DNA of 46,302 bases, taken from the IMG/VR virus record IMGVR_UViG_3300010396_000017, positions 1 through 46,302 of that record, one strand, 5' to 3'. This stretch comes from a virus. Positions 1-46,302 of this stretch are shown in pieces. The position numbers and the translations under genes were made by a program. Under the pieces are notes generated by a model that was given only the letters and a program-made list of their open reading frames with translations, did no database searches and was not told the DNA's origin. The number at the start of each line of letters is the position of its first letter. Position 1 is the stretch's first letter.

Positions 1-123
1 CGGCTTGAGTTCCATTAGTCGGCTCCCTTCTCGGCTGACGGATTGGGAGAGGTGAGGGCGCGTTCGGCATTTTCATACGCAACGGCCGCGATCGGCACGT
101 CATCCCATTTGTTCGCGCGGACA
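1..123. repeat. Terminal direct repeat, left copy (123 bp)
   Basis: Bases 1-123 are identical to 46180-46302, a constant offset of 46179. The repeat covers the 3' part of the 104-aa gene ending at base 15 and the first codons of the large gene that starts at 46194. Because it cuts through two coupled genes of one operon, an assembly overlap of a circular or permuted genome is more likely than a dedicated terminal repeat, but a short true repeat cannot be excluded. Confidence 0.95.
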
Positions 124-329
124 CGGGCGCTATTTTCGCCGCTCTTGAGGACGCCACGCAGCGCCTCCTCCAGCGCCTTCACGCGGGCTGAGAGGGTGGC
201 GTTTTCGGCTTTGGTAGCGTTCAGGACGCTGGCGGTGTTTGACAGGTATGTGCGAACAAGCCCGAGATCGCGCTCAAGCTCCGCGATGCGCATTCCCGCC
301 CCCTGTCCGTCTTGCTTCGTGTCGGTCAT
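15..329 (-). CDS. Coiled-coil hypothetical protein, 104 aa
   Basis: I do not recognise a family. Residues about 13-65 form a predicted coiled coil with regular Leu/Ala heptads (RIAELERDL through SARVKALEEAL). The C-terminal 35 residues look disordered and end in PSAEKGAD. The ATG at 329 overlaps the stop of the upstream gene by 4 nt (ATGA) and has a GAGG Shine-Dalgarno 5 nt upstream, inside that gene's last codons. Its own TAA overlaps the ATG of the 382-aa gene across the circular junction (TAATG), so the two are translationally coupled. Its last 36 codons are repeated at 46195-46302. Confidence 0.8.
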   Translation of the reverse strand: MTDTKQDGQGAGMRIAELERDLGLVRTYLSNTASVLNATKAENATLSARVKALEEALRGVLKSGENSARVRANKWDDVPIAAVAYENAERALTSPNPSAEKGAD

Positions 330-712
330 ATCTTCCTCGTGATGGTTGGGGCCTTGGGCCGGATGGCTAGGCGCTGGGTGAGGTTGATTGCAGGTTCGGC
401 TGAGGCCGAGGTTGGGTAATGGTCGGGCCAGTCGAAAGGTGGATCGCCTATGGTGAGCCAGTTATCAGCGTGACGGCCAACTCGGTCTCGAAACGCTCCA
501 AGTAATTGATACCAATACGGATACGCCCGATGGCCTGAGGTCGGAATGATCCACCAATAACCCGTGTGGTCGCATTCATCGCAGCCTTCTGGGGCCGCGT
601 GACGGCCGGTGGCCGGGTTAATGGTCGAGCATTCGGGGCAGATGATCTGTGTCGCGATATCGAACGCAGGTTCGCCGCGGACGAGGTGGGCGATGAGGAA
701 GGGTTCGGGCAT
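326..712 (-). CDS. Zinc-ribbon-like hypothetical protein, 128 aa
   Basis: This is an unknown phage protein with two CxxC knuckles (CPEC and CDEC, residues about 25-45), which suggests a structural zinc site. A Trp/Tyr-rich core (YWWI, YPYWYQLL) follows. An upstream extension to 1039 is open, but it is a shadow of the neighbouring gene in another frame. ATG 712 is preferred because it overlaps that neighbour's stop (TAATG). The C-terminus reads RKI: the codons AGG AAG ATA carry the ribosome binding site of the next gene. Nucleic-acid binding is possible but not shown. Confidence 0.8.
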   Translation of the reverse strand: MPEPFLIAHLVRGEPAFDIATQIICPECSTINPATGRHAAPEGCDECDHTGYWWIIPTSGHRAYPYWYQLLGAFRDRVGRHADNWLTIGDPPFDWPDHYPTSASAEPAINLTQRLAIRPKAPTITRKI

Positions 713-1005
713 TAGATAATACCAGCTTTGCGCAGGGCTTCGCGAGCCGCTGCGCGTTGGGTTTCGGTAGCCGCAGGTTCGCCCGGTCGGCGAATGGCGG
801 GATGATCGCGGGGGATGGTGCGCGGCGCAGGTTCGGGCGAGGCGATAAGGGCGCCCAAGGCGTCGGCAAGGCCGGAAGGCGAGAGGGGATAGCGGCAGAT
901 GACCGGGATGCCGGAGGCGTGGGGGATTTCCACGAAGATGGCCGAAGGTGTGGCCCAAGCCAGGGCGCAGGAGGTCGGGCGGGCGGTGGAGAGGGTGGAG
1001 GTCAT
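712..1005 (-). CDS. Hypothetical protein, 97 aa
   Basis: No recognised domain. The N-terminal half (residues 5-50) contains alternating hydrophobic strands (SCALAWATPSAIFVEIP, PVICRYP). The C-terminal half is Pro/Arg-rich and ends in an Ala/Arg helix. The ATG at 1005 overlaps the preceding stop by 4 nt and its own stop overlaps the next start, so it is a tightly coupled member of the accessory leftward operon. Function unknown. Confidence 0.75.
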   Translation of the reverse strand: MTSTLSTARPTSCALAWATPSAIFVEIPHASGIPVICRYPLSPSGLADALGALIASPEPAPRTIPRDHPAIRRPGEPAATETQRAAAREALRKAGII

Positions 1006-1232
1006 GGCTTAAGCGCCTCGTGGCCCATGCGGTAGGCATCGGCGCAGGAGCAATATATTTCTTCGTTTTCTAGGTTTTCGGCTAAAGATTGGCCTTCATA
1101 TTCTTCGTGAAACCTTTCTAGACTCTCCATTAGGGCCTTGCAAGCGCGTTCAAGCTTTTGCTCGCGTGTGTTACAATTCCATTGGGCAAGTAAGGTTGCG
1201 CCCGTGCGGTAGTTAGCGGTGTCATCGTTCAT
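1002..1232 (-). CDS. Hypothetical acidic helical protein, 76 aa
   Basis: This small protein is dominated by a charged helix (residues about 22-62, many Glu/Lys/Arg) with two close cysteines (CSC) near residue 63. No family is recognised. It lies 10 nt downstream of the first gene after the promoter at 1469-1510 and overlaps the next gene by 4 nt. The position suggests early expression; a role cannot be assigned. Confidence 0.7.
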   Translation of the reverse strand: MNDDTANYRTGATLLAQWNCNTREQKLERACKALMESLERFHEEYEGQSLAENLENEEIYCSCADAYRMGHEALKP

Positions 1233-1242
1233 CGGTGTAGCC

Positions 1243-1449
1243 TCAGTTGAAATAGAAACTCCGGGCCAAGGTGTTGGCCAAGGCCTCCATGTGATCGAAC
1301 GCGGATTGGAGGGTAAAGCCCGGGGGGAGCGGGGCTTCGGCGGAGTGGATGACTTGGGCGAGGTCCGGCCGGTGTCGGATGCAGAGCAGGGACATCTGGA
1401 ACCGGATGTAGGCGGAGCCAGGGCCGCAGGGATCAGAGATGGAACGCAT
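1243..1449 (-). CDS. First gene after leftward promoter P1, 68 aa
   Basis: The ATG at 1449 is preceded by a strong Shine-Dalgarno stretch (AAGGGTAAGGA) and, about 20-60 nt upstream, by a near-consensus sigma70 promoter. It is therefore probably the first cistron of a leftward unit. The protein (starting MRSISDPCG) has no recognised domain; a helical C-terminal half (residues 45-65) is the only clear feature. The gene call rests mainly on promoter, ribosome site and spacing rather than on homology. Confidence 0.6.
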   Translation of the reverse strand: MRSISDPCGPGSAYIRFQMSLLCIRHRPDLAQVIHSAEAPLPPGFTLQSAFDHMEALANTLARSFYFN

Positions 1450-1468
1450 GGGTCCTTACCCTTTCCTG

Positions 1469-1510
1469 ATTATAGGCCGAGTATACCACAAGTTGTAGAA
1501 AATGTCAATC
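1469..1510 (-). promoter_or_regulatory. Promoter P1 (sigma70-type), leftward
   Basis: On the minus strand TTGACA (1503-1508) and TATACT (1480-1485) are separated by exactly 17 nt, a near-perfect sigma70 promoter. A second TATAAT lies at 1469-1474, five bases further on. The same arrangement (GATTGAC, TGGTA, TATAAT at identical spacing) occurs at 42999-43040. It should drive the accessory genes from 1449 through the junction to about 43035. Confidence 0.8.
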
Positions 1511-1524
1511 CCTTATTTGGCTGA

Positions 1525-1552
1525 TAGGCGGAGGAGTGTGGGCCTCCGCCTA
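1525..1552. terminator. Hairpin between operon units, possible terminator
   Basis: There is a perfect 10-bp inverted repeat (1525-1534 with 1543-1552, stem TAGGCGGAGG) with an 8-nt loop. It sits between the end of the coiled-coil gene at 1597 and promoter P1, the expected place for a leftward terminator. There is no clear U-tract on either side, so termination is inferred from position and stem strength only. Confidence 0.5.
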
Positions 1553-1596
1553 TGCCGACGCCCCGCCAGCCGAAGCCAGCGGGGCGAAGGGGAAGG

Positions 1597-2232
1597 TTAG
1601 GCGAGGTAGGGCTTGTCTGGGTAGTGGGCCGTATCAGCCGGCCGATCCCACGGGTGCACTTCATGGGACGGGCCGTCGTCATGGGCCGGAGGCGGGTAGT
1701 CAGCCGGGGACTGAGGAACGGGTTCCGGCTTGGACGGCTCCGGCGCAAACAGCGAAACGAGATCGCTGAGTTTGCCGTGGGCCTGTTCGGCCTTGGCCTT
1801 CCACTTATCGGCCTCGGTTGAGTAGGAGGCCGCAAGCGAGCCGTTGTCAGAAGCTTCCTGCCGGGCCTTTGCAAGGTCCTCGCGGAGTTGGCCGATCAAG
1901 GTCGCGTCCGCATCGTTCTGTGCCTTGGCCTTGTCGCGTTCGGTAGCTGCCGTCCAGAGGTCAGAGCGAGTCTGGGCGAGTTCATCACGGGCCTTGTCGC
2001 GTTCGGACCGAAGGTGCTGGATCATGTCGTCTAGATCAGCGTTGCGCCGGCGGACCTGTTCGATGTCGGCTTTCAGGGCCTCAACCTGCTTAGCGAGGTC
2101 TTTGACCGTCTCGGCGAGTTCGGTGGCGTAGGCGATGGCGTTGAGTGCACGCTTGAACATATCGCCGACATGGTTCATTTCGCTCTCCGTAGGAACGGGG
2201 CCAACCTGGATGGCCTTGTTTCCGTCTTCCAT
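1597..2232 (-). CDS. Long coiled-coil protein, 211 aa
   Basis: Residues about 20-150 form one long predicted coiled coil (heptads through VKDLAKQVEALK, QHLRSERDKARDEL, LIGQLREDLAKARQ). A Pro-rich, His/Asp-containing tail follows (EPSKPEPVPQSPADYPPP). No catalytic motif is visible. ATG 2232 is preferred over the in-frame GTG at 2247 because GGAG lies at a normal distance before it. The gene stands alone between two strong hairpins (2274-2305 upstream, 1525-1552 downstream). It may be a structural or scaffolding early protein; function unknown. Confidence 0.75.
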   Translation of the reverse strand: MEDGNKAIQVGPVPTESEMNHVGDMFKRALNAIAYATELAETVKDLAKQVEALKADIEQVRRRNADLDDMIQHLRSERDKARDELAQTRSDLWTAATERDKAKAQNDADATLIGQLREDLAKARQEASDNGSLAASYSTEADKWKAKAEQAHGKLSDLVSLFAPEPSKPEPVPQSPADYPPPAHDDGPSHEVHPWDRPADTAHYPDKPYLA

Positions 2233-2273
2233 TGGAAAAGTCTCCACTGGTTTGGGGGTTGATACGCAAGGAC

Positions 2274-2305
2274 GGCGGAGCTAAGGGCTAGCATATAGCT
2301 CCGCC
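2274..2305. terminator. Hairpin in the 2233-2487 gap, possible terminator
   Basis: A perfect 10-bp stem (GGCGGAGCTA at 2274-2283 pairs with 2296-2305) has a 12-nt loop. It lies downstream of the leftward gene ending at 2488. No U-tract follows. The rest of this 255-bp gap holds a short palindrome (TCTCCTAGGAGA, about 2350-2361) and no ORF I can support. Confidence 0.45.
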
Positions 2306-2487
2306 GGGTACGCCTGGAACCATGGGGCGGCCACGTCAAACGCGGCTTATCTCCTAGGAGACGCTATCCATGGAATTACCCAGAAAGGCTAGCCGATCCT
2401 GAGCTTGCTTTGCGGTTGCTGGCGCATTGGCAAGTGGCTGCTCATTGCTCGGCTAGGTTGGGGCAAGTGGCCCCAAGGTGCTGCGGG

Positions 2488-3111
2488 TTAGTGGGCCGTA
2501 GCGGAGGGGACCGCTTTCGGCTTGGACTTGCTGGCGAGACCAGCTTGCTTCGCCGAGAGTTGGCCACCGTCCTTCGGCTTGGCCTTCTTAGCCTCCGCCG
2601 CTGCAACAAGCTTCGGGTCCTCGACAAGGATGGCCCGGAGGTCAACACCAGCGACCTTGACCTTGCCGCGGTCCGCGATTGCGGCTTCGGCCTGTTCGAG
2701 GATCGCGGGGTCTGCGTCGATGTAGGCGTTCGCGGCCTTGGTGATTTCCGAGGCCGGAACGTGGGAGACCTTGATCCCCAGCCGCTTCATTTCGTCCTTG
2801 ACCATGTTCCGGGCAATGCGCCGGGCTTCAGTCATGACTGCGCCAGAGGCTTTCTTGGTCTTGGCTGCACCGGAGAATTTGATCTTCCCGGCTTTGATCG
2901 CCTCGACGTTCTCTTCGGCGATCTTCATGGCCGTGGCCTTGCGATCGTCGTCGGACGAGATGTCCTTGGCTGTGACCTTGGACATGCCGCGATTGACGAG
3001 GACCTTGAGGCCTTGGAGCATGGCTTCGGCATAGACTTCGGCCGACAGTTCGTCGGTTTCGATTTCAACCGAGGCTTTGCCCTTCGTGACTGGGATTTGC
3101 AGTTTTGCCAT
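2488..3111 (-). CDS. Hypothetical basic protein, 207 aa
   Basis: This soluble protein has a beta-rich start (MAKLQIPVTKGKASVEIET), a helical middle, and a Lys/Ala-rich tail (AKKAKPKDGG, KSKPKAV) that could contact nucleic acid. No family is recognised. The ATG at 3111 has AAGGAA at good spacing. It is the largest gene of the left early block and follows the 628-bp gene-free leader, so its expression probably depends on signals there. An antisense ORF of 239 codons over the same bases is a shadow of its GC-rich codon bias. Confidence 0.75.
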   Translation of the reverse strand: MAKLQIPVTKGKASVEIETDELSAEVYAEAMLQGLKVLVNRGMSKVTAKDISSDDDRKATAMKIAEENVEAIKAGKIKFSGAAKTKKASGAVMTEARRIARNMVKDEMKRLGIKVSHVPASEITKAANAYIDADPAILEQAEAAIADRGKVKVAGVDLRAILVEDPKLVAAAEAKKAKPKDGGQLSAKQAGLASKSKPKAVPSATAH

Positions 3112-3390
3112 AGGCTTTCCTTCTGGTGATAAGCCAGCCGTACAGGCTATTAGCGGACGTCACAGGGACGCGCAGTGCGGAGGTCCCTAGCCCTAGCCGG
3201 CCTTGGCTGGCGCATGTGCGGGATTGCACAGGGGAAGGCTGAAGCAAGCGACCACAGAGCTACCCGTGCCGACGCTTGGGAGCAACCCGGTTGCGGAATA
3301 TCCCCCACAACCCTTCTGCCTTCTCCTGTACAATCCTGCGGATTTGGTTTTCAAACAGCCCGTTCGCAACATTCCTCCGAACGTGCGCAA

Positions 3391-3419
3391 AGGATAGCAC
3401 GGTTCTGGGCGTAACACAA
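3391..3419 (-). promoter_or_regulatory. Candidate leftward promoter (extended -10)
   Basis: On the minus strand TTGTGT (3414-3419) and TATCCT (3391-3396) are 17 nt apart, and TGC precedes the -10 hexamer as in an extended -10. It would transcribe the leader and the 207-aa gene at 2488-3111. The match is moderate. Confidence 0.4.
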
Positions 3420-3436
3420 GTGCTATTTGTGCAGGG

Positions 3437-3460
3437 CAGCCATGCGTCTGGCGCATGGCT
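3437..3460. promoter_or_regulatory. Palindromic operator-like element
   Basis: There is a perfect inverted repeat with 9-bp arms (AGCCATGCG at 3438-3446, CGCATGGCT at 3452-3460) and a 5-bp spacer. It ends 3 bp before the sigma54-type site. A closely related sequence, CAGCCATGC followed by TGGCGCA, occurs twice at 5606-5653 in the divergent region, which suggests binding sites for one regulator. Confidence 0.45.
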
Positions 3461-3463
3461 AGT

Positions 3464-3480
3464 TGGCACGATTCTTGCAT
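3464..3480 (+). promoter_or_regulatory. Perfect sigma54-type (-24/-12) promoter consensus
   Basis: The sequence TGGCACG-ATTC-TTGCAT matches the RpoN consensus TGGCACG-N4-TTGCW at every fixed base, with GG (3465-3466) and GC (3477-3478) in the standard -24/-12 register. It points rightward, away from the leftward genes, into a GC-rich stretch without a gene. If active, it would make a non-coding or antisense transcript and would need the host's sigma54 and an activator. Activity is inference. Confidence 0.5.
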
Positions 3481-3697
3481 GGGGGAACGGAACGGGAACG
3501 GGGCCAGAGGCCAGAGCCGATGGCGGAGGGTCGGCTTCGGGACGCCCCGCCCGGTCACGACGTTGGCGCGTGGTGCGTTGGCGCGGCCGGGGCGCTAGGG
3601 TAGTAGCGAGGCGCGGGCTGGCGCGCCAGCGGGGCGGACATTTGGCGAACGGGGCGGCAGGGCCGGATTGGAGATAGGCAATCTCAGCCCAAACGCA

Positions 3698-3723
3698 ATG
3701 GGGCGGACCGAAGCCCGCCCCAT
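3698..3723 (-). terminator. UUCG-capped hairpin, probable leftward terminator
   Basis: On the minus strand an 11-bp stem (one G-U pair) closes a C(UUCG)G tetraloop, starting 17 nt after the stop of the zinc-ribbon gene at 3740. This is a very stable RNA hairpin in terminator position. A run of three T's follows only after a few bases, so it may act as a weak terminator or as an RNA stabiliser. Confidence 0.55.
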
Positions 3724-3739
3724 GTAGTGATAGGCAATT

Positions 3740-3907
3740 TCAATCTTCGCTATCGTCGGGGCTTACCTCTTTTCCATAATCAAGCGCTGGCGACTTGCAT
3801 CGTCGGCATATGGCTAGCGTGTATGAGGATGATAACTCCCGATCCTGTGAAGGCCGCTTAGCCTCTTGCTTGTGCCCACATTCTTGACACGTTCTGATCC
3901 ATGACAT
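3740..3907 (-). CDS. Small zinc-ribbon protein, 55 aa
   Basis: A two-knuckle zinc ribbon is visible: CQEC (residues 7-10) and CRRC (residues 34-37). An acidic tail follows (SPDDSED). The ATG at 3907 is preceded by AAGGAG seven nt upstream. The gene has its own hairpin after the stop and one of the 14-bp motifs overlapping the stop. Short phage zinc ribbons often bind host transcription or replication proteins; the target here is unknown. Confidence 0.75.
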   Translation of the reverse strand: MSWIRTCQECGHKQEAKRPSQDRELSSSYTLAICRRCKSPALDYGKEVSPDDSED

Positions 3908-4000
3908 TTCGTTCTCCTTTCGTTTGTGAAAGACAATTTTAGCCGAGCCACTTAGCGACTATGGCGAGGCCTGCGCCACGCTAGCGCGAGCCAGAAGCGG

Positions 4001-4198
4001 CTAGAGCGCAGCATAGGCATTGGCCGTTTCCTCCAGCATCTCCGCACCGCACGCAAGGGCTTTGGCCGTGTCCAGGTCGTGGCCCAAGGCCAGCCTGCGA
4101 CACTCGGCTGTGCACATGCGGGCGAGTTCGTGCAACAGCCCGTCTAGGCCGTGGCGCTCGCATAGATTGGTAAGTAGTTGGCGTTCTAGGTCAGTCAT
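4001..4198 (-). CDS. Hypothetical helical protein, 65 aa
   Basis: The product is all-helical (MTDLERQLLTNLCERHG start, TANAYAAL end) with no recognised domain. GGAGG lies 7 nt before the ATG, and the leader contains the 14-bp motif at 4218-4231 and a 9-bp hairpin at 4238-4260. About 90 bp without a gene follow downstream. Its individual leader suggests independent regulation. Confidence 0.7.
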   Translation of the reverse strand: MTDLERQLLTNLCERHGLDGLLHELARMCTAECRRLALGHDLDTAKALACGAEMLEETANAYAAL

Positions 4199-4237
4199 CG
4201 GTGATCCTCCGTTGCGGGATAGACAATCTCAACCCAA

Positions 4238-4260
4238 GCCTAGCGCCTTAAGCGCTAGGC
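4238..4260. terminator. Hairpin downstream of the 4312-4563 gene
   Basis: A perfect 9-bp inverted repeat (GCCTAGCGC with GCGCTAGGC) has a 5-nt loop. It lies 50 nt after the stop of the leftward 83-aa gene and directly before the 14-bp motif at 4218-4231. There is no U-tract, so terminator function is uncertain. Confidence 0.45.
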
Positions 4261-4311
4261 ATAGGCAGCAGGCCTAGCGCACGGCTCTCGCCACGCGCCA
4301 CGCTTTCTCTT

Positions 4312-4563
4312 TTACATCCACTCCGGCCAAATGCCCAAGGCTTTGAACATTTCGTCCACGTCTGCACTACCGTAATGCGTGCGAACACAGGTGTTGACGA
4401 ATTTGCGTTCAGCCTCCACCAAAATGTGTCGGGCAGAATACGCTTCCCACGCCTTGAGTGCTTCCTGACGGATGAGCGTGTCAGCAGCACAACATTCTTC
4501 CAAAGTCTTGCTGACATCGTCTTTGTGTGTTGCCTTCCACTTAATATATTCTTCAATGGTCAT
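4312..4563 (-). CDS. Hypothetical helical protein, 83 aa
   Basis: Starting at MTIEEYIKW, the product is helical and charged, with adjacent cysteines (ECCAAD) near residue 25 and a Trp-rich C-terminus. The ATG at 4563 is chosen over an in-frame upstream start at 4578 because GGAGGAAGG lies just before it. It is flanked by leader elements on both sides, like its neighbours. No family recognised. Confidence 0.7.
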   Translation of the reverse strand: MTIEEYIKWKATHKDDVSKTLEECCAADTLIRQEALKAWEAYSARHILVEAERKFVNTCVRTHYGSADVDEMFKALGIWPEWM

Positions 4564-4637
4564 CTTACCTTCCTCCAACTGCAGCTAGGCCGCATTAGCA
4601 GTAGACAATCTCGAGCCAACGCCTTCGGCGCGGTGCG

Positions 4638-4898
4638 CTAGCCCTTGTACGACAACTCCGCCCGGTGCTCGGCGATAAAGGCTTTGATGGCCTCGCCATG
4701 CGCTACAACCCGCTCCCATTGCTCCGCGTAGAGCGTGACGGGAAACCGGCCCATACCGTAGAGCGCCACCGCGCCCTTGGCAGAGACTTTGAGGGTCAGC
4801 TTGGCGCTGGCGGAGGCCTTAAGCGCCGCGTTGGCTGCTTGGAGTTTGGCAAGCTCCGCCAGAAGCTCCGCCTGTGTCATCTTGCTCGCATCAATCAT
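4638..4898 (-). CDS. Hypothetical small phage protein, 86 aa
   Basis: An N-terminal coiled coil (residues 7-30, AELLAELAKLQAAN) is followed by a compact beta segment (LTLKVSAKGAVALYGMG) and a helix. This helix-plus-strands layout is common in small phage proteins of unknown role. AGGAGA precedes the ATG. Upstream tiny ORFs overlap it by 8 nt. Confidence 0.7.
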   Translation of the reverse strand: MIDASKMTQAELLAELAKLQAANAALKASASAKLTLKVSAKGAVALYGMGRFPVTLYAEQWERVVAHGEAIKAFIAEHRAELSYKG

Positions 4899-4989
4899 CG
4901 GCTAGTCTCCTGAGTTTCCGGGCCATGCCCGGCGGCTTGATTGCCGTAGAAAGGGCGAGCACGAAGCCGGCCCCTTCGGCTGCAATCAC
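4891..4989 (-). CDS. Tiny ORF, 32 aa (GTG start)
   Basis: This possible peptide has a hydrophobic first half (GFVLALSTA) and a basic second half. Its GTG overlaps the stop of the 42-aa ORF upstream and its stop overlaps the start of the 86-aa gene, the same tiling seen among established genes here. There is no clear ribosome site of its own. Support is positional only. Confidence 0.35.
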   Translation of the reverse strand: MIAAEGAGFVLALSTAIKPPGMARKLRRLADD

Positions 4990-5114
4990 CAATGCCACAA
5001 GTCAATACACAATGGTCCTATGGCCATACATCCGATATAGCCCGTGCCGCTCGCCTTAGCACGCTCAATTCGGAAATCGCGACACGTCCAACCCCGCCAG
5101 ATTATCCTAATCAT
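4986..5114 (-). CDS. Small hypothetical protein, 42 aa
   Basis: The ATG at 5114 has an excellent Shine-Dalgarno (AGGAGGAAGG). The peptide (MIRIIWRGWTC start, CIDLWHW end) has three cysteines and many aromatic residues. No family is recognised. It overlaps the membrane peptide ORF upstream by 4 nt. The strong ribosome site makes translation likely. Confidence 0.5.
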   Translation of the reverse strand: MIRIIWRGWTCRDFRIERAKASGTGYIGCMAIGPLCIDLWHW

Positions 5115-5212
5115 AGCCTTCCTCCTAGCCCGCATACAATGGCAATAGCACAACTGGCCAACGCGAGCATAGTGGCCAGTGATATCATCGCAATCCAAAT
5201 CAGCACTTGCAC
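5111..5212 (-). CDS. Single-pass membrane peptide, 33 aa (GTG start)
   Basis: Almost the whole peptide (residues 3-28) is one hydrophobic transmembrane helix. Its stop overlaps the next start by 4 nt. GAGAGG lies upstream of the GTG. An even smaller ORF of 21 codons (5215-5280) precedes it and may be the first cistron of the leftward block. A membrane-acting early peptide is plausible; no function is assigned. Confidence 0.45.
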   Translation of the reverse strand: MQVLIWIAMISLATMLALASCAIAIVCGLGGRL

Positions 5213-5327
5213 GGCTATTGCCTCTCGATGTCGCGAAGATGCTCGCGAATGCGGCCGGTGTCAACCGCCATCGGCCGCATACCTGGCCTGCACCGGGCGC
5301 ATATCGGGCTTCGCCCCGCCTCATGAA

Positions 5328-5557
5328 CCCCTCATAAGCCCCTCCTGCGGCTCTCATAGCCTCATAGAGCCACCGGCCTACCCCGTATCCCTGGGTGCCC
5401 CTCTCCCTGCCCCTGGGTCCCTTGGTCTCTATGTGTGTGTGTAGAGAGAGAGGCATAGACCCATAGACGGGGCGGGGCCGGAGGCACGGGGAGAGGGGCA
5501 CCCCCGGACACGGGTGGGGGTAGGTCGCCTATGAGGCTATGAGGGGATTACGAGGGG
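5328..5557. repeat. Nested inverted repeat, about 230 bp
   Basis: Four arm pairs share a centre near 5437-5448. They are CCCCTC-rich 17-mers 5328-5344/5541-5557 (15 of 17 match), perfect 15-mers 5353-5367/5529-5543 and 5393-5407/5489-5503, and 6-mers 5426-5431/5442-5447 around a (TG)5 loop. Together they could form a large cruciform. Four G-runs at 5469-5498 could form a quadruplex on the plus strand. An origin or packaging-initiation role is inferred from position. Confidence 0.7.
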
Positions 5558-5572
5558 GCCACGAGGGGGCCA
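5551..5572. repeat. Tandem 11-bp repeat
   Basis: CGAGGGGGCCA is repeated exactly twice in tandem (5551-5561 and 5562-5572), followed by a diverged TGAGG. It abuts the right arm of the nested inverted repeat and may be a protein-binding iteron. Confidence 0.5.
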
Positions 5573-5605
5573 TGAGGCTGGCGGAGGCATGCAATAGGCG
5601 CATAT

Positions 5606-5653
5606 CAGCCATGCCGCCTTTGGCGCAACCCAGCCATGCGCTTGGCGCAATGC
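5606..5653. promoter_or_regulatory. Two operator-like repeats upstream of the rightward unit
   Basis: CAGCCATGC followed by TTTGGCGCAA or CTTGGCGCAA occurs at 5606-5629 and 5631-5653. The second copy is an imperfect palindrome, and both resemble the perfect palindrome at 3437-3460. They lie about 170 bp upstream of promoter P3. Confidence 0.45.
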
Positions 5654-5819
5654 TGCACTTGCTAACGCCTTTGCTGCGCCTGCGCTATGCAATCCCCGTG
5701 CCAACCCAGCCTTCGACCCCCTGGGGGCAAAATTCGTCGGCTTCGGCGCGGGGCAGAGGACCTCCCAGTAAATTGTGTGGGTTTTCGCATTATGCGCCCG
5801 AGGCGGAGGTGGATAGGGC

Positions 5820-5848
5820 TTGACTTCCGGCGGAATCTGTGGAACACT
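5820..5848 (+). promoter_or_regulatory. Promoter P3, rightward structural unit
   Basis: TTGACT (5820-5825) and AACACT (5843-5848) are 17 nt apart; TGTGG precedes the -10, as in P1 (TTGTGG). The -10 hexamer is weak, so an activator may be needed. It is the only good candidate before the first rightward gene at 5880. Confidence 0.5.
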
Positions 5849-5879
5849 GGCTGAGTCAAAGTAGGATAAGGCCCGCGAA

Positions 5880-6272
5880 ATGCAGATGCTGGACTTCCAA
5901 GACTTCTCGGCCCTGCTTGGCCCAGGCGTTTACGCCTTGGTCAAACGCGGGGTGGTGATCTACGTCGGCAAGTCCCGGGCGCTGTATCAACGCCTGTATG
6001 CTCATCGCAACGTGGCGCGCGCGGCAGCCAAGGGCAAGCCGATCCCAACTTGGCTTCCGATCAAAGGCTTCGTCTTCGACCAAGTCTTCGTCCGGCCATG
6101 TGCCCTCGCCGACCTCGACCGGCTGGAGGCCGAGATGATCGAACTCTACAAGCCTCGGTACAACGAATCGCTCAAGACCCGGCTGCCGATCCGGGCCGCA
6201 ATCCCACTGACCATCAACGGTCACACGATCACGCTGAACCCGGCCCAGCCGAAGATCGAACGTAGGATTTAA
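5880..6272 (+). CDS. GIY-YIG family endonuclease, 130 aa
   Basis: The N-terminal region shows the family signature: GVYAL at residues about 16-20 (GIY), YVGKS at about 30-34 (YIG), a conserved Arg a few residues on (ALYQRLYAHR), and a metal-binding Glu in the helix LEAEMIELYKPRYN (about residues 84-97). Such enzymes make metal-dependent nicks or double-strand breaks in DNA. It is a single-domain protein without an obvious DNA-targeting module. As the first rightward gene, 8 nt before the small terminase, it may act with packaging, as HNH nucleases do beside terminases in other phages. A free-standing homing role is the alternative. ATG 5886 is another possible start. Confidence 0.85.
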   Translation: MQMLDFQDFSALLGPGVYALVKRGVVIYVGKSRALYQRLYAHRNVARAAAKGKPIPTWLPIKGFVFDQVFVRPCALADLDRLEAEMIELYKPRYNESLKTRLPIRAAIPLTINGHTITLNPAQPKIERRI

Positions 6273-6280
6273 CCCTCGCC

Positions 6281-6856
6281 GTGACCTTCCCCCGCCAACG
6301 CCTAGCCAAGCCTCGGCCGATCGAAGGAGTCCGCGAACTCACCCGCGACGATCTCGCTACGCTTCGCGAGCCGCGAGCCAACGTCCTCATTACCAAAACC
6401 CTCCGCGATTCCCACCACCGCGTGGCCCGGCTCCTCGCAATGGGCCTGCGCCCCGGCGAGGTCGCCTCCCGCACAGGCTACTCCAACCAACGCATCTCGA
6501 CCCTCTCCAAATCCCCCGCGTTCCAAGAACTCATCGCAGGCTATCGCAAGATGGCCGACGATGCCTTCCTCGAGTCGCAAGACGACTTCTACGACATCGC
6601 ATTCGCCAACATGCTCAAAGCCGAGCGAATGCTCTCAGACAAGCTCGATGACGCAGACGCAGCCGGTGAAACCCTCCCAACCCGCGACCTGATCGCCATC
6701 TCCCGCGACGCCGCCGATCGCTTCGGCTACGGCAAGCACACCTCCTCCACCAACCTCAACGTGGACTTTGCAGCCAAGCTTGAGGCAGCCAAAGCCCGTT
6801 CAGCCCGGCCGGACCTAAAGCTCGTCCCCGCTCCGGCAATCGCCCGCAAGGTCTAG
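6281..6856 (+). CDS. Terminase small subunit-like, 191 aa
   Basis: The GTG start at 6281 follows the nuclease gene by 8 nt. Residues about 45-75 form a helix-turn-helix (VARLLAMGLRPGEVASRTGY, then QRISTLSKSPAFQEL) typical of small terminases that recognise phage DNA. The helical middle (about residues 80-140) would form the oligomer core. Position directly before the large terminase supports the call. It should bind the packaging site and load DNA into the motor. The C-terminus is RKV. Confidence 0.8.
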   Translation: MTFPRQRLAKPRPIEGVRELTRDDLATLREPRANVLITKTLRDSHHRVARLLAMGLRPGEVASRTGYSNQRISTLSKSPAFQELIAGYRKMADDAFLESQDDFYDIAFANMLKAERMLSDKLDDADAAGETLPTRDLIAISRDAADRFGYGKHTSSTNLNVDFAAKLEAAKARSARPDLKLVPAPAIARKV

Positions 6857-6860
6857 CCCA

Positions 6861-8390
6861 GTGAACCCAGCCGCCAACCAGGACCCCGGCGAACTCCTAG
6901 ACTGGCTGGCCTCGGTCGCCGACGACCCGCTCGCCTTCACCCTCGGCGCCTATCCTTGGGCTGAACCAGGAACAGTCCTCGCCAACTTCTCCGGCCCTGA
7001 CGACTGGACCCGCGAACTATTCGAACGAATCCGCCTAGGCCTCCTCACCCCATCCGCCGCCATCCAAGAGGCCACCGCCTCTGGCCACGGCATTGGCAAA
7101 TCCGCCACCGTTGGCATGATCATTCTCTGGGCCTTCTGTACCTACCCAGACTGCCGCGGCGTGATCACAGCCAACACCGAGACCCAGCTCAAAACCAAAA
7201 CCTGGGCCGAACTCGGCAAGTGGTTCAACCTCTGCTTCTTCGCCCGCGACTTCTTCACCCTCACCGCCACCGCCCTATTCTCCAAGGACCCAACCCGCGA
7301 GCGAACTTGGCGCATCGACATGATTCCTTGGTCTGAGAAGAACCCAGCTGCGTTCGCCGGGCTCCACAACCAAGGCAAGCGCCTACTCCTGATCTTCGAC
7401 GAGGCCTCCGAAATCCCTGACATCATCTGGGAAACAGCCGAAGGCGCCCTCACCGACGACGATACCCAAATCCTCTGGCTGGTCTTCGGCAACCCAACCC
7501 GCAACACTGGCCGGTTCAAAGAATGCTTCGCCGGAGGCAAACACGCCGAGTTCTGGCACAGCCGACAGATCGATTCCCGCACAGTCAAGATCACCAACAA
7601 AGACCGGTTCGAGAAATGGATTCGGGCCTATGGCCTCGATTCCGACTTCGTTCGCATTCGCGTCCTGGGCCAGTTCCCGCGCGTGGGCGAGATGGAGTTC
7701 TTCTCCGCCGAGGCCATTGACGCAGCCATGTCGCCCGACCGCGAGGTCTTCGTCGATGCCTTCACCCCACTCGCCATCGGCGTCGACGTGGCCCGGTTCG
7801 GTCGTAACAACTCCGTGATCTTCCCCCGCAAAGGCCGCGACGCTCGATCGCTCCCACGCGAAGTCTTCCACGGCCTCTCAACCACCGAACTCGCAAACCG
7901 AATCCACACCACCTACGACCGGCTGCGCCCGGATGGCATCTTCATCGACGGCGGCGGCGTCGGGGGCGGCGTCGTCGACCAAGTCCGCAACCAACGTCTC
8001 TACTGCACCGAGGTCCAATTCGGCGGCAAGGACATCATCACCGGCCTATCCACCGACAACCTAGGCGAGCGCTACGCCAACATGCGGGCAGCCATGTACG
8101 GTGCGCTGCGCTCTTGGCTCTCGGGCGGTATTCTCCCACCCGACACCGAACTCCGCACGGCGATGCTCGCCATCCGCTATACCTTCAACGCCAAGGACGA
8201 AATCCTCCTGGTTGCCAAGGAGGACCTCCTCGACGACAACCCAGGCATCATCCTCGATGACCTCGACGCCTTGGTCCTCACCTTCGGCGGCCCACTGGCC
8301 CGAAATGCCTCAGCCGGTGGCGATCACCCGCACAAGCCCCAAGTCGAGTACGAATACAACCCCTACGAACCCGAACGGATGGTAGCATAA
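6861..8390 (+). CDS. terL: Terminase large subunit, 509 aa
   Basis: This is the ATP-driven DNA-packaging motor and headful or cos nuclease. Walker A is SGHGIGKS (residues about 73-80) and Walker B with catalytic Glu is LLLIFDEA (about 175-182). A coupling motif lies around LVFGNPTRNTG. The RNase H-like nuclease domain starts at GVDVARFG (about 307-314), with further acidic positions in IFIDGGGVGGGVVD and LDDLDALV. Length fits the family. The start is GTG at 6861, 4 nt after the small terminase stop. An ATGA-type junction does not occur here, so it has its own weak ribosome site. Confidence 0.95.
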   Translation: MNPAANQDPGELLDWLASVADDPLAFTLGAYPWAEPGTVLANFSGPDDWTRELFERIRLGLLTPSAAIQEATASGHGIGKSATVGMIILWAFCTYPDCRGVITANTETQLKTKTWAELGKWFNLCFFARDFFTLTATALFSKDPTRERTWRIDMIPWSEKNPAAFAGLHNQGKRLLLIFDEASEIPDIIWETAEGALTDDDTQILWLVFGNPTRNTGRFKECFAGGKHAEFWHSRQIDSRTVKITNKDRFEKWIRAYGLDSDFVRIRVLGQFPRVGEMEFFSAEAIDAAMSPDREVFVDAFTPLAIGVDVARFGRNNSVIFPRKGRDARSLPREVFHGLSTTELANRIHTTYDRLRPDGIFIDGGGVGGGVVDQVRNQRLYCTEVQFGGKDIITGLSTDNLGERYANMRAAMYGALRSWLSGGILPPDTELRTAMLAIRYTFNAKDEILLVAKEDLLDDNPGIILDDLDALVLTFGGPLARNASAGGDHPHKPQVEYEYNPYEPERMVA

Positions 8391-8391
8391 G

Positions 8392-8643
8392 ATGGCCGAT
8401 CCAATCTCCCTCGGAACCCTCCTCGCCGTTGGCCTTGGCGGAGCCGCTGCAGGCTCCCTACTCTCAAAGGGCTCGCCCGCTGCCCCAGCACCACCGCCAT
8501 CGCTCCCGGCGGCCCAACAACCTCAGGGCACTAAGCCCTCGGCTGCCCCACAGCAACTCTCCTTCCTCTCAGCCGGGGCCAAAGCCTCAGCCGCGGCCCA
8601 AGGCTCCTCCGGCCAGACCGGCAAGACTCTGTTAGGCCAATGA
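8392..8643 (+). CDS. Small Ala/Pro-rich structural-region protein, 83 aa
   Basis: A short hydrophobic, glycine-rich N-terminus (TLLAVGLGGAAAGSLL) is followed by an Ala/Pro/Gln-rich disordered tail. It starts 1 nt after the large terminase stop and overlaps the next ORF by 4 nt. Small proteins of this type between terminase and portal are common in podoviruses; their role is unknown. Confidence 0.7.
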   Translation: MADPISLGTLLAVGLGGAAAGSLLSKGSPAAPAPPPSLPAAQQPQGTKPSAAPQQLSFLSAGAKASAAAQGSSGQTGKTLLGQ

Positions 8644-8789
8644 AAGTCCCAGTCGACAACGTCGTCCAACTCCCTCGGCCAGCCCCGCAGGTTGATCCAG
8701 TCTTCCTCCAAATGGCCGCTGCCATGATGCACTCCGAGGGCCGGCTGTTTGAGCCCAAGCCCAAGCCCAAGGACTCCGCCAGTGGCTAA
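8640..8789 (+). CDS. Small hypothetical protein, 49 aa
   Basis: The ATG at 8640 overlaps the previous stop (ATGA) and the TAA at 8787-8789 lies just inside the portal gene start. The peptide (MKVPVDNVVQLPRP start, basic Lys-Pro repeats near the end) has a short helix in the middle. No family is recognised. Seamless tiling between two genes is the main evidence. Confidence 0.6.
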   Translation: MKVPVDNVVQLPRPAPQVDPVFLQMAAAMMHSEGRLFEPKPKPKDSASG

Positions 8790-10518
8790 CGTCTCCCCCA
8801 CCGACCTCGCCTATCGCCGATTCGTCGAAGGCTCCCTCCTGGCCCGGCGCGACAATCGCTATTCTTGGTGGACCCATTGGCGTGAACTCGCCGACTACTT
8901 CCTACCCCGCCGCTATCGCTGGCTGATCACTCCCAATATGCAGTCCCGCGGTTCGCCGATCAATCAACACATCCTCGATTCCTCAGGCGTCTTCTCGGCT
9001 CGGAACCTCGCCGCGGCTCTCCTGTCCGGCAAATGCTCCCCACTCCGGCCCTGGTTCCGCCTCAAGATCGATCACATCGACTCCACCCAGACCACCCCAG
9101 TCTCCCTCTGGTTGGCCGAGTGCGAACGCCTAATGTACCTCGTCTTCGCCGAGTCCAACTTCTACAACTCGATGGCCCAGTTCTTCTACGACCTCGTCAT
9201 CTTCGGCACGGCCGTCCTAATCATCTACGAAGACCACGGCGCAGTCATCAACTGCTACAACCCCTGCGCCGGCGAATACTACCTCGACCTCGATGGCAAA
9301 TACCGCCCGGTCCTGCTCTCACGTGAGTTCACAATGACCATCGGCGCCGTAGTGGGTGAATTCGGCTACGACAACTGCTCGGTCGCCACGCGTAAGGCCT
9401 ACGACACCCCCGACGGCTCCGGTCGCACGCGCGAGATCATCGTAGCCCACGACATCTCCCCCAACGACGACGGCCACGACTTCGGCATCTCCAACCGCTA
9501 CGCCTACCGCGAATGCTTCTGGGAATGGGGCGGTTCGACCTCACCCCAATCCGGTTCCCAAATGCCCCCGGCCTTCCTTCGCAAACGCGGCTACTTCGAC
9601 AAACCCAACATCGCCGTGCGATGGGACCTCGTCTCCAACGACCCATACGGCCGCAGCCCAGCGATGGACGGCTTAGGCGACCAGAAGCAACTCCAACTCG
9701 AGACCCGACGCAAGGCCCAGGCCATTGACAAGATGGTCAACCCGCCGCTGGTCGCCGACATCAAACTCAAGAACCAACCCGCCTCGCTCCTCCCCGGCGG
9801 CATGACCTACATCGCCGGCTTCGCCCAGTCCGGCAAGCCTGCCATCGGCACCATCTACGATACCAAGTTCCCTGTCCAAGAAATCGCCGAAGACCTCGCC
9901 GAGGTCCGCGAGCGCCTATCCAAGGTCTTCTACAACGACCTATTCCAACCCATCTCGCAATACGAAACCCGCTCTAACATCACCGCGACCGAGATCGATG
10001 CCCGGCGGGCTGAGGCCATGATCATGATTGGCCCGGCCTTGGAACGAATCGACAACGAGGGCCTCAAGCCGATCATCGAACGGGTCTGGGGCATCATGTC
10101 TCGCCAACGTGGCCCCAACGGCCAACCCCTACTTCCACCGGCCCCGCCTGAGATCGCTGGCCGCGACGTGAACATCGAATTCGTCTCCATGCTGGCCCAG
10201 GCCCAATCTGCAGCCGAGTCCGCCGGGATCGAACGCCTATTCCAGATCGCCGGAGGCCTCGTCGGCGTTGTCCCCGAAGCCATGGACAACATCGACGTTG
10301 ACTTCGCACTTGACAAATACTCCAGCCTGTTGAACAATGACCCTCGTATAATCCGGAGTCCGCAACAGTTGCAAGCGATCCGCCAGAAACGCGAACAGCA
10401 GGCCCAGGCCGCCCAGCAAGCGGCTCAGGCTGAGCAGCTATCCGCCGGGGCCAAGACCCTATCGGAGACCGACGTAGGCGGCGGCCGCAACGCACTCCAG
10501 TCCATGCTGGGTCAATAG
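8782..10518 (+). CDS. Portal (head-tail connector) protein, 578 aa
   Basis: The sequence matches the podoviral head-tail connector family: an N-terminal RRDNRYSWWTHWRELADYFLP segment, then GxSARNLAAALLSG and TPVSLWLAECERLMY, a central FFYDLVIFGTAVLIIYED strand-helix, and a Gln/Ala-rich C-terminus from about residue 530. Twelve copies normally form the ring through which DNA enters and leaves the capsid. The GTG at 8782 is preferred over a TTG at 8749 because it overlaps the preceding stop. The length is typical for BPP-1/T7-type portals. Confidence 0.93.
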   Translation: MANVSPTDLAYRRFVEGSLLARRDNRYSWWTHWRELADYFLPRRYRWLITPNMQSRGSPINQHILDSSGVFSARNLAAALLSGKCSPLRPWFRLKIDHIDSTQTTPVSLWLAECERLMYLVFAESNFYNSMAQFFYDLVIFGTAVLIIYEDHGAVINCYNPCAGEYYLDLDGKYRPVLLSREFTMTIGAVVGEFGYDNCSVATRKAYDTPDGSGRTREIIVAHDISPNDDGHDFGISNRYAYRECFWEWGGSTSPQSGSQMPPAFLRKRGYFDKPNIAVRWDLVSNDPYGRSPAMDGLGDQKQLQLETRRKAQAIDKMVNPPLVADIKLKNQPASLLPGGMTYIAGFAQSGKPAIGTIYDTKFPVQEIAEDLAEVRERLSKVFYNDLFQPISQYETRSNITATEIDARRAEAMIMIGPALERIDNEGLKPIIERVWGIMSRQRGPNGQPLLPPAPPEIAGRDVNIEFVSMLAQAQSAAESAGIERLFQIAGGLVGVVPEAMDNIDVDFALDKYSSLLNNDPRIIRSPQQLQAIRQKREQQAQAAQQAAQAEQLSAGAKTLSETDVGGGRNALQSMLGQ

Positions 10519-10521
10519 CCG

Positions 10522-10962
10522 ATGCTCGACACCTCCTCCCGCGCCAGCGTCCGGGCCGCCGAAAAGGCCGCTAAGCGCTTTGACGTGGACGAGGCCGAGG
10601 TCATTCGCTCGATTATGTCCAGCCCGGCCGGCCGGTATTGGATTTGGACCCGACTGGAATCCGCCCACATCTTCTCCACCACCTTCACCGACTCCCCAAC
10701 CCGTTCGGCCTTCCTCGAAGGCGAACGCAACGCCGGGCTGACCTTGCTCAACGCCGTGATGTCCGCCTGCCCCGATCTCTACACCCTAGCCATGCGAGAA
10801 GCAAATGAGCGACGAATCGCAACCGACAACGCCATCTCCCGAGTCACCGCCAGCCAACACGCCGGAAGCCAGGACCCCGACGGGGGAGATCAAGGACCAG
10901 CAGACGGCCCAGGCGGATGGGACCACTACGCCGACGAAGCCGGCGGAACCGCCGAAGTCTGA
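10522..10962 (+). CDS. Bbp19-like phage protein, 146 aa
   Basis: Residues about 30-95 carry the conserved block of the Bbp19 family: GRYWIWTRLESAHIFSTTF, then AFLEGERNAGLTLLN and ACPDLYTLAMREA. Its function is unknown, but it always lies between portal and scaffold/capsid genes. The last 52 residues are low-complexity (many Gly, Asp, Ala) and lie over the start of the next gene in another frame, so this tail may be dispensable. Confidence 0.82.
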   Translation: MLDTSSRASVRAAEKAAKRFDVDEAEVIRSIMSSPAGRYWIWTRLESAHIFSTTFTDSPTRSAFLEGERNAGLTLLNAVMSACPDLYTLAMREANERRIATDNAISRVTASQHAGSQDPDGGDQGPADGPGGWDHYADEAGGTAEV

Positions 10963-11503
10963 CGCGAAGTCCGAAGCCCCAGCCGGCGCACCCGAATCCT
11001 ACGCCGACTTCGCCGCTCCCGAAGGCTTCGAGATCAATAAGGACGCCCTAGCAGCCGCCCTGCCCGTCTTCAAAGACCTCAACCTGACCCAGGACCAAGC
11101 CCAACGCCTCGTCGACATCTACGCCCAGGTCTCCAAGGACTCCGCCGAAGCCCCTCACAAGGCCTTCGAGGCTGTCACAACCGAATGGCGCAACTCCGTC
11201 ATCCGCGATCCCAAACTCGGCAATGGCACCGACGGGCTCAAGCCCGAAGTCCAAGCCAACATCAACCGCGCAGTCGAAGTCGGTGGCCCAGAGATGGCCA
11301 AGGCCGCCCGCGAAGCGATGGACATGACTGGCGGGGGCAACAACCCGGCCATCATCGGCCTGCTCAATGCCCTCGGCGCCCGCCTCGGCGAAGGCTCGGC
11401 CGTCACCGGCAAAGGCCCTTCCGCCTTCGGCCAGCCCAACGGCTCGCGGCCCCGGAACGCGGCGCAGGCCCTGTTCCCGAACCTACCCTCTTCCGCCTCC
11501 TAG
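10805..11503 (+). CDS. Scaffold-like protein, 232 aa
   Basis: The first 65 residues are disordered and rich in Pro, Thr, Ser and Glu. A helical region follows (FEINKDALAAALPVFKDLNLTQDQAQRLVDIYAQV), and then an amphipathic C-terminal half. This acidic, flexible N-terminus with helical body, placed directly before the major capsid gene, is typical of capsid assembly scaffolds. ATG 10805 has GAGAAG upstream and lies 158 nt inside the Bbp19-like gene in another frame. A later start would remove only disordered sequence. Confidence 0.75.
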   Translation: MSDESQPTTPSPESPPANTPEARTPTGEIKDQQTAQADGTTTPTKPAEPPKSDAKSEAPAGAPESYADFAAPEGFEINKDALAAALPVFKDLNLTQDQAQRLVDIYAQVSKDSAEAPHKAFEAVTTEWRNSVIRDPKLGNGTDGLKPEVQANINRAVEVGGPEMAKAAREAMDMTGGGNNPAIIGLLNALGARLGEGSAVTGKGPSAFGQPNGSRPRNAAQALFPNLPSSAS

Positions 11504-11505
11504 CC

Positions 11506-11565
11506 CCAGAGTGGGATGAACGAAGATAGGAGATCGAAGCTCGTGCAACTCAACCCCCACTCTGG
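11506..11565 (+). promoter_or_regulatory. Leader hairpin before the capsid gene
   Basis: A perfect 10-bp inverted repeat (CCAGAGTGGG at 11506-11515, CCCACTCTGG at 11556-11565) encloses 40 nt. Its 3' arm ends inside the ribosome binding region (TGGAGAAG) of the capsid gene start at 11575. It may stabilise the mRNA 5' end after processing or modulate capsid translation. Confidence 0.55.
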
Positions 11566-11574
11566 AGAAGCCTA

Positions 11575-12618
11575 ATGGCTACCATTGGTTCTACGGCCCT
11601 GACCTACGCGGACTGGGCCAAGCGCATGGACGACGGTTACCGCGTCGCCATGATCATCGAACTCCTCTCGCAGACCAACGAAATCCTCGACGACATGCTC
11701 GTTGTCGAAGGCAACCTGCCGACCGGTCACAAGACGACCGTCCGGACCGGCCTGCCCCAGGCCACTTGGCGCCTGCTCAACCAAGGCGTCCCCAACGCCA
11801 AGTCCACCACCGCCCAGATCGTCGACACCTGCGGCAACCTCGAGACCTACTCGGTCATCGACAAGGACATCGCCGACCTCAACGGCAACACCGCCGAGTT
11901 CCGCCTATCCGAGGTCCGCGCGTTCCTCGAAGGCATGTCCCAACAGGTCGCCTCGACTCTGATCTACGGCAACCAGTTCGTGAATCCGGAACGCTTCACC
12001 GGCTTCGCCCCTCGCTACTCGACCAAGAACACCTCCAACTCGCAGACCGCCAACAACGTCCTCGACGCCGGCGGCACCTCCTCGACCAACACCTCGCTGT
12101 GGATCGTCGTGTGGGGCTCCGACACTTGGCATGCGACCTTCCCGAAGGGCAAGATCACTGGCCTCCAACACCGCGACATGGGCGAGTGGCCGGTCACCGA
12201 CTCCTCGTCCAACACCTACCAAGCCTACCGCGATCACTTCAAGTGGGAGATCGGTCTGGTCGGCCGTGACTGGCGCTACTGCGTTCGCATTGCCAACATC
12301 GACGTGACCCAGTTGACCGGCGTGAGCGCCGCCAACCTGATCAACCTGATCGTCCGCGGGCTCTACCGACTGCCGACGGCGCCTGTGATGGCCACCTCAA
12401 TCCAGACCTCCGACACCCCCGAGGTCCGGGCCGATATGGGCCGCACGGTCATCTACGGCAACCGCGTGGTTCGCACCTACCTCGACCTCCAGGCCATGAA
12501 CAAGACCAACGTCTTGCTCCAGCTGAAAGAGTTCGATGGCAAGACCGTCACCACCTTCCGCGGCGTCCCAGTCCGTACCTGCGACGCGATCCTCTCCAAC
12601 GAAACCCAGGTCGTCTAA
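11575..12618 (+). CDS. Major capsid protein (Bbp17-like), 347 aa
   Basis: Size, position after the scaffold and motifs (ALTYADWAKRMD near the start, ETYSVIDKDIADLNGN, FLEGMSQQVASTLIYGN, QHRDMGEWPVTD) match the BPP-1-type major capsid family with HK97 fold. It should form the icosahedral head. GGAG precedes the ATG. Codon use is strongly C-ending, as in highly expressed genes. Its 71-nt leader holds a hairpin, unusual in this compact region. Confidence 0.92.
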   Translation: MATIGSTALTYADWAKRMDDGYRVAMIIELLSQTNEILDDMLVVEGNLPTGHKTTVRTGLPQATWRLLNQGVPNAKSTTAQIVDTCGNLETYSVIDKDIADLNGNTAEFRLSEVRAFLEGMSQQVASTLIYGNQFVNPERFTGFAPRYSTKNTSNSQTANNVLDAGGTSSTNTSLWIVVWGSDTWHATFPKGKITGLQHRDMGEWPVTDSSSNTYQAYRDHFKWEIGLVGRDWRYCVRIANIDVTQLTGVSAANLINLIVRGLYRLPTAPVMATSIQTSDTPEVRADMGRTVIYGNRVVRTYLDLQAMNKTNVLLQLKEFDGKTVTTFRGVPVRTCDAILSNETQVV

Positions 12619-12630
12619 GGAGCCCCGCAT

Positions 12631-13188
12631 ATGATCCTCGACAACTCCCTTATGTTCTCGGGCACCTCAAACGGTGCCTCGGGCGGCATCACCTCTGGCG
12701 CAAACACCGACGCGCCGACGACTGGCACTCAGGTCGCGTCCAACGTCATCGACCTCGGCGTGACCTCCGGCGTCCCGTCCTCGGCCAACGGTGGCGGTGC
12801 TCGCGACATCGGCATCGGCGACGACCCGGCGATGAAGCTCTTGGTCAACGTCAACACGGCGCTGACCGGTGGCACTTCGCTCCAGGTCGACCTCTCCGGC
12901 GCCCCCGACAACGGCTCTGGCGCAGCCGGTTCCTACACCGTCATGTGGACCTCCCAGGCCATCGTCGAAGCCTCACTGATCGCCGGGGCCAACATCGCCA
13001 ACATCGATGTCCCCCGCACGATCCCCGGCCAGGCACCGCCGAGGTTCCTCCGCCTGCGCTACATCTCTGTCGGCACCCACTCCGCTGGTGCAGTCGAAGC
13101 CTGTATCGTCCTCGACCGGTTCGACCAAATCCAAGGCTCGACTGGCGCCCTCTCCGGCTATCCCGCCGGTACCACCGTCGCCAACTAA
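12631..13188 (+). CDS. Capsid cement protein, Bbp16-like, 185 aa
   Basis: The start MILDNSLMFSG, the SNVIDLGV segment and the C-terminal RFLRLRYISVGTHSAG resemble Bbp16-family cement/decoration proteins, which trimerise on the capsid surface. It is 12 nt after the capsid gene with AAGGAG upstream. The composition is Gly/Ser/Ala-rich and beta-structured. Confidence 0.82.
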   Translation: MILDNSLMFSGTSNGASGGITSGANTDAPTTGTQVASNVIDLGVTSGVPSSANGGGARDIGIGDDPAMKLLVNVNTALTGGTSLQVDLSGAPDNGSGAAGSYTVMWTSQAIVEASLIAGANIANIDVPRTIPGQAPPRFLRLRYISVGTHSAGAVEACIVLDRFDQIQGSTGALSGYPAGTTVAN

Positions 13189-13198
13189 GGAGAGTCAG

Positions 13199-13828
13199 AT
13201 GCTTTCCCGTCTCCTCGCTCTCCTTGGCCTGCTGGGGCTGCTCTCGACAGCCCCAGCAGTGGCCCAAGTCAATGTGGTCCCGGCCAGCGGCCTGATCACC
13301 AACATCCTCCGAGTCCCGACCTACACCGCCGTATCAGTCGGCCTCGTCCCGGCGGCTTCCGCCACGGACATCTTCTGCATCTCACCCGGCACGGCGAAGT
13401 CGATCTCGGTTCGCCAGGTGATCATCTCCGGCACCGCCGGTACGGCCATCACCACGCCGTTCGTCCTCTACCGTCGGGCCTCCCTCGACACCGGAGGCAC
13501 CGCGGCCACCGGCCTTGCCCTCCCCGTCGCCGGCGTCCACTCCACCAACGACCCGGCGTCCGGAGCCACGCTGACCGCCTACACGGCGAACCCGACCATC
13601 GTGGACTCCTCGCCCACGGCCCTCGGCGCTCTCCTCGTCGACCTCCCTGTGACCACTGCTGCTGGTGGCAACACCGAAGTCACTCGTACCTTCGGCACCG
13701 GAGTGGACTTCTTCAACAAAGGCCTCGACCTCCAGAAGAACACCACCCAGCAACTCTGCGTCAACCTCAACGGCGCCTCGGTCTCCTCCGGCGTCCTTGC
13801 CATCTCCATGACGTGGCAGGAGCAGTAA
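13199..13828 (+). CDS. Secreted-type structural-region protein, 209 aa
   Basis: Residues 1-25 are a canonical Sec signal peptide: Arg near the start, a Leu-rich core (LLALLGLLGLL), and a signal peptidase I site APAVA before QVN. The mature part is beta-rich, Thr/Ala-rich, with exactly two cysteines (FCIS, LCVN) that could pair. ATG 13199 follows GGAGAG; a longer open frame upstream belongs to overlap with the cement gene. It is the first of three consecutive genes with signal peptides. The function is unknown; it could be a secreted decoy or a virion component assembled after export. Confidence 0.75.
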   Translation: MLSRLLALLGLLGLLSTAPAVAQVNVVPASGLITNILRVPTYTAVSVGLVPAASATDIFCISPGTAKSISVRQVIISGTAGTAITTPFVLYRRASLDTGGTAATGLALPVAGVHSTNDPASGATLTAYTANPTIVDSSPTALGALLVDLPVTTAAGGNTEVTRTFGTGVDFFNKGLDLQKNTTQQLCVNLNGASVSSGVLAISMTWQEQ

Positions 13829-13829
13829 C

Positions 13830-14237
13830 ATGACCCGCCTGTGGCTGGCGCTAATCCTCGCCCTGGGCCTCGCGCCAGCCCAGGCTCAAACGCAGTTCGT
13901 CGTCCCGCCCAACGCCCCGGCAACGCCTGTCGTCTCTGCCGCAGCCGAAGGCTCACACGTCCTAAAGGGCTCGCCCGGAGCCCTTTATGGCCTTTACGTA
14001 ACCTCCGGCGCCTCAGCCGGGTTCGTAATGACCTTCAACGCCACCTCTGCGCCAGCCGATGGCGCAGTCACCCCGATCAACTGCGTCTCGGTCCCTGCCA
14101 ACTCCAGCGTCTCGCTCTGGTGGGGTCCACAGCCGCCTGAGTTTTACTCAACTGGCGTGGTTGCCGTGTTCTCGACCACCGGCTGTTTCACCAAGACCAT
14201 CTCAGCAACGGCCTTCTTCCACGCATTGGTGCAGTGA
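13830..14237 (+). CDS. Secreted-type structural-region protein, 135 aa
   Basis: This protein has a signal peptide (residues 1-19; LWLALILALGLAP core, cleavage after AQA before Q) and a small beta-sandwich-like mature part with two cysteines (INCVS, TGCFT). It starts 1 nt after the previous stop. The segment SHVLKGSPGALYGLYVTSG resembles short phage decoration-type domains, but I cannot name a family. Confidence 0.72.
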   Translation: MTRLWLALILALGLAPAQAQTQFVVPPNAPATPVVSAAAEGSHVLKGSPGALYGLYVTSGASAGFVMTFNATSAPADGAVTPINCVSVPANSSVSLWWGPQPPEFYSTGVVAVFSTTGCFTKTISATAFFHALVQ

Positions 14238-14776
14238 TGCGATTTGTTCTTCTCGCATTGATCTTGATCTGGTCCGGCTTCGCGACGGCCCAGCAGATCA
14301 CAATCCCGCCATCGCCTGTCGGCACCGCTGCTCCAGGCCAAATCCCCGGCACCGGCACCAACGACACGCCCTGCGTTGGCTGCGTTGGCGAAGTTATCGA
14401 GGCCGTCGCAGCCTCTGGTTCGATTTCCATGTCCAATGGAACCACAGCCGGGATCACTTCCATCACCCTAACCCCCGGCGATTGGGAGGTCTCAGGTGTA
14501 TGTGCTTTTACCCCAGCAGCTACAACCTCAGCTACTCAATACTTCTGTAGCCAGAACACAGCCGGGGCCACAACGCCAAACACCAATCCGGGTTTCTTTA
14601 CTCAAATTAACTTCGGTGCTGTAGTTACGGGCGGCTTCCAATTCTCAACACTTGCCGGAAGCCCCCAAACCTACCGCGTCTCGACGAACACAACCGTGTT
14701 CTTGAACGGCTTGGCCAACTTCACCGTCAGCACTATGACCGCCGGTGGCAAAATCCACGCGCGGCGTATGCGATAA
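14237..14776 (+). CDS. Secreted-type structural-region protein, 179 aa
   Basis: The signal peptide (FVLLALILIWSGF core) is cut after ATA before QQ. The mature protein has a Pro-rich linker, a CVGCVG motif and four cysteines in total, and a beta-rich domain (ISMSNGTTAGITSITLTPGDWEVSG) like those found in phage tail fibre or collagen-associated C-terminal domains. The ATG overlaps the previous stop by 1 nt (TGATG). Function unknown; possibly a receptor-facing appendage or an exported factor. Confidence 0.72.
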   Translation: MRFVLLALILIWSGFATAQQITIPPSPVGTAAPGQIPGTGTNDTPCVGCVGEVIEAVAASGSISMSNGTTAGITSITLTPGDWEVSGVCAFTPAATTSATQYFCSQNTAGATTPNTNPGFFTQINFGAVVTGGFQFSTLAGSPQTYRVSTNTTVFLNGLANFTVSTMTAGGKIHARRMR

Positions 14777-14791
14777 CATAGGAGACTACAA

Positions 14792-15301
14792 ATGGCCCGT
14801 TGGAAACTCGTTGCCCCTCACTACCTCAACGTCGAGGGCGTGAAGTGGGAATATTCCGAAATAGACCGCACGACCGGCAAGCCCCGCCGGGCCGTGTTTC
14901 CTGTCCCTAGCTTGCTCGACCCCGGCGACCCAGCCGACTGGAACCACCGCCAGGGCCGTGACGATGGCGAGGTCATTGTCACCAACGGCGGTGCCTCCGA
15001 CCCCCGCGATATCCGATTCACCGGCGACCCGACCCCCGATATGATCCCGCTCGATGACGAGGCCAAGGCCATCTCCGCCAGCTTCGCCTCACGCTGGCGC
15101 CACCCGATCGAATCCCTTCCCTCGACCTACTCCGATGCCCTGGTCGAAGACTTCCAGAAGGAAATCGCCGACCTCCGAACGTCCTCTGGACCGGCCAAGG
15201 TCGAGGGCATGTCCGAACTCCTCACCGCCATGACCGCGATGATGAAGCAGAACCAGGACATCCTCGCGGCGCTTGCCGCCAAGCCCGAGCGGAGGCTCTA
15301 A
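14792..15301 (+). CDS. Hypothetical structural-region protein, 169 aa
   Basis: The product begins MARWKLVAPHYLNV and contains KWEYSEIDRTTGK, FPVPSLLDPGDPADWN and a helical C-terminal third (MSELLTAMTAMMKQNQDIL). This arrangement is shared by proteins in the same position in related podoviruses; the function is unknown. AGGAGA precedes the ATG. There is no signal peptide, unlike its upstream neighbours. Confidence 0.75.
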   Translation: MARWKLVAPHYLNVEGVKWEYSEIDRTTGKPRRAVFPVPSLLDPGDPADWNHRQGRDDGEVIVTNGGASDPRDIRFTGDPTPDMIPLDDEAKAISASFASRWRHPIESLPSTYSDALVEDFQKEIADLRTSSGPAKVEGMSELLTAMTAMMKQNQDILAALAAKPERRL

Positions 15302-15458
15302 TGCCATCCAAATCCCCGGCCCAAGCCCGGCTGATGGCTGCCGCGGCCCACAACCCGAAGTTCGCCAAGCGCGTCGGCGTCCCACGTGGAGTTCCAAAGA
15401 GTTCAACTCGGCCGATACGAAGACCGGCATCCTGCGTAAGAAGCGCAAGAAGGGCTGA
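15301..15458 (+). pseudogene. Small basic protein, interrupted by an apparent frameshift
   Basis: From ATG 15301 the frame reads MPSKSPAQARLMAAAAHNP and continues to GVPK. At 15391-15400 (GTTCCAAAGA) the expected continuation, EFNSADTKTGILRKKRKKG with stop at 15456-15458, lies in the -1 frame. Joined, it gives a 52-aa basic protein like those next to tail genes in related phages. Lys-AAG could slip to AAA, but this is not a classical slippery heptamer, so a real mutation, a sequence error or a programmed shift are all open. The unshifted frame would run on to 15663 over another gene. Confidence 0.6.
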
Positions 15459-15463
15459 GCCCA

Positions 15464-15826
15464 ATGGGCATTATCCAAGTCAACCCCGGTTCGCCACTAA
15501 CTGTTGGTGGTGGATCGGGGAACAAAATCTCAGGCTTCCAAGCCATCACCACGTCCCCGGCGTTGGTCCTACCCGCCAACCCTTCGCGCCAGTCGGTGAC
15601 CTTCCACAACCCCGGCACGGTCGACATCTACGTCGCCCCGACGACCTTGATCACCAACGGTAGCCAGTCCAACTTCGCCCCGTCTCCTTCCATCCTCGGC
15701 GGGACCTTCCTAATCTACGCCAATGGCGGCTCCCTCACCGTCACCGGCGAATGCCAATGCGGTTGGCAAGCCTTTGCCGCAACTGGCTCGACTAATTTCC
15801 TGACCGTTATGGAGTCCAACGTCTGA
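15464..15826 (+). CDS. Hypothetical structural-region protein, 120 aa
   Basis: This is a beta-rich, Gly/Ser-rich protein (SRQSVTFHNPGTVDIYVAP, FLIYANGGSLTVTGE) with one CQC motif. Its strands resemble a single jelly-roll or decoration-type domain. No family is recognised. It overlaps the tailspike start by 1 nt, so it is probably co-translated with it. Confidence 0.7.
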   Translation: MGIIQVNPGSPLTVGGGSGNKISGFQAITTSPALVLPANPSRQSVTFHNPGTVDIYVAPTTLITNGSQSNFAPSPSILGGTFLIYANGGSLTVTGECQCGWQAFAATGSTNFLTVMESNV

Positions 15827-17625
15827 TGCGTAGGCTCCTGCTAACGCTGGCCCTTCTACTCGCCCCTGGCCTTGCCTGGGCCCAGAACCCAACCTGTCCA
15901 ACCCGGCCGCCCGGCGACAGCACCAACGCCTGCGCTAGCACAGCCTTCGTCCAACAGGCCACCAATGGCTCCGGCACCGTTTTCACGCCCGAGCAATTCG
16001 GCGCGCCGAAGGTCTGCAACCCTTCGCTTGCAGCCGACACCCCCATTGCATCAGCCATCACCGCAGCTAAGGCTGCCTCGGCCACCTATGGCACAGCCAC
16101 CCTTCTATTCCAGTGCAACTACAAGACCACTAACACAGTCACCTTAGCAAGCTGGCTGGGAACCATCAACGTCCAATTCCCAGGCTCAGCCGGGTTCAAT
16201 CTCAATTCATCTGCAAACGGAGTTGAATCGTTTCTGGTTGGCGGCGGCGGGCCGACTCTCACCTTCACTAACCTAACCGGCGATCTCTCGCCGGGCGTAA
16301 CAGGCATTACCGTCGCATCCACTGCTGCGTTCCACAAAGGCGACTATATCGCTCTCTATGGCAGCACCGGTATCCATACCTACATCCATCTCGAACTCAA
16401 CCGCATCGCATCAATCAACTCCAGCACCTCGATCTCGCTCGAACGTGTTGTCGAATTTCCTGTGACCGTAGCCACGGCGATGCCAGCTGGCTATCTCTCC
16501 ACGACCCCATATATCCAACTCGTCAGCATGGAGACTGGCAAGTTGGTAATGGACGGTGGAACCTTTGATGGAACCAACTCAACCGGAACTAGCACCGGTC
16601 TCGAACTTGAGTTCCTAGCTGATGCACAGGTCTCCCGCATCCGCACATCCAACTTCACCGGTACCGGCAGCCAAGGCTACGCTGGCCAATATCTATACCA
16701 AGGCAGCCTAACCAACTTCGTCGACAACGGCTCGGGCAACGCAGCAAACTCCTCCGCAGCGCTCAACCTGTCCACAATCACCGGCCTTAACCTCGACGGG
16801 TTCATCTCGAACAATTCGCCGAACTTCGGCATCTTGATCGACTACATGAACGGTTCTAGCCAGTCAAACGTCGCCTCCTACACTGCCAACGGCCGCGGGG
16901 TCAAGTTCTGGTCCAACTGCGGCAACTACCAGATCAACATCACCGCCAACCAGAACCTGTTCACAGGAATCGACTACGACAGCGTCAGCCTTTACAACCA
17001 AGGCTTCAACTTCAAGGCTACCAGTAACGGTAACGAAGGCCTGGCCTTCCTCGGCACTGGCAGTCAGTTTAATTGGATCAATGGCGTCAATGTTCGACTA
17101 AATACCTTCGGCGATGTATCTTTCTTTGGCTCATTTGCTAATGATATAAATAATACAGTTACTGGGCTAAACAATGATGCAAATGTCACCTCAGCCTTTG
17201 GTGGAGGCAACAACATTGTCTCAATTCAAGGCAAATCTTGGGCCAATGTTAACTCAGTTACCAATACTTCGGTTCCAAATAACTCAGCAACCAGCGTTGT
17301 CTTTGACACAGTCGTCATAGATCCAGGCAATCAATATAACACATCTACTAATACCTTCACAGTCAAGTTCCCTGGTGTCTATAACATTCACATCGTTGTT
17401 ACATTCTCGGCTGCAATTTCGATCTCCAGTTCGACAACCATCTCAACAGCCGGCACGACCAACATCTCTCAATCCTTCGTCGGCGGATCGTCGAACACCT
17501 TCGTTCTCGACCGAACAGCCTATCTCTCGGTTGGCGATACCGTTACAGCCACTATCCTACAACAAAGCGGCTCGACCCAGACCGTCACCGGCGCAAGCTC
17601 CCACTTCGCCGTGACCCAGCAATAG
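15826..17625 (+). CDS. Tailspike/fibre with N-terminal signal peptide, 599 aa
   Basis: Residues 1-19 are a Sec signal peptide (LLLTLALLLAPGLAWA, cut before QN). Next comes a short CPTRPPGDSTNACASTAFV segment of the kind used in tail fibre linkers, then an FGAPKV start of a pectate-lyase-like beta-helix. Asn/Ser/Gly-rich repeats fill residues about 100-480. The last 130 residues form a separate beta domain. Spikes of this type bind and may cut surface polysaccharide. A signal peptide is unexpected for a virion protein. The A+T content rises around 17100-17400, hinting at module exchange. Confidence 0.8.
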   Translation: MRRLLLTLALLLAPGLAWAQNPTCPTRPPGDSTNACASTAFVQQATNGSGTVFTPEQFGAPKVCNPSLAADTPIASAITAAKAASATYGTATLLFQCNYKTTNTVTLASWLGTINVQFPGSAGFNLNSSANGVESFLVGGGGPTLTFTNLTGDLSPGVTGITVASTAAFHKGDYIALYGSTGIHTYIHLELNRIASINSSTSISLERVVEFPVTVATAMPAGYLSTTPYIQLVSMETGKLVMDGGTFDGTNSTGTSTGLELEFLADAQVSRIRTSNFTGTGSQGYAGQYLYQGSLTNFVDNGSGNAANSSAALNLSTITGLNLDGFISNNSPNFGILIDYMNGSSQSNVASYTANGRGVKFWSNCGNYQINITANQNLFTGIDYDSVSLYNQGFNFKATSNGNEGLAFLGTGSQFNWINGVNVRLNTFGDVSFFGSFANDINNTVTGLNNDANVTSAFGGGNNIVSIQGKSWANVNSVTNTSVPNNSATSVVFDTVVIDPGNQYNTSTNTFTVKFPGVYNIHIVVTFSAAISISSSTTISTAGTTNISQSFVGGSSNTFVLDRTAYLSVGDTVTATILQQSGSTQTVTGASSHFAVTQQ

Positions 17626-17633
17626 GAGGCCCG

Positions 17634-17912
17634 ATGAACAAAGCCGAACTTGCCTCTTACCTACTCTCCATCCACGGCCTCATCGAGGCCCAGACCAAAG
17701 GTTCCCACAGCGTCGCCTCCTCCGTCTTGGGCAATGAGTACGAGAAGCATTGGGAACTCCTCAAAGACGCGATCAGAAAGGACAACGAGGATGAAGCAAG
17801 GAACAGGGAACAACAGCCGAAGCGCGACGAAAGTCGAACCGAGATCAACAGCAATCAACCCCGGCGCGGTGAGCCAGATTGGCCTCGCCCAGGGCAGCCG
17901 ACAGGCTCTTGA
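17634..17912 (+). CDS. Hypothetical protein, 92 aa
   Basis: Residues 1-50 form helices (MNKAELASYLLSIHGLIEAQ, EYEKHWELLKDAIRK). The remainder is basic, Pro/Arg-rich and lies over the next gene in another frame. GGAGG precedes the ATG. A helical small protein at this place is common in related phages. Only the first 53 codons are unique to this gene. Confidence 0.68.
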   Translation: MNKAELASYLLSIHGLIEAQTKGSHSVASSVLGNEYEKHWELLKDAIRKDNEDEARNREQQPKRDESRTEINSNQPRRGEPDWPRPGQPTGS

Positions 17913-17988
17913 GCCGATGCACCAAGGTCGAGGCTACGAAGCGCCGAAACCCAAGACTGAAATCCACCCGAAAGGAAGCCAACGATGA
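17791..17988 (+). CDS. Small hypothetical protein, 65 aa
   Basis: ATG 17791 opens MKQGTGNNSRSATKVEP, followed by PGAVSQIGLAQG and GYEAPKPKTEIHPKG: a Gly/Pro-rich, probably extended peptide conserved in shape among BPP-1-like podoviruses. It lies 122 nt inside the previous gene in another frame and overlaps the next start by 4 nt. It is a likely minor virion or assembly protein. Confidence 0.65.
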   Translation: MKQGTGNNSRSATKVEPRSTAINPGAVSQIGLAQGSRQALEPMHQGRGYEAPKPKTEIHPKGSQR

Positions 17989-18395
17989 TCTACGACAAGA
18001 TCGCTACCCTCCTCCACATCGTCGATGTCTCGCGGCAGTGGCCGGAGCTCAAATCCATCCACGACTCGGCAATGGCCGACCTACGCCAGCTGGCCAACGA
18101 ATCGGCGCCGAAAGCCGAACCAGTCGTTGTGACCCCGGCTGCCGGCCCGCCGAACTCGGCCCTTCAACACCCGGACGGTCGAATCGAATCCCTCCCCGAA
18201 CGCCAGCCGGAGCCCAAGGGTCCACGCGCTGTTCCGGCTCGTCCCGAAGCAGCCATGACTCCGCCTCAGCCCGGCGAACCAGACTTCCGCCGGTACCTGA
18301 CCTCGCGATCCGACAAGACGGAGACCAACTATAGCACTGTCGAGCCCACAGCCCGGCCGGACCTGTCCTCGGACCCCGTTGAGAGGAAAATCTGA
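17985..18395 (+). CDS. Hypothetical Pro-rich protein, 136 aa
   Basis: A helical N-terminus (MIYDKIATLLHIVDVSRQWPELKSIHDS) leads into a long disordered Pro/Glu/Arg-rich tail, ending in ERKI. The start overlaps the previous stop (ATGA) and the stop overlaps the next ATG. No family recognised. Confidence 0.68.
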   Translation: MIYDKIATLLHIVDVSRQWPELKSIHDSAMADLRQLANESAPKAEPVVVTPAAGPPNSALQHPDGRIESLPERQPEPKGPRAVPARPEAAMTPPQPGEPDFRRYLTSRSDKTETNYSTVEPTARPDLSSDPVERKI

Positions 18396-18604
18396 TGTCC
18401 ACCCACGACGGCGGTAAGCCCAACGTCAAACCTCTCCCCTACTCGCCGCCCCAGGGCCCGACCGGCATGATGCGCCAAGGGCCTGGTCTCGGCGGCGACA
18501 ACTACGGCCCTTGTGGTACGCAGGGCGAGCATTCGATTTCGCCGCGCGAATCGGGCCGTCCTGGCCTTGGCGGTCCCAACATGGGCAAAGGCACCAACCG
18601 TTGA
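18395..18604 (+). CDS. Small Gly/Pro-rich protein, 69 aa
   Basis: MSTHDGGKPNVKPLPYSPP and later GLGGDNYG and GRPGLGGPNMG give a flexible, glycine-rich peptide of a kind found just before tail tubular protein A in related phages. AGAGGAAA precedes the ATG. Role unknown. Confidence 0.68.
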   Translation: MSTHDGGKPNVKPLPYSPPQGPTGMMRQGPGLGGDNYGPCGTQGEHSISPRESGRPGLGGPNMGKGTNR

Positions 18605-19680
18605 CCACCAATACTGACATCGTCAATCGAGCCCTGCAAACGTTCGGCACTCGTACCACCGTGACGGATGGCGAACTTGCTGCGGGCTCGACTAACGAGG
18701 CTATCCAGGCGAACCTGATCTTGACCGAGATCAGGGACGACCTGCTGCGCATGGCCCCATGGGACTGTGCCTTAAACTACGCCAACCTAACCTACATCTC
18801 CTCCGTTCCTGGCACGCCCGAGAACACCTCGCCCGCGACTCCGCTGTGGCAAAAGGGCCAACCCGCACCGCCTTGGGCCTACGAATACCAATACCCAATC
18901 GATTGCCTTCGCGCCTGCTTCATCATTCCAGCAAACCAAACAGGCTTTGCTGGCGCCACCCCAATCACCACCGCGGTCACCGGCGGAGCCCCAGCGTTCT
19001 GGTATGGCCAGCCGGTCAAGTTCAAAGTTGCCCTAGACCAATTCTACCATGTCACCGCTGCAACAGTCCTCGATGGCGGAACCGGCGCGGCCGTTGGCGA
19101 CATCCTAACACTCCAGCCCGGCCCAACGACTTCGCCACCAATCGGTGCCCCTGCCCAACTAATCGTCACCGCTGTCTCCGGCGGAGTGATCACCGGAATC
19201 GCTGTTGTCAACACAATCTACAACGAAAACGGCACTGGCGGCAGCTACTTCTCCATCCAGCCGAACCCGCAGGTCCAAAGTGCAACAACCGGGTCTGGAA
19301 CTGGCTCGGCGTTCAATCTTACCTGGGGGCCCAAGTCCGACCAGCGCGTGATCCTCACCAATCAAGAGTTCGCCACGCTTGCCTACTGCCGTGGCGTTAC
19401 CGATCCGAACGTGATGGATACGCTGTTCCAACGTGCTTGGATCAACTCGCTCGGTGCTCGGCTGTGCATGGCCCTTACCGGTGATAAGGCCTTGGCCAAC
19501 GGCCTAATCCAACTCGCCAACGCCGACATCGCTCAAGCACGGATGGCCGACGGCAACGAAGGCCTTACCATCAACGACGTGACCCCGGATTGGCTTCGCA
19601 TTCGCGGTGTCAACTGGACCCAGAACTACTCCTCGCCGTGGCAAGGCTTTGACTGGGGCGGGTATTTCCCGTCGTTCTAA
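18601..19680 (+). CDS. Tail tubular protein A-like (gp11-like), 359 aa
   Basis: The N-terminus (TDIVNRALQTFGTRTTVTD, then IRDDLLRMAPWDCAL) and C-terminus (FATLAYCRGVTDPNVMDTLFQRAWINSLGARL) are typical of podoviral tail tubular protein A, the ring between portal and nozzle. Residues about 150-245 are an inserted beta module (DGGTGAAVGDILTL to GTGSAFNLTWG) also present in the next protein. The start is TTG at 18601, overlapping the previous stop by 4 nt; an upstream open frame to 18511 lies over the previous gene. Confidence 0.85.
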   Translation: MTTNTDIVNRALQTFGTRTTVTDGELAAGSTNEAIQANLILTEIRDDLLRMAPWDCALNYANLTYISSVPGTPENTSPATPLWQKGQPAPPWAYEYQYPIDCLRACFIIPANQTGFAGATPITTAVTGGAPAFWYGQPVKFKVALDQFYHVTAATVLDGGTGAAVGDILTLQPGPTTSPPIGAPAQLIVTAVSGGVITGIAVVNTIYNENGTGGSYFSIQPNPQVQSATTGSGTGSAFNLTWGPKSDQRVILTNQEFATLAYCRGVTDPNVMDTLFQRAWINSLGARLCMALTGDKALANGLIQLANADIAQARMADGNEGLTINDVTPDWLRIRGVNWTQNYSSPWQGFDWGGYFPSF

Positions 19681-22481
19681 TGGCACAGCCAACCATCCAA
19701 TACTCCTTCAACTCCGGCGAATGGGCTCCTCAACTCTACGGCCGAGTTGACATTGAGAAATACCATTCCGGAGCGGCCTTGCTCCGGAACTTCTTCGTCG
19801 ACTACCGAGGTGGTGCCAGCACTCGGACCGGGACCCAGTACATAATCCGGGCCTTGTTCGACAACCAGATCGTTCGGCTGATCCCGTTTCAAGCCACCAT
19901 CTCAGCCGGGTATGTCTTGGTCTTCGGCGATCGCTACATTCGCTTTATTGCCAATGGCGCTCCTGTCCTCGAGAACGCAATCAACATCACTGGTGCAACC
20001 AAGGCCAACCCTTGCGTCATATCAGCCGTCAACTCCTACTCAGCCGGTGATTGGGTCTTCATCTCTGGCGTAGCCGGGATGACGCAGCTGAACGGCAAAT
20101 ACTACATCGTCGCGGCTGCGACCGGCACCACCGTAACCCTACACGACTTGTTCGGTAACCCTGTTGACTCGACAGCCTATGGCACCTATACCTTCGGTGG
20201 AACCATCGCTCGCGTCTATACCTTAACCTCCCCTTACGCCGCCAACGATCTCGCGCTGCTCAAGTTCGCCCAAAACGTCTCTGAGCTTGTGCTGACGCAT
20301 CCAAACTATCCGCCGGCGGTGCTAACCATCTTTGCTCCTAATAGCTGGACCCTTGCTGACATCATCTTCGGTTCAACCGTGGCTTCGCCAACCGGGCTAA
20401 ACGTCACCACCACCCTAGCCGCAGGCTCGACCAACTATTCCTACATCGTCACCGCCGTTGATGCCAATGGCCAAGAGAGCCCGGTCTCCGACGCCTTCCC
20501 GTTGCTATCGAAGCAAAACATCGCCACGACCTCGGGCACCAATACCATCACCTGGAGCCCAGTCGCCGGCGCAGCCAGCTACAACGTCTACAAGACCAAC
20601 ACCACACAGGTCAATCCGGTCCCGATCGGCGTCCCGTACGGCTTCATTGGCAACACCACTAGTACAACGATGGCAGATTCCAACATCGTTGCGGATTTCT
20701 CCCAAGGTCCGCCGGTGGTCCGGAACCCATTCGCCACTGGTGCAGGCGTAGGCGCAATCGTAATCGCCGCGCCCGGTTCCTTCACGACCACTCCCACGCT
20801 GACCATCGGCGCTCCTCCGGCTGGTGTAACTGCGACAGCCGTCCCGATCATGTCTGCCGCTACGATCTCATCCTTCGGCTCGCCCGGCGCGGGCTACACC
20901 GTCGGCGATCAAGTCCTGTTCCCCGGCGGCGTCATCATTGATGTCCTCACCGTCGGTGGTGGCGGCTCCATTGCCACAGCAGCCATCGTCTTCCAAGGCG
21001 CCATCAACCCGATCCCAGCCAACCCAGTCAGCACCAACGGCGGCGGCACAGGCTCCGGCGTCACGGTTAACTTCACTTGGAAAATCTCCGATACGATCAT
21101 CACCGATCCTGGCTCAGGCTACCTGTCTGCACCGAGCGTCAACTCCACGCCCGGCGGAGGCACATCCCTTTCCTCTTCCCTTGGCGCAGCCGGTAACGGC
21201 AACCCATCTTGTTGCGCGTTCTTCCAAGAGCGTCTCGTCCTGGCTGCTCCTCTAGCTGCTCCCCAGACGCTGTACTTCTCTCAGCCGGGGAACTACTCCA
21301 ACTTCAACGTGACCAATCCAATCCAGGACGACGACGCTATCACTGCGTCGATCATCTCGGGTCAGCTGAACACAATCAAATCCATGATCCCACAGCCAGC
21401 CGGGCTTATTGTCCTGACCGACGGCTCGTCTTGGCTCATTAACGGCGGCAGCTTCGGCTCGGCCATTACCCCATCCTCGATTGTGGCCAACGCTCAGTCC
21501 TTCAATGGCGCCAATGACGTTCCGCCAATCGTGGTGGTCTACGACCAACTCTACGTCCAATCCAAAGGCTCGGCCGTTCGCGATTCGCTGTACAACTTCT
21601 ACGCCAACGTCTACACCGGCACCGACATCTCCATCCTGTCTTCGCATCTGTTCTTCGGCTTCGAGGTCCTTGAATGGGCCTATGCCGAGGAGCCCTTCAA
21701 GGTCGTCTGGGCTGTGCGCAACGACGGCGAACTCCTCAGCCTGACCTTCTCAAAGGAACAAGAGTTCACCGCCTGGGCCCATAGCGATACGCCAAATGGA
21801 TTGTTCAAATCCGTTGCCACGATTGTTGAAAACACAGCCCAGGGCTTTGTCAACGCAGTCTACGTCGTAGTCTCCCGAGTCATCAACGGCTTCTCAGTCC
21901 AATACATCGAACGCTTCGCTGAACGCTATATGCCAAACGGCGTAGCCGATGCTTGGACCGTCGACTGCGGCCTGCAATACTCCGGCCCACCGATTTCCAA
22001 CTTCTCAGGTGGCGAATACCTCGTTGGCCAAACTGTCAACGGCCTCGCTGACGGAATACCGATCACTCCCTTCGTGATGCCAGCCTCCGGCAACTTCACC
22101 TTGCCTTCGGCTGCCTCCAAGGTCACGGTCGGCCTATCCTTCACCTGTGAACTCGAGCCGCTCCCAATCGATACCGGGAACCCGACCATTCAGTCGAAGA
22201 TGAAGAAAATCCCAGCCGGTACCGTTCGCGTTGCCGAGACCCTGGGCCTCCTGATCGGCACCGATTCCTCGAACCTCGTGCCAATGAAAGACCTAATTCG
22301 CGGCAACGTGGGCTCGATGACCAACCAAGTCGTCACCGACCTCGTAACCGGCGATGCCCGAACCTTCCTCGACCCAAAGTGGCAGGAAACCGGCCAATAC
22401 CTGATTCGCCAAACCCTTCCCTACCCCGCCACCATCCTTGCCGTTGTCCCGCAACTCACTGTCGGAGACACAGCCAAATGA
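19680..22481 (+). CDS. Tail tubular protein B-like (nozzle, gp12-like), 933 aa
   Basis: The start QPTIQYSFNSGEWAPQLYGRVDIEKYHSG and GGASTRTGTQYI identify the podoviral nozzle protein. A fibronectin type III-like domain lies at about residues 237-315 (SYIVTAVDANGQESPVS, WSPVAGAASYNVYK). A GxGYTVGD beta module follows at about 395-470, related to that in tail tubular protein A. Conserved nozzle elements resume after about 500 (CCAFFQERLVLA, FEVLEWAYAEEPFKVVWAVRNDGELLSL). It forms the distal tail tube through which DNA passes. Confidence 0.88.
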   Translation: MAQPTIQYSFNSGEWAPQLYGRVDIEKYHSGAALLRNFFVDYRGGASTRTGTQYIIRALFDNQIVRLIPFQATISAGYVLVFGDRYIRFIANGAPVLENAINITGATKANPCVISAVNSYSAGDWVFISGVAGMTQLNGKYYIVAAATGTTVTLHDLFGNPVDSTAYGTYTFGGTIARVYTLTSPYAANDLALLKFAQNVSELVLTHPNYPPAVLTIFAPNSWTLADIIFGSTVASPTGLNVTTTLAAGSTNYSYIVTAVDANGQESPVSDAFPLLSKQNIATTSGTNTITWSPVAGAASYNVYKTNTTQVNPVPIGVPYGFIGNTTSTTMADSNIVADFSQGPPVVRNPFATGAGVGAIVIAAPGSFTTTPTLTIGAPPAGVTATAVPIMSAATISSFGSPGAGYTVGDQVLFPGGVIIDVLTVGGGGSIATAAIVFQGAINPIPANPVSTNGGGTGSGVTVNFTWKISDTIITDPGSGYLSAPSVNSTPGGGTSLSSSLGAAGNGNPSCCAFFQERLVLAAPLAAPQTLYFSQPGNYSNFNVTNPIQDDDAITASIISGQLNTIKSMIPQPAGLIVLTDGSSWLINGGSFGSAITPSSIVANAQSFNGANDVPPIVVVYDQLYVQSKGSAVRDSLYNFYANVYTGTDISILSSHLFFGFEVLEWAYAEEPFKVVWAVRNDGELLSLTFSKEQEFTAWAHSDTPNGLFKSVATIVENTAQGFVNAVYVVVSRVINGFSVQYIERFAERYMPNGVADAWTVDCGLQYSGPPISNFSGGEYLVGQTVNGLADGIPITPFVMPASGNFTLPSAASKVTVGLSFTCELEPLPIDTGNPTIQSKMKKIPAGTVRVAETLGLLIGTDSSNLVPMKDLIRGNVGSMTNQVVTDLVTGDARTFLDPKWQETGQYLIRQTLPYPATILAVVPQLTVGDTAK

Positions 22482-22894
22482 TCTCGGTGTTCCAGACCAC
22501 CAACGAGCAAACATTAGGATTGATTTCCGAGTTCGACTTGCCTATCGTAGACCGTGTAAGAGTCGAAGACTTCACCCGGGCCAGTTGTATGTGCTTCGTT
22601 GCCAAGTCCGGCCAGACAGTCCTGTGCATCTGGGGCCTCATCGCTCCTTCGTTCGTAACGCCCAAGGCCTACATCTGGGTCCATTCCCGGCGCGAGGTCT
22701 CCCGCGTCAGCATCGGCTTCGCCAGGAAGTCCCTCGAAGTGACCCGCAAGATGCTAGAAGTCTTCCCCGAGATCGTAGGCCATTGCGAATCCAAGTCCAA
22801 AGGTAGCATTCGCTGGCTGCGTTGGTGCGGGGCCGAATTTGGTTCGCCAACCGGGCCACTAGTCCCCTTCACCCTACGAGCCTCACATGGCTAG
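22478..22894 (+). CDS. T7 gp13-like / acetyltransferase-like protein, 138 aa
   Basis: Position between nozzle and gp14-like genes, size and the closing pattern (RWLRWCGAEFGSPTGPLVPF) fit the gp13-type proteins of T7-like phages, which are GNAT-like folds needed for assembly of internal proteins. No acetyl-CoA pyrophosphate loop is obvious, so enzymatic activity is doubtful. ATG 22478 overlaps the previous stop by 4 nt. Confidence 0.65.
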   Translation: MISVFQTTNEQTLGLISEFDLPIVDRVRVEDFTRASCMCFVAKSGQTVLCIWGLIAPSFVTPKAYIWVHSRREVSRVSIGFARKSLEVTRKMLEVFPEIVGHCESKSKGSIRWLRWCGAEFGSPTGPLVPFTLRASHG

Positions 22895-23468
22895 TCCGGC
22901 AACCATCGGCGCAACCGCTACTGGCGCATCGGCCGCTGGTGGAATCCTCGGCTTCGTTGGCAACGTCTTCGGCGGCATCGCCTCGAAGCAGATGTACGAC
23001 TACCAGTCGGCGATTGCCCAATACAACTCCCAGATTGCCAAGGGCAACGAAGACTACGCCATCACCTCCGGCGAACAACAAGCTGCGACATCGGGCCTCC
23101 AAACCAGGTTCACAGCCGGGCAAACCGCATCCCGCTACGGCGCAGGCAACATCGCCGTAACCTCGGGCTCAGCCGCCGATGTTGCCAAGTCCATCCACGA
23201 TATCGGCGAGTTCAACCAGTCCACGATCCGCAACAACGCCGCCAGGGTCGCCTATGGCTACGCCACCGAAGCCGTCTCCGACACGGCCCAGTCGAACCTA
23301 TATAAGATGGCAGGTAACAACGCCTTGCTCTCCGGTACCATCAAGGGCTTCGGCTCCCTAGTCTCGGGCGCGACCTCAGTATCCTCCAAGTTCTTCCAAG
23401 GCAGTTCGGTCGGGCTTGGCGGAGGGTCCGTGGATGGCCTAGCCCTAGGCTCTGGCGGAGCTCCCTAA
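22887..23468 (+). CDS. Internal virion protein, gp14-like, 193 aa
   Basis: A hydrophobic N-terminal segment (GATATGASAAGGILGFVGNVFGGI) precedes an Ala/Gln/Asn-rich helical region (MYDYQSAIAQYNSQIAKGN, STIRNNAARVAYGYATEA). This is the pattern of gp14-like core proteins, which are ejected and form the outer-membrane part of the DNA channel. It overlaps its neighbours by 8 and 1 nt. Confidence 0.78.
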   Translation: MASPATIGATATGASAAGGILGFVGNVFGGIASKQMYDYQSAIAQYNSQIAKGNEDYAITSGEQQAATSGLQTRFTAGQTASRYGAGNIAVTSGSAADVAKSIHDIGEFNQSTIRNNAARVAYGYATEAVSDTAQSNLYKMAGNNALLSGTIKGFGSLVSGATSVSSKFFQGSSVGLGGGSVDGLALGSGGAP

Positions 23469-25648
23469 TGCCCCAGGTCCCTGACTACCGACCGGTCCCC
23501 AGTGTAAACCCAACCGAACAGGGCGCGCCGAGCCTTCGCGTCAACACGCCGCTTGATGCCTTCGGCGGCAACGTGGCTGGGGCCTTGGCCGGTCTAGGCA
23601 ACACCCTCGAACACTCCGGCGATGAACTATTTGCCCGCGCCGTTGCGTTGCAGCAACTCGACAACGAGACCGCAGCGAAGAACGCTGACGCAGGCTACAC
23701 TATCGAAGCCGGTAAGCTTCACGCAGAGTACTCCTCGCTGGAGGGCAAAGCCGCTGTCGATGCCTATCCCAAGTACCAGAAGGACCTTGAAGACACCCGC
23801 CAGCGCTTTCGATCTTCGCTATCGAACCCGATGGCCCAGAAGGTCTACGACGCCTCGTCGATGTCTTTCATGGCTCGGACGATCTTCAACGGCGCAGGAC
23901 ACGCGGCGACCGAGAACAAGAAATACGTTAACGGAACCAATGAAGGCCAGATCAAACTCGCCCAGACTTCGGCGGGGATGAACTGGAAGGACGACGACGC
24001 GTTCCAAGGCAACCTGGACACCATTCGCCACAACGCCGAGGCGGTAGCCATAGGCAAAGGCTGGTCCAAGCCCCAGGCTGATGCCTACACCGAGGACCAA
24101 GTCGCCCACGCCTGGATTGAACGCACGAAGGTCCGCGCGATCACCGATCCATTCGGCGCGCGGGAGATGTACAACCAGCACAAATCCGAGTACGGCGCCT
24201 ACCGGCCACAGGTCGAGGCCATGCTGGAGAGCCGCGAGGCTGCTGTTGGTTCGAAAGAAATCACGAACCAAATCTCAACCGGCGACTACTACCAACGGCT
24301 GGCCCAGAAGGAATCGTCCGGCAACGGCAATATCTTTGCCAAGGCTTCGACCTCGTCTGCCGAAGGCCTATACCAATTCACCAAAGGCACTTGGGCCCAA
24401 GTTCGCGCAGACCATCCTGAACTCGGCCTTCCTGCGTCGGTTGGCGAAGCCACGGCTAGCCAGCAAACCGCCGCCGCCAAAGCCTTTACCGAAGCCAATC
24501 GAGGCTCGCTGGAGCGTAGCGGAGTTGAAGCCTCACAGCCAAACCTCTACCTCGCCCACTTCCTTGGCGCAGGCTCGGCTGTCAAGTTCCTATACGGCAT
24601 GAAGGACGATCCGGGCCAGCCGGGGGTTAACCTCGTGACCCCAGCTACGGCCTCGGCCAACAAATCCATCTTCTACAACGCCGACGGGTCCCCGCGTTCG
24701 GCAGCCTCCGTCTATACCCGGCTGACCGCAGGCTTCGCTGGGCCTGGGCCGTTGACTGCCAACTCTGGCGCAGACTGGCTGGCCGGAGCCGAGAAGGCTG
24801 GCTCTGCCATTGCCCACGAGGTCGCGCCGGAGAATCCGCAGCTTGAGCAACAGGTCCTTGGCTCAATCCGCAATCGCTTCAACGTGATCCACGGCGCAGC
24901 CAAGCTAGCCGAACAGCAGGACCTCGTCAGCCTCCAGCAATACGTCAACGGCGGTGGAGACCCGGCCAAGGCTGTCACTGACTACCATCAGGTCCTCGAC
25001 AACCCGCAGCTGTCCGAAGTCTACCAACGCTTGCCCCCGGCGAAGCAACAGCAAATCCTCCGCCAGATCGACCAACAGGCCAAGGCCTCGCCACCTGACA
25101 CCCCGCAACGGGCCCAATCGTTGCAGCGATATCTCAACATGTCGGTTGAAGCCGGAGGTAAGCGCGATCAATTCATGCAACTAGACCCCGCCGATCTCTT
25201 AAATAAAGGAGAGATCACCAAAGCTGGCATGAATCAACTATACGCGAAACAACGCCAGATTGCTCAAGGTATTGCCAGCGACGCTAAACATACACAGCAC
25301 GCTATTTCACAATCACGTCAGTACTTAAAGGCCAACAACATCGATTTGGGCACAGAAGAATTTGCACAATTCGCCGGTGCTATGGAAGGATGGTTGAAGG
25401 AATACGAAGATAACAAGAAAGAACCGCCGAATGATCAGCAAATTCGGGACAAGGCAGCTGAGTTAACTACAACGATTAGCACCGGCTGGTTCTCATCGCG
25501 CTATAACTTCGCCCCTCCAAAAGAGTTCACAACTGAGTTCAAGGACGTGGTCAAGAAACGCCTTGGCCGTGAGCCCTCAGCCGAACAAATCTCCCGTGCC
25601 TACCAATACTCCCTCAGCCACCCGCAATGGCGCGAGGACCTTAAATGA
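23468..25648 (+). CDS. Internal virion protein with lytic transglycosylase domain, 726 aa
   Basis: Residues about 270-390 resemble a soluble lytic transglycosylase: YYQRLAQKESSGNG with a likely catalytic Glu near 281, then AEGLYQFTKGTW and NLYLAHFLGAGSA. The domain would open a hole in peptidoglycan during DNA entry. The flanking parts are long helices, as in T7 gp15-like core proteins. In T7 the transglycosylase sits on gp16, so the domain is placed differently here. A stretch around 25190-25500 is more A+T-rich than the rest. Confidence 0.82.
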   Translation: MPQVPDYRPVPSVNPTEQGAPSLRVNTPLDAFGGNVAGALAGLGNTLEHSGDELFARAVALQQLDNETAAKNADAGYTIEAGKLHAEYSSLEGKAAVDAYPKYQKDLEDTRQRFRSSLSNPMAQKVYDASSMSFMARTIFNGAGHAATENKKYVNGTNEGQIKLAQTSAGMNWKDDDAFQGNLDTIRHNAEAVAIGKGWSKPQADAYTEDQVAHAWIERTKVRAITDPFGAREMYNQHKSEYGAYRPQVEAMLESREAAVGSKEITNQISTGDYYQRLAQKESSGNGNIFAKASTSSAEGLYQFTKGTWAQVRADHPELGLPASVGEATASQQTAAAKAFTEANRGSLERSGVEASQPNLYLAHFLGAGSAVKFLYGMKDDPGQPGVNLVTPATASANKSIFYNADGSPRSAASVYTRLTAGFAGPGPLTANSGADWLAGAEKAGSAIAHEVAPENPQLEQQVLGSIRNRFNVIHGAAKLAEQQDLVSLQQYVNGGGDPAKAVTDYHQVLDNPQLSEVYQRLPPAKQQQILRQIDQQAKASPPDTPQRAQSLQRYLNMSVEAGGKRDQFMQLDPADLLNKGEITKAGMNQLYAKQRQIAQGIASDAKHTQHAISQSRQYLKANNIDLGTEEFAQFAGAMEGWLKEYEDNKKEPPNDQQIRDKAAELTTTISTGWFSSRYNFAPPKEFTTEFKDVVKKRLGREPSAEQISRAYQYSLSHPQWREDLK

Positions 25649-28600
25649 GCATCCTAGACGCAGCCGGGCTTTCGCAGCCTGAGGAACCGAAGGTCCCTGG
25701 CATCCTATCCGCAGCCGGCCTCGACCCTGCGACAGACCAAGCGACAGCGCGAGTCCAGACTTCGGCCGATGCCAACCCAGACCAAGCAGCGAAGTCGATC
25801 TCAATTGGCGATTCCCTCGGCGTGCCGCCTGCGGCTGTCAACCAAGACTTCAAGAACTTCGAGCGAATCCACGGGGTCCAGACCAATTCCGGCATCGTCA
25901 CCGACAACCCGGCGATTAAAGGCTATATCAACAACCATCCCCTCGCGGCCAGCGTCAGCAAGGATGACCTGCCTCAGCTAGACCGGGTTTCGCAATCTAT
26001 TGCTCAGGCCGCCGAGCCAAGTATTTGGCAGCGGATGTTTGAGGGAGCTAAAGCGGGTGCAGGCGAAGCCCCACTAGAACTATCCGCAGCCGATCGAAAG
26101 AACTTCCCAGCTTTTGCCAAGTTCTGGGACACGCTCCACCTAGACTCATATAAGTCCCCAGTTGGAGTTGCAAATGCTTTACTGCAAGCTCCTGGTGCCG
26201 CTGTCGGTGGCGTTGCAGCTGGGATTGGAGTCATTGCCGAACGCCTAGGGATGTCATCAGGCGACTCTGCTCGACTCGCGCGAGACCTTGGTATATGGGG
26301 CCAAGGTCTAATGATCGAATCTGGAGCAGCCGGTAGTGTCTATGAGTCCATGAAGCCATATATCCAATCGGGTAAGCCTCCCCCGGTTGGTCTACACCCA
26401 GACATCGATGCCATCAAGGCCGACCAAGCCAAGGCCGACGTAGACAATCTCCAGCAAGCCTTGGCCCAGTCCGAGGCGTCGAAGACCCGCGAACGCTCGC
26501 CGGACCTCTACGCTGACTTCGTTCGGCAGGTCACGGACGGGAAGATCGGGGTCTCGGCTGATGCAGTTCGGCAACTCTACGGTGACAAGGCTCCTGCGCC
26601 AGATGACGGCGTCCTCGGCTGGGTTCCGCGCATCCAAGAACAACTCACGGCTGCCGAAGCCACAGGCGGTGATGTTGAAATTCCAATCGCGGATTGGCTA
26701 GCGAAGGTTGATCCGAAGGTCGCGCAAGGGCTGAACGATTTCATTCGGACCCGTCCAGAGGGGGTTACGCTTAGCGAAGCGCAGGTTGAGTCCAAGACTG
26801 GGACTTCGGCAGTCGATCCGGCTACGGCTGTACGCGAAGCCAATGCCTTACCTCGGCCGATGGATGAACGCGAGGTCTTCGAACGCGCCAACGCCATTGG
26901 CATGACGCAGGACCAATACGCCCGATATCTCCGGCTGATCGAAAAGCAACGCGGCGAAGACGAGGCCTACCAACTTCGCAAGCTAACCGAAGCCGAGCGC
27001 AAGCGGCAGACAGCCGAATGGAACGACAACGCCCGCGAAGTCCGCTCGGCTGTTGTCGAAGAATTCAACTCCCGGCCGGAGTTCGCGGCCGACGCTGCGC
27101 TCCGAGCCGACAAGGTCAAGCTCCAAACCTCGGCCGTCCCTGAGGAACTCCGCCCGGCCCTGCGTCAGTTCCTGTCCAAAGACGGCATCCACCCGGACGA
27201 ACTGGCCTCGGCCTATGGCTATCAGACCGGTTCCGAACTCGTCTCGGGCTTGGCCGAACTCAACGAGGCGCGGAAAGCAACTGGCAAGAACCCCGAAGCC
27301 TTCCGTCGAAGCCTACTCGACGCCGAGGTCAACCGGCGAATGGAAGCGGCCTATGGCCCGTTGTCGGAGAACATCATCGAGGCCGCGAAGGAGCAGGTCC
27401 TAACTGGGACTCAGCTGGACCTGTTGCACGAGGAAACCCTAGCCCTTGGCGCTCGTGCTGGTGCTGAACTCCCCCTACCCAAGGCCACCCTCCAACGCCA
27501 AGTCCGCGAAGCCTTTGGCCAAAAGACGCTGGGCGAAATCTCCTCCGACCGGCTCCTAGCCGATGCTGGCCGCGCAGGCCGACAGGCCGAACTCGCCCTC
27601 CTAAAAGGAGACGCCGTTGAAGCCTTCCGACAGAAGCAACGCCAGTACTACGCCACAATCATGGCGCGGGAAGCGAAGGAACTCGAGGCGCAGGTTGAGC
27701 GATTCAATAAACTCGCCAAGCAATTCTCGGCCCGCGAGATCAAGTCGGTTGACCAAGATTATAGTAACTGGATTCATGATATTCTTCTGCGTATTGGGCG
27801 CTCTGTTAAGCGCAGCATTCAGGACTTGGCTGGGGCAATAGAGCGAAGCGAACATAAGACGCTGGAGGACTTCGTGGCCTACAAAGAGGGCCACGACATG
27901 CGGGAGCTCCCGGTTGCCGAATTCCTGATGAACCCAGAGTTCCGCAAGAGCTTCGATGATCTCTCGGCCGACGAGTTCCGGGCCCTCAACGACTCGGTCA
28001 AAGCCTTGGCAAAGAACGGCCGAGACGAGAAGAAGGCCACCAAGGCTGGCGAGGAAGCGGACCTAGACGAAGTCCGCAACCAGATGATTAAATCCCTCCG
28101 AACATTCGCAGAGAAACACTATGATGCTGCTGGCGGTCGATGGTTGGGACCACTTCCTCCACGTCTGGCAAAGCCCCTCCGGACATATTTGGTTTTACAC
28201 CTCCAACTTGAATCGCTATTCAACCGATGGGATCGAGGAGACCCCAAAGGTGTATTCACCCAATACATTGTTAGAGAACTGGCAACCGCTGCGAACTACG
28301 AAGCCGCATTAGAACGGGAATTCTCTGGCTACCTACGGGCCCTAGCTGACAAAGCCGACCTACGCGAACGCATTCCGGCTGGGCCATTCAAGAACCCGAT
28401 CAATCCGGAGGACCCATTCCCGCTTACGCGAAAGAACCTGCGGGCGATTTTGCTCAACGCGGGCAACGCCAGCAACATGGACAAGCTGGCTCGGGGCTAC
28501 AAGACAACGCCAGAGGCAATCCGGGCTTGGCTTGACCAGCACGCGACCAAAGAGGATTGGCAATGGGCACAAGGCATCGGTGATATCTTCGCCAAGATCA

Positions 28601-30156
28601 AGGCCAAGGCCGATGTCATGTACGAGAACCTGTCTGGCGTGGCTCCTGAGCCTGTTCCAATCGATCCCATCGATACCCCGTATGGTCAACAGGCTGGCTG
28701 GTACTATCCCGTCATCTATCATCCGGTCTTTGAGGGCGCCTCGCGCAAGCTGATGGGCCGTGATCCGCTTGAGCAGGACAACTACCATCGGGCAACAACC
28801 CCGGCTGGGTACACCAAGTCCCGCACGGGTTATGCCGCTCCGCTTGCGCTAGACCTCGACATGATGCCGGTTCGGATGCGGCAGATGCTTCATGACATCG
28901 CGTTCCGGACGCCTGTTATTCAGGCTGGGAAGATATTCTACGATCCAAGCATACGCGCGGCGATTACAAAGCACTTCGGTACCGAATACCGAGAGATGCT
29001 GATCCCATACCTCCGCGATGTTGCCAACGCAGCCAACTACCGAAGCGATGCACAATGGGTGGGCACCCAGGTGTCGGAGTTCCTGCGCCAGAACATCATT
29101 GCGACACTAATCGGCCTAAACCCAGGCACAGTCCTCAAGCACGGCCCGACCGCTGCGATCAACTCAGTGTCCGAAGTCGGGGCGATGAATTTCCTCCGAG
29201 CAGCTAAGGGCCTAATGTCGATCAATGCTGAGACCGGCGAGACCAACTGGGCCTTCGCCATGCGGAACTCGGAGGAACTCCAGCGCAGGCATCGGCATTA
29301 CAACGAGACCTTAGGCGGCGCTCAGCAGAAGGTGATGGGCGAGGAGTCGCTGCGAGATCAAATCATCAAGTTCGGATCGACCCCGGTTGCCATCTCGGAC
29401 CTCCTATCCGCCGTCCCAACTTGGATGGCGAAGTACGAAGATGCAATGCGATCCGGCGAAGACCACGGCACGGCGGTGTTCGAAGCTGATCGGTCCGTTC
29501 GGCGCGCCCACGGATCATCCGTCATTACCAATCGGCCAGCCGTGATGCGACAAGGGCCGATGATGTCTTGGCTAGCCTCAGTCTATGGGTTCTTTAGCCA
29601 CATCATGAATCGCCAGTACGAGCTTGTGTGGAAAGCTGGCGATGCCCTGGGGATGATCAAGGAAGGGAACGCAGCCGAAGGCGCGAAGCAACTGGCTGGG
29701 GCTACAGCTGGGCTGTTCTCCTACGTGATCTTCCCAGCGTTGATCGAGGAACTCGTTACTCCGATGTCGAATGACCAGCATGAGTCGTGGGGGAAGAAGG
29801 CTGCGAAAGGCTTGGCCTATACCGTCTCAGCCAGCTGGATCGGTATCCGCGACGTGATCTCAGCAATGTTGATGGGTCGTGATCCGGCAACTGGGCTTCT
29901 GACAACAACAGCCAAGGCCGCAACGGACTTCGCGCGAGACCTGTCTAAAGACCGGCCGTTCTCGAAGCAACACGCAGGGAATATTATCCAACACGGAGCC
30001 ACCATGATCGGCGCGGCCACCGGCCTAGTCAATGCCCAAGTTGGCCGGACTGGCAAGTTTATCTACAACTACGCCACTGGCCAAGAACATCCACACGGTC
30101 TATGGCAATGGCTACATGGGCTGAGATTTGGAACAACAAAGGAGCGAAAGCGATGA
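25645..30156 (+). CDS. Large internal (ejection) protein, gp16-like, 1503 aa
   Basis: This is a very long, mostly helical protein typical of the largest podoviral ejection protein. No protease or transglycosylase motif is visible. The first 450 residues are charged and modular, residues about 690-860 are coiled-coil-rich, and the last 600 contain hydrophobic helices (QLAGATAGLFSYVIFPALIEEL, YTVSASWIGIRDVISAML) that could insert in the inner membrane. The middle resembles large polyvalent protein modules. It is expected to leave the capsid first and build the trans-envelope channel. It overlaps the previous gene by 4 nt. Confidence 0.85.
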   Translation: MSILDAAGLSQPEEPKVPGILSAAGLDPATDQATARVQTSADANPDQAAKSISIGDSLGVPPAAVNQDFKNFERIHGVQTNSGIVTDNPAIKGYINNHPLAASVSKDDLPQLDRVSQSIAQAAEPSIWQRMFEGAKAGAGEAPLELSAADRKNFPAFAKFWDTLHLDSYKSPVGVANALLQAPGAAVGGVAAGIGVIAERLGMSSGDSARLARDLGIWGQGLMIESGAAGSVYESMKPYIQSGKPPPVGLHPDIDAIKADQAKADVDNLQQALAQSEASKTRERSPDLYADFVRQVTDGKIGVSADAVRQLYGDKAPAPDDGVLGWVPRIQEQLTAAEATGGDVEIPIADWLAKVDPKVAQGLNDFIRTRPEGVTLSEAQVESKTGTSAVDPATAVREANALPRPMDEREVFERANAIGMTQDQYARYLRLIEKQRGEDEAYQLRKLTEAERKRQTAEWNDNAREVRSAVVEEFNSRPEFAADAALRADKVKLQTSAVPEELRPALRQFLSKDGIHPDELASAYGYQTGSELVSGLAELNEARKATGKNPEAFRRSLLDAEVNRRMEAAYGPLSENIIEAAKEQVLTGTQLDLLHEETLALGARAGAELPLPKATLQRQVREAFGQKTLGEISSDRLLADAGRAGRQAELALLKGDAVEAFRQKQRQYYATIMAREAKELEAQVERFNKLAKQFSAREIKSVDQDYSNWIHDILLRIGRSVKRSIQDLAGAIERSEHKTLEDFVAYKEGHDMRELPVAEFLMNPEFRKSFDDLSADEFRALNDSVKALAKNGRDEKKATKAGEEADLDEVRNQMIKSLRTFAEKHYDAAGGRWLGPLPPRLAKPLRTYLVLHLQLESLFNRWDRGDPKGVFTQYIVRELATAANYEAALEREFSGYLRALADKADLRERIPAGPFKNPINPEDPFPLTRKNLRAILLNAGNASNMDKLARGYKTTPEAIRAWLDQHATKEDWQWAQGIGDIFAKIKAKADVMYENLSGVAPEPVPIDPIDTPYGQQAGWYYPVIYHPVFEGASRKLMGRDPLEQDNYHRATTPAGYTKSRTGYAAPLALDLDMMPVRMRQMLHDIAFRTPVIQAGKIFYDPSIRAAITKHFGTEYREMLIPYLRDVANAANYRSDAQWVGTQVSEFLRQNIIATLIGLNPGTVLKHGPTAAINSVSEVGAMNFLRAAKGLMSINAETGETNWAFAMRNSEELQRRHRHYNETLGGAQQKVMGEESLRDQIIKFGSTPVAISDLLSAVPTWMAKYEDAMRSGEDHGTAVFEADRSVRRAHGSSVITNRPAVMRQGPMMSWLASVYGFFSHIMNRQYELVWKAGDALGMIKEGNAAEGAKQLAGATAGLFSYVIFPALIEELVTPMSNDQHESWGKKAAKGLAYTVSASWIGIRDVISAMLMGRDPATGLLTTTAKAATDFARDLSKDRPFSKQHAGNIIQHGATMIGAATGLVNAQVGRTGKFIYNYATGQEHPHGLWQWLHGLRFGTTKERKR

Positions 30157-30653
30157 AAGAACCGAGTTGGTACACCTGGGCTCAGAAGGAGCTTGGGCAA
30201 AAGGAAGAACCGGAGAACCGAGGGCCGGTCGTCCGGCGATACATCGCGACGGGCAAATGCGGAGCCGAAGGCGATCCGTGGTGTGCGATCTTCGTCAACG
30301 CCGCGTTGGAGTCCCAGGGCATTCGCGGGACCCGGTCGCCGAGTAGCCAGAGCTTCACCCACGATTCGCATTTTGTTCGTATCAACGGGCCAGCCCTTGG
30401 CTGCATCGTTGTGTTCTGGCGCATCTCGCCGCATTCCGGCTTGGGCCACGTTGGCTTCTACTGCTCAGAGACCGCCGGGTACATCGAGACCCTGGGTGGC
30501 AACGAACAGGACGCGGTTCGCCGAGAGCTCTTGGCCAAAAAGGGCACCCACTTCGGCCTCGTCGGATTCTACTGGCCCAAGGACATACCGATGCCACTGA
30601 CTGGGCCAATCTTCCACACTGGAACTGTAGAACAAGGAGGTAAAGTGACATGA
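30153..30653 (+). CDS. Endolysin, NlpC/P60- or CHAP-type, 166 aa
   Basis: This cysteine peptidase fold belongs to the TIGR02594-like group: PWCAIFVNAAL carries the catalytic Cys (about residue 44), GLGHVGFY the His (about residue 104), and the LGGNEQDAV segment follows. It should cut peptidoglycan peptides at lysis. There is no signal sequence, so release needs a holin, consistent with the next gene. ATG 30153 overlaps the previous stop by 4 nt; a longer frame upstream lies in the ejection protein. Confidence 0.85.
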   Translation: MKEPSWYTWAQKELGQKEEPENRGPVVRRYIATGKCGAEGDPWCAIFVNAALESQGIRGTRSPSSQSFTHDSHFVRINGPALGCIVVFWRISPHSGLGHVGFYCSETAGYIETLGGNEQDAVRRELLAKKGTHFGLVGFYWPKDIPMPLTGPIFHTGTVEQGGKVT

Positions 30654-30952
30654 CTTCGGAACAAATCCAGCAATGGATTCGGATTGTGATCTACGCCATC
30701 GCTGGCGCGGTGGTGCAACATGGCTTTGCCAACGAGGCTGTGGCGCAGCAGGCGGCAGGCTTCGCGGTCCTCCTTGCCAACGGCGCGTGGACTGTGTATG
30801 GCAACCGCTTCGTCGCTAGGTTGAACGAGTTGGTAAAGTCAGGGCAGGTGAAGGGCGTTGTCACAACGCCTGAAATGGCCCAGGCCACGCCCAGCGACAA
30901 GATCGTTGCCTCGGTTCAAGACCTTCCACCCGCAGCCAAGCTGCCGCAATAG
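30650..30952 (+). CDS. Putative holin (Pam3-gp28-like), 100 aa
   Basis: Residues about 10-50 hold one or two hydrophobic helices (IRIVIYAIAGAVVQHGF, AAGFAVLLANGAWTVYGN) followed by a charged tail, as in the Pam3-gp28 type of putative holin. Its place directly after the endolysin (4-nt overlap) supports control of lysis timing. Confidence 0.7.
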   Translation: MTSEQIQQWIRIVIYAIAGAVVQHGFANEAVAQQAAGFAVLLANGAWTVYGNRFVARLNELVKSGQVKGVVTTPEMAQATPSDKIVASVQDLPPAAKLPQ

Positions 30953-30960
30953 GAGACGAC

Positions 30961-31347
30961 ATGAAGAAGCTTATCATTCTATTGGCCTTGGTCCTACCCC
31001 TAGGGGCCTGCGCCAATAGCCAACTCGGCCAGTTTCTGACCACGGGCGTTGCCAACCCGGTGACTAAACAGGGCCTGTACGACTTTGAGAACGGCATGAT
31101 CCTGGCCTTCGCCGGGCTCAATGTGTACAAGAAATCCTGCATCGCCGGGGCCATCCCAGCCGGGTGTCGCGATGTGATCGTCAAGCTCCAAGCCTACACG
31201 CGGCAAATCCCGGCTGAACTCAAGGTGGTCCGTGGCTATGTCAAGAACAACGACACAGTCAATGCCCAGCTGGCCTGGGCCACCCTCAACGACCTCATGA
31301 CCAACTTCAAGGCCCAAGCGGCCGCCAACGGTGTACAGGTGCAGTGA
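30961..31347 (+). CDS. Lipoprotein in the lysis cassette, 128 aa
   Basis: A type II signal peptide (MKKLIILLALVLPLGAC) ends in the lipobox LGAC at residues 14-17. The mature part is helical with two more cysteines (KSCIAG, AGCRD). Location after holin and endolysin suggests an outer-membrane-anchored lysis factor such as an o-spanin, but it is longer than most and no inner-membrane partner with a matching design is clear. It could also be a superinfection-exclusion lipoprotein. Confidence 0.72.
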   Translation: MKKLIILLALVLPLGACANSQLGQFLTTGVANPVTKQGLYDFENGMILAFAGLNVYKKSCIAGAIPAGCRDVIVKLQAYTRQIPAELKVVRGYVKNNDTVNAQLAWATLNDLMTNFKAQAAANGVQVQ

Positions 31348-31568
31348 TGGATGTAGCAGCAGTTCTGGCCCTTATCGCTAAGGGCATCTCCGTAGCCGAG
31401 GCCATTGTGCAGGTTGGTGGTGAAGCCGTTCCAGCGTTCCAGGCCATCAAAGCCCTAATCACCGGCGCGCAGCAGGGCACGTTGACTGATGACCAGCTGA
31501 CCCAGACCGAGGCCTTGCTAGATCAGATGATCGCGGATTTCAACCTCGATCTCCCACCCGCTGCATAA
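31347..31568 (+). CDS. Small hypothetical protein, 73 aa
   Basis: The peptide has an N-terminal hydrophobic helix (VAAVLALIAKGISVAEAIVQ) and an amphipathic C-terminal helix. ATG 31347 overlaps the previous stop by 1 nt. It may be a membrane-associated partner in lysis. No family recognised. Confidence 0.62.
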   Translation: MDVAAVLALIAKGISVAEAIVQVGGEAVPAFQAIKALITGAQQGTLTDDQLTQTEALLDQMIADFNLDLPPAA

Positions 31569-31585
31569 CGAACGAGGTCGAGGTA

Positions 31586-31924
31586 ATGCCGCATGAAATT
31601 CCCGAACGCACTACCTCGACCTTACTTCTAGATATAATGCAGCAACTATCGGATGTGAACTCGCGGATGAATGTCGCGGACGAGCAACGCATTCGGATCA
31701 TGAAGACCGTCGACAAGATCGAGCAGAAGACCGAGATCATTCCGGTTTTAGAAGAGCGCCTAGATGCGATCGAGCCGGAGATGACGAAGTCGAGGGAGTT
31801 CCGCCTTAAGATTGAAGGCGGAGCGGTTCTGGCCCGCGGCTTCTGGCTGGTTGGCGGAGGCTTGGCTTTCTTCCTACTCCAACACGTCTGGGATTTCTTA
31901 ACTAAATTTCCGTCCCAGCGCTAG
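31586..31924 (+). CDS. Coiled-coil protein with C-terminal membrane helix, 112 aa
   Basis: Residues 10-75 form a coiled coil (LLLDIMQQLSDVNSRM, VDKIEQKTEIIPVLEERL). One transmembrane helix lies at about 82-103 (GFWLVGGGLAFFLLQHVW). This topology fits a small lysis accessory or a holin-like protein. GAGGT precedes the ATG. Its last 23 nt overlap the end of the convergent leftward ATPase gene. Confidence 0.7.
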   Translation: MPHEIPERTTSTLLLDIMQQLSDVNSRMNVADEQRIRIMKTVDKIEQKTEIIPVLEERLDAIEPEMTKSREFRLKIEGGAVLARGFWLVGGGLAFFLLQHVWDFLTKFPSQR

Positions 31925-33107
31925 CCACCCACCAATGGGTGCCGGTTTTCTTGTCCATTCCAATCGACTTGATCATGCCCGATCGGGACATGATCTCGAT
32001 CACTCGCATGACGCTGTGTGCAGGTACGCGTTGGCGGGCGTAGTGGACGAGCTTGTGCTCGGGCAAGCCTCGGGCCCCGGCGACTTGAACAAAGTGGAAT
32101 ATCTCGTCCATCGCCGCAGCGTCAGAGCCGGAAGTCCCAGCCTTGAACACGTCCGGCATATTGGCTTCGGCCTGGACCAGCCAGTTCATGGCTCGGTTGA
32201 AGTCGTCGCGGGTCAAGACGAGGGTGTTGGATCGGTCGATCGCAGCGACCATCGATAGCTTGTAGAAGTGAACCTTCCGGCGGGTGTTGTAGTGGATCAG
32301 CTTTGGATGGGTTGGTGCCGGGGCTTCGCCGTTCTGGCGCCACAGGTTGACGAGGTTGCGGTAGTCTTCGGTCACCTGGAAGTTGCCTACAAGACCGTTG
32401 ATCAGCTTGATATCGTGGAGCAGGTCGTCGGACAGCTTGCGTTCGATCGGTGCGAAGTCGTCGCCGATGATCCGCTCGTCGGAGAAGATCATCAGGGCGC
32501 GGGAGGTGAACCCTTGGCCCCAGGCAGACTCCGGGATGATCTCCATCAGTCGAGTCGGCGTGGCCCCAGATAAGATCGAGACCTGCGGGGATTTGATCTT
32601 GATTTTGAGGTCTCCGCCTCGGCGTTCTTGAGAGTATTCGTCTGGATCGTACAAGGCCGATAGGCCGTCGGTCATCTCGTTGTCGTACTTATGGATAAAG
32701 GTCCCGAGTTCGTCTGGGGCGATGAACATGGAGTTGTATTCGAGCGGTTCATCGGGCAACCGGATGATCGTGCGCTTGCTTCGCAGAAGGGCATCGACGA
32801 GGGAAGCCCAAGTCAGCGACAGTGGCGCGATATGTGGCTCGGGGAGTTCGCGGAGATAGGCTTTGGCCGATCGGATCACCCGGGTCTTGCCTGTGCCTGG
32901 ATGGCCGACGAGGAAGGTGTAGAGGTTAGGGTAGACCGGCGACGAGGTCATCAGCCAGACCTTTTCCTCCAACGACGCGGCCAGCGTCGTTATCGCGGCC
33001 CAGCGCCGGAAGACTTCTGGCGCGTCGAGGTTCGCTGTGTACTCGACGAAGGCGTCGACCCAGCTTGTGCAGGCCCGTTTGCCTAAGCCGTTGAGTTTGG
33101 AAGACAT
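31902..33107 (-). CDS. P-loop ATPase, primase/helicase-like (DUF3987-like), 401 aa
   Basis: Walker A is GHPGTGKT (residues about 68-75) and a Walker B-like strand FIAPDELG is near 130. SPQVSILSGATP follows at about 174-185, like sensor strands of phage replication ATPases. The C-terminal 80 residues look like a winged helix (GLPEHKLVHYARQRVPAHSVMRVIEIMSRSGMI). It is the last gene of the replication unit. As no DnaB-like helicase is seen, it may be the replicative or loader ATPase. The family call is tentative. Confidence 0.72.
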   Translation of the reverse strand: MSSKLNGLGKRACTSWVDAFVEYTANLDAPEVFRRWAAITTLAASLEEKVWLMTSSPVYPNLYTFLVGHPGTGKTRVIRSAKAYLRELPEPHIAPLSLTWASLVDALLRSKRTIIRLPDEPLEYNSMFIAPDELGTFIHKYDNEMTDGLSALYDPDEYSQERRGGDLKIKIKSPQVSILSGATPTRLMEIIPESAWGQGFTSRALMIFSDERIIGDDFAPIERKLSDDLLHDIKLINGLVGNFQVTEDYRNLVNLWRQNGEAPAPTHPKLIHYNTRRKVHFYKLSMVAAIDRSNTLVLTRDDFNRAMNWLVQAEANMPDVFKAGTSGSDAAAMDEIFHFVQVAGARGLPEHKLVHYARQRVPAHSVMRVIEIMSRSGMIKSIGMDKKTGTHWWVASAGTEI

Positions 33108-34583
33108 TTAGCCCCGGCGATCTAGAATATGCCTGCGCGGTGTACGATTTCGTGGGTCGTAACCATGGAAGTCCTTGAGCCCATCCGGGTTGGTCTTGGA
33201 CCAATCGCCCCGATTCCAGCCGGTCTTGCAGTCGTATGGGATCAGAAGGGTCCGGCCGTGCTTGAGTTGGATAGGATACTCAAGCTGTTTCATGATCTTG
33301 GGAATGATCTCGGCTTCGCGGTCCTCGGGGTATTGGATTGTGAGCGCGTCGTGGTCGTGCATCATTAGGTCCGCGTCCCGCGCGCGCCAGATGTTGAGCA
33401 TGGCGTTGTTGACGATCTCGGCCAGAGAGCATTGGGGGTCGTAGGCGATGGCTTCGCGAAGCGTCGCGTCATCGTTTCGGCGGCCCCAGAACTGGCGCTT
33501 GCGGCCAGTGAGGGAGATCAGGGTTCCGGTCCGGCGGAGTTCGGCATCGACGTGGGCTTGCCATCGCAGGTGTGCTGGGAACGCGCGGAAGTATTTGGGT
33601 TGGAATTCTTGGACTACGGAGAGGGGGAGCTTGGCTTGAGCGGAGAGAGTTTGGGCCTTGCCTCCGTAGTTGCTTCCATGTCCCAGCTTTTTACACATAA
33701 AGCGATATGTATAATGCCGGTAGTAGGGTTGCTCTGCAATATCTTTATCGAGCTTGAGGTTACCCGTCCACGCAAGGCGTGGCCAGCAAATTCTTGCAGT
33801 AGCTGTATGAGGGTCTCCGGACTCACACGCCTCCAAGTATGCTCCGTCATTGAACAGGTTCCATTCTATTGCACCAACGACGAACGACTCGCCCGACTTC
33901 GCATCGAACTTCGCAAACTTCATCCCTGGATCGGCAATGAAGATCGATCTTAGATTTTCCTCAATATTCTGGAGGTTTCCGCCGGTGCCGAACTCGGAGA
34001 AGCTGGAGGAGAACCGGCCGGTGCTGGTTCCGGCGATGTTGTAGCTGGTACGGATTCGGCCGTCGGGGTCGATCTCGGTCCGGAGGACATCGATTTTCTT
34101 CTGGAGGTCTCGCATTCCGGTGATGTGCTTGACGATCTGCCGGGCGATAAGGTAGGCTTCCATCTTCTCGAGCGCGTCCCGGTTGACTGTTGGGCGACCA
34201 TTCTTTCGAATAACCGGAATCTGGAGAGTATCATAGAAAAGCCTTTGAAGATCGGCGTTGCTTCGCCAGTTAAATCCGGGTAGGCGCACGCCGTCCAAGA
34301 CGATCCGCTCGAGATTGCGGTTGAGGATTTCAATCTTGTCGTAGTAATCATCGATGACCTCCGCTTTGCGGGCTTGATCTACAAGGACGCCACGTAGGCG
34401 CATTTCGAGGGCTGGGGCTTGGAGAGCTTTGGAGAACTCGTATGTCCGCGCCGTGTACTCGTCGCGTTGTGGTAAGAGTGCTTCAAGGACTTCGTATGTG
34501 ACGATGCAATCGAGTCCGTTGTATTTCCATTCCTTTTCCATGGGATCGCTAGGTTCTGGATCGGCCGCTCGGATTATCTTCAT
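33108..34583 (-). CDS. Family A DNA polymerase, polymerase part, 491 aa
   Basis: Motif A is FDAKSGES (about residue 226, Asp and Glu in register). The O-helix of motif B reads R-FMC-K-KLG-H-GSN-YG (about 292-306). Motif C is HDALTIQ (about 409), with Ala where many enzymes have Glu. His stands at the position of E. coli Phe762. Near the N-terminus WKYNGLDCIVTYEV (about 20-33) is the Exo III motif (YxxxD) of the 3'-5' exonuclease, whose other motifs lie in the upstream gene. It copies phage DNA. The start is 2 nt after the upstream stop, with a weak GAG ribosome site, so coupling is likely. Confidence 0.9.
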   Translation of the reverse strand: MKIIRAADPEPSDPMEKEWKYNGLDCIVTYEVLEALLPQRDEYTARTYEFSKALQAPALEMRLRGVLVDQARKAEVIDDYYDKIEILNRNLERIVLDGVRLPGFNWRSNADLQRLFYDTLQIPVIRKNGRPTVNRDALEKMEAYLIARQIVKHITGMRDLQKKIDVLRTEIDPDGRIRTSYNIAGTSTGRFSSSFSEFGTGGNLQNIEENLRSIFIADPGMKFAKFDAKSGESFVVGAIEWNLFNDGAYLEACESGDPHTATARICWPRLAWTGNLKLDKDIAEQPYYRHYTYRFMCKKLGHGSNYGGKAQTLSAQAKLPLSVVQEFQPKYFRAFPAHLRWQAHVDAELRRTGTLISLTGRKRQFWGRRNDDATLREAIAYDPQCSLAEIVNNAMLNIWRARDADLMMHDHDALTIQYPEDREAEIIPKIMKQLEYPIQLKHGRTLLIPYDCKTGWNRGDWSKTNPDGLKDFHGYDPRNRTPRRHILDRRG

Positions 34584-34585
34584 TG

Positions 34586-35683
34586 CTATTCATCTCGTTT
34601 AATCGTTGTGCTTCGGCGTTCTGTCTTCCAGGCTCCATAGCTGCTGTAGATTGAGCCAAGGAAGCCGAGGCCTTTGAGGGCCTCTGGTTGTAAGGCGTGG
34701 TGCAGAAGCATGGAGTCCTCCTCGGCACCTAAGACTCGGATTCCCACGGATCGCCAGAGGAAGGCGATGTCGTACAGTCCGTTTTGGAAGACCTTGGCGA
34801 TGGATCGATCTTCAAGAACTCGTCGCACAAACGCCCAAGCCGCGCTTTCAGCACGCACATCTGGCCAAAAGCTTCGGCCCTTTGCTCGGGCGTCATCGAA
34901 TGGAATAACGAGTGCAACGTCTCGGCGGGGAGCAAATCCAATGCACGTGATCCGATTTCCAGCCGTCTCAATGTCGACAGCAAGTATTCTGGCGAGACTA
35001 ATGTAACGCTCATAGAAGGCCTCCAGGTCGTCGAGCGTTGGCTCGATCCAGATTTCACAGTTCGGTCGGCGGATTTCGGGGTACTCGGCTTCGCGAGCGG
35101 CCTTCGAGAGGTCGGCTATTGTAACCGGCCGGAGGTCCCATTGGCGGAGGACAGCAGCAGGATGGTAAGTGCAAAGGTACTTGTAATCGGCTACTGTGTG
35201 GGTCGAGAGCGCCGTCGTGCCGCGGAGCTTGGAAATACCCGTGCGATTTGATAGAGACCAAAGAGGAGTATTGCCAAGGGCAATAATAAGGTTGGGGTCA
35301 ATGGCAATGATCTCGTCCCCGAGCCGTTCGAGTTCATGTTGAAATTCCTTTCGCACGTAACCGGCTTTGACAAGCGGACCGAAGCCTGGAATGCCGTCGG
35401 ACTTCGGTCCGCAGAAGGCCTCGATCCTGTTCCCCGGCGGGTGCTGGTTGAAGACGTTGGCCCGATATACCTCTGGATGGAGTTGCCAAACCATCTCCAT
35501 CATCTGCGGATCGCCGGTGTTGTAGTACCGGTTGATGTAGTCGTAGTCGGCCGAGGTAAGTTCGATGACCTTGGCTTCGCCGAGCATGCGGATTAGTTCG
35601 ACGCCGCTAGCACCCACGAAGCTGGAGTTGATCTTTGCTTCGTTCTCGCCTCGGGCTTCGCCGAGGCAGATGATGGGCTTCAT
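34586..35683 (-). CDS. UDG-like plus 3'-5' exonuclease domain, DNA polymerase-related, 365 aa
   Basis: Residues 1-200 resemble family 4 uracil-DNA glycosylases of the SPO1 polymerase-related type: GEARGENEA, FVGASG, NVFNQHPPGNR, IIALGNTPL and YHPAAVLR. The iron-sulphur cysteines are absent and the usual GEAPG is GEARG. Residues about 230-345 are the DnaQ-like domain with Exo I (AVDIETAG) and Exo II (FQNGLYDIAFL), but Exo III is missing and found in the downstream gene. Together the two genes equal one UDG-Exo-Pol polypeptide of about 856 aa. Activity of the glycosylase domain is uncertain. Confidence 0.83.
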   Translation of the reverse strand: MKPIICLGEARGENEAKINSSFVGASGVELIRMLGEAKVIELTSADYDYINRYYNTGDPQMMEMVWQLHPEVYRANVFNQHPPGNRIEAFCGPKSDGIPGFGPLVKAGYVRKEFQHELERLGDEIIAIDPNLIIALGNTPLWSLSNRTGISKLRGTTALSTHTVADYKYLCTYHPAAVLRQWDLRPVTIADLSKAAREAEYPEIRRPNCEIWIEPTLDDLEAFYERYISLARILAVDIETAGNRITCIGFAPRRDVALVIPFDDARAKGRSFWPDVRAESAAWAFVRRVLEDRSIAKVFQNGLYDIAFLWRSVGIRVLGAEEDSMLLHHALQPEALKGLGFLGSIYSSYGAWKTERRSTTIKRDE

Positions 35684-36192
35684 GACTGCGCCGCCCTAAT
35701 CTTCGCCCGGAGTTCCTCCGGATACGGATACAGTGCGAGGTCAGGTGGGCAATCTCGGACCGGCTCGGACTCATCGTATCGGACCTGCGGGTCGATATAC
35801 CGGCTGTAGATTCGCCAGCCCTCGGCTAAGGGCTTGTCAAGGAGCCGCGCGGCGCACATGGCTTCGGCTCGGTTGGCCAGCCGATGGCCGGCTGGGTCGT
35901 GTGCGTAGTCGACGCCGATCCCAGCGAACTTCCGCAGCGCCCACTCGGTGGCCTCGTGATAGGCCAAGGCGCGGGAGCAGTCGACGCCGAGGACGACCGG
36001 GTTGATGTCGGATGACACGTAGACGTGGGTCCCGAGTTCGGCGATGCCTGCGCCGTAGGGAATGTGGAACGCGGTTGAGATCGGAATGTCCTCGATCTGG
36101 TCGTAGTACCGGGCGAAGTCCGGGAACTGGGTCATGAGTCGGTTGAGTTCGACTTCGGAGCCGAGTTGGTCGTCGATGTCGCCGCTTGCCAT
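35680..36192 (-). CDS. Hypothetical protein with HExxE motif, 170 aa
   Basis: YHEATEWALRKF (about residues 79-90) followed by DYAHDPAGHRLANRAEA (about 95-111) is a possible metal-binding H/E arrangement seen in unnamed phage proteins next to polymerase genes. The N-terminal half is beta-rich. GAGGGAC precedes the ATG and the stop overlaps the next start by 4 nt. A metallopeptidase-like fold is possible; no function is established. Confidence 0.72.
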   Translation of the reverse strand: MASGDIDDQLGSEVELNRLMTQFPDFARYYDQIEDIPISTAFHIPYGAGIAELGTHVYVSSDINPVVLGVDCSRALAYHEATEWALRKFAGIGVDYAHDPAGHRLANRAEAMCAARLLDKPLAEGWRIYSRYIDPQVRYDESEPVRDCPPDLALYPYPEELRAKIRAAQS

Positions 36193-36302
36193 TCGAGGTC
36201 CCTCGTGCGGATTTGGATTTCAATCCAGTCTAAGGATGCCCGTACGCGATTGATCTCGGCCAGAAGGGTGGCTAAGAACGGATCGCGTACGGGCGGCTTC
36301 AT
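36132..36302 (-). CDS. Small hypothetical protein, 56 aa
   Basis: ATG 36302 opens a helical, charged peptide (LATLLAEINRVRASLDWIEIQIRTRDLEWQ in essence, residues 10-39, described from two adjoining segments). It then runs in another frame over the first 61 nt of the HExxE gene. It fills the space between two coupled genes. Support is size, position and helix quality only. Confidence 0.45.
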   Translation of the reverse strand: MKPPVRDPFLATLLAEINRVRASLDWIEIQIRTRDLEWQAATSTTNSAPKSNSTDS

Positions 36303-36308
36303 CGCGGC

Positions 36309-36785
36309 TTACTCAGCCGGGGCCGTGTTGGCGAGTTCGGCGAAGACTGACTGGCCGTCCTCGCTCGCGCGATGCTTCATAAAGGCGTTGACCTGCCGGC
36401 CGGGTGCCTCCTCGATCATCTGCCGAAGGCTCTTGGTTTCGCCGTCCTCGTCCTCCTCGATGCCGAGGTCTTGGAGGAATTTCTTGAGGCGCCAGACGGA
36501 GTCTTCGGTGATGTAGTAAGTTGCCCGGAAGGTGGTGTCGGAGAGGTTCCGGGTTTCGCCGGAGGCTTTCTTCGACCACGCGTCGAGGGCCTCCTGGTCC
36601 ACGTCTTCGCCCGCCGAGATTGGCTGGAGGGTGAACTCCACGAACTCGGTTTGCTTTTTGGAGGACTTGTCGTAGCGGGGCTGGCCCTTGACGACGCAGG
36701 CGTAGGTGCCCTGCGGGACGGGCTTCGGCCGTTCGACTTCGTTGGAGGGGCGATCGAGGATGGAGCCGAAATTGGGTTGGTTCAT
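36309..36785 (-). CDS. ssDNA-binding-like protein, 158 aa
   Basis: FGSILDRPSNEVERPKPVP, GTYACVVKGQPRYDKSS and KKQTEFVEFTLQPI form a conserved OB-like beta start, followed by YYITEDSVWRLKKFLQDLGIE and AFMKHRASEDGQSVFAEL. This protein type accompanies Sak4/RecA-like genes in many phages and is thought to bind single-stranded DNA (DUF669-like group). It lies two genes downstream of the Sak4-like ATPase. The assignment is by pattern and context. Confidence 0.68.
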   Translation of the reverse strand: MNQPNFGSILDRPSNEVERPKPVPQGTYACVVKGQPRYDKSSKKQTEFVEFTLQPISAGEDVDQEALDAWSKKASGETRNLSDTTFRATYYITEDSVWRLKKFLQDLGIEEDEDGETKSLRQMIEEAPGRQVNAFMKHRASEDGQSVFAELANTAPAE

Positions 36786-36958
36786 GTGTTGGGTTCCTGT
36801 GTTGGGTGAGTTGAGTTGAGTTTGTCGAGAATCATCTGTTCGAGTTTGCGGGTGATCTCCTTTGCAGTTTCAGATTTCTTCTCCAGCCCAATGAAGTACG
36901 AGTGCATTGAGCACAGGTCATTCATCGTTGGCCGGTTGGTTTGAATCGGTTCGGTCAC
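36782..36958 (-). CDS. Small hypothetical protein, 58 aa (GTG start)
   Basis: The GTG at 36958 overlaps the recombinase stop (GTGA) and the TGA at 36782 overlaps the next ATG (ATGA), so it fills the gap exactly. Residues 12-48 form an amphipathic helix (FIGLEKKSETAKEITRKLEQM). AGGAAG lies at the right distance, inside the upstream gene's last codons. A role in recombination is guessed from context only. Confidence 0.72.
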   Translation of the reverse strand: MTEPIQTNRPTMNDLCSMHSYFIGLEKKSETAKEITRKLEQMILDKLNSTHPTQEPNT

Positions 36959-37767
36959 ATCTTCCTCACGAGTTTGGGCTTCGCCGGTGCGTTCCGCAGA
37001 ACGCCGAAGAAATCGGCTAGGCCGGTTGAGATGGGGTAGGATTTCCCCATCTCAAAAGGCTTGGTGTTCTTGAGATCGAACAGGGCCGTCGCAGCCGTCT
37101 GGATGGTCCGGTTCCCGGCCCGGTTCTCGCACTGGGCCCAGTGGTTGAAGTAGCGAGGGATAGTCGGGCCGAGGGCTGAGCCGATGGCGTTGGGATAGCC
37201 GCGGGTCCGGCCGTCATCGCCGGTGGTGTAGCGGACATGGGCGCAGACGATGACGTTGGTGCGGAAGGAACCGGAGGTGAGCAAGGCGAGGGCGGACTCG
37301 ACAGCTTGTTGTGAGGCATAGAACCACTGGCGTGGGTCCTTGGCACCGGGGTTCATGGACTCGGCCCAGTTGAATGCGGCGTCGGAGAAGAATGATAGGG
37401 AGTCGAGGACGCAGATGGTGTCTGGGCCCCAGTCGCAGGGCTTGCCCAGGTCGGTGTCGGCGTACTTCCAGTGGTCCAGCATCTTCATCGCATCGACGAA
37501 GGCCGAGGGCTTGTCGACCTTAGGGCCGGCTGCGGTGGTCTTATAGTTGTCGCGGAGGGTTCGGTACTCGACGTTGTCGATGTTGGCCGGACACTCCTTG
37601 AGGACGTAGGTCTTGAGCGGGTCCAACCCATTGTCCATATCGAGGACTCGGAGCTTGTAGCCCGCGCCGACGAGGGAGGCTAGGGCACCGGATTTGCCCG
37701 AGCCGGAGTCGCCGGTGAGGAGCAGTTTTGTGAAATCATTGCTCTGGTGTGCTGACAGGCTGGGCAT
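36955..37767 (-). CDS. Sak4-like RecA-fold ATPase, 270 aa
   Basis: Walker A is GDSGSGKS (residues 19-26), a short core strand is LRVLDMDNG (about 40-48) and Walker B is TICVLDSLSFF (about 114-124). There is no LexA- or long RecA C-terminal domain. This fits the phage Sak4/AAA_24 group of single-strand annealing or strand-exchange ATPases that work with an SSB and a Cas4/RecB-like exonuclease, both encoded nearby. ATG 37767 with GAGAGGA upstream is preferred over the in-frame start at 37833. Confidence 0.83.
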   Translation of the reverse strand: MPSLSAHQSNDFTKLLLTGDSGSGKSGALASLVGAGYKLRVLDMDNGLDPLKTYVLKECPANIDNVEYRTLRDNYKTTAAGPKVDKPSAFVDAMKMLDHWKYADTDLGKPCDWGPDTICVLDSLSFFSDAAFNWAESMNPGAKDPRQWFYASQQAVESALALLTSGSFRTNVIVCAHVRYTTGDDGRTRGYPNAIGSALGPTIPRYFNHWAQCENRAGNRTIQTAATALFDLKNTKPFEMGKSYPISTGLADFFGVLRNAPAKPKLVRKM

Positions 37768-37948
37768 CTTGGGTCCTCTCGAAGGTGATCTTGACTGGCT
37801 CAGCGATCTTGAACGGTTGATCGCCGGGGCCAAATGAAAGCGACTCGCGCGAGCCTGCGAAGTGGACGTACCAGTCGGAGCCGACTTGGCGAACGTCTTG
37901 GACGAATGTGTGGATGATGTATCTTACCTTGGCTTGAGCGGGTTCCAT
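37736..37948 (-). CDS. Small beta-rich protein, 70 aa
   Basis: Starting at MEPAQAKVRYIIHTFV, the product has several strands (SDWYVHFAGSRESLSF, EPVKITFERT) and looks like a single small beta-barrel. It overlaps the nuclease gene end by 25 nt and the recombinase start by 32 nt, both in other frames. No family recognised; its position suggests a recombination accessory protein. Confidence 0.65.
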   Translation of the reverse strand: MEPAQAKVRYIIHTFVQDVRQVGSDWYVHFAGSRESLSFGPGDQPFKIAEPVKITFERTQDAQPVSTPEQ

Positions 37949-38931
37949 CGGTCCTCTGGCGGTTGTTGAACGAAGTCGCTGCGCAGGAATTGCTCGCGAA
38001 CTTGTGACGATTTGGAGCAGATCGAGCGGAAGCGGCACCCGCCGAACTTGTCGCAGGCCGTGTCGTTCATCGGCCAGTACCCGTTGGTGGCGAATGTCTC
38101 AGCCAAGTTGAACCAGTATGAGAGGTCCAACATCCACTCCGATAGCTGGTCCTCAGTGCGATAAGTAAAACCGCGCACAAAGCGAGAGCTATCGCTAAGG
38201 ACTTGGGCGACATCGATGATGACTCCGCGAATGGGTGTGCCGAGGATGACGCGGGAAGCTAGGGTGTAGAGCGTCATCTGGTTGTTGGGTTCGTACTGAG
38301 CGAAGTAGTAGGCCGAGGGGGTTGTGGTTGTGGTCTTCCGGTCCATGACGAACATGGCGCCCTGGAAGTTGACCACGCGGTCGAGATGGCCGCAGAGGAG
38401 GTAGGGTTGGTTCACGGAGATATTGAAGATTCCTTCGCGCTCTCGTATCTGAGATACGGTTAGGTATTGTCCTTGGCTCGGCCCCCAATCCAACTCGAAC
38501 CGGAAGCTGAGTTCGACAGCTGGCTTGCCATTGTCGAGGATCACCGTCTCGGCTGCGTCATCGCGGAAGTGATCGAGGTACCAGATGACGGTTTGGACTA
38601 AGGCGGATTTGGACTTGAGGGCTTCGCTTCGCTTATCGAGGTCCGGGTCCGGCTGCCAAGTGTGGATGCGGTCCAAGAGGCGTGAGATGGTTTCGCGGAC
38701 CGCGTCGTCGAAGCCCGTGCCTTCGGCTCGGAGGAGGTCGAAGTCCTGGAGGGCCGCGTGATATTCGATGCCCCAGCGGAGATGGATGGACTCTGCGCGG
38801 GTTGTCCAGCCTTCGATCATTTGGTATTGGTACAGCCGAGGACAGGTCTTTAGCATCCCAAGGGAGGTTGAATCCCACGCGAACTGCACCTTGGTGCCGG
38901 GGAGGAAGCAGGATTGGGCTTCGCCGGTCAT
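37924..38931 (-). CDS. Cas4/RecB-like PD-(D/E)XK exonuclease, 335 aa
   Basis: The catalytic core is visible as CGHLDRVV (about residues 180-187) and FVMDRKTTT (about 193-201), giving the D...DxK pattern. One cysteine near residue 30 (TCPRLYQYQ) plus three near 292-305 (ACDKFGGCRFRSIC) form the 1+3 arrangement that binds a 4Fe-4S cluster in Cas4/AddB-type nucleases. It would resect DNA ends to make single strands for the Sak4-like ATPase. The ATG overlaps the previous stop by 4 nt. No CRISPR genes are nearby. Confidence 0.82.
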   Translation of the reverse strand: MTGEAQSCFLPGTKVQFAWDSTSLGMLKTCPRLYQYQMIEGWTTRAESIHLRWGIEYHAALQDFDLLRAEGTGFDDAVRETISRLLDRIHTWQPDPDLDKRSEALKSKSALVQTVIWYLDHFRDDAAETVILDNGKPAVELSFRFELDWGPSQGQYLTVSQIREREGIFNISVNQPYLLCGHLDRVVNFQGAMFVMDRKTTTTTPSAYYFAQYEPNNQMTLYTLASRVILGTPIRGVIIDVAQVLSDSSRFVRGFTYRTEDQLSEWMLDLSYWFNLAETFATNGYWPMNDTACDKFGGCRFRSICSKSSQVREQFLRSDFVQQPPEDRWNPLKPR

Positions 38932-39143
38932 ATCTTCCTCGCAATGCCAGCCTTCGGCAGCCCGGCGGTTAGGTTCTTTAGAACCCCGTCGAGTGATGGT
39001 GCCGGGCCTCGTTCCTTCGACGGACGCTTGCCGGCTTCGACTAGGCCGCGGTTCTTCCGGTGATGGGCGATGATCTTGTCGATGTCTTCGCGGGTGAGTT
39101 CGAGTGGGTCGCGGTCCATGAGTTCGTCGAGTTCATTTGACAT
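38928..39143 (-). CDS. Small hypothetical protein, 71 aa
   Basis: An acidic helix (ELDELMDRDPLELTREDIDKIIAHHRKN) precedes a basic tail ending ARKI. The last codons contain the ribosome site of the nuclease gene. Short proteins of this pattern are frequent in phage recombination clusters, with unknown role. Confidence 0.7.
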   Translation of the reverse strand: MSNELDELMDRDPLELTREDIDKIIAHHRKNRGLVEAGKRPSKERGPAPSLDGVLKNLTAGLPKAGIARKI

Positions 39144-39372
39144 GGTATTGTCCTACCAGGATTAGGCCGATTTCGGCGTCGGTGAGTTTGGATTGTGAAG
39201 GCATTCTGGCGTCGACATTGGCGCAGAACTCTGGGTAGTCCCGACTGTCAGGGCACATACCTTTGGCAAAGCTCCGGCGCTGCTCGTACCACATACGGAG
39301 CTTCTGCGAGTCGGTCATCTTGTCATAGGCGGTCTTGTATTTGTCCAAGAGTTCCTTGAAGTCAATCGACAT
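39133..39372 (-). CDS. Small hypothetical protein, 79 aa
   Basis: The sequence is helical with two cysteines (GMCPDSRDYPEFC, about residues 38-50) and an AEIGLILVGQYHVK end. It overlaps both neighbours by 11 nt, so expression is coupled. No family recognised. Confidence 0.7.
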   Translation of the reverse strand: MSIDFKELLDKYKTAYDKMTDSQKLRMWYEQRRSFAKGMCPDSRDYPEFCANVDARMPSQSKLTDAEIGLILVGQYHVK

Positions 39373-39550
39373 CGAAGTCTCCGTCTAGAAAGGGTTCGCG
39401 CGTGTTGCGGATCATGGCGCAGTGATTGTCGAGTAGGTCTCGGAGCCGCTCGGACCAGCCGTGACCGTGAAGTCGAATCATGGTGTCGACGTTGTCGGCG
39501 AACAGGTTTAGGTTGACCTTGCGAAGCGGGCGGGGGGAGCGTGGGGGCAT
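39362..39550 (-). CDS. Small hypothetical protein, 62 aa
   Basis: ATG 39550 overlaps the previous stop (TGATG). The product has a basic N-terminus (MPPRSPRPLRKVNLNLF) and a helix-rich middle (DTMIRLHGHGWSERLRDLLDNH). An in-frame upstream start at 39658 would lie over the previous gene and is not used here. Function unknown. Confidence 0.65.
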   Translation of the reverse strand: MPPRSPRPLRKVNLNLFADNVDTMIRLHGHGWSERLRDLLDNHCAMIRNTREPFLDGDFDVD

Positions 39551-39951
39551 CAGGGCACCTTTGTAATAGTCAACCCAAAGCCGCCGTAATAGCCGTTGTG
39601 CTCGTTGTGATTGACGAGTGTCACGAATCCTTGATCTGTTCCAACTTCGACGAAGCAAGTTTCGTGATCGCCCGAGCTATCATCAATATCAGGCCCTGGC
39701 TTTCCTTCTATACGCACGAGCCTATGTCCACAAAGTGAATTGAGATCGTCGTCGGTGGACATATAGCGGTTCTCGCAACACGATTGTCCGTCGTCCCAGA
39801 TTTTGATCTGCTCGCCGTCTTCGAAGGTTATTCGAAGACGATTGTCTATAATACTGGCTGCTGTAATAGTTCGGCCGACAAATTCGTCTGGCGAGTGTTC
39901 AGAACCGCTGCTAAGGTAGTGAAGCATCGCACCAAATCCGATCATATTCAT
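39550..39951 (-). CDS. DUF7448-like protein, 133 aa
   Basis: The pattern LVGRTIT-type start (residues about 23-30), DGQSCCENRYMSTDD (about 52-66), CFVEVGTDQG and NHNEHNGYYGGFGL (about 112-125) matches a widespread phage protein with a beta fold and adjacent cysteines, DUF7448-like. The role is unknown. The gene starts 11 nt after the previous stop. Confidence 0.7.
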   Translation of the reverse strand: MNMIGFGAMLHYLSSGSEHSPDEFVGRTITAASIIDNRLRITFEDGEQIKIWDDGQSCCENRYMSTDDDLNSLCGHRLVRIEGKPGPDIDDSSGDHETCFVEVGTDQGFVTLVNHNEHNGYYGGFGLTITKVP

Positions 39952-39961
39952 GTTGCTCTCC

Positions 39962-40195
39962 CTAATCCATCAGCCGATCGACAGTGTCCTTGACCAGCCA
40001 GAGTTCGTTGCCGGATTTCGGCAATACGATCCGGATGGCCTTGAGGTCTTCGCGACCTTCGCGGGCGCGGTAGAGGTCGGCCTGGGCCGAACGGATTACG
40101 GCCGGGTCGCCAAGGGTAATGGCAATGCCGATCTCGGCCTGTGCAGCTTGTTCCCAGAATGATAGGGCGTTCTCGGGGCGGAGTTGGAGGGTCAT
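39962..40195 (-). CDS. Small hypothetical protein, 77 aa
   Basis: A helical N-terminal part (LSFWEQAAQAEIGIAITLG, ADLYRAREG) is followed by two strands (AIRIVLPKSGNELWLV). The start overlaps the previous stop by 4 nt with the ribosome site in the upstream RRKI codons. No family recognised. Confidence 0.7.
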   Translation of the reverse strand: MTLQLRPENALSFWEQAAQAEIGIAITLGDPAVIRSAQADLYRAREGREDLKAIRIVLPKSGNELWLVKDTVDRLMD

Positions 40196-40629
40196 ATCTT
40201 TCTCCGAATAGTTGGTGAAGGAACCGGAGTTGTGGCGAAGTCATCGACGTAGGTGATGGAACCGGGTTCGACTGGCGCGACCAGCCGGGTGAAGGTTTCC
40301 TCCGACAGCGGCTGATGTCCGGAGAGGTCTTCGACCTTGTCGAGAACGGACAGGTTGGGTTCGAGGTACAGCCAGACCGTGTTGTCCTCGGCCCGGATGC
40401 GTAGGGTGTAGGCGTCGTACGGCGAAGTGCCGAACATCGGGTGGTCCGGCTGGTAGGTGAGCTTGTTCTGCTCCCGGTGTAGCTTTCGAGCCTGATGCAT
40501 TCGCATGCGGAAGTTCGTTGCGGCTTCGCCTGAGTCCATGCGGACCCGGATGCCGGCTTTGGATTCCAGCGCCCGGTCGAATAGCTCGACGCAGTCGGTG
40601 TAGGAGTGGAGGGAGGTTGGAACGCTCAC
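40192..40629 (-). CDS. Hypothetical protein, 145 aa
   Basis: Residues 10-60 are helical and basic (CVELFDRALESKAGIRVRMD, RMRMHQARKLHREQNKL). The rest has a beta pair (AYTLRIRAEDNTVWLYLEP) and a charged tail ending RRKI. It could bind nucleic acid. It is coupled on both sides by 4-nt overlaps. Confidence 0.7.
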   Translation of the reverse strand: MSVPTSLHSYTDCVELFDRALESKAGIRVRMDSGEAATNFRMRMHQARKLHREQNKLTYQPDHPMFGTSPYDAYTLRIRAEDNTVWLYLEPNLSVLDKVEDLSGHQPLSEETFTRLVAPVEPGSITYVDDFATTPVPSPTIRRKI

Positions 40630-40907
40630 GTGTGGGCCTCAGCTAAGATTTTGAGAATACGGCGGCGCTCTTGTTGAGGCATGTAGTAGCCCCATCTCTT
40701 TAGCGACCGAATGTCGAACCCTGCACCGCGTAGGTTTGATATTCGATTGCGGATGTTCTCCGGCATCGGTGGGTCGTCACGGTCGGCATAGGCGTAGTCG
40801 TAGATGACCTCGTGCGCAGCTTCGCCTCGGCGAATTAGGCAGTCAAGTACCCGCGCCTCGGTCATTGGCAGCGAGAACAGAGCCATAAGCGCACCGAGGT
40901 ATGTCAT
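40626..40907 (-). CDS. Winged-helix DNA-binding protein, 93 aa
   Basis: RVLDCLIRRGEAAHEVIYDYAY, PENIRNRISNLRGAGFDI and SLKRWGYYM follow the helix-helix-wing order of OmpR/PhoB-type effector domains, with the recognition helix at about residues 48-60. No receiver domain is present. It is one of the few candidate transcription factors in the window and could act at the operator-like repeats, but that is a guess. It lies between the helicase and an unknown gene. Confidence 0.65.
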   Translation of the reverse strand: MTYLGALMALFSLPMTEARVLDCLIRRGEAAHEVIYDYAYADRDDPPMPENIRNRISNLRGAGFDIRSLKRWGYYMPQQERRRILKILAEAHT

Positions 40908-42310
40908 TGAATAGCCCGCGAATCGATTTCGTAATACGCATCCGCCGACCGGGTCTGGATCACGTATCGCAGGTTCAGGTCCTGCTCGTCTTCGCGCAGC
41001 AGCCAGGGATCGAGGTGGTACACCGTGTCGAACTCTAGGCCCTTCGATTTGTGCCCAGTCAGGAGCTTAATGGTTCCTCGCTGGGCAAAAAGATGCTCGG
41101 CGTAAGAGATGGCTTGAGCGAGGGTGGCTCCGTGTCGAGCGAAGACTCGCATGCACTCGGCGAGGTCGCCGGCTGTGGCTGAGCCTTTGGCTTCTCGCTC
41201 AGCGAGCCATCCGTCGATTGCTTCGAGGACAGCGCCACGCGAGGTGTCGTCATGCCCAAGTCGGCGCATAAGGCCAATAAGCTTTGGGCCAATGTCACTC
41301 CCTGCAACAGAGACCGCCCGGCCGCTGCTGAGCAGTTGCATTCCAAGTCGGAATATTGGAGCGTTATTTCGGCAGATGATTGCGCAATCGTCAGGGAAAG
41401 ATGCAAGGTCAAGTCGGTCGAGGAGTTCAACGTGGCCTCCGGGTTTGGTCCATTTGAAATGCGGGACGCGCCATTGGGCAGCGCAGACGATGGCCTCTGG
41501 GCAGCGGAAGCTAACGGAGAGGTCGAGCGGGGTCATTTCGTAGGTAGCTTGGAGGTTAGACATGCCTCCGGCAAGCGCCCCTCGAAATCCATAGATATTC
41601 TGCCACGGATCACCCACAGCAATAACTCGATGCTTACAAAGTCGGTCGAGCATGGCGTGGTTAACTGGCGAGAGGTCCTGCGACTCATCGACGAGGACGA
41701 GGGGAAATTGAGGGTATGTTCCGCCGAACAATGCGGGCATGTATATTTGATCATTGTAGTCGACGGTGCCGTCGTAGGCAGCTTTGATAGATCGAGTAAG
41801 AACTGCGTCAATAAGGTCCGCGACGAGGTCGTCTGGGGTTTCTTCGAGCGCAGCATGGAATGCTGAGGCTCCGATTAGGCGTTTGGCGCTGGGGAACTTG
41901 CCTTCGGGGACATAGCCGAGGGCGCGGGCGAGGTTGACTCCGGCGATGACCTCGAAGTAGACGGACCACATTGTGGAGGCCGCATCTTTCTTGACCTCCT
42001 GGGTCAGTTGCTTGAAGATGGCCTGGGGTTTCTTGGGGTTCAGTGTCAGGTTCCGGCCCTGTGTGCGAGCCCAGATGCGATGGCCTAGGGAGTTGAAGGT
42101 TCGGACGGTTGTGGTCGAGAGCATCCGGTCTTCGGCCTCTTTGGCGTTCTTGGTGTTGAAAACTAAATAAGCGATAGGCTTGGTTTGTGTGGACTTCTCT
42201 AATAATTCAAGAGTTGAAGTCTTGCCGCATCCTGCGCAAGCATTTATGAGAAGATTGTCACCTGTATTAGCCCGATCTATGATCGCTACTTGTTCATCTG
42301 TTAAGTTCAT
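40904..42310 (-). CDS. SF1 UvrD/PcrA-like DNA helicase, 468 aa
   Basis: Motifs in order: I ACAGCGKT (about residues 24-31), II VDESQDLS (about 203-210), III GDPWQNIYGFRG (about 228-239), IV SFRCPEA (about 262), V LTGHKSKGLEFDTV (about 420-433), VI RYVIQTRSAD (about 449-458). It is shorter than UvrD, with reduced 1B/2B insertions, as in phage forms. It unwinds DNA 3' to 5' and may support replication or recombination. The start overlaps the HNH gene stop by 4 nt. Confidence 0.88.
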   Translation of the reverse strand: MNLTDEQVAIIDRANTGDNLLINACAGCGKTSTLELLEKSTQTKPIAYLVFNTKNAKEAEDRMLSTTTVRTFNSLGHRIWARTQGRNLTLNPKKPQAIFKQLTQEVKKDAASTMWSVYFEVIAGVNLARALGYVPEGKFPSAKRLIGASAFHAALEETPDDLVADLIDAVLTRSIKAAYDGTVDYNDQIYMPALFGGTYPQFPLVLVDESQDLSPVNHAMLDRLCKHRVIAVGDPWQNIYGFRGALAGGMSNLQATYEMTPLDLSVSFRCPEAIVCAAQWRVPHFKWTKPGGHVELLDRLDLASFPDDCAIICRNNAPIFRLGMQLLSSGRAVSVAGSDIGPKLIGLMRRLGHDDTSRGAVLEAIDGWLAEREAKGSATAGDLAECMRVFARHGATLAQAISYAEHLFAQRGTIKLLTGHKSKGLEFDTVYHLDPWLLREDEQDLNLRYVIQTRSADAYYEIDSRAIQ

Positions 42311-42738
42311 GTCACATGTTTCCAGGTCTTACGTGCGCGGATATAATGGATATTAGAAGGTGTAACAGAATATATGCGAGCAATTTCACTGAGACTTAGT
42401 TGACTGTTTCTTATGAAGGAAATATCTGTTTCAGTAAATTTTGAATTGTATGTAGCCGAACCAAATATGTGGCGGCTCTTTTGAATTTTGTCAGCAGTAT
42501 TCTCTGCTGTTGTTCCGTTTCTTAGGTGTTCAAGTAACCAACATCTTGGCGTGTCACAGGTGTGACGAATTACATTTAAAGTTTCGTCTGGATGTTCTAA
42601 TTGATAAATCAGCCGATGCACATAAACCTGTTTACCTTGCCAACAGGTGACGCCATATCCTCGACCAGATGTTGGACCTTCCCAAATTAGGCAGCCATTT
42701 TCGTTTATATAGCTGCGACTAACTAAGTAATCAAACAT
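42307..42738 (-). CDS. HNH endonuclease with C-terminal HTH, 143 aa
   Basis: CLIWEGPTSGRGYG, VYVHRLIYQLEH, RHTCDTPRCWLLEHLRNGT and ENTADK form the HNH zinc-containing nuclease core (about residues 15-92). NSKFTETDISFIRNSQLSLSE then IARIYSVTPSNIHYI (about 100-135) is a helix-turn-helix used to find target DNA. Base composition is clearly more A+T-rich than its neighbours, so recent transfer of a mobile homing-type nuclease is likely. ATG 42738 is chosen since the upstream open frame lies over another gene. Confidence 0.83.
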   Translation of the reverse strand: MFDYLVSRSYINENGCLIWEGPTSGRGYGVTCWQGKQVYVHRLIYQLEHPDETLNVIRHTCDTPRCWLLEHLRNGTTAENTADKIQKSRHIFGSATYNSKFTETDISFIRNSQLSLSEIARIYSVTPSNIHYIRARKTWKHVT

Positions 42739-42752
42739 CTCTAAGGCGGTTC

Positions 42753-42986
42753 TCAAACCTTCCTCCCCATAAACGGCAAGTCGGCCTTCGACAGGACCTG
42801 ATAGCTGGACTTGTGTAGGCAGCCGATGATCAGGCCCTGGACCGGCCCATGCTTGGGCTTCGCTGGGGTCGGGCCGAAGCCGCAGGTGCAAGGCGAAGGC
42901 GGAGTCGAGAGGTCCGGGAAGGGTAGGCGGAGCGGGACGCGGTTGCGCTGGCGGAGCTTGGCGACTTGGGTGTAGATATCTCTCAT
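42753..42986 (-). CDS. First gene after leftward promoter P2, 77 aa
   Basis: ATG 42986 has a strong GAGGAGAAGGG site just upstream and follows promoter P2 by about 15-25 nt. The product (MRDIYTQVAKLRQRNR start) holds a CTCGFG motif and a GLIIGCLHK strand; no family is recognised. As the leader gene of the replication unit it may be strongly expressed early. Confidence 0.65.
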   Translation of the reverse strand: MRDIYTQVAKLRQRNRVPLRLPFPDLSTPPSPCTCGFGPTPAKPKHGPVQGLIIGCLHKSSYQVLSKADLPFMGRKV

Positions 42987-42998
42987 TCCCTTCTCCTC

Positions 42999-43040
42999 AT
43001 TATACCCTGATATTACCATAAGATAGGAAAAAAGTCAATC
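42999..43040 (-). promoter_or_regulatory. Promoter P2 (sigma70-type), leftward replication unit
   Basis: TTGACT (43033-43038) and TAATAT (43010-43015) are 17 nt apart, with a second hexamer TATAAT at 42999-43004. The pattern and spacing match P1 closely. The -35 overlaps the stop codon of the gene ending at 43035. It should transcribe from 42986 down to 31902. Confidence 0.75.
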
Positions 43041-43265
43041 TTTACTTCGAAGGACTGACATTGGATTGTAAGCCTTTCCGTATGCGCAAATATCCCCGGT
43101 TTCAAGATCGACGTAGTGGGCCCAGCCCTGTAAGCTATGATTTAAGAACTCAGCCATACATTGCTTGGCCTCGTCTTCTGTGTCGAATGAATCGCGGTAG
43201 TCGAGGAAGCCGCCGGAGGCATAGTAGATATCCCCGCCCATTACTATGTATCGTTTGGTTTTCAT
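43035..43265 (-). CDS. Small hypothetical protein, 76 aa
   Basis: KRYIVMGGDIYYASGGFLDYRDSF and DEAKQCMAEFLN give a mixed alpha/beta small domain, followed by WAHYVDLETGDICAYGKA. Similar compact proteins occur in accessory regions of phages. Its stop overlaps promoter P2. Role unknown. Confidence 0.72.
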   Translation of the reverse strand: MKTKRYIVMGGDIYYASGGFLDYRDSFDTEDEAKQCMAEFLNHSLQGWAHYVDLETGDICAYGKAYNPMSVLRSKD

Positions 43266-43426
43266 CGTCCAGGTTCCTTGTATTCAGGGCCACCGACCGA
43301 CATCTCGTCGATGTATTCGTCGTGGTCGGCCGAGGCGGATTGGCGACGGCGCTCGTAGGCATCCAGCCGGGTCAGGTCCAAGGCCGAGCCGTCCCAGCAG
43401 ATGGCGTAGAGTTCGGAGAGGGTCAT
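43262..43426 (-). CDS. Small hypothetical protein, 54 aa
   Basis: ATG 43426 and stop at 43262 both overlap neighbours by 4 nt. The sequence MTLSELYAICWDGSALDLTRLDAYERRRQ is helical with conserved aromatic positions; the tail is acidic. No family recognised. Confidence 0.65.
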   Translation of the reverse strand: MTLSELYAICWDGSALDLTRLDAYERRRQSASADHDEYIDEMSVGGPEYKEPGR

Positions 43427-43653
43427 TGCATCCCCCTTGTGGCCATCACCGTCACGTTCTTGCAGGTCAGGTCCAGCATCTCGGCGACCCCACGCCAACC
43501 GGACGCGAGCAGCCGGTCTTGCGGCGTGTCTTCGGTCTGGTGGAGGTGGCCTAGGATCAGGGCTTGGTTCTGGGCTTCGCGGAGAAAGTGAAGCATCTTG
43601 GCGAAGGCATCGCCCTTGGTTGGGACTCCGCCGGAGGTTTCGATGTAGCTCAT
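43423..43653 (-). CDS. Hypothetical helical protein, 76 aa
   Basis: AKMLHFLREAQNQALILGHLHQTED and LLASGWRGVAEMLDLTCKNVT look like a small all-helical, possibly DNA-binding protein. It is coupled on both sides by 4-nt overlaps. Function unknown. Confidence 0.7.
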   Translation of the reverse strand: MSYIETSGGVPTKGDAFAKMLHFLREAQNQALILGHLHQTEDTPQDRLLASGWRGVAEMLDLTCKNVTVMATRGMQ

Positions 43654-43931
43654 GATGAGAACCTATTGCTTGCTTGGACTTCGCCTGTAAGTTTGGCGAT
43701 GATTTCGTCGGACAGTTTGTCGGAAGCTGCTCGACGGGCGTTGTTGTCTTCGGGAATGGCCGAGAGGGGATCAACCTTGGCGATGATGCGGCCGATGGCG
43801 CGATTAGTAACTTTGAGTTCGTTCCGTGTCTTGGTTATCTCCTCGCGAAGATAGTAAGTGTCGTTTTCGATGCCCGAGATGCTTGACTCTATAGCGGTTA
43901 GCCCCAGCCACCGTCGAATTATGTTTCTCAT
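43650..43931 (-). CDS. Coiled-coil hypothetical protein, 93 aa
   Basis: Residues about 12-50 form a coiled coil (IESSISGIENDTYYLREEI, RNELKVTNRAIGRII), with a charged helix after. An amphipathic N-terminus (MRNIIRRWLGL) could touch the membrane. AAGGAAG precedes the ATG. No family recognised. Confidence 0.68.
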   Translation of the reverse strand: MRNIIRRWLGLTAIESSISGIENDTYYLREEITKTRNELKVTNRAIGRIIAKVDPLSAIPEDNNARRAASDKLSDEIIAKLTGEVQASNRFSS

Positions 43932-44000
43932 TTAGACTTCCTTCGCAGGTTGTAGGTTTGGGTCAGACCAATGCGGGCGGTTGTCGGGTTTACGAGTCAT
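43932..44000 (-). CDS. Tiny ORF, 22 aa
   Basis: ATG 44000 to TAA 43932 exactly fills the gap between two genes, overlapping the upstream one by 11 nt and touching the next ATG. The peptide (MTRKPDNRPHWSDPNL start) is polar. Evidence is tiling only. Confidence 0.3.
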   Translation of the reverse strand: MTRKPDNRPHWSDPNLQPAKEV

Positions 44001-44706
44001 CATCCGGCACCGGGGTTAGCTTTACGGCAGTCATTTGCGACCGTTCCGCGGGTTGCGGAAGCTCGGCAGCGAGCACGGCATCACGACCCCTGATGCCCCG
44101 AGCCTCGCCGGATGTTTTATCGAGCCTTTCTCTGGGTAGAGAGTCGGTATCTGGCATCACCTCCTTTAATTCGGTGGATTTGAGTGCGCGCCGCAATGCT
44201 TCCTCGACTGAAACCCGCGCCTCATCTGAGGTATCGAACCAACCTGTTTCGTTGCCTTCATCATCATTCATAAACCAGCCGCGCCATTTCGGGCGGCCTT
44301 TCGGTGGCGTCATGATGTGGCCGACGTACAAGCCGCCCAAGTAGAGCGCTTGACGCTCGACGCCCCAGCAATCTTTGCGCCACTCAATCACCGCATCCCG
44401 CTCGCTCGATGACGTGAGGGCGGCGCGGGCGAGGGAAAGAAGTTGAGGCGCGTTGTTGACCAAACCAACGATCAACTCGGCTATGTTGAGTGATGGACCA
44501 CTTTCTTCCGGATCGTCCCTCTCGGCTTCGTAGCCGCGAGTGAGATGGGCTACATCGCAGTTGTTGGCGTCGGCAATGGAAACGGAATCCGTCCACTGTC
44601 GACCAATCGATTCAAAAAGAACTCGCCAAGGCGGCTCGGCAGCAAGCAGTCGGTCCAGTTCCTCTAACCGTTCGATCTCGGCCAAGGTGAGCGGGGCGGG
44701 GGTCAT
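43990..44706 (-). CDS. Hypothetical accessory protein, 238 aa
   Basis: The first 110 residues contain two helical parts (TLAEIERLEELDRLLAAEP, IAELIVGLVNNAPQLLSLARAAL), the second a module often seen in phage and prophage accessory proteins. Residues about 115-175 are Trp-rich (RKDCWGVERQ, PKWRGWFMND) with an EARVSVEEALRRAL helix. The modular build suggests a mosaic protein. Role unknown. Confidence 0.7.
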   Translation of the reverse strand: MTPAPLTLAEIERLEELDRLLAAEPPWRVLFESIGRQWTDSVSIADANNCDVAHLTRGYEAERDDPEESGPSLNIAELIVGLVNNAPQLLSLARAALTSSSERDAVIEWRKDCWGVERQALYLGGLYVGHIMTPPKGRPKWRGWFMNDDEGNETGWFDTSDEARVSVEEALRRALKSTELKEVMPDTDSLPRERLDKTSGEARGIRGRDAVLAAELPQPAERSQMTAVKLTPVPDDDS

Positions 44707-44900
44707 GTCTCAGTGCCTTTGTGTGAGCGGAGGGCGGCGCGATTTGCGTACCCGCAAGAGATATCTCTTGGGCATTCGTGAGCCAGAGGGCATACACCGT
44801 AAAGGCACCCAAACAGTTCAATTGTCGGTTCACAAACGCCGAGTTCGCATTTTCGATAGTAAGGCGCTTCCGTCAGCTTCACCGGCCGGTGCGAGGTCAT
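44703..44900 (-). CDS. Small Cys-rich protein, 65 aa
   Basis: Six cysteines (KCELGVCEP, GCLYGVCPLAHECP, ISCGYAN) suggest one or two small metal sites. Start and stop overlap neighbours by 4 nt. No family recognised; it could be a zinc-binding adaptor. Confidence 0.65.
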   Translation of the reverse strand: MTSHRPVKLTEAPYYRKCELGVCEPTIELFGCLYGVCPLAHECPRDISCGYANRAALRSHKGTET

Positions 44901-45049
44901 GGGTCAGTGCCTTTGGCGGCGCGACGCAAGTGCCTGTCCCAACACGCGTCGCAGATCGTAAAGACAGTCCCACCTTCATTTTTGGACCGCAGCTTTCCGC
45001 AGACATAGCAGGCGTAAATACGCACATCGGGATCAATTGTGTGCCTCAC
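44897..45049 (-). CDS. Small zinc-ribbon protein, 50 aa (GTG start)
   Basis: CYVC (residues 14-17) and CDAC (residues 34-37) form a four-cysteine zinc ribbon. The GTG at 45049 overlaps the stop of the large upstream gene and is preferred to a start at 45163, which would run through that gene's 3' end. It resembles the 55-aa zinc ribbon at 3740 in build, not in sequence. Confidence 0.68.
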   Translation of the reverse strand: MRHTIDPDVRIYACYVCGKLRSKNEGGTVFTICDACWDRHLRRAAKGTDP

Positions 45050-46194
45050 CGTCCGCCTCCATCGGCCTTTGCTCCGCGGGCTGCGGAGAGGGCGGCTCGC
45101 GCTTGCTTCACAGTATGTTGCGTCTCGGGATCGCCAAGATTGTTGATGCGCATATAGTCGCATTTCTCTTCGACTATTTGTTCAAGAGTGCGGATCAGTT
45201 CTGCCACTGTCTGCTCATTCACCGGCTCGGGAGGAGCCGGAGAGGAGCCGGGCGAGGCAAGTCGATATTTATCGACGATGCGAGAGAGCGAATTGAAGTT
45301 GATTTTGGGACATTGGTGACCTGGGTAATACCTGGGATCGAACGCATAGTCAGACCGTGTACCGCACGTGGCCTCCGATACATCGCGGCCTAGTTCGCCC
45401 CAAGACAACTTGCCGTACGTGGGCAAGTGTCCACCACCCTCTTGCGCCGGAGGCGGTGGAGCGGCGAGTAGCAGCGAAGCGATCTCGCGTGCGATATCCT
45501 TCGCAGCATAGCGAACGTCGGAATTTCCATCGCTGCAAACCGACTGCAACGTTCCGCTGTGAGCAAGCGCTTCAGCGATCTCCTTCACCTTGTCCGCTGC
45601 GGGCGCGGGTGGGGAGTTGGAGCGCGCCGGGAGAGTCTGCCAAATCCGCACGCCAACAACGCGATCATCGTCCATCGCGCACAGCCAGTTGACCATATGC
45701 GGATGCTCCGGAAATACTGGTCGCGAGACGGAGGAAACATCTTCGAGGACTATCTCCGTGATGGGACCGAACTCAATGACACAAGGCTTGAACTCCCCCG
45801 CAAGCTCGGCGTTCACCGGAGCGGGAGGGGCAATATAAAGTGGCTCGCACATCACGTCAGCGTCAGAAGCAAATGGCGGCTTGGTGGTACGCATCGCCCA
45901 AGAGTGTTCTTCTTTGAAGCGCCAGCGCCACGCAACCGGCTCACAATCCGCTTGCGCTGCGGGCTCGGGGCGGTCTATTGGCTCGAAATTGTCAGCAAAA
46001 TACTGCGCAGCGACGAGCCATTGATCGGCGTGGTTTTTCGGATTGCGCGCGATCATGTCTCCAAGTTTCGGAGAGCCGGCCTTTAGGTCCTCTTTTGAGA
46101 TACTGACGCCTTGCAGCATGCGCTCGCCTGGTTCCCAAGGGCGAAGCTCGGCAATCTGCGAGCGGCGATATTGCGCGAACGGCTTGAGTTCCAT
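45046..46194 (-). CDS. Mosaic accessory protein, Ead/Ea22-like, 382 aa
   Basis: The N-terminal 75 residues (YRRSQIAELRPWEPGE, GVSISKEDLKAGSPKLGDMIARNP, DQWLVAAQYFADNFEP) form a module common at the start of phage and prophage accessory proteins. It is followed by Pro/Ala-rich linkers and short unrelated segments, the last being IRTLEQIVEEKCDYMRINN. Such patchwork proteins vary between related phages. Its first codons lie in the terminal repeat, and the ATG overlaps the stop of the 104-aa gene across the circular junction. Function unknown. Confidence 0.72.
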   Translation of the reverse strand: MELKPFAQYRRSQIAELRPWEPGERMLQGVSISKEDLKAGSPKLGDMIARNPKNHADQWLVAAQYFADNFEPIDRPEPAAQADCEPVAWRWRFKEEHSWAMRTTKPPFASDADVMCEPLYIAPPAPVNAELAGEFKPCVIEFGPITEIVLEDVSSVSRPVFPEHPHMVNWLCAMDDDRVVGVRIWQTLPARSNSPPAPAADKVKEIAEALAHSGTLQSVCSDGNSDVRYAAKDIAREIASLLLAAPPPPAQEGGGHLPTYGKLSWGELGRDVSEATCGTRSDYAFDPRYYPGHQCPKINFNSLSRIVDKYRLASPGSSPAPPEPVNEQTVAELIRTLEQIVEEKCDYMRINNLGDPETQHTVKQARAALSAARGAKADGGGR

Positions 46195-46302
46195 TAGTCG
46201 GCTCCCTTCTCGGCTGACGGATTGGGAGAGGTGAGGGCGCGTTCGGCATTTTCATACGCAACGGCCGCGATCGGCACGTCATCCCATTTGTTCGCGCGGA
46301 CA
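46180..46302. repeat. Terminal direct repeat, right copy
   Basis: This segment is identical to 1-123. Bases 46195-46302 are a second copy of the 3' end of the 104-aa coiled-coil gene, complete only at the left end, so they should not be counted as another gene. Confidence 0.95.

Follow-up and report, generated by a model that had tools for sequence, protein, structure and literature searches.

In a large group of uncultured soil phages, sequence comparisons suggest that the outer halves of the tail fibres and some other structural-looking proteins are made outside the cytoplasm, and that the exported fibre parts are perhaps added to the particle only at cell burst. The general view is that virions of tailed phages are assembled in the cytoplasm, a reducing compartment. 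We analyzed one member, IMG/VR record IMGVR_UViG_3300010396_000017, referred to below as "the window" (the whole 46,302 nucleotides), naming genes by their start positions. The reading we favor, at a probability of roughly 55%, is that its fibre would consist of two polypeptides made in two compartments, the exported half rejoining the virion at or after lysis. Features are listed in Table 1.

Table 1. Features of the window that bear on the export of fibre proteins
Position	Strand	Feature	Evidence
11575..12618	+	Major capsid protein, BPP-1 Bbp17 / epsilon15 gp7 type, without signal peptide	Pfam GP7 E 2.7e-130; phrog_212 E 2.4e-82
12631..13188	+	Bbp16 (cement-type) homologue, without signal peptide; left slot border	Pfam Bbp16 E 8e-12
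13199..13828	+	Predicted exported jelly-roll protein, 209 aa, cysteines 60 and 187	Family alignment A1; AF2 model pLDDT 77; fold searches
13199..13264	+	Predicted signal peptide, 22 aa, AVA/Q	Rule-based call; Q23 invariant in family
13830..14237	+	Predicted exported small protein, 135 aa, two cysteines	Exported homologues in L005, L042, L085
13830..13886	+	Predicted signal peptide, 19 aa, AQA/Q	Rule-based call
14237..14776	+	Predicted exported tail-fibre tip domain, 179 aa, four cysteines	phrog_11393 tail fibre C-terminus E 1.1e-15
14237..14290	+	Predicted signal peptide, 18 aa, ATA/Q	Rule-based call
14792..15301	+	Conserved non-exported protein (MARWKL...)	Homologues in 47 loci; 0 cysteines, without signal
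15464..15826	+	Anchor-like protein, predicted cytoplasmic, 120 aa, TGA overlaps 15826 ATG	Family A5; position; mutual exclusion with other anchor type
15826..17625	+	Predicted exported tailspike/fibre, 599 aa, modular, hypervariable C-terminus	Signal call; alignment A3
15826..15882	+	Predicted signal peptide, 19 aa, AWA/Q	Rule-based call
15883..15951	+	Mature N-terminal module QNPTCPTRPPGDSTNACASTAFV, proposed docking module, cysteines 24 and 36	Conserved in A3
17260..17607	+	C1q-like C-terminal domain, residues 479-594	Pfam C1q E 4.8e-7, bits 30.5 vs cut-off 23.7
18511..19680	+	Bbp14-type tail protein; right slot border	phrog_394 E 5e-31
19680..22481	+	Bbp13-type tail protein	phrog_376 E 2.6e-162

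Gene order

By gene content the window is a podovirus of the BPP-1/epsilon15 type: a GP7-type capsid protein is followed, in order, by homologues of Bbp16, Bbp14, Bbp13, Bbp12 and Bbp10. The order of capsid, cement and tail genes is that of the known phages, and the major capsid protein is from about 47% (BPP-1) to 56% (epsilon15-like Salmonella phages) identical to theirs. We define the "slot" as the interval between the cement-protein (Bbp16) and tail (Bbp14) genes. Known phages of this type have a few hundred bases there and no signal-peptide genes, whereas the slot of the window holds 5.3 kb of extra genes. Fibre genes follow the Bbp10-position gene in BPP-1 and BcepC6B, but the window has none after Bbp10, and no other fibre-sized unassigned ORF adjoining the structural genes was found within it. 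Lysogenic conversion was considered and rejected: Pfam searches of the scanned ORFs revealed no integrase, and the exported genes sit among late structural genes.

Signal peptides in the window and its relatives

Signal peptides were called by rule, from a basic n-region, an uncharged hydrophobic core of nine residues and an A-x-A-type site. The initial annotation had proposed Sec signal peptides with Ala-x-Ala before Gln on four products, and the caller recovered all four, each with the n-region, core and site of a signal peptidase I substrate (a hyphen marks the predicted cleavage): MLSRLLALLGLLGLLSTAPAVA-QVN at 13199, MTRLWLALILALGLAPAQA-QTQ at 13830, MRFVLLALILIWSGFATA-QQI at 14237 and MRRLLLTLALLLAPGLAWA-QNP at 15826. 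Its cysteine counts for these products (2, 2, 4 and 5) were also confirmed, all lying within the mature parts. Two overlaps had escaped it: a TGATG at 15824-15828 couples 15464 to 15826, and 13830 and 14237 are coupled by the same kind of stop/start overlap.

The caller made six calls on the 400 ATGs of the window followed by at least 60 open codons, and composition-preserving shuffles of such N-termini were called in 4.4% of cases. Among window ORFs of at least 90 aa it chose the four genes above, the lysis gene 30961 and one weak spurious ORF, leaving 13199-15826 as the sole signal-peptide cluster within the window. The product of 30961 is lipoprotein-like (LGAC). Start-codon error was ruled out because homologues sharing no more than 22-67% identity with 13199 still have signal peptides.

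A survey of related phages, suggested with the original proposal, found the signal peptides of this block to be conserved across the clade: the caller detected signal-peptide genes in the slots of 57 of 63 related loci. Inspection by eye showed that five of the six others carry exported genes that begin with GTG or were overlooked by the caller, reducing the idea of several relatives without such genes to a single locus (L051), which has an HNH-type gene at the junction. Positive calls numbered 151 among 493 slot genes, 15 among 414 upstream and 3 among 77 downstream, in loci that are related and not independent.

Gln occupies the +1 position of the A-x-A site in 95 of 119 slot proteins. The corresponding figures for signal peptidase I substrates are 17/32 in a Terriglobia MAG, 2/20 in Agrobacterium and 1/12 in Acetobacter; the preference is thus host-like, matching the Terriglobia genome and not the Alphaproteobacteria. 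Most of these slot proteins would expose Gln, as under the published Q-rule, which concerns Bacteroidetes (PMC5837995) and in which glutaminyl cyclase cyclises the exposed residue; here cyclisation would be a prediction. Searches elsewhere were sparse in matches. The 13199 profile was almost absent from 385 genomes (the class of G004) and 297 genomes (the phylum of G001), and the profile of a second anchor family, A6, was absent from the same sets, an empty answer that, having no positive control, is uninformative. Neither tblastn with 13199, 13830, 15464, 15826 and the L068 anchor nor tblastn with a small exported family of the relatives gave any match in the phage collection.

Cysteine content and pairing

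Mature parts of exported proteins (set below 50% identity) have even cysteine numbers in 62 cases and odd in 4, against 38 even and 58 odd among non-exported controls (Fisher p 2e-13). Median cysteine content is 0.33% in fused distal parts and 1.77% in exported ones (p 1e-6); exported distal parts carry about three times the cysteine of fused ones. The cysteines also behave as pairs, gained and lost together as in an oxidising compartment. In the 13199 family both shift together (FCIS/LCVN versus ICSL/CxFEW), and the N-terminal module of the 15826 type has both in 52 of 55 copies, neither in 3, and one alone in 0. A natural copy, L304, has a 15464-type anchor and a spike without a signal peptide, and both of its module cysteines are missing. 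The odd number in 15826 itself, five, is a point against a fibre split between compartments. Taken with the clade-wide conservation and the host-like Gln, cysteine parity and pairing strongly support the predicted export of the four proteins.

Split and fused fibre genes

In the relatives the A6 anchor family comes in two arrangements. At 15 loci the A6 anchor is fused to a distal part and has no signal peptide, and at 14 it is split, with a signal-peptide gene directly next that overlaps the anchor stop codon. The split ORFs terminate with TGWY(S/T)G and a stop codon; the fused ones continue at that point into a Gly-rich linker. Distal parts of the fused and exported kinds are related by descent, those of L019 and L022 being 54-56% identical to that of L043 (E 3e-37 and 1.5e-45), and the fused C-terminus of L073 matches 14237 of the window (E 3e-7), both being phrog_11393. 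Anchors of the 15464 type have a signal-peptide gene directly 3' in 71 of 81 loci, are fused in none, and never occur with A6 in one locus. The type of N-terminal module tracks the type of anchor (18/18 and 5/5), which may reflect linked inheritance, the two being adjacent. The two anchor families have no detectable relation to each other, and no solved homologue was found; the putative anchor function is suggested by position, fused forms and mutual exclusion. Some loci with fused fibres, L068 among them, also carry small exported proteins, which a split fibre leaves unexplained.

Homology to fibres is clear for 14237 and for the exported spikes of relatives, which resemble anchored fibres; in exported forms the anchor is a separate ORF and not a domain of the same polypeptide. 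Residues 28-179 of 14237 align (A2) with the C-terminal tips of anchored phrog_11393 fibres (Dickeya phage BF25/12, BDU-MI-1). The tip is anchored in those homologues, whereas in the window it stands alone behind a signal peptide, and cysteines 46, 49 and 104 are missing from the aligned homologues. For 15826 the evidence comprises the module, the position and the C1q-like end (E 2e-6 to C1q chains in the PDB); AF2 with alignment A3 reached pLDDT 34, and we claim no fold beyond that end. From these comparisons the most plausible reading of 15826 is a tail-fibre distal half that is exported.

The steps would be as follows. The short anchor (15464) would remain in the cytoplasm and be built onto the virion, while the receptor-binding half (15826), translated from the overlapping start codon, would be exported by Sec and cleaved between Ala-x-Ala and Gln, and once in the periplasm would fold and form disulfides. 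After the inner membrane has been breached by holin and endolysin, the stored distal fibres would come into contact with virions, dock on the anchor through their short conserved mature N-terminus and complete the particle at or after lysis. The exported tip domain 14237 would likely act in the same complex.

Alternative functions for the exported proteins

A somewhat unlikely alternative is that the exported fibre parts act free, never joining virions, and bind envelope glycans or receptors as decoys that block superinfection or the re-adsorption of progeny to debris. Such a role would also account for the signal peptides and disulfide-type cysteine pairs, and 14237 is a bare tip with neither anchor nor shaft. 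Exported tips in BcepC6B (gp19) and Xanthomonas phage PBR31 (orf035), near lysis genes, sit beside a conventional anchored tailspike, so they are not the only receptor-binding protein; this second tailspike counts against the split fibre as well. But in the window and its relatives a single fibre was found, the exported spike stands in for its distal half, and the anchor half is retained, with its translation coupled to that of the spike; virions lacking the spike would carry no known receptor-binding protein.

It is improbable that the proteins are secreted depolymerases or adhesins, degrading or binding the extracellular polysaccharide that surrounds the infected cell to aid release and spread. 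Fibre or spike size, hypervariable C-termini and one exported Tunturiibacter phage Tunturi_2 protein annotated as a pectin lyase agree with such a role, but the coupling to an anchor and the fused homologues favor a virion component, a Sec signal by itself would leave the product periplasmic up to lysis, and Pfam recognised no catalytic family in 15826. That the N-termini are hydrophobic segments unused for export, such as membrane-contact peptides of virion proteins, is highly improbable, for although cleavage is predicted from sequence alone, the A-x-A/Q site with its Terriglobia-like bias, the cysteine enrichment and parity, and the loss of the pair in the non-exported L304 all argue otherwise.

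The initial annotation had listed several roles for the exported proteins. Export is strongly supported, and of the roles listed, joining virions after lysis fits 15826 best because this protein would form the distal half of a fibre with a cytoplasmic anchor half. The remaining suggestions, namely coating, blocking of superinfection, decoy action and secreted depolymerase activity, may apply above all to the three small proteins; no Pfam or PHROG match relates the exported proteins to Spackle- or Llp-type superinfection exclusion. Fold searches with the 13199 model (pLDDT 77) gave middling scores (best Z 8.6; HFTV1 turret 8.4; KHP40 cement 7.1), the turret and cement proteins lying among C1q and coat proteins. 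We regard 13199 and 13830 as predicted exported accessory proteins, possibly decorations, whose role is less certain.

Comparison with known phage systems

T4 Spackle and T5 Llp are phage proteins exported by cleavable signals; like the T4 antiholin RI they act on lysis timing or superinfection, and none of the three is a fibre part or has a paired virion anchor. RI too is exported by a cleavable signal (PMC8385771). Sec-type signals on fibre-like proteins occur in the isolates BcepC6B, PBR31 and Tunturi_2 (gp12-gp17), the last with five such genes close together in its structural block (gp12, gp13, gp14, gp16 and gp17); the available portions of the published accounts do not discuss them as exported fibres (PMC11924767, PMC10975493). 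Phages of Porphyromonas gingivalis have signal-peptide genes whose products would expose Gln on cleavage, adapted to host export; in the portion of that report available, their function is unassigned and read as host-modifying, with no link to a fibre anchor (PMC10367356). No account of exported tail fibres emerged from the literature searched, whose coverage was partial.

Implications

A broader and less likely possibility is that many tailed phages, chiefly but not solely those of Acidobacteriota, become infectious only once their distal fibres have passed through export, periplasmic oxidation and attachment to the particle during lysis. The split-fibre model is directly testable because Tunturi_2, an isolated phage with a known acidobacterial host (Tunturiibacter psychrotolerans), has a comparable signal-peptide structural block. 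If true, it would give virion assembly a second compartment and turn lysis into one of its steps. Receptor-binding parts could be kept separate from virions and might pass from one phage to another after lysis, and fibres from one lysed cell could arm the virions of another.

Gene order and signal peptides

The window is a 46,302-base linear virus record from IMG/VR with 59% GC (seven related contigs examined measure 36-50 kb). It carries structural genes of the BPP-1/epsilon15 podovirus type. The interval between its Bbp16 (cement-type) and Bbp14 (tail) homologues, hereafter the slot, spans about 5.3 kb, whereas in BPP-1, BcepC6B and phiV10 it is a few hundred bases. All four signal-peptide proteins, named by their starts, lie inside it: 13199, 13830, 14237 and the large spike or fibre 15826. 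These starts, the Ala-x-Ala/Gln sites and the cysteine counts agree with the initial annotation. Signal peptides were called with a home-made rule-based predictor, which marks 4.4% of shuffled N-termini of equal composition. Its positives among all window ORFs of at least 90 amino acids were the four proteins, the lipoprotein-like 30961 product and one weak ORF; the slot neighbours 14792 and 15464 have no signal peptide.

Features of the window
Feature	Start or range	Strand	Match
Terminase	6861
Portal	8749
Major capsid	11575		Pfam GP7, E 2.7e-130
Bbp16 homologue	12631
Bbp14 homologue	18511
Bbp13 homologue	19680
Bbp12 homologue	22887
Bbp11 homologue	23468
Bbp10 homologue	25645
Lysozyme-like	30102
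Holin-like	30650		Pfam Phage_holin_10
Lipoprotein-like	30961-31347	+
DNA polymerase, two ORFs	33108-35683	-	phrog_17, 548-785 and 807-1231

The small lipoprotein-like gene (MKKLIILLALVLPLGACANSQ) lies 3' of the lysozyme-like and holin-like genes, and its product is a candidate outer-membrane spanin. The two DNA polymerase ORFs match consecutive stretches of a single PHROG profile and stay separate genes in related contigs.

Signal-peptide genes in related phages

A capsid-protein search of viral contigs yielded 588 relatives, of which 80 were kept; slot counts are restricted to loci whose slot sequence reaches 2 kb or more. The initial annotation had proposed a survey of related phages for conserved signal peptides in this gene block, and they do recur there: the predictor finds at least one such gene in the slot of 57 of 63 loci, and in five of the six negative loci signal peptides are present but begin at GTG or have a shape outside its rule. 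Among these loci, which are related to one another, called genes number 151 of 493 in the slot; upstream it is 15 of 414 and downstream 3 of 77. The 119 distinct exported slot proteins form several families, not one. In isolated or named relatives the slot is mostly without signal-peptide genes; the Caudoviricetes record vir555 has one hydrophobic positive there.

Several loci have other arrangements. Bombella prophages L089 (13439-15793) and L102 (13613-15589) carry a single large signal-peptide gene in the slot, of 785 and 659 amino acids. A second signal-peptide gene pair, absent from the window, lies directly upstream of the large terminase gene on the minus strand of L200 (12846-14869; contig G688 32846-34869) and L212 (9803-13194; G689 29803-33194). 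Locus L051 (contig G687) has an HNH-type gene (9047-9500) exactly at the exported-spike start, 3' of a 15464-type anchor; no gene in its slot carries a signal peptide, and at the contig end, upstream of the terminase, there is a Cys-rich spike-like fragment.

Cysteine pattern

Export is supported by the cysteine pattern of the predicted mature parts. Exported proteins, in a set below 50% identity, have even cysteine numbers in 62 cases, odd in 4 and none in 7, versus 38, 58 and 87 for non-exported genes of the same loci, and cysteine contents are 1.64% versus 0.66%. The 13199 family has two cysteine placements, and both residues move together between them. Of 55 copies of CPTRPxGDSTNAC, the module at the mature N-terminus of the 15826 family, 52 have both cysteines and the other three have none. 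Cysteines 46, 49 and 104 of the 14237 tip domain are missing from the fibre tips of BcepC6B, BDU-MI-1, BF25/12 and Mulvp2; BcepC6B gp19 likewise begins with a signal-type sequence.

The large protein and its anchor

The signal peptide and module (about 23 residues) are conserved in the 15826 family, with complete divergence beyond; this is the profile of receptor-binding proteins. The 15826 start overlaps the stop (TGATG) of 15464, a short, non-exported, anchor-like protein. In related loci the position of 15464 can be occupied by another short protein, marked by the motif LGPSLGW; no locus among the 15 and 25 listed at first had both types. Some loci have the LGPSLGW protein as the first ~140 residues of a single long fibre ORF that lacks a signal peptide. 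Elsewhere it ends at TGWYSG, the point at which the long form runs into a Gly-rich linker, and the start of a signal-peptide gene falls inside the anchor's last few codons. A separate profile scan for this anchor, including some loci seen earlier, gave 15 fused, 14 split with a signal peptide, one short without and one cut by the contig end. Fused and exported distal parts are homologous to each other, several of the former being tail fibres by PHROGs, and their median cysteine contents are 0.33% versus 1.77%.

The 15464-type anchor has a signal-peptide gene directly downstream in 71 of 81 loci and is fused in none. The module co-occurs with anchor type (18/18 and 5/5). In L304 the spike after a 15464-type anchor lacks a signal peptide, and its module reads SPTRAAGDSTNANATTAFV, with neither cysteine. 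One genotype (L276-L280 and L282) keeps the 15464-type anchor with no spike gene 3' of it; its spike is therefore elsewhere or missing.

Small exported proteins

The predicted fold of 13199 is a jelly-roll (model pLDDT 77). Among viral proteins it matches uncharacterised phage proteins best (E 4e-12); the PDB matches are middling, with C1q heads, the KHP40 cement protein and the HFTV1 turret among them. Its role may be that of a decoration, part of the fibre or directed at the host. Because small exported proteins also accompany a fused, unexported fibre (L068), they do not have to belong to the fibre.

Host and precedents

One relative, L085, whose capsid protein is 82% identical, lies inside a Terriglobia MAG of the same GC content as the window, 59%. 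The A-x-A/Q site occurs in 17 of 32 called signal peptides of this MAG; Agrobacterium has it in 2 of 20 and Acetobacter in 1 of 12. An Acidobacteriota host is likely rather than proven, since the MAG may contain a binning error. About half of the called signal peptides of the Terriglobia MAG (G001 sample, loci L130-L149) expose Gln at +1, resembling the Q-rule of Bacteroidetes; the text of the Q-rule paper (PMC5837995) was searched for Acidobacteria, with no mention found.

The cultured acidobacterial podophage Tunturi_2 (PP885685) has signal peptides on gp12, gp13, gp14, gp16 and gp17, within the structural block (L205 9802-22744) and with gp15, which has none, between them; their annotations include tail fiber, pectin lyase and virion structural protein. 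A text search of its source paper turned up neither signal peptides nor virion mass spectrometry. Porphyromonas gingivalis phages carry Q-rule signal peptides on genes of unknown function, according to PMC10367356. In the part of the literature covered, no account was found of tail fibres that are split and exported.

Interpretation

Exported tips might instead act free and directed at the host. BcepC6B and PBR31 have exported tips alongside an anchored tailspike, so such a role is possible there and perhaps in the window. The simplest reading is nevertheless a tail fibre with a distal half that, as sequence comparisons suggest, is exported and oxidised, and that would join the virion-borne anchor after the inner membrane is breached. 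Two observations speak for it: the anchor half is retained and stays coupled, and no other fibre-sized candidate was identified in the window. The remaining large ORFs without assignment either sit among replication genes on the other strand or have no matches.
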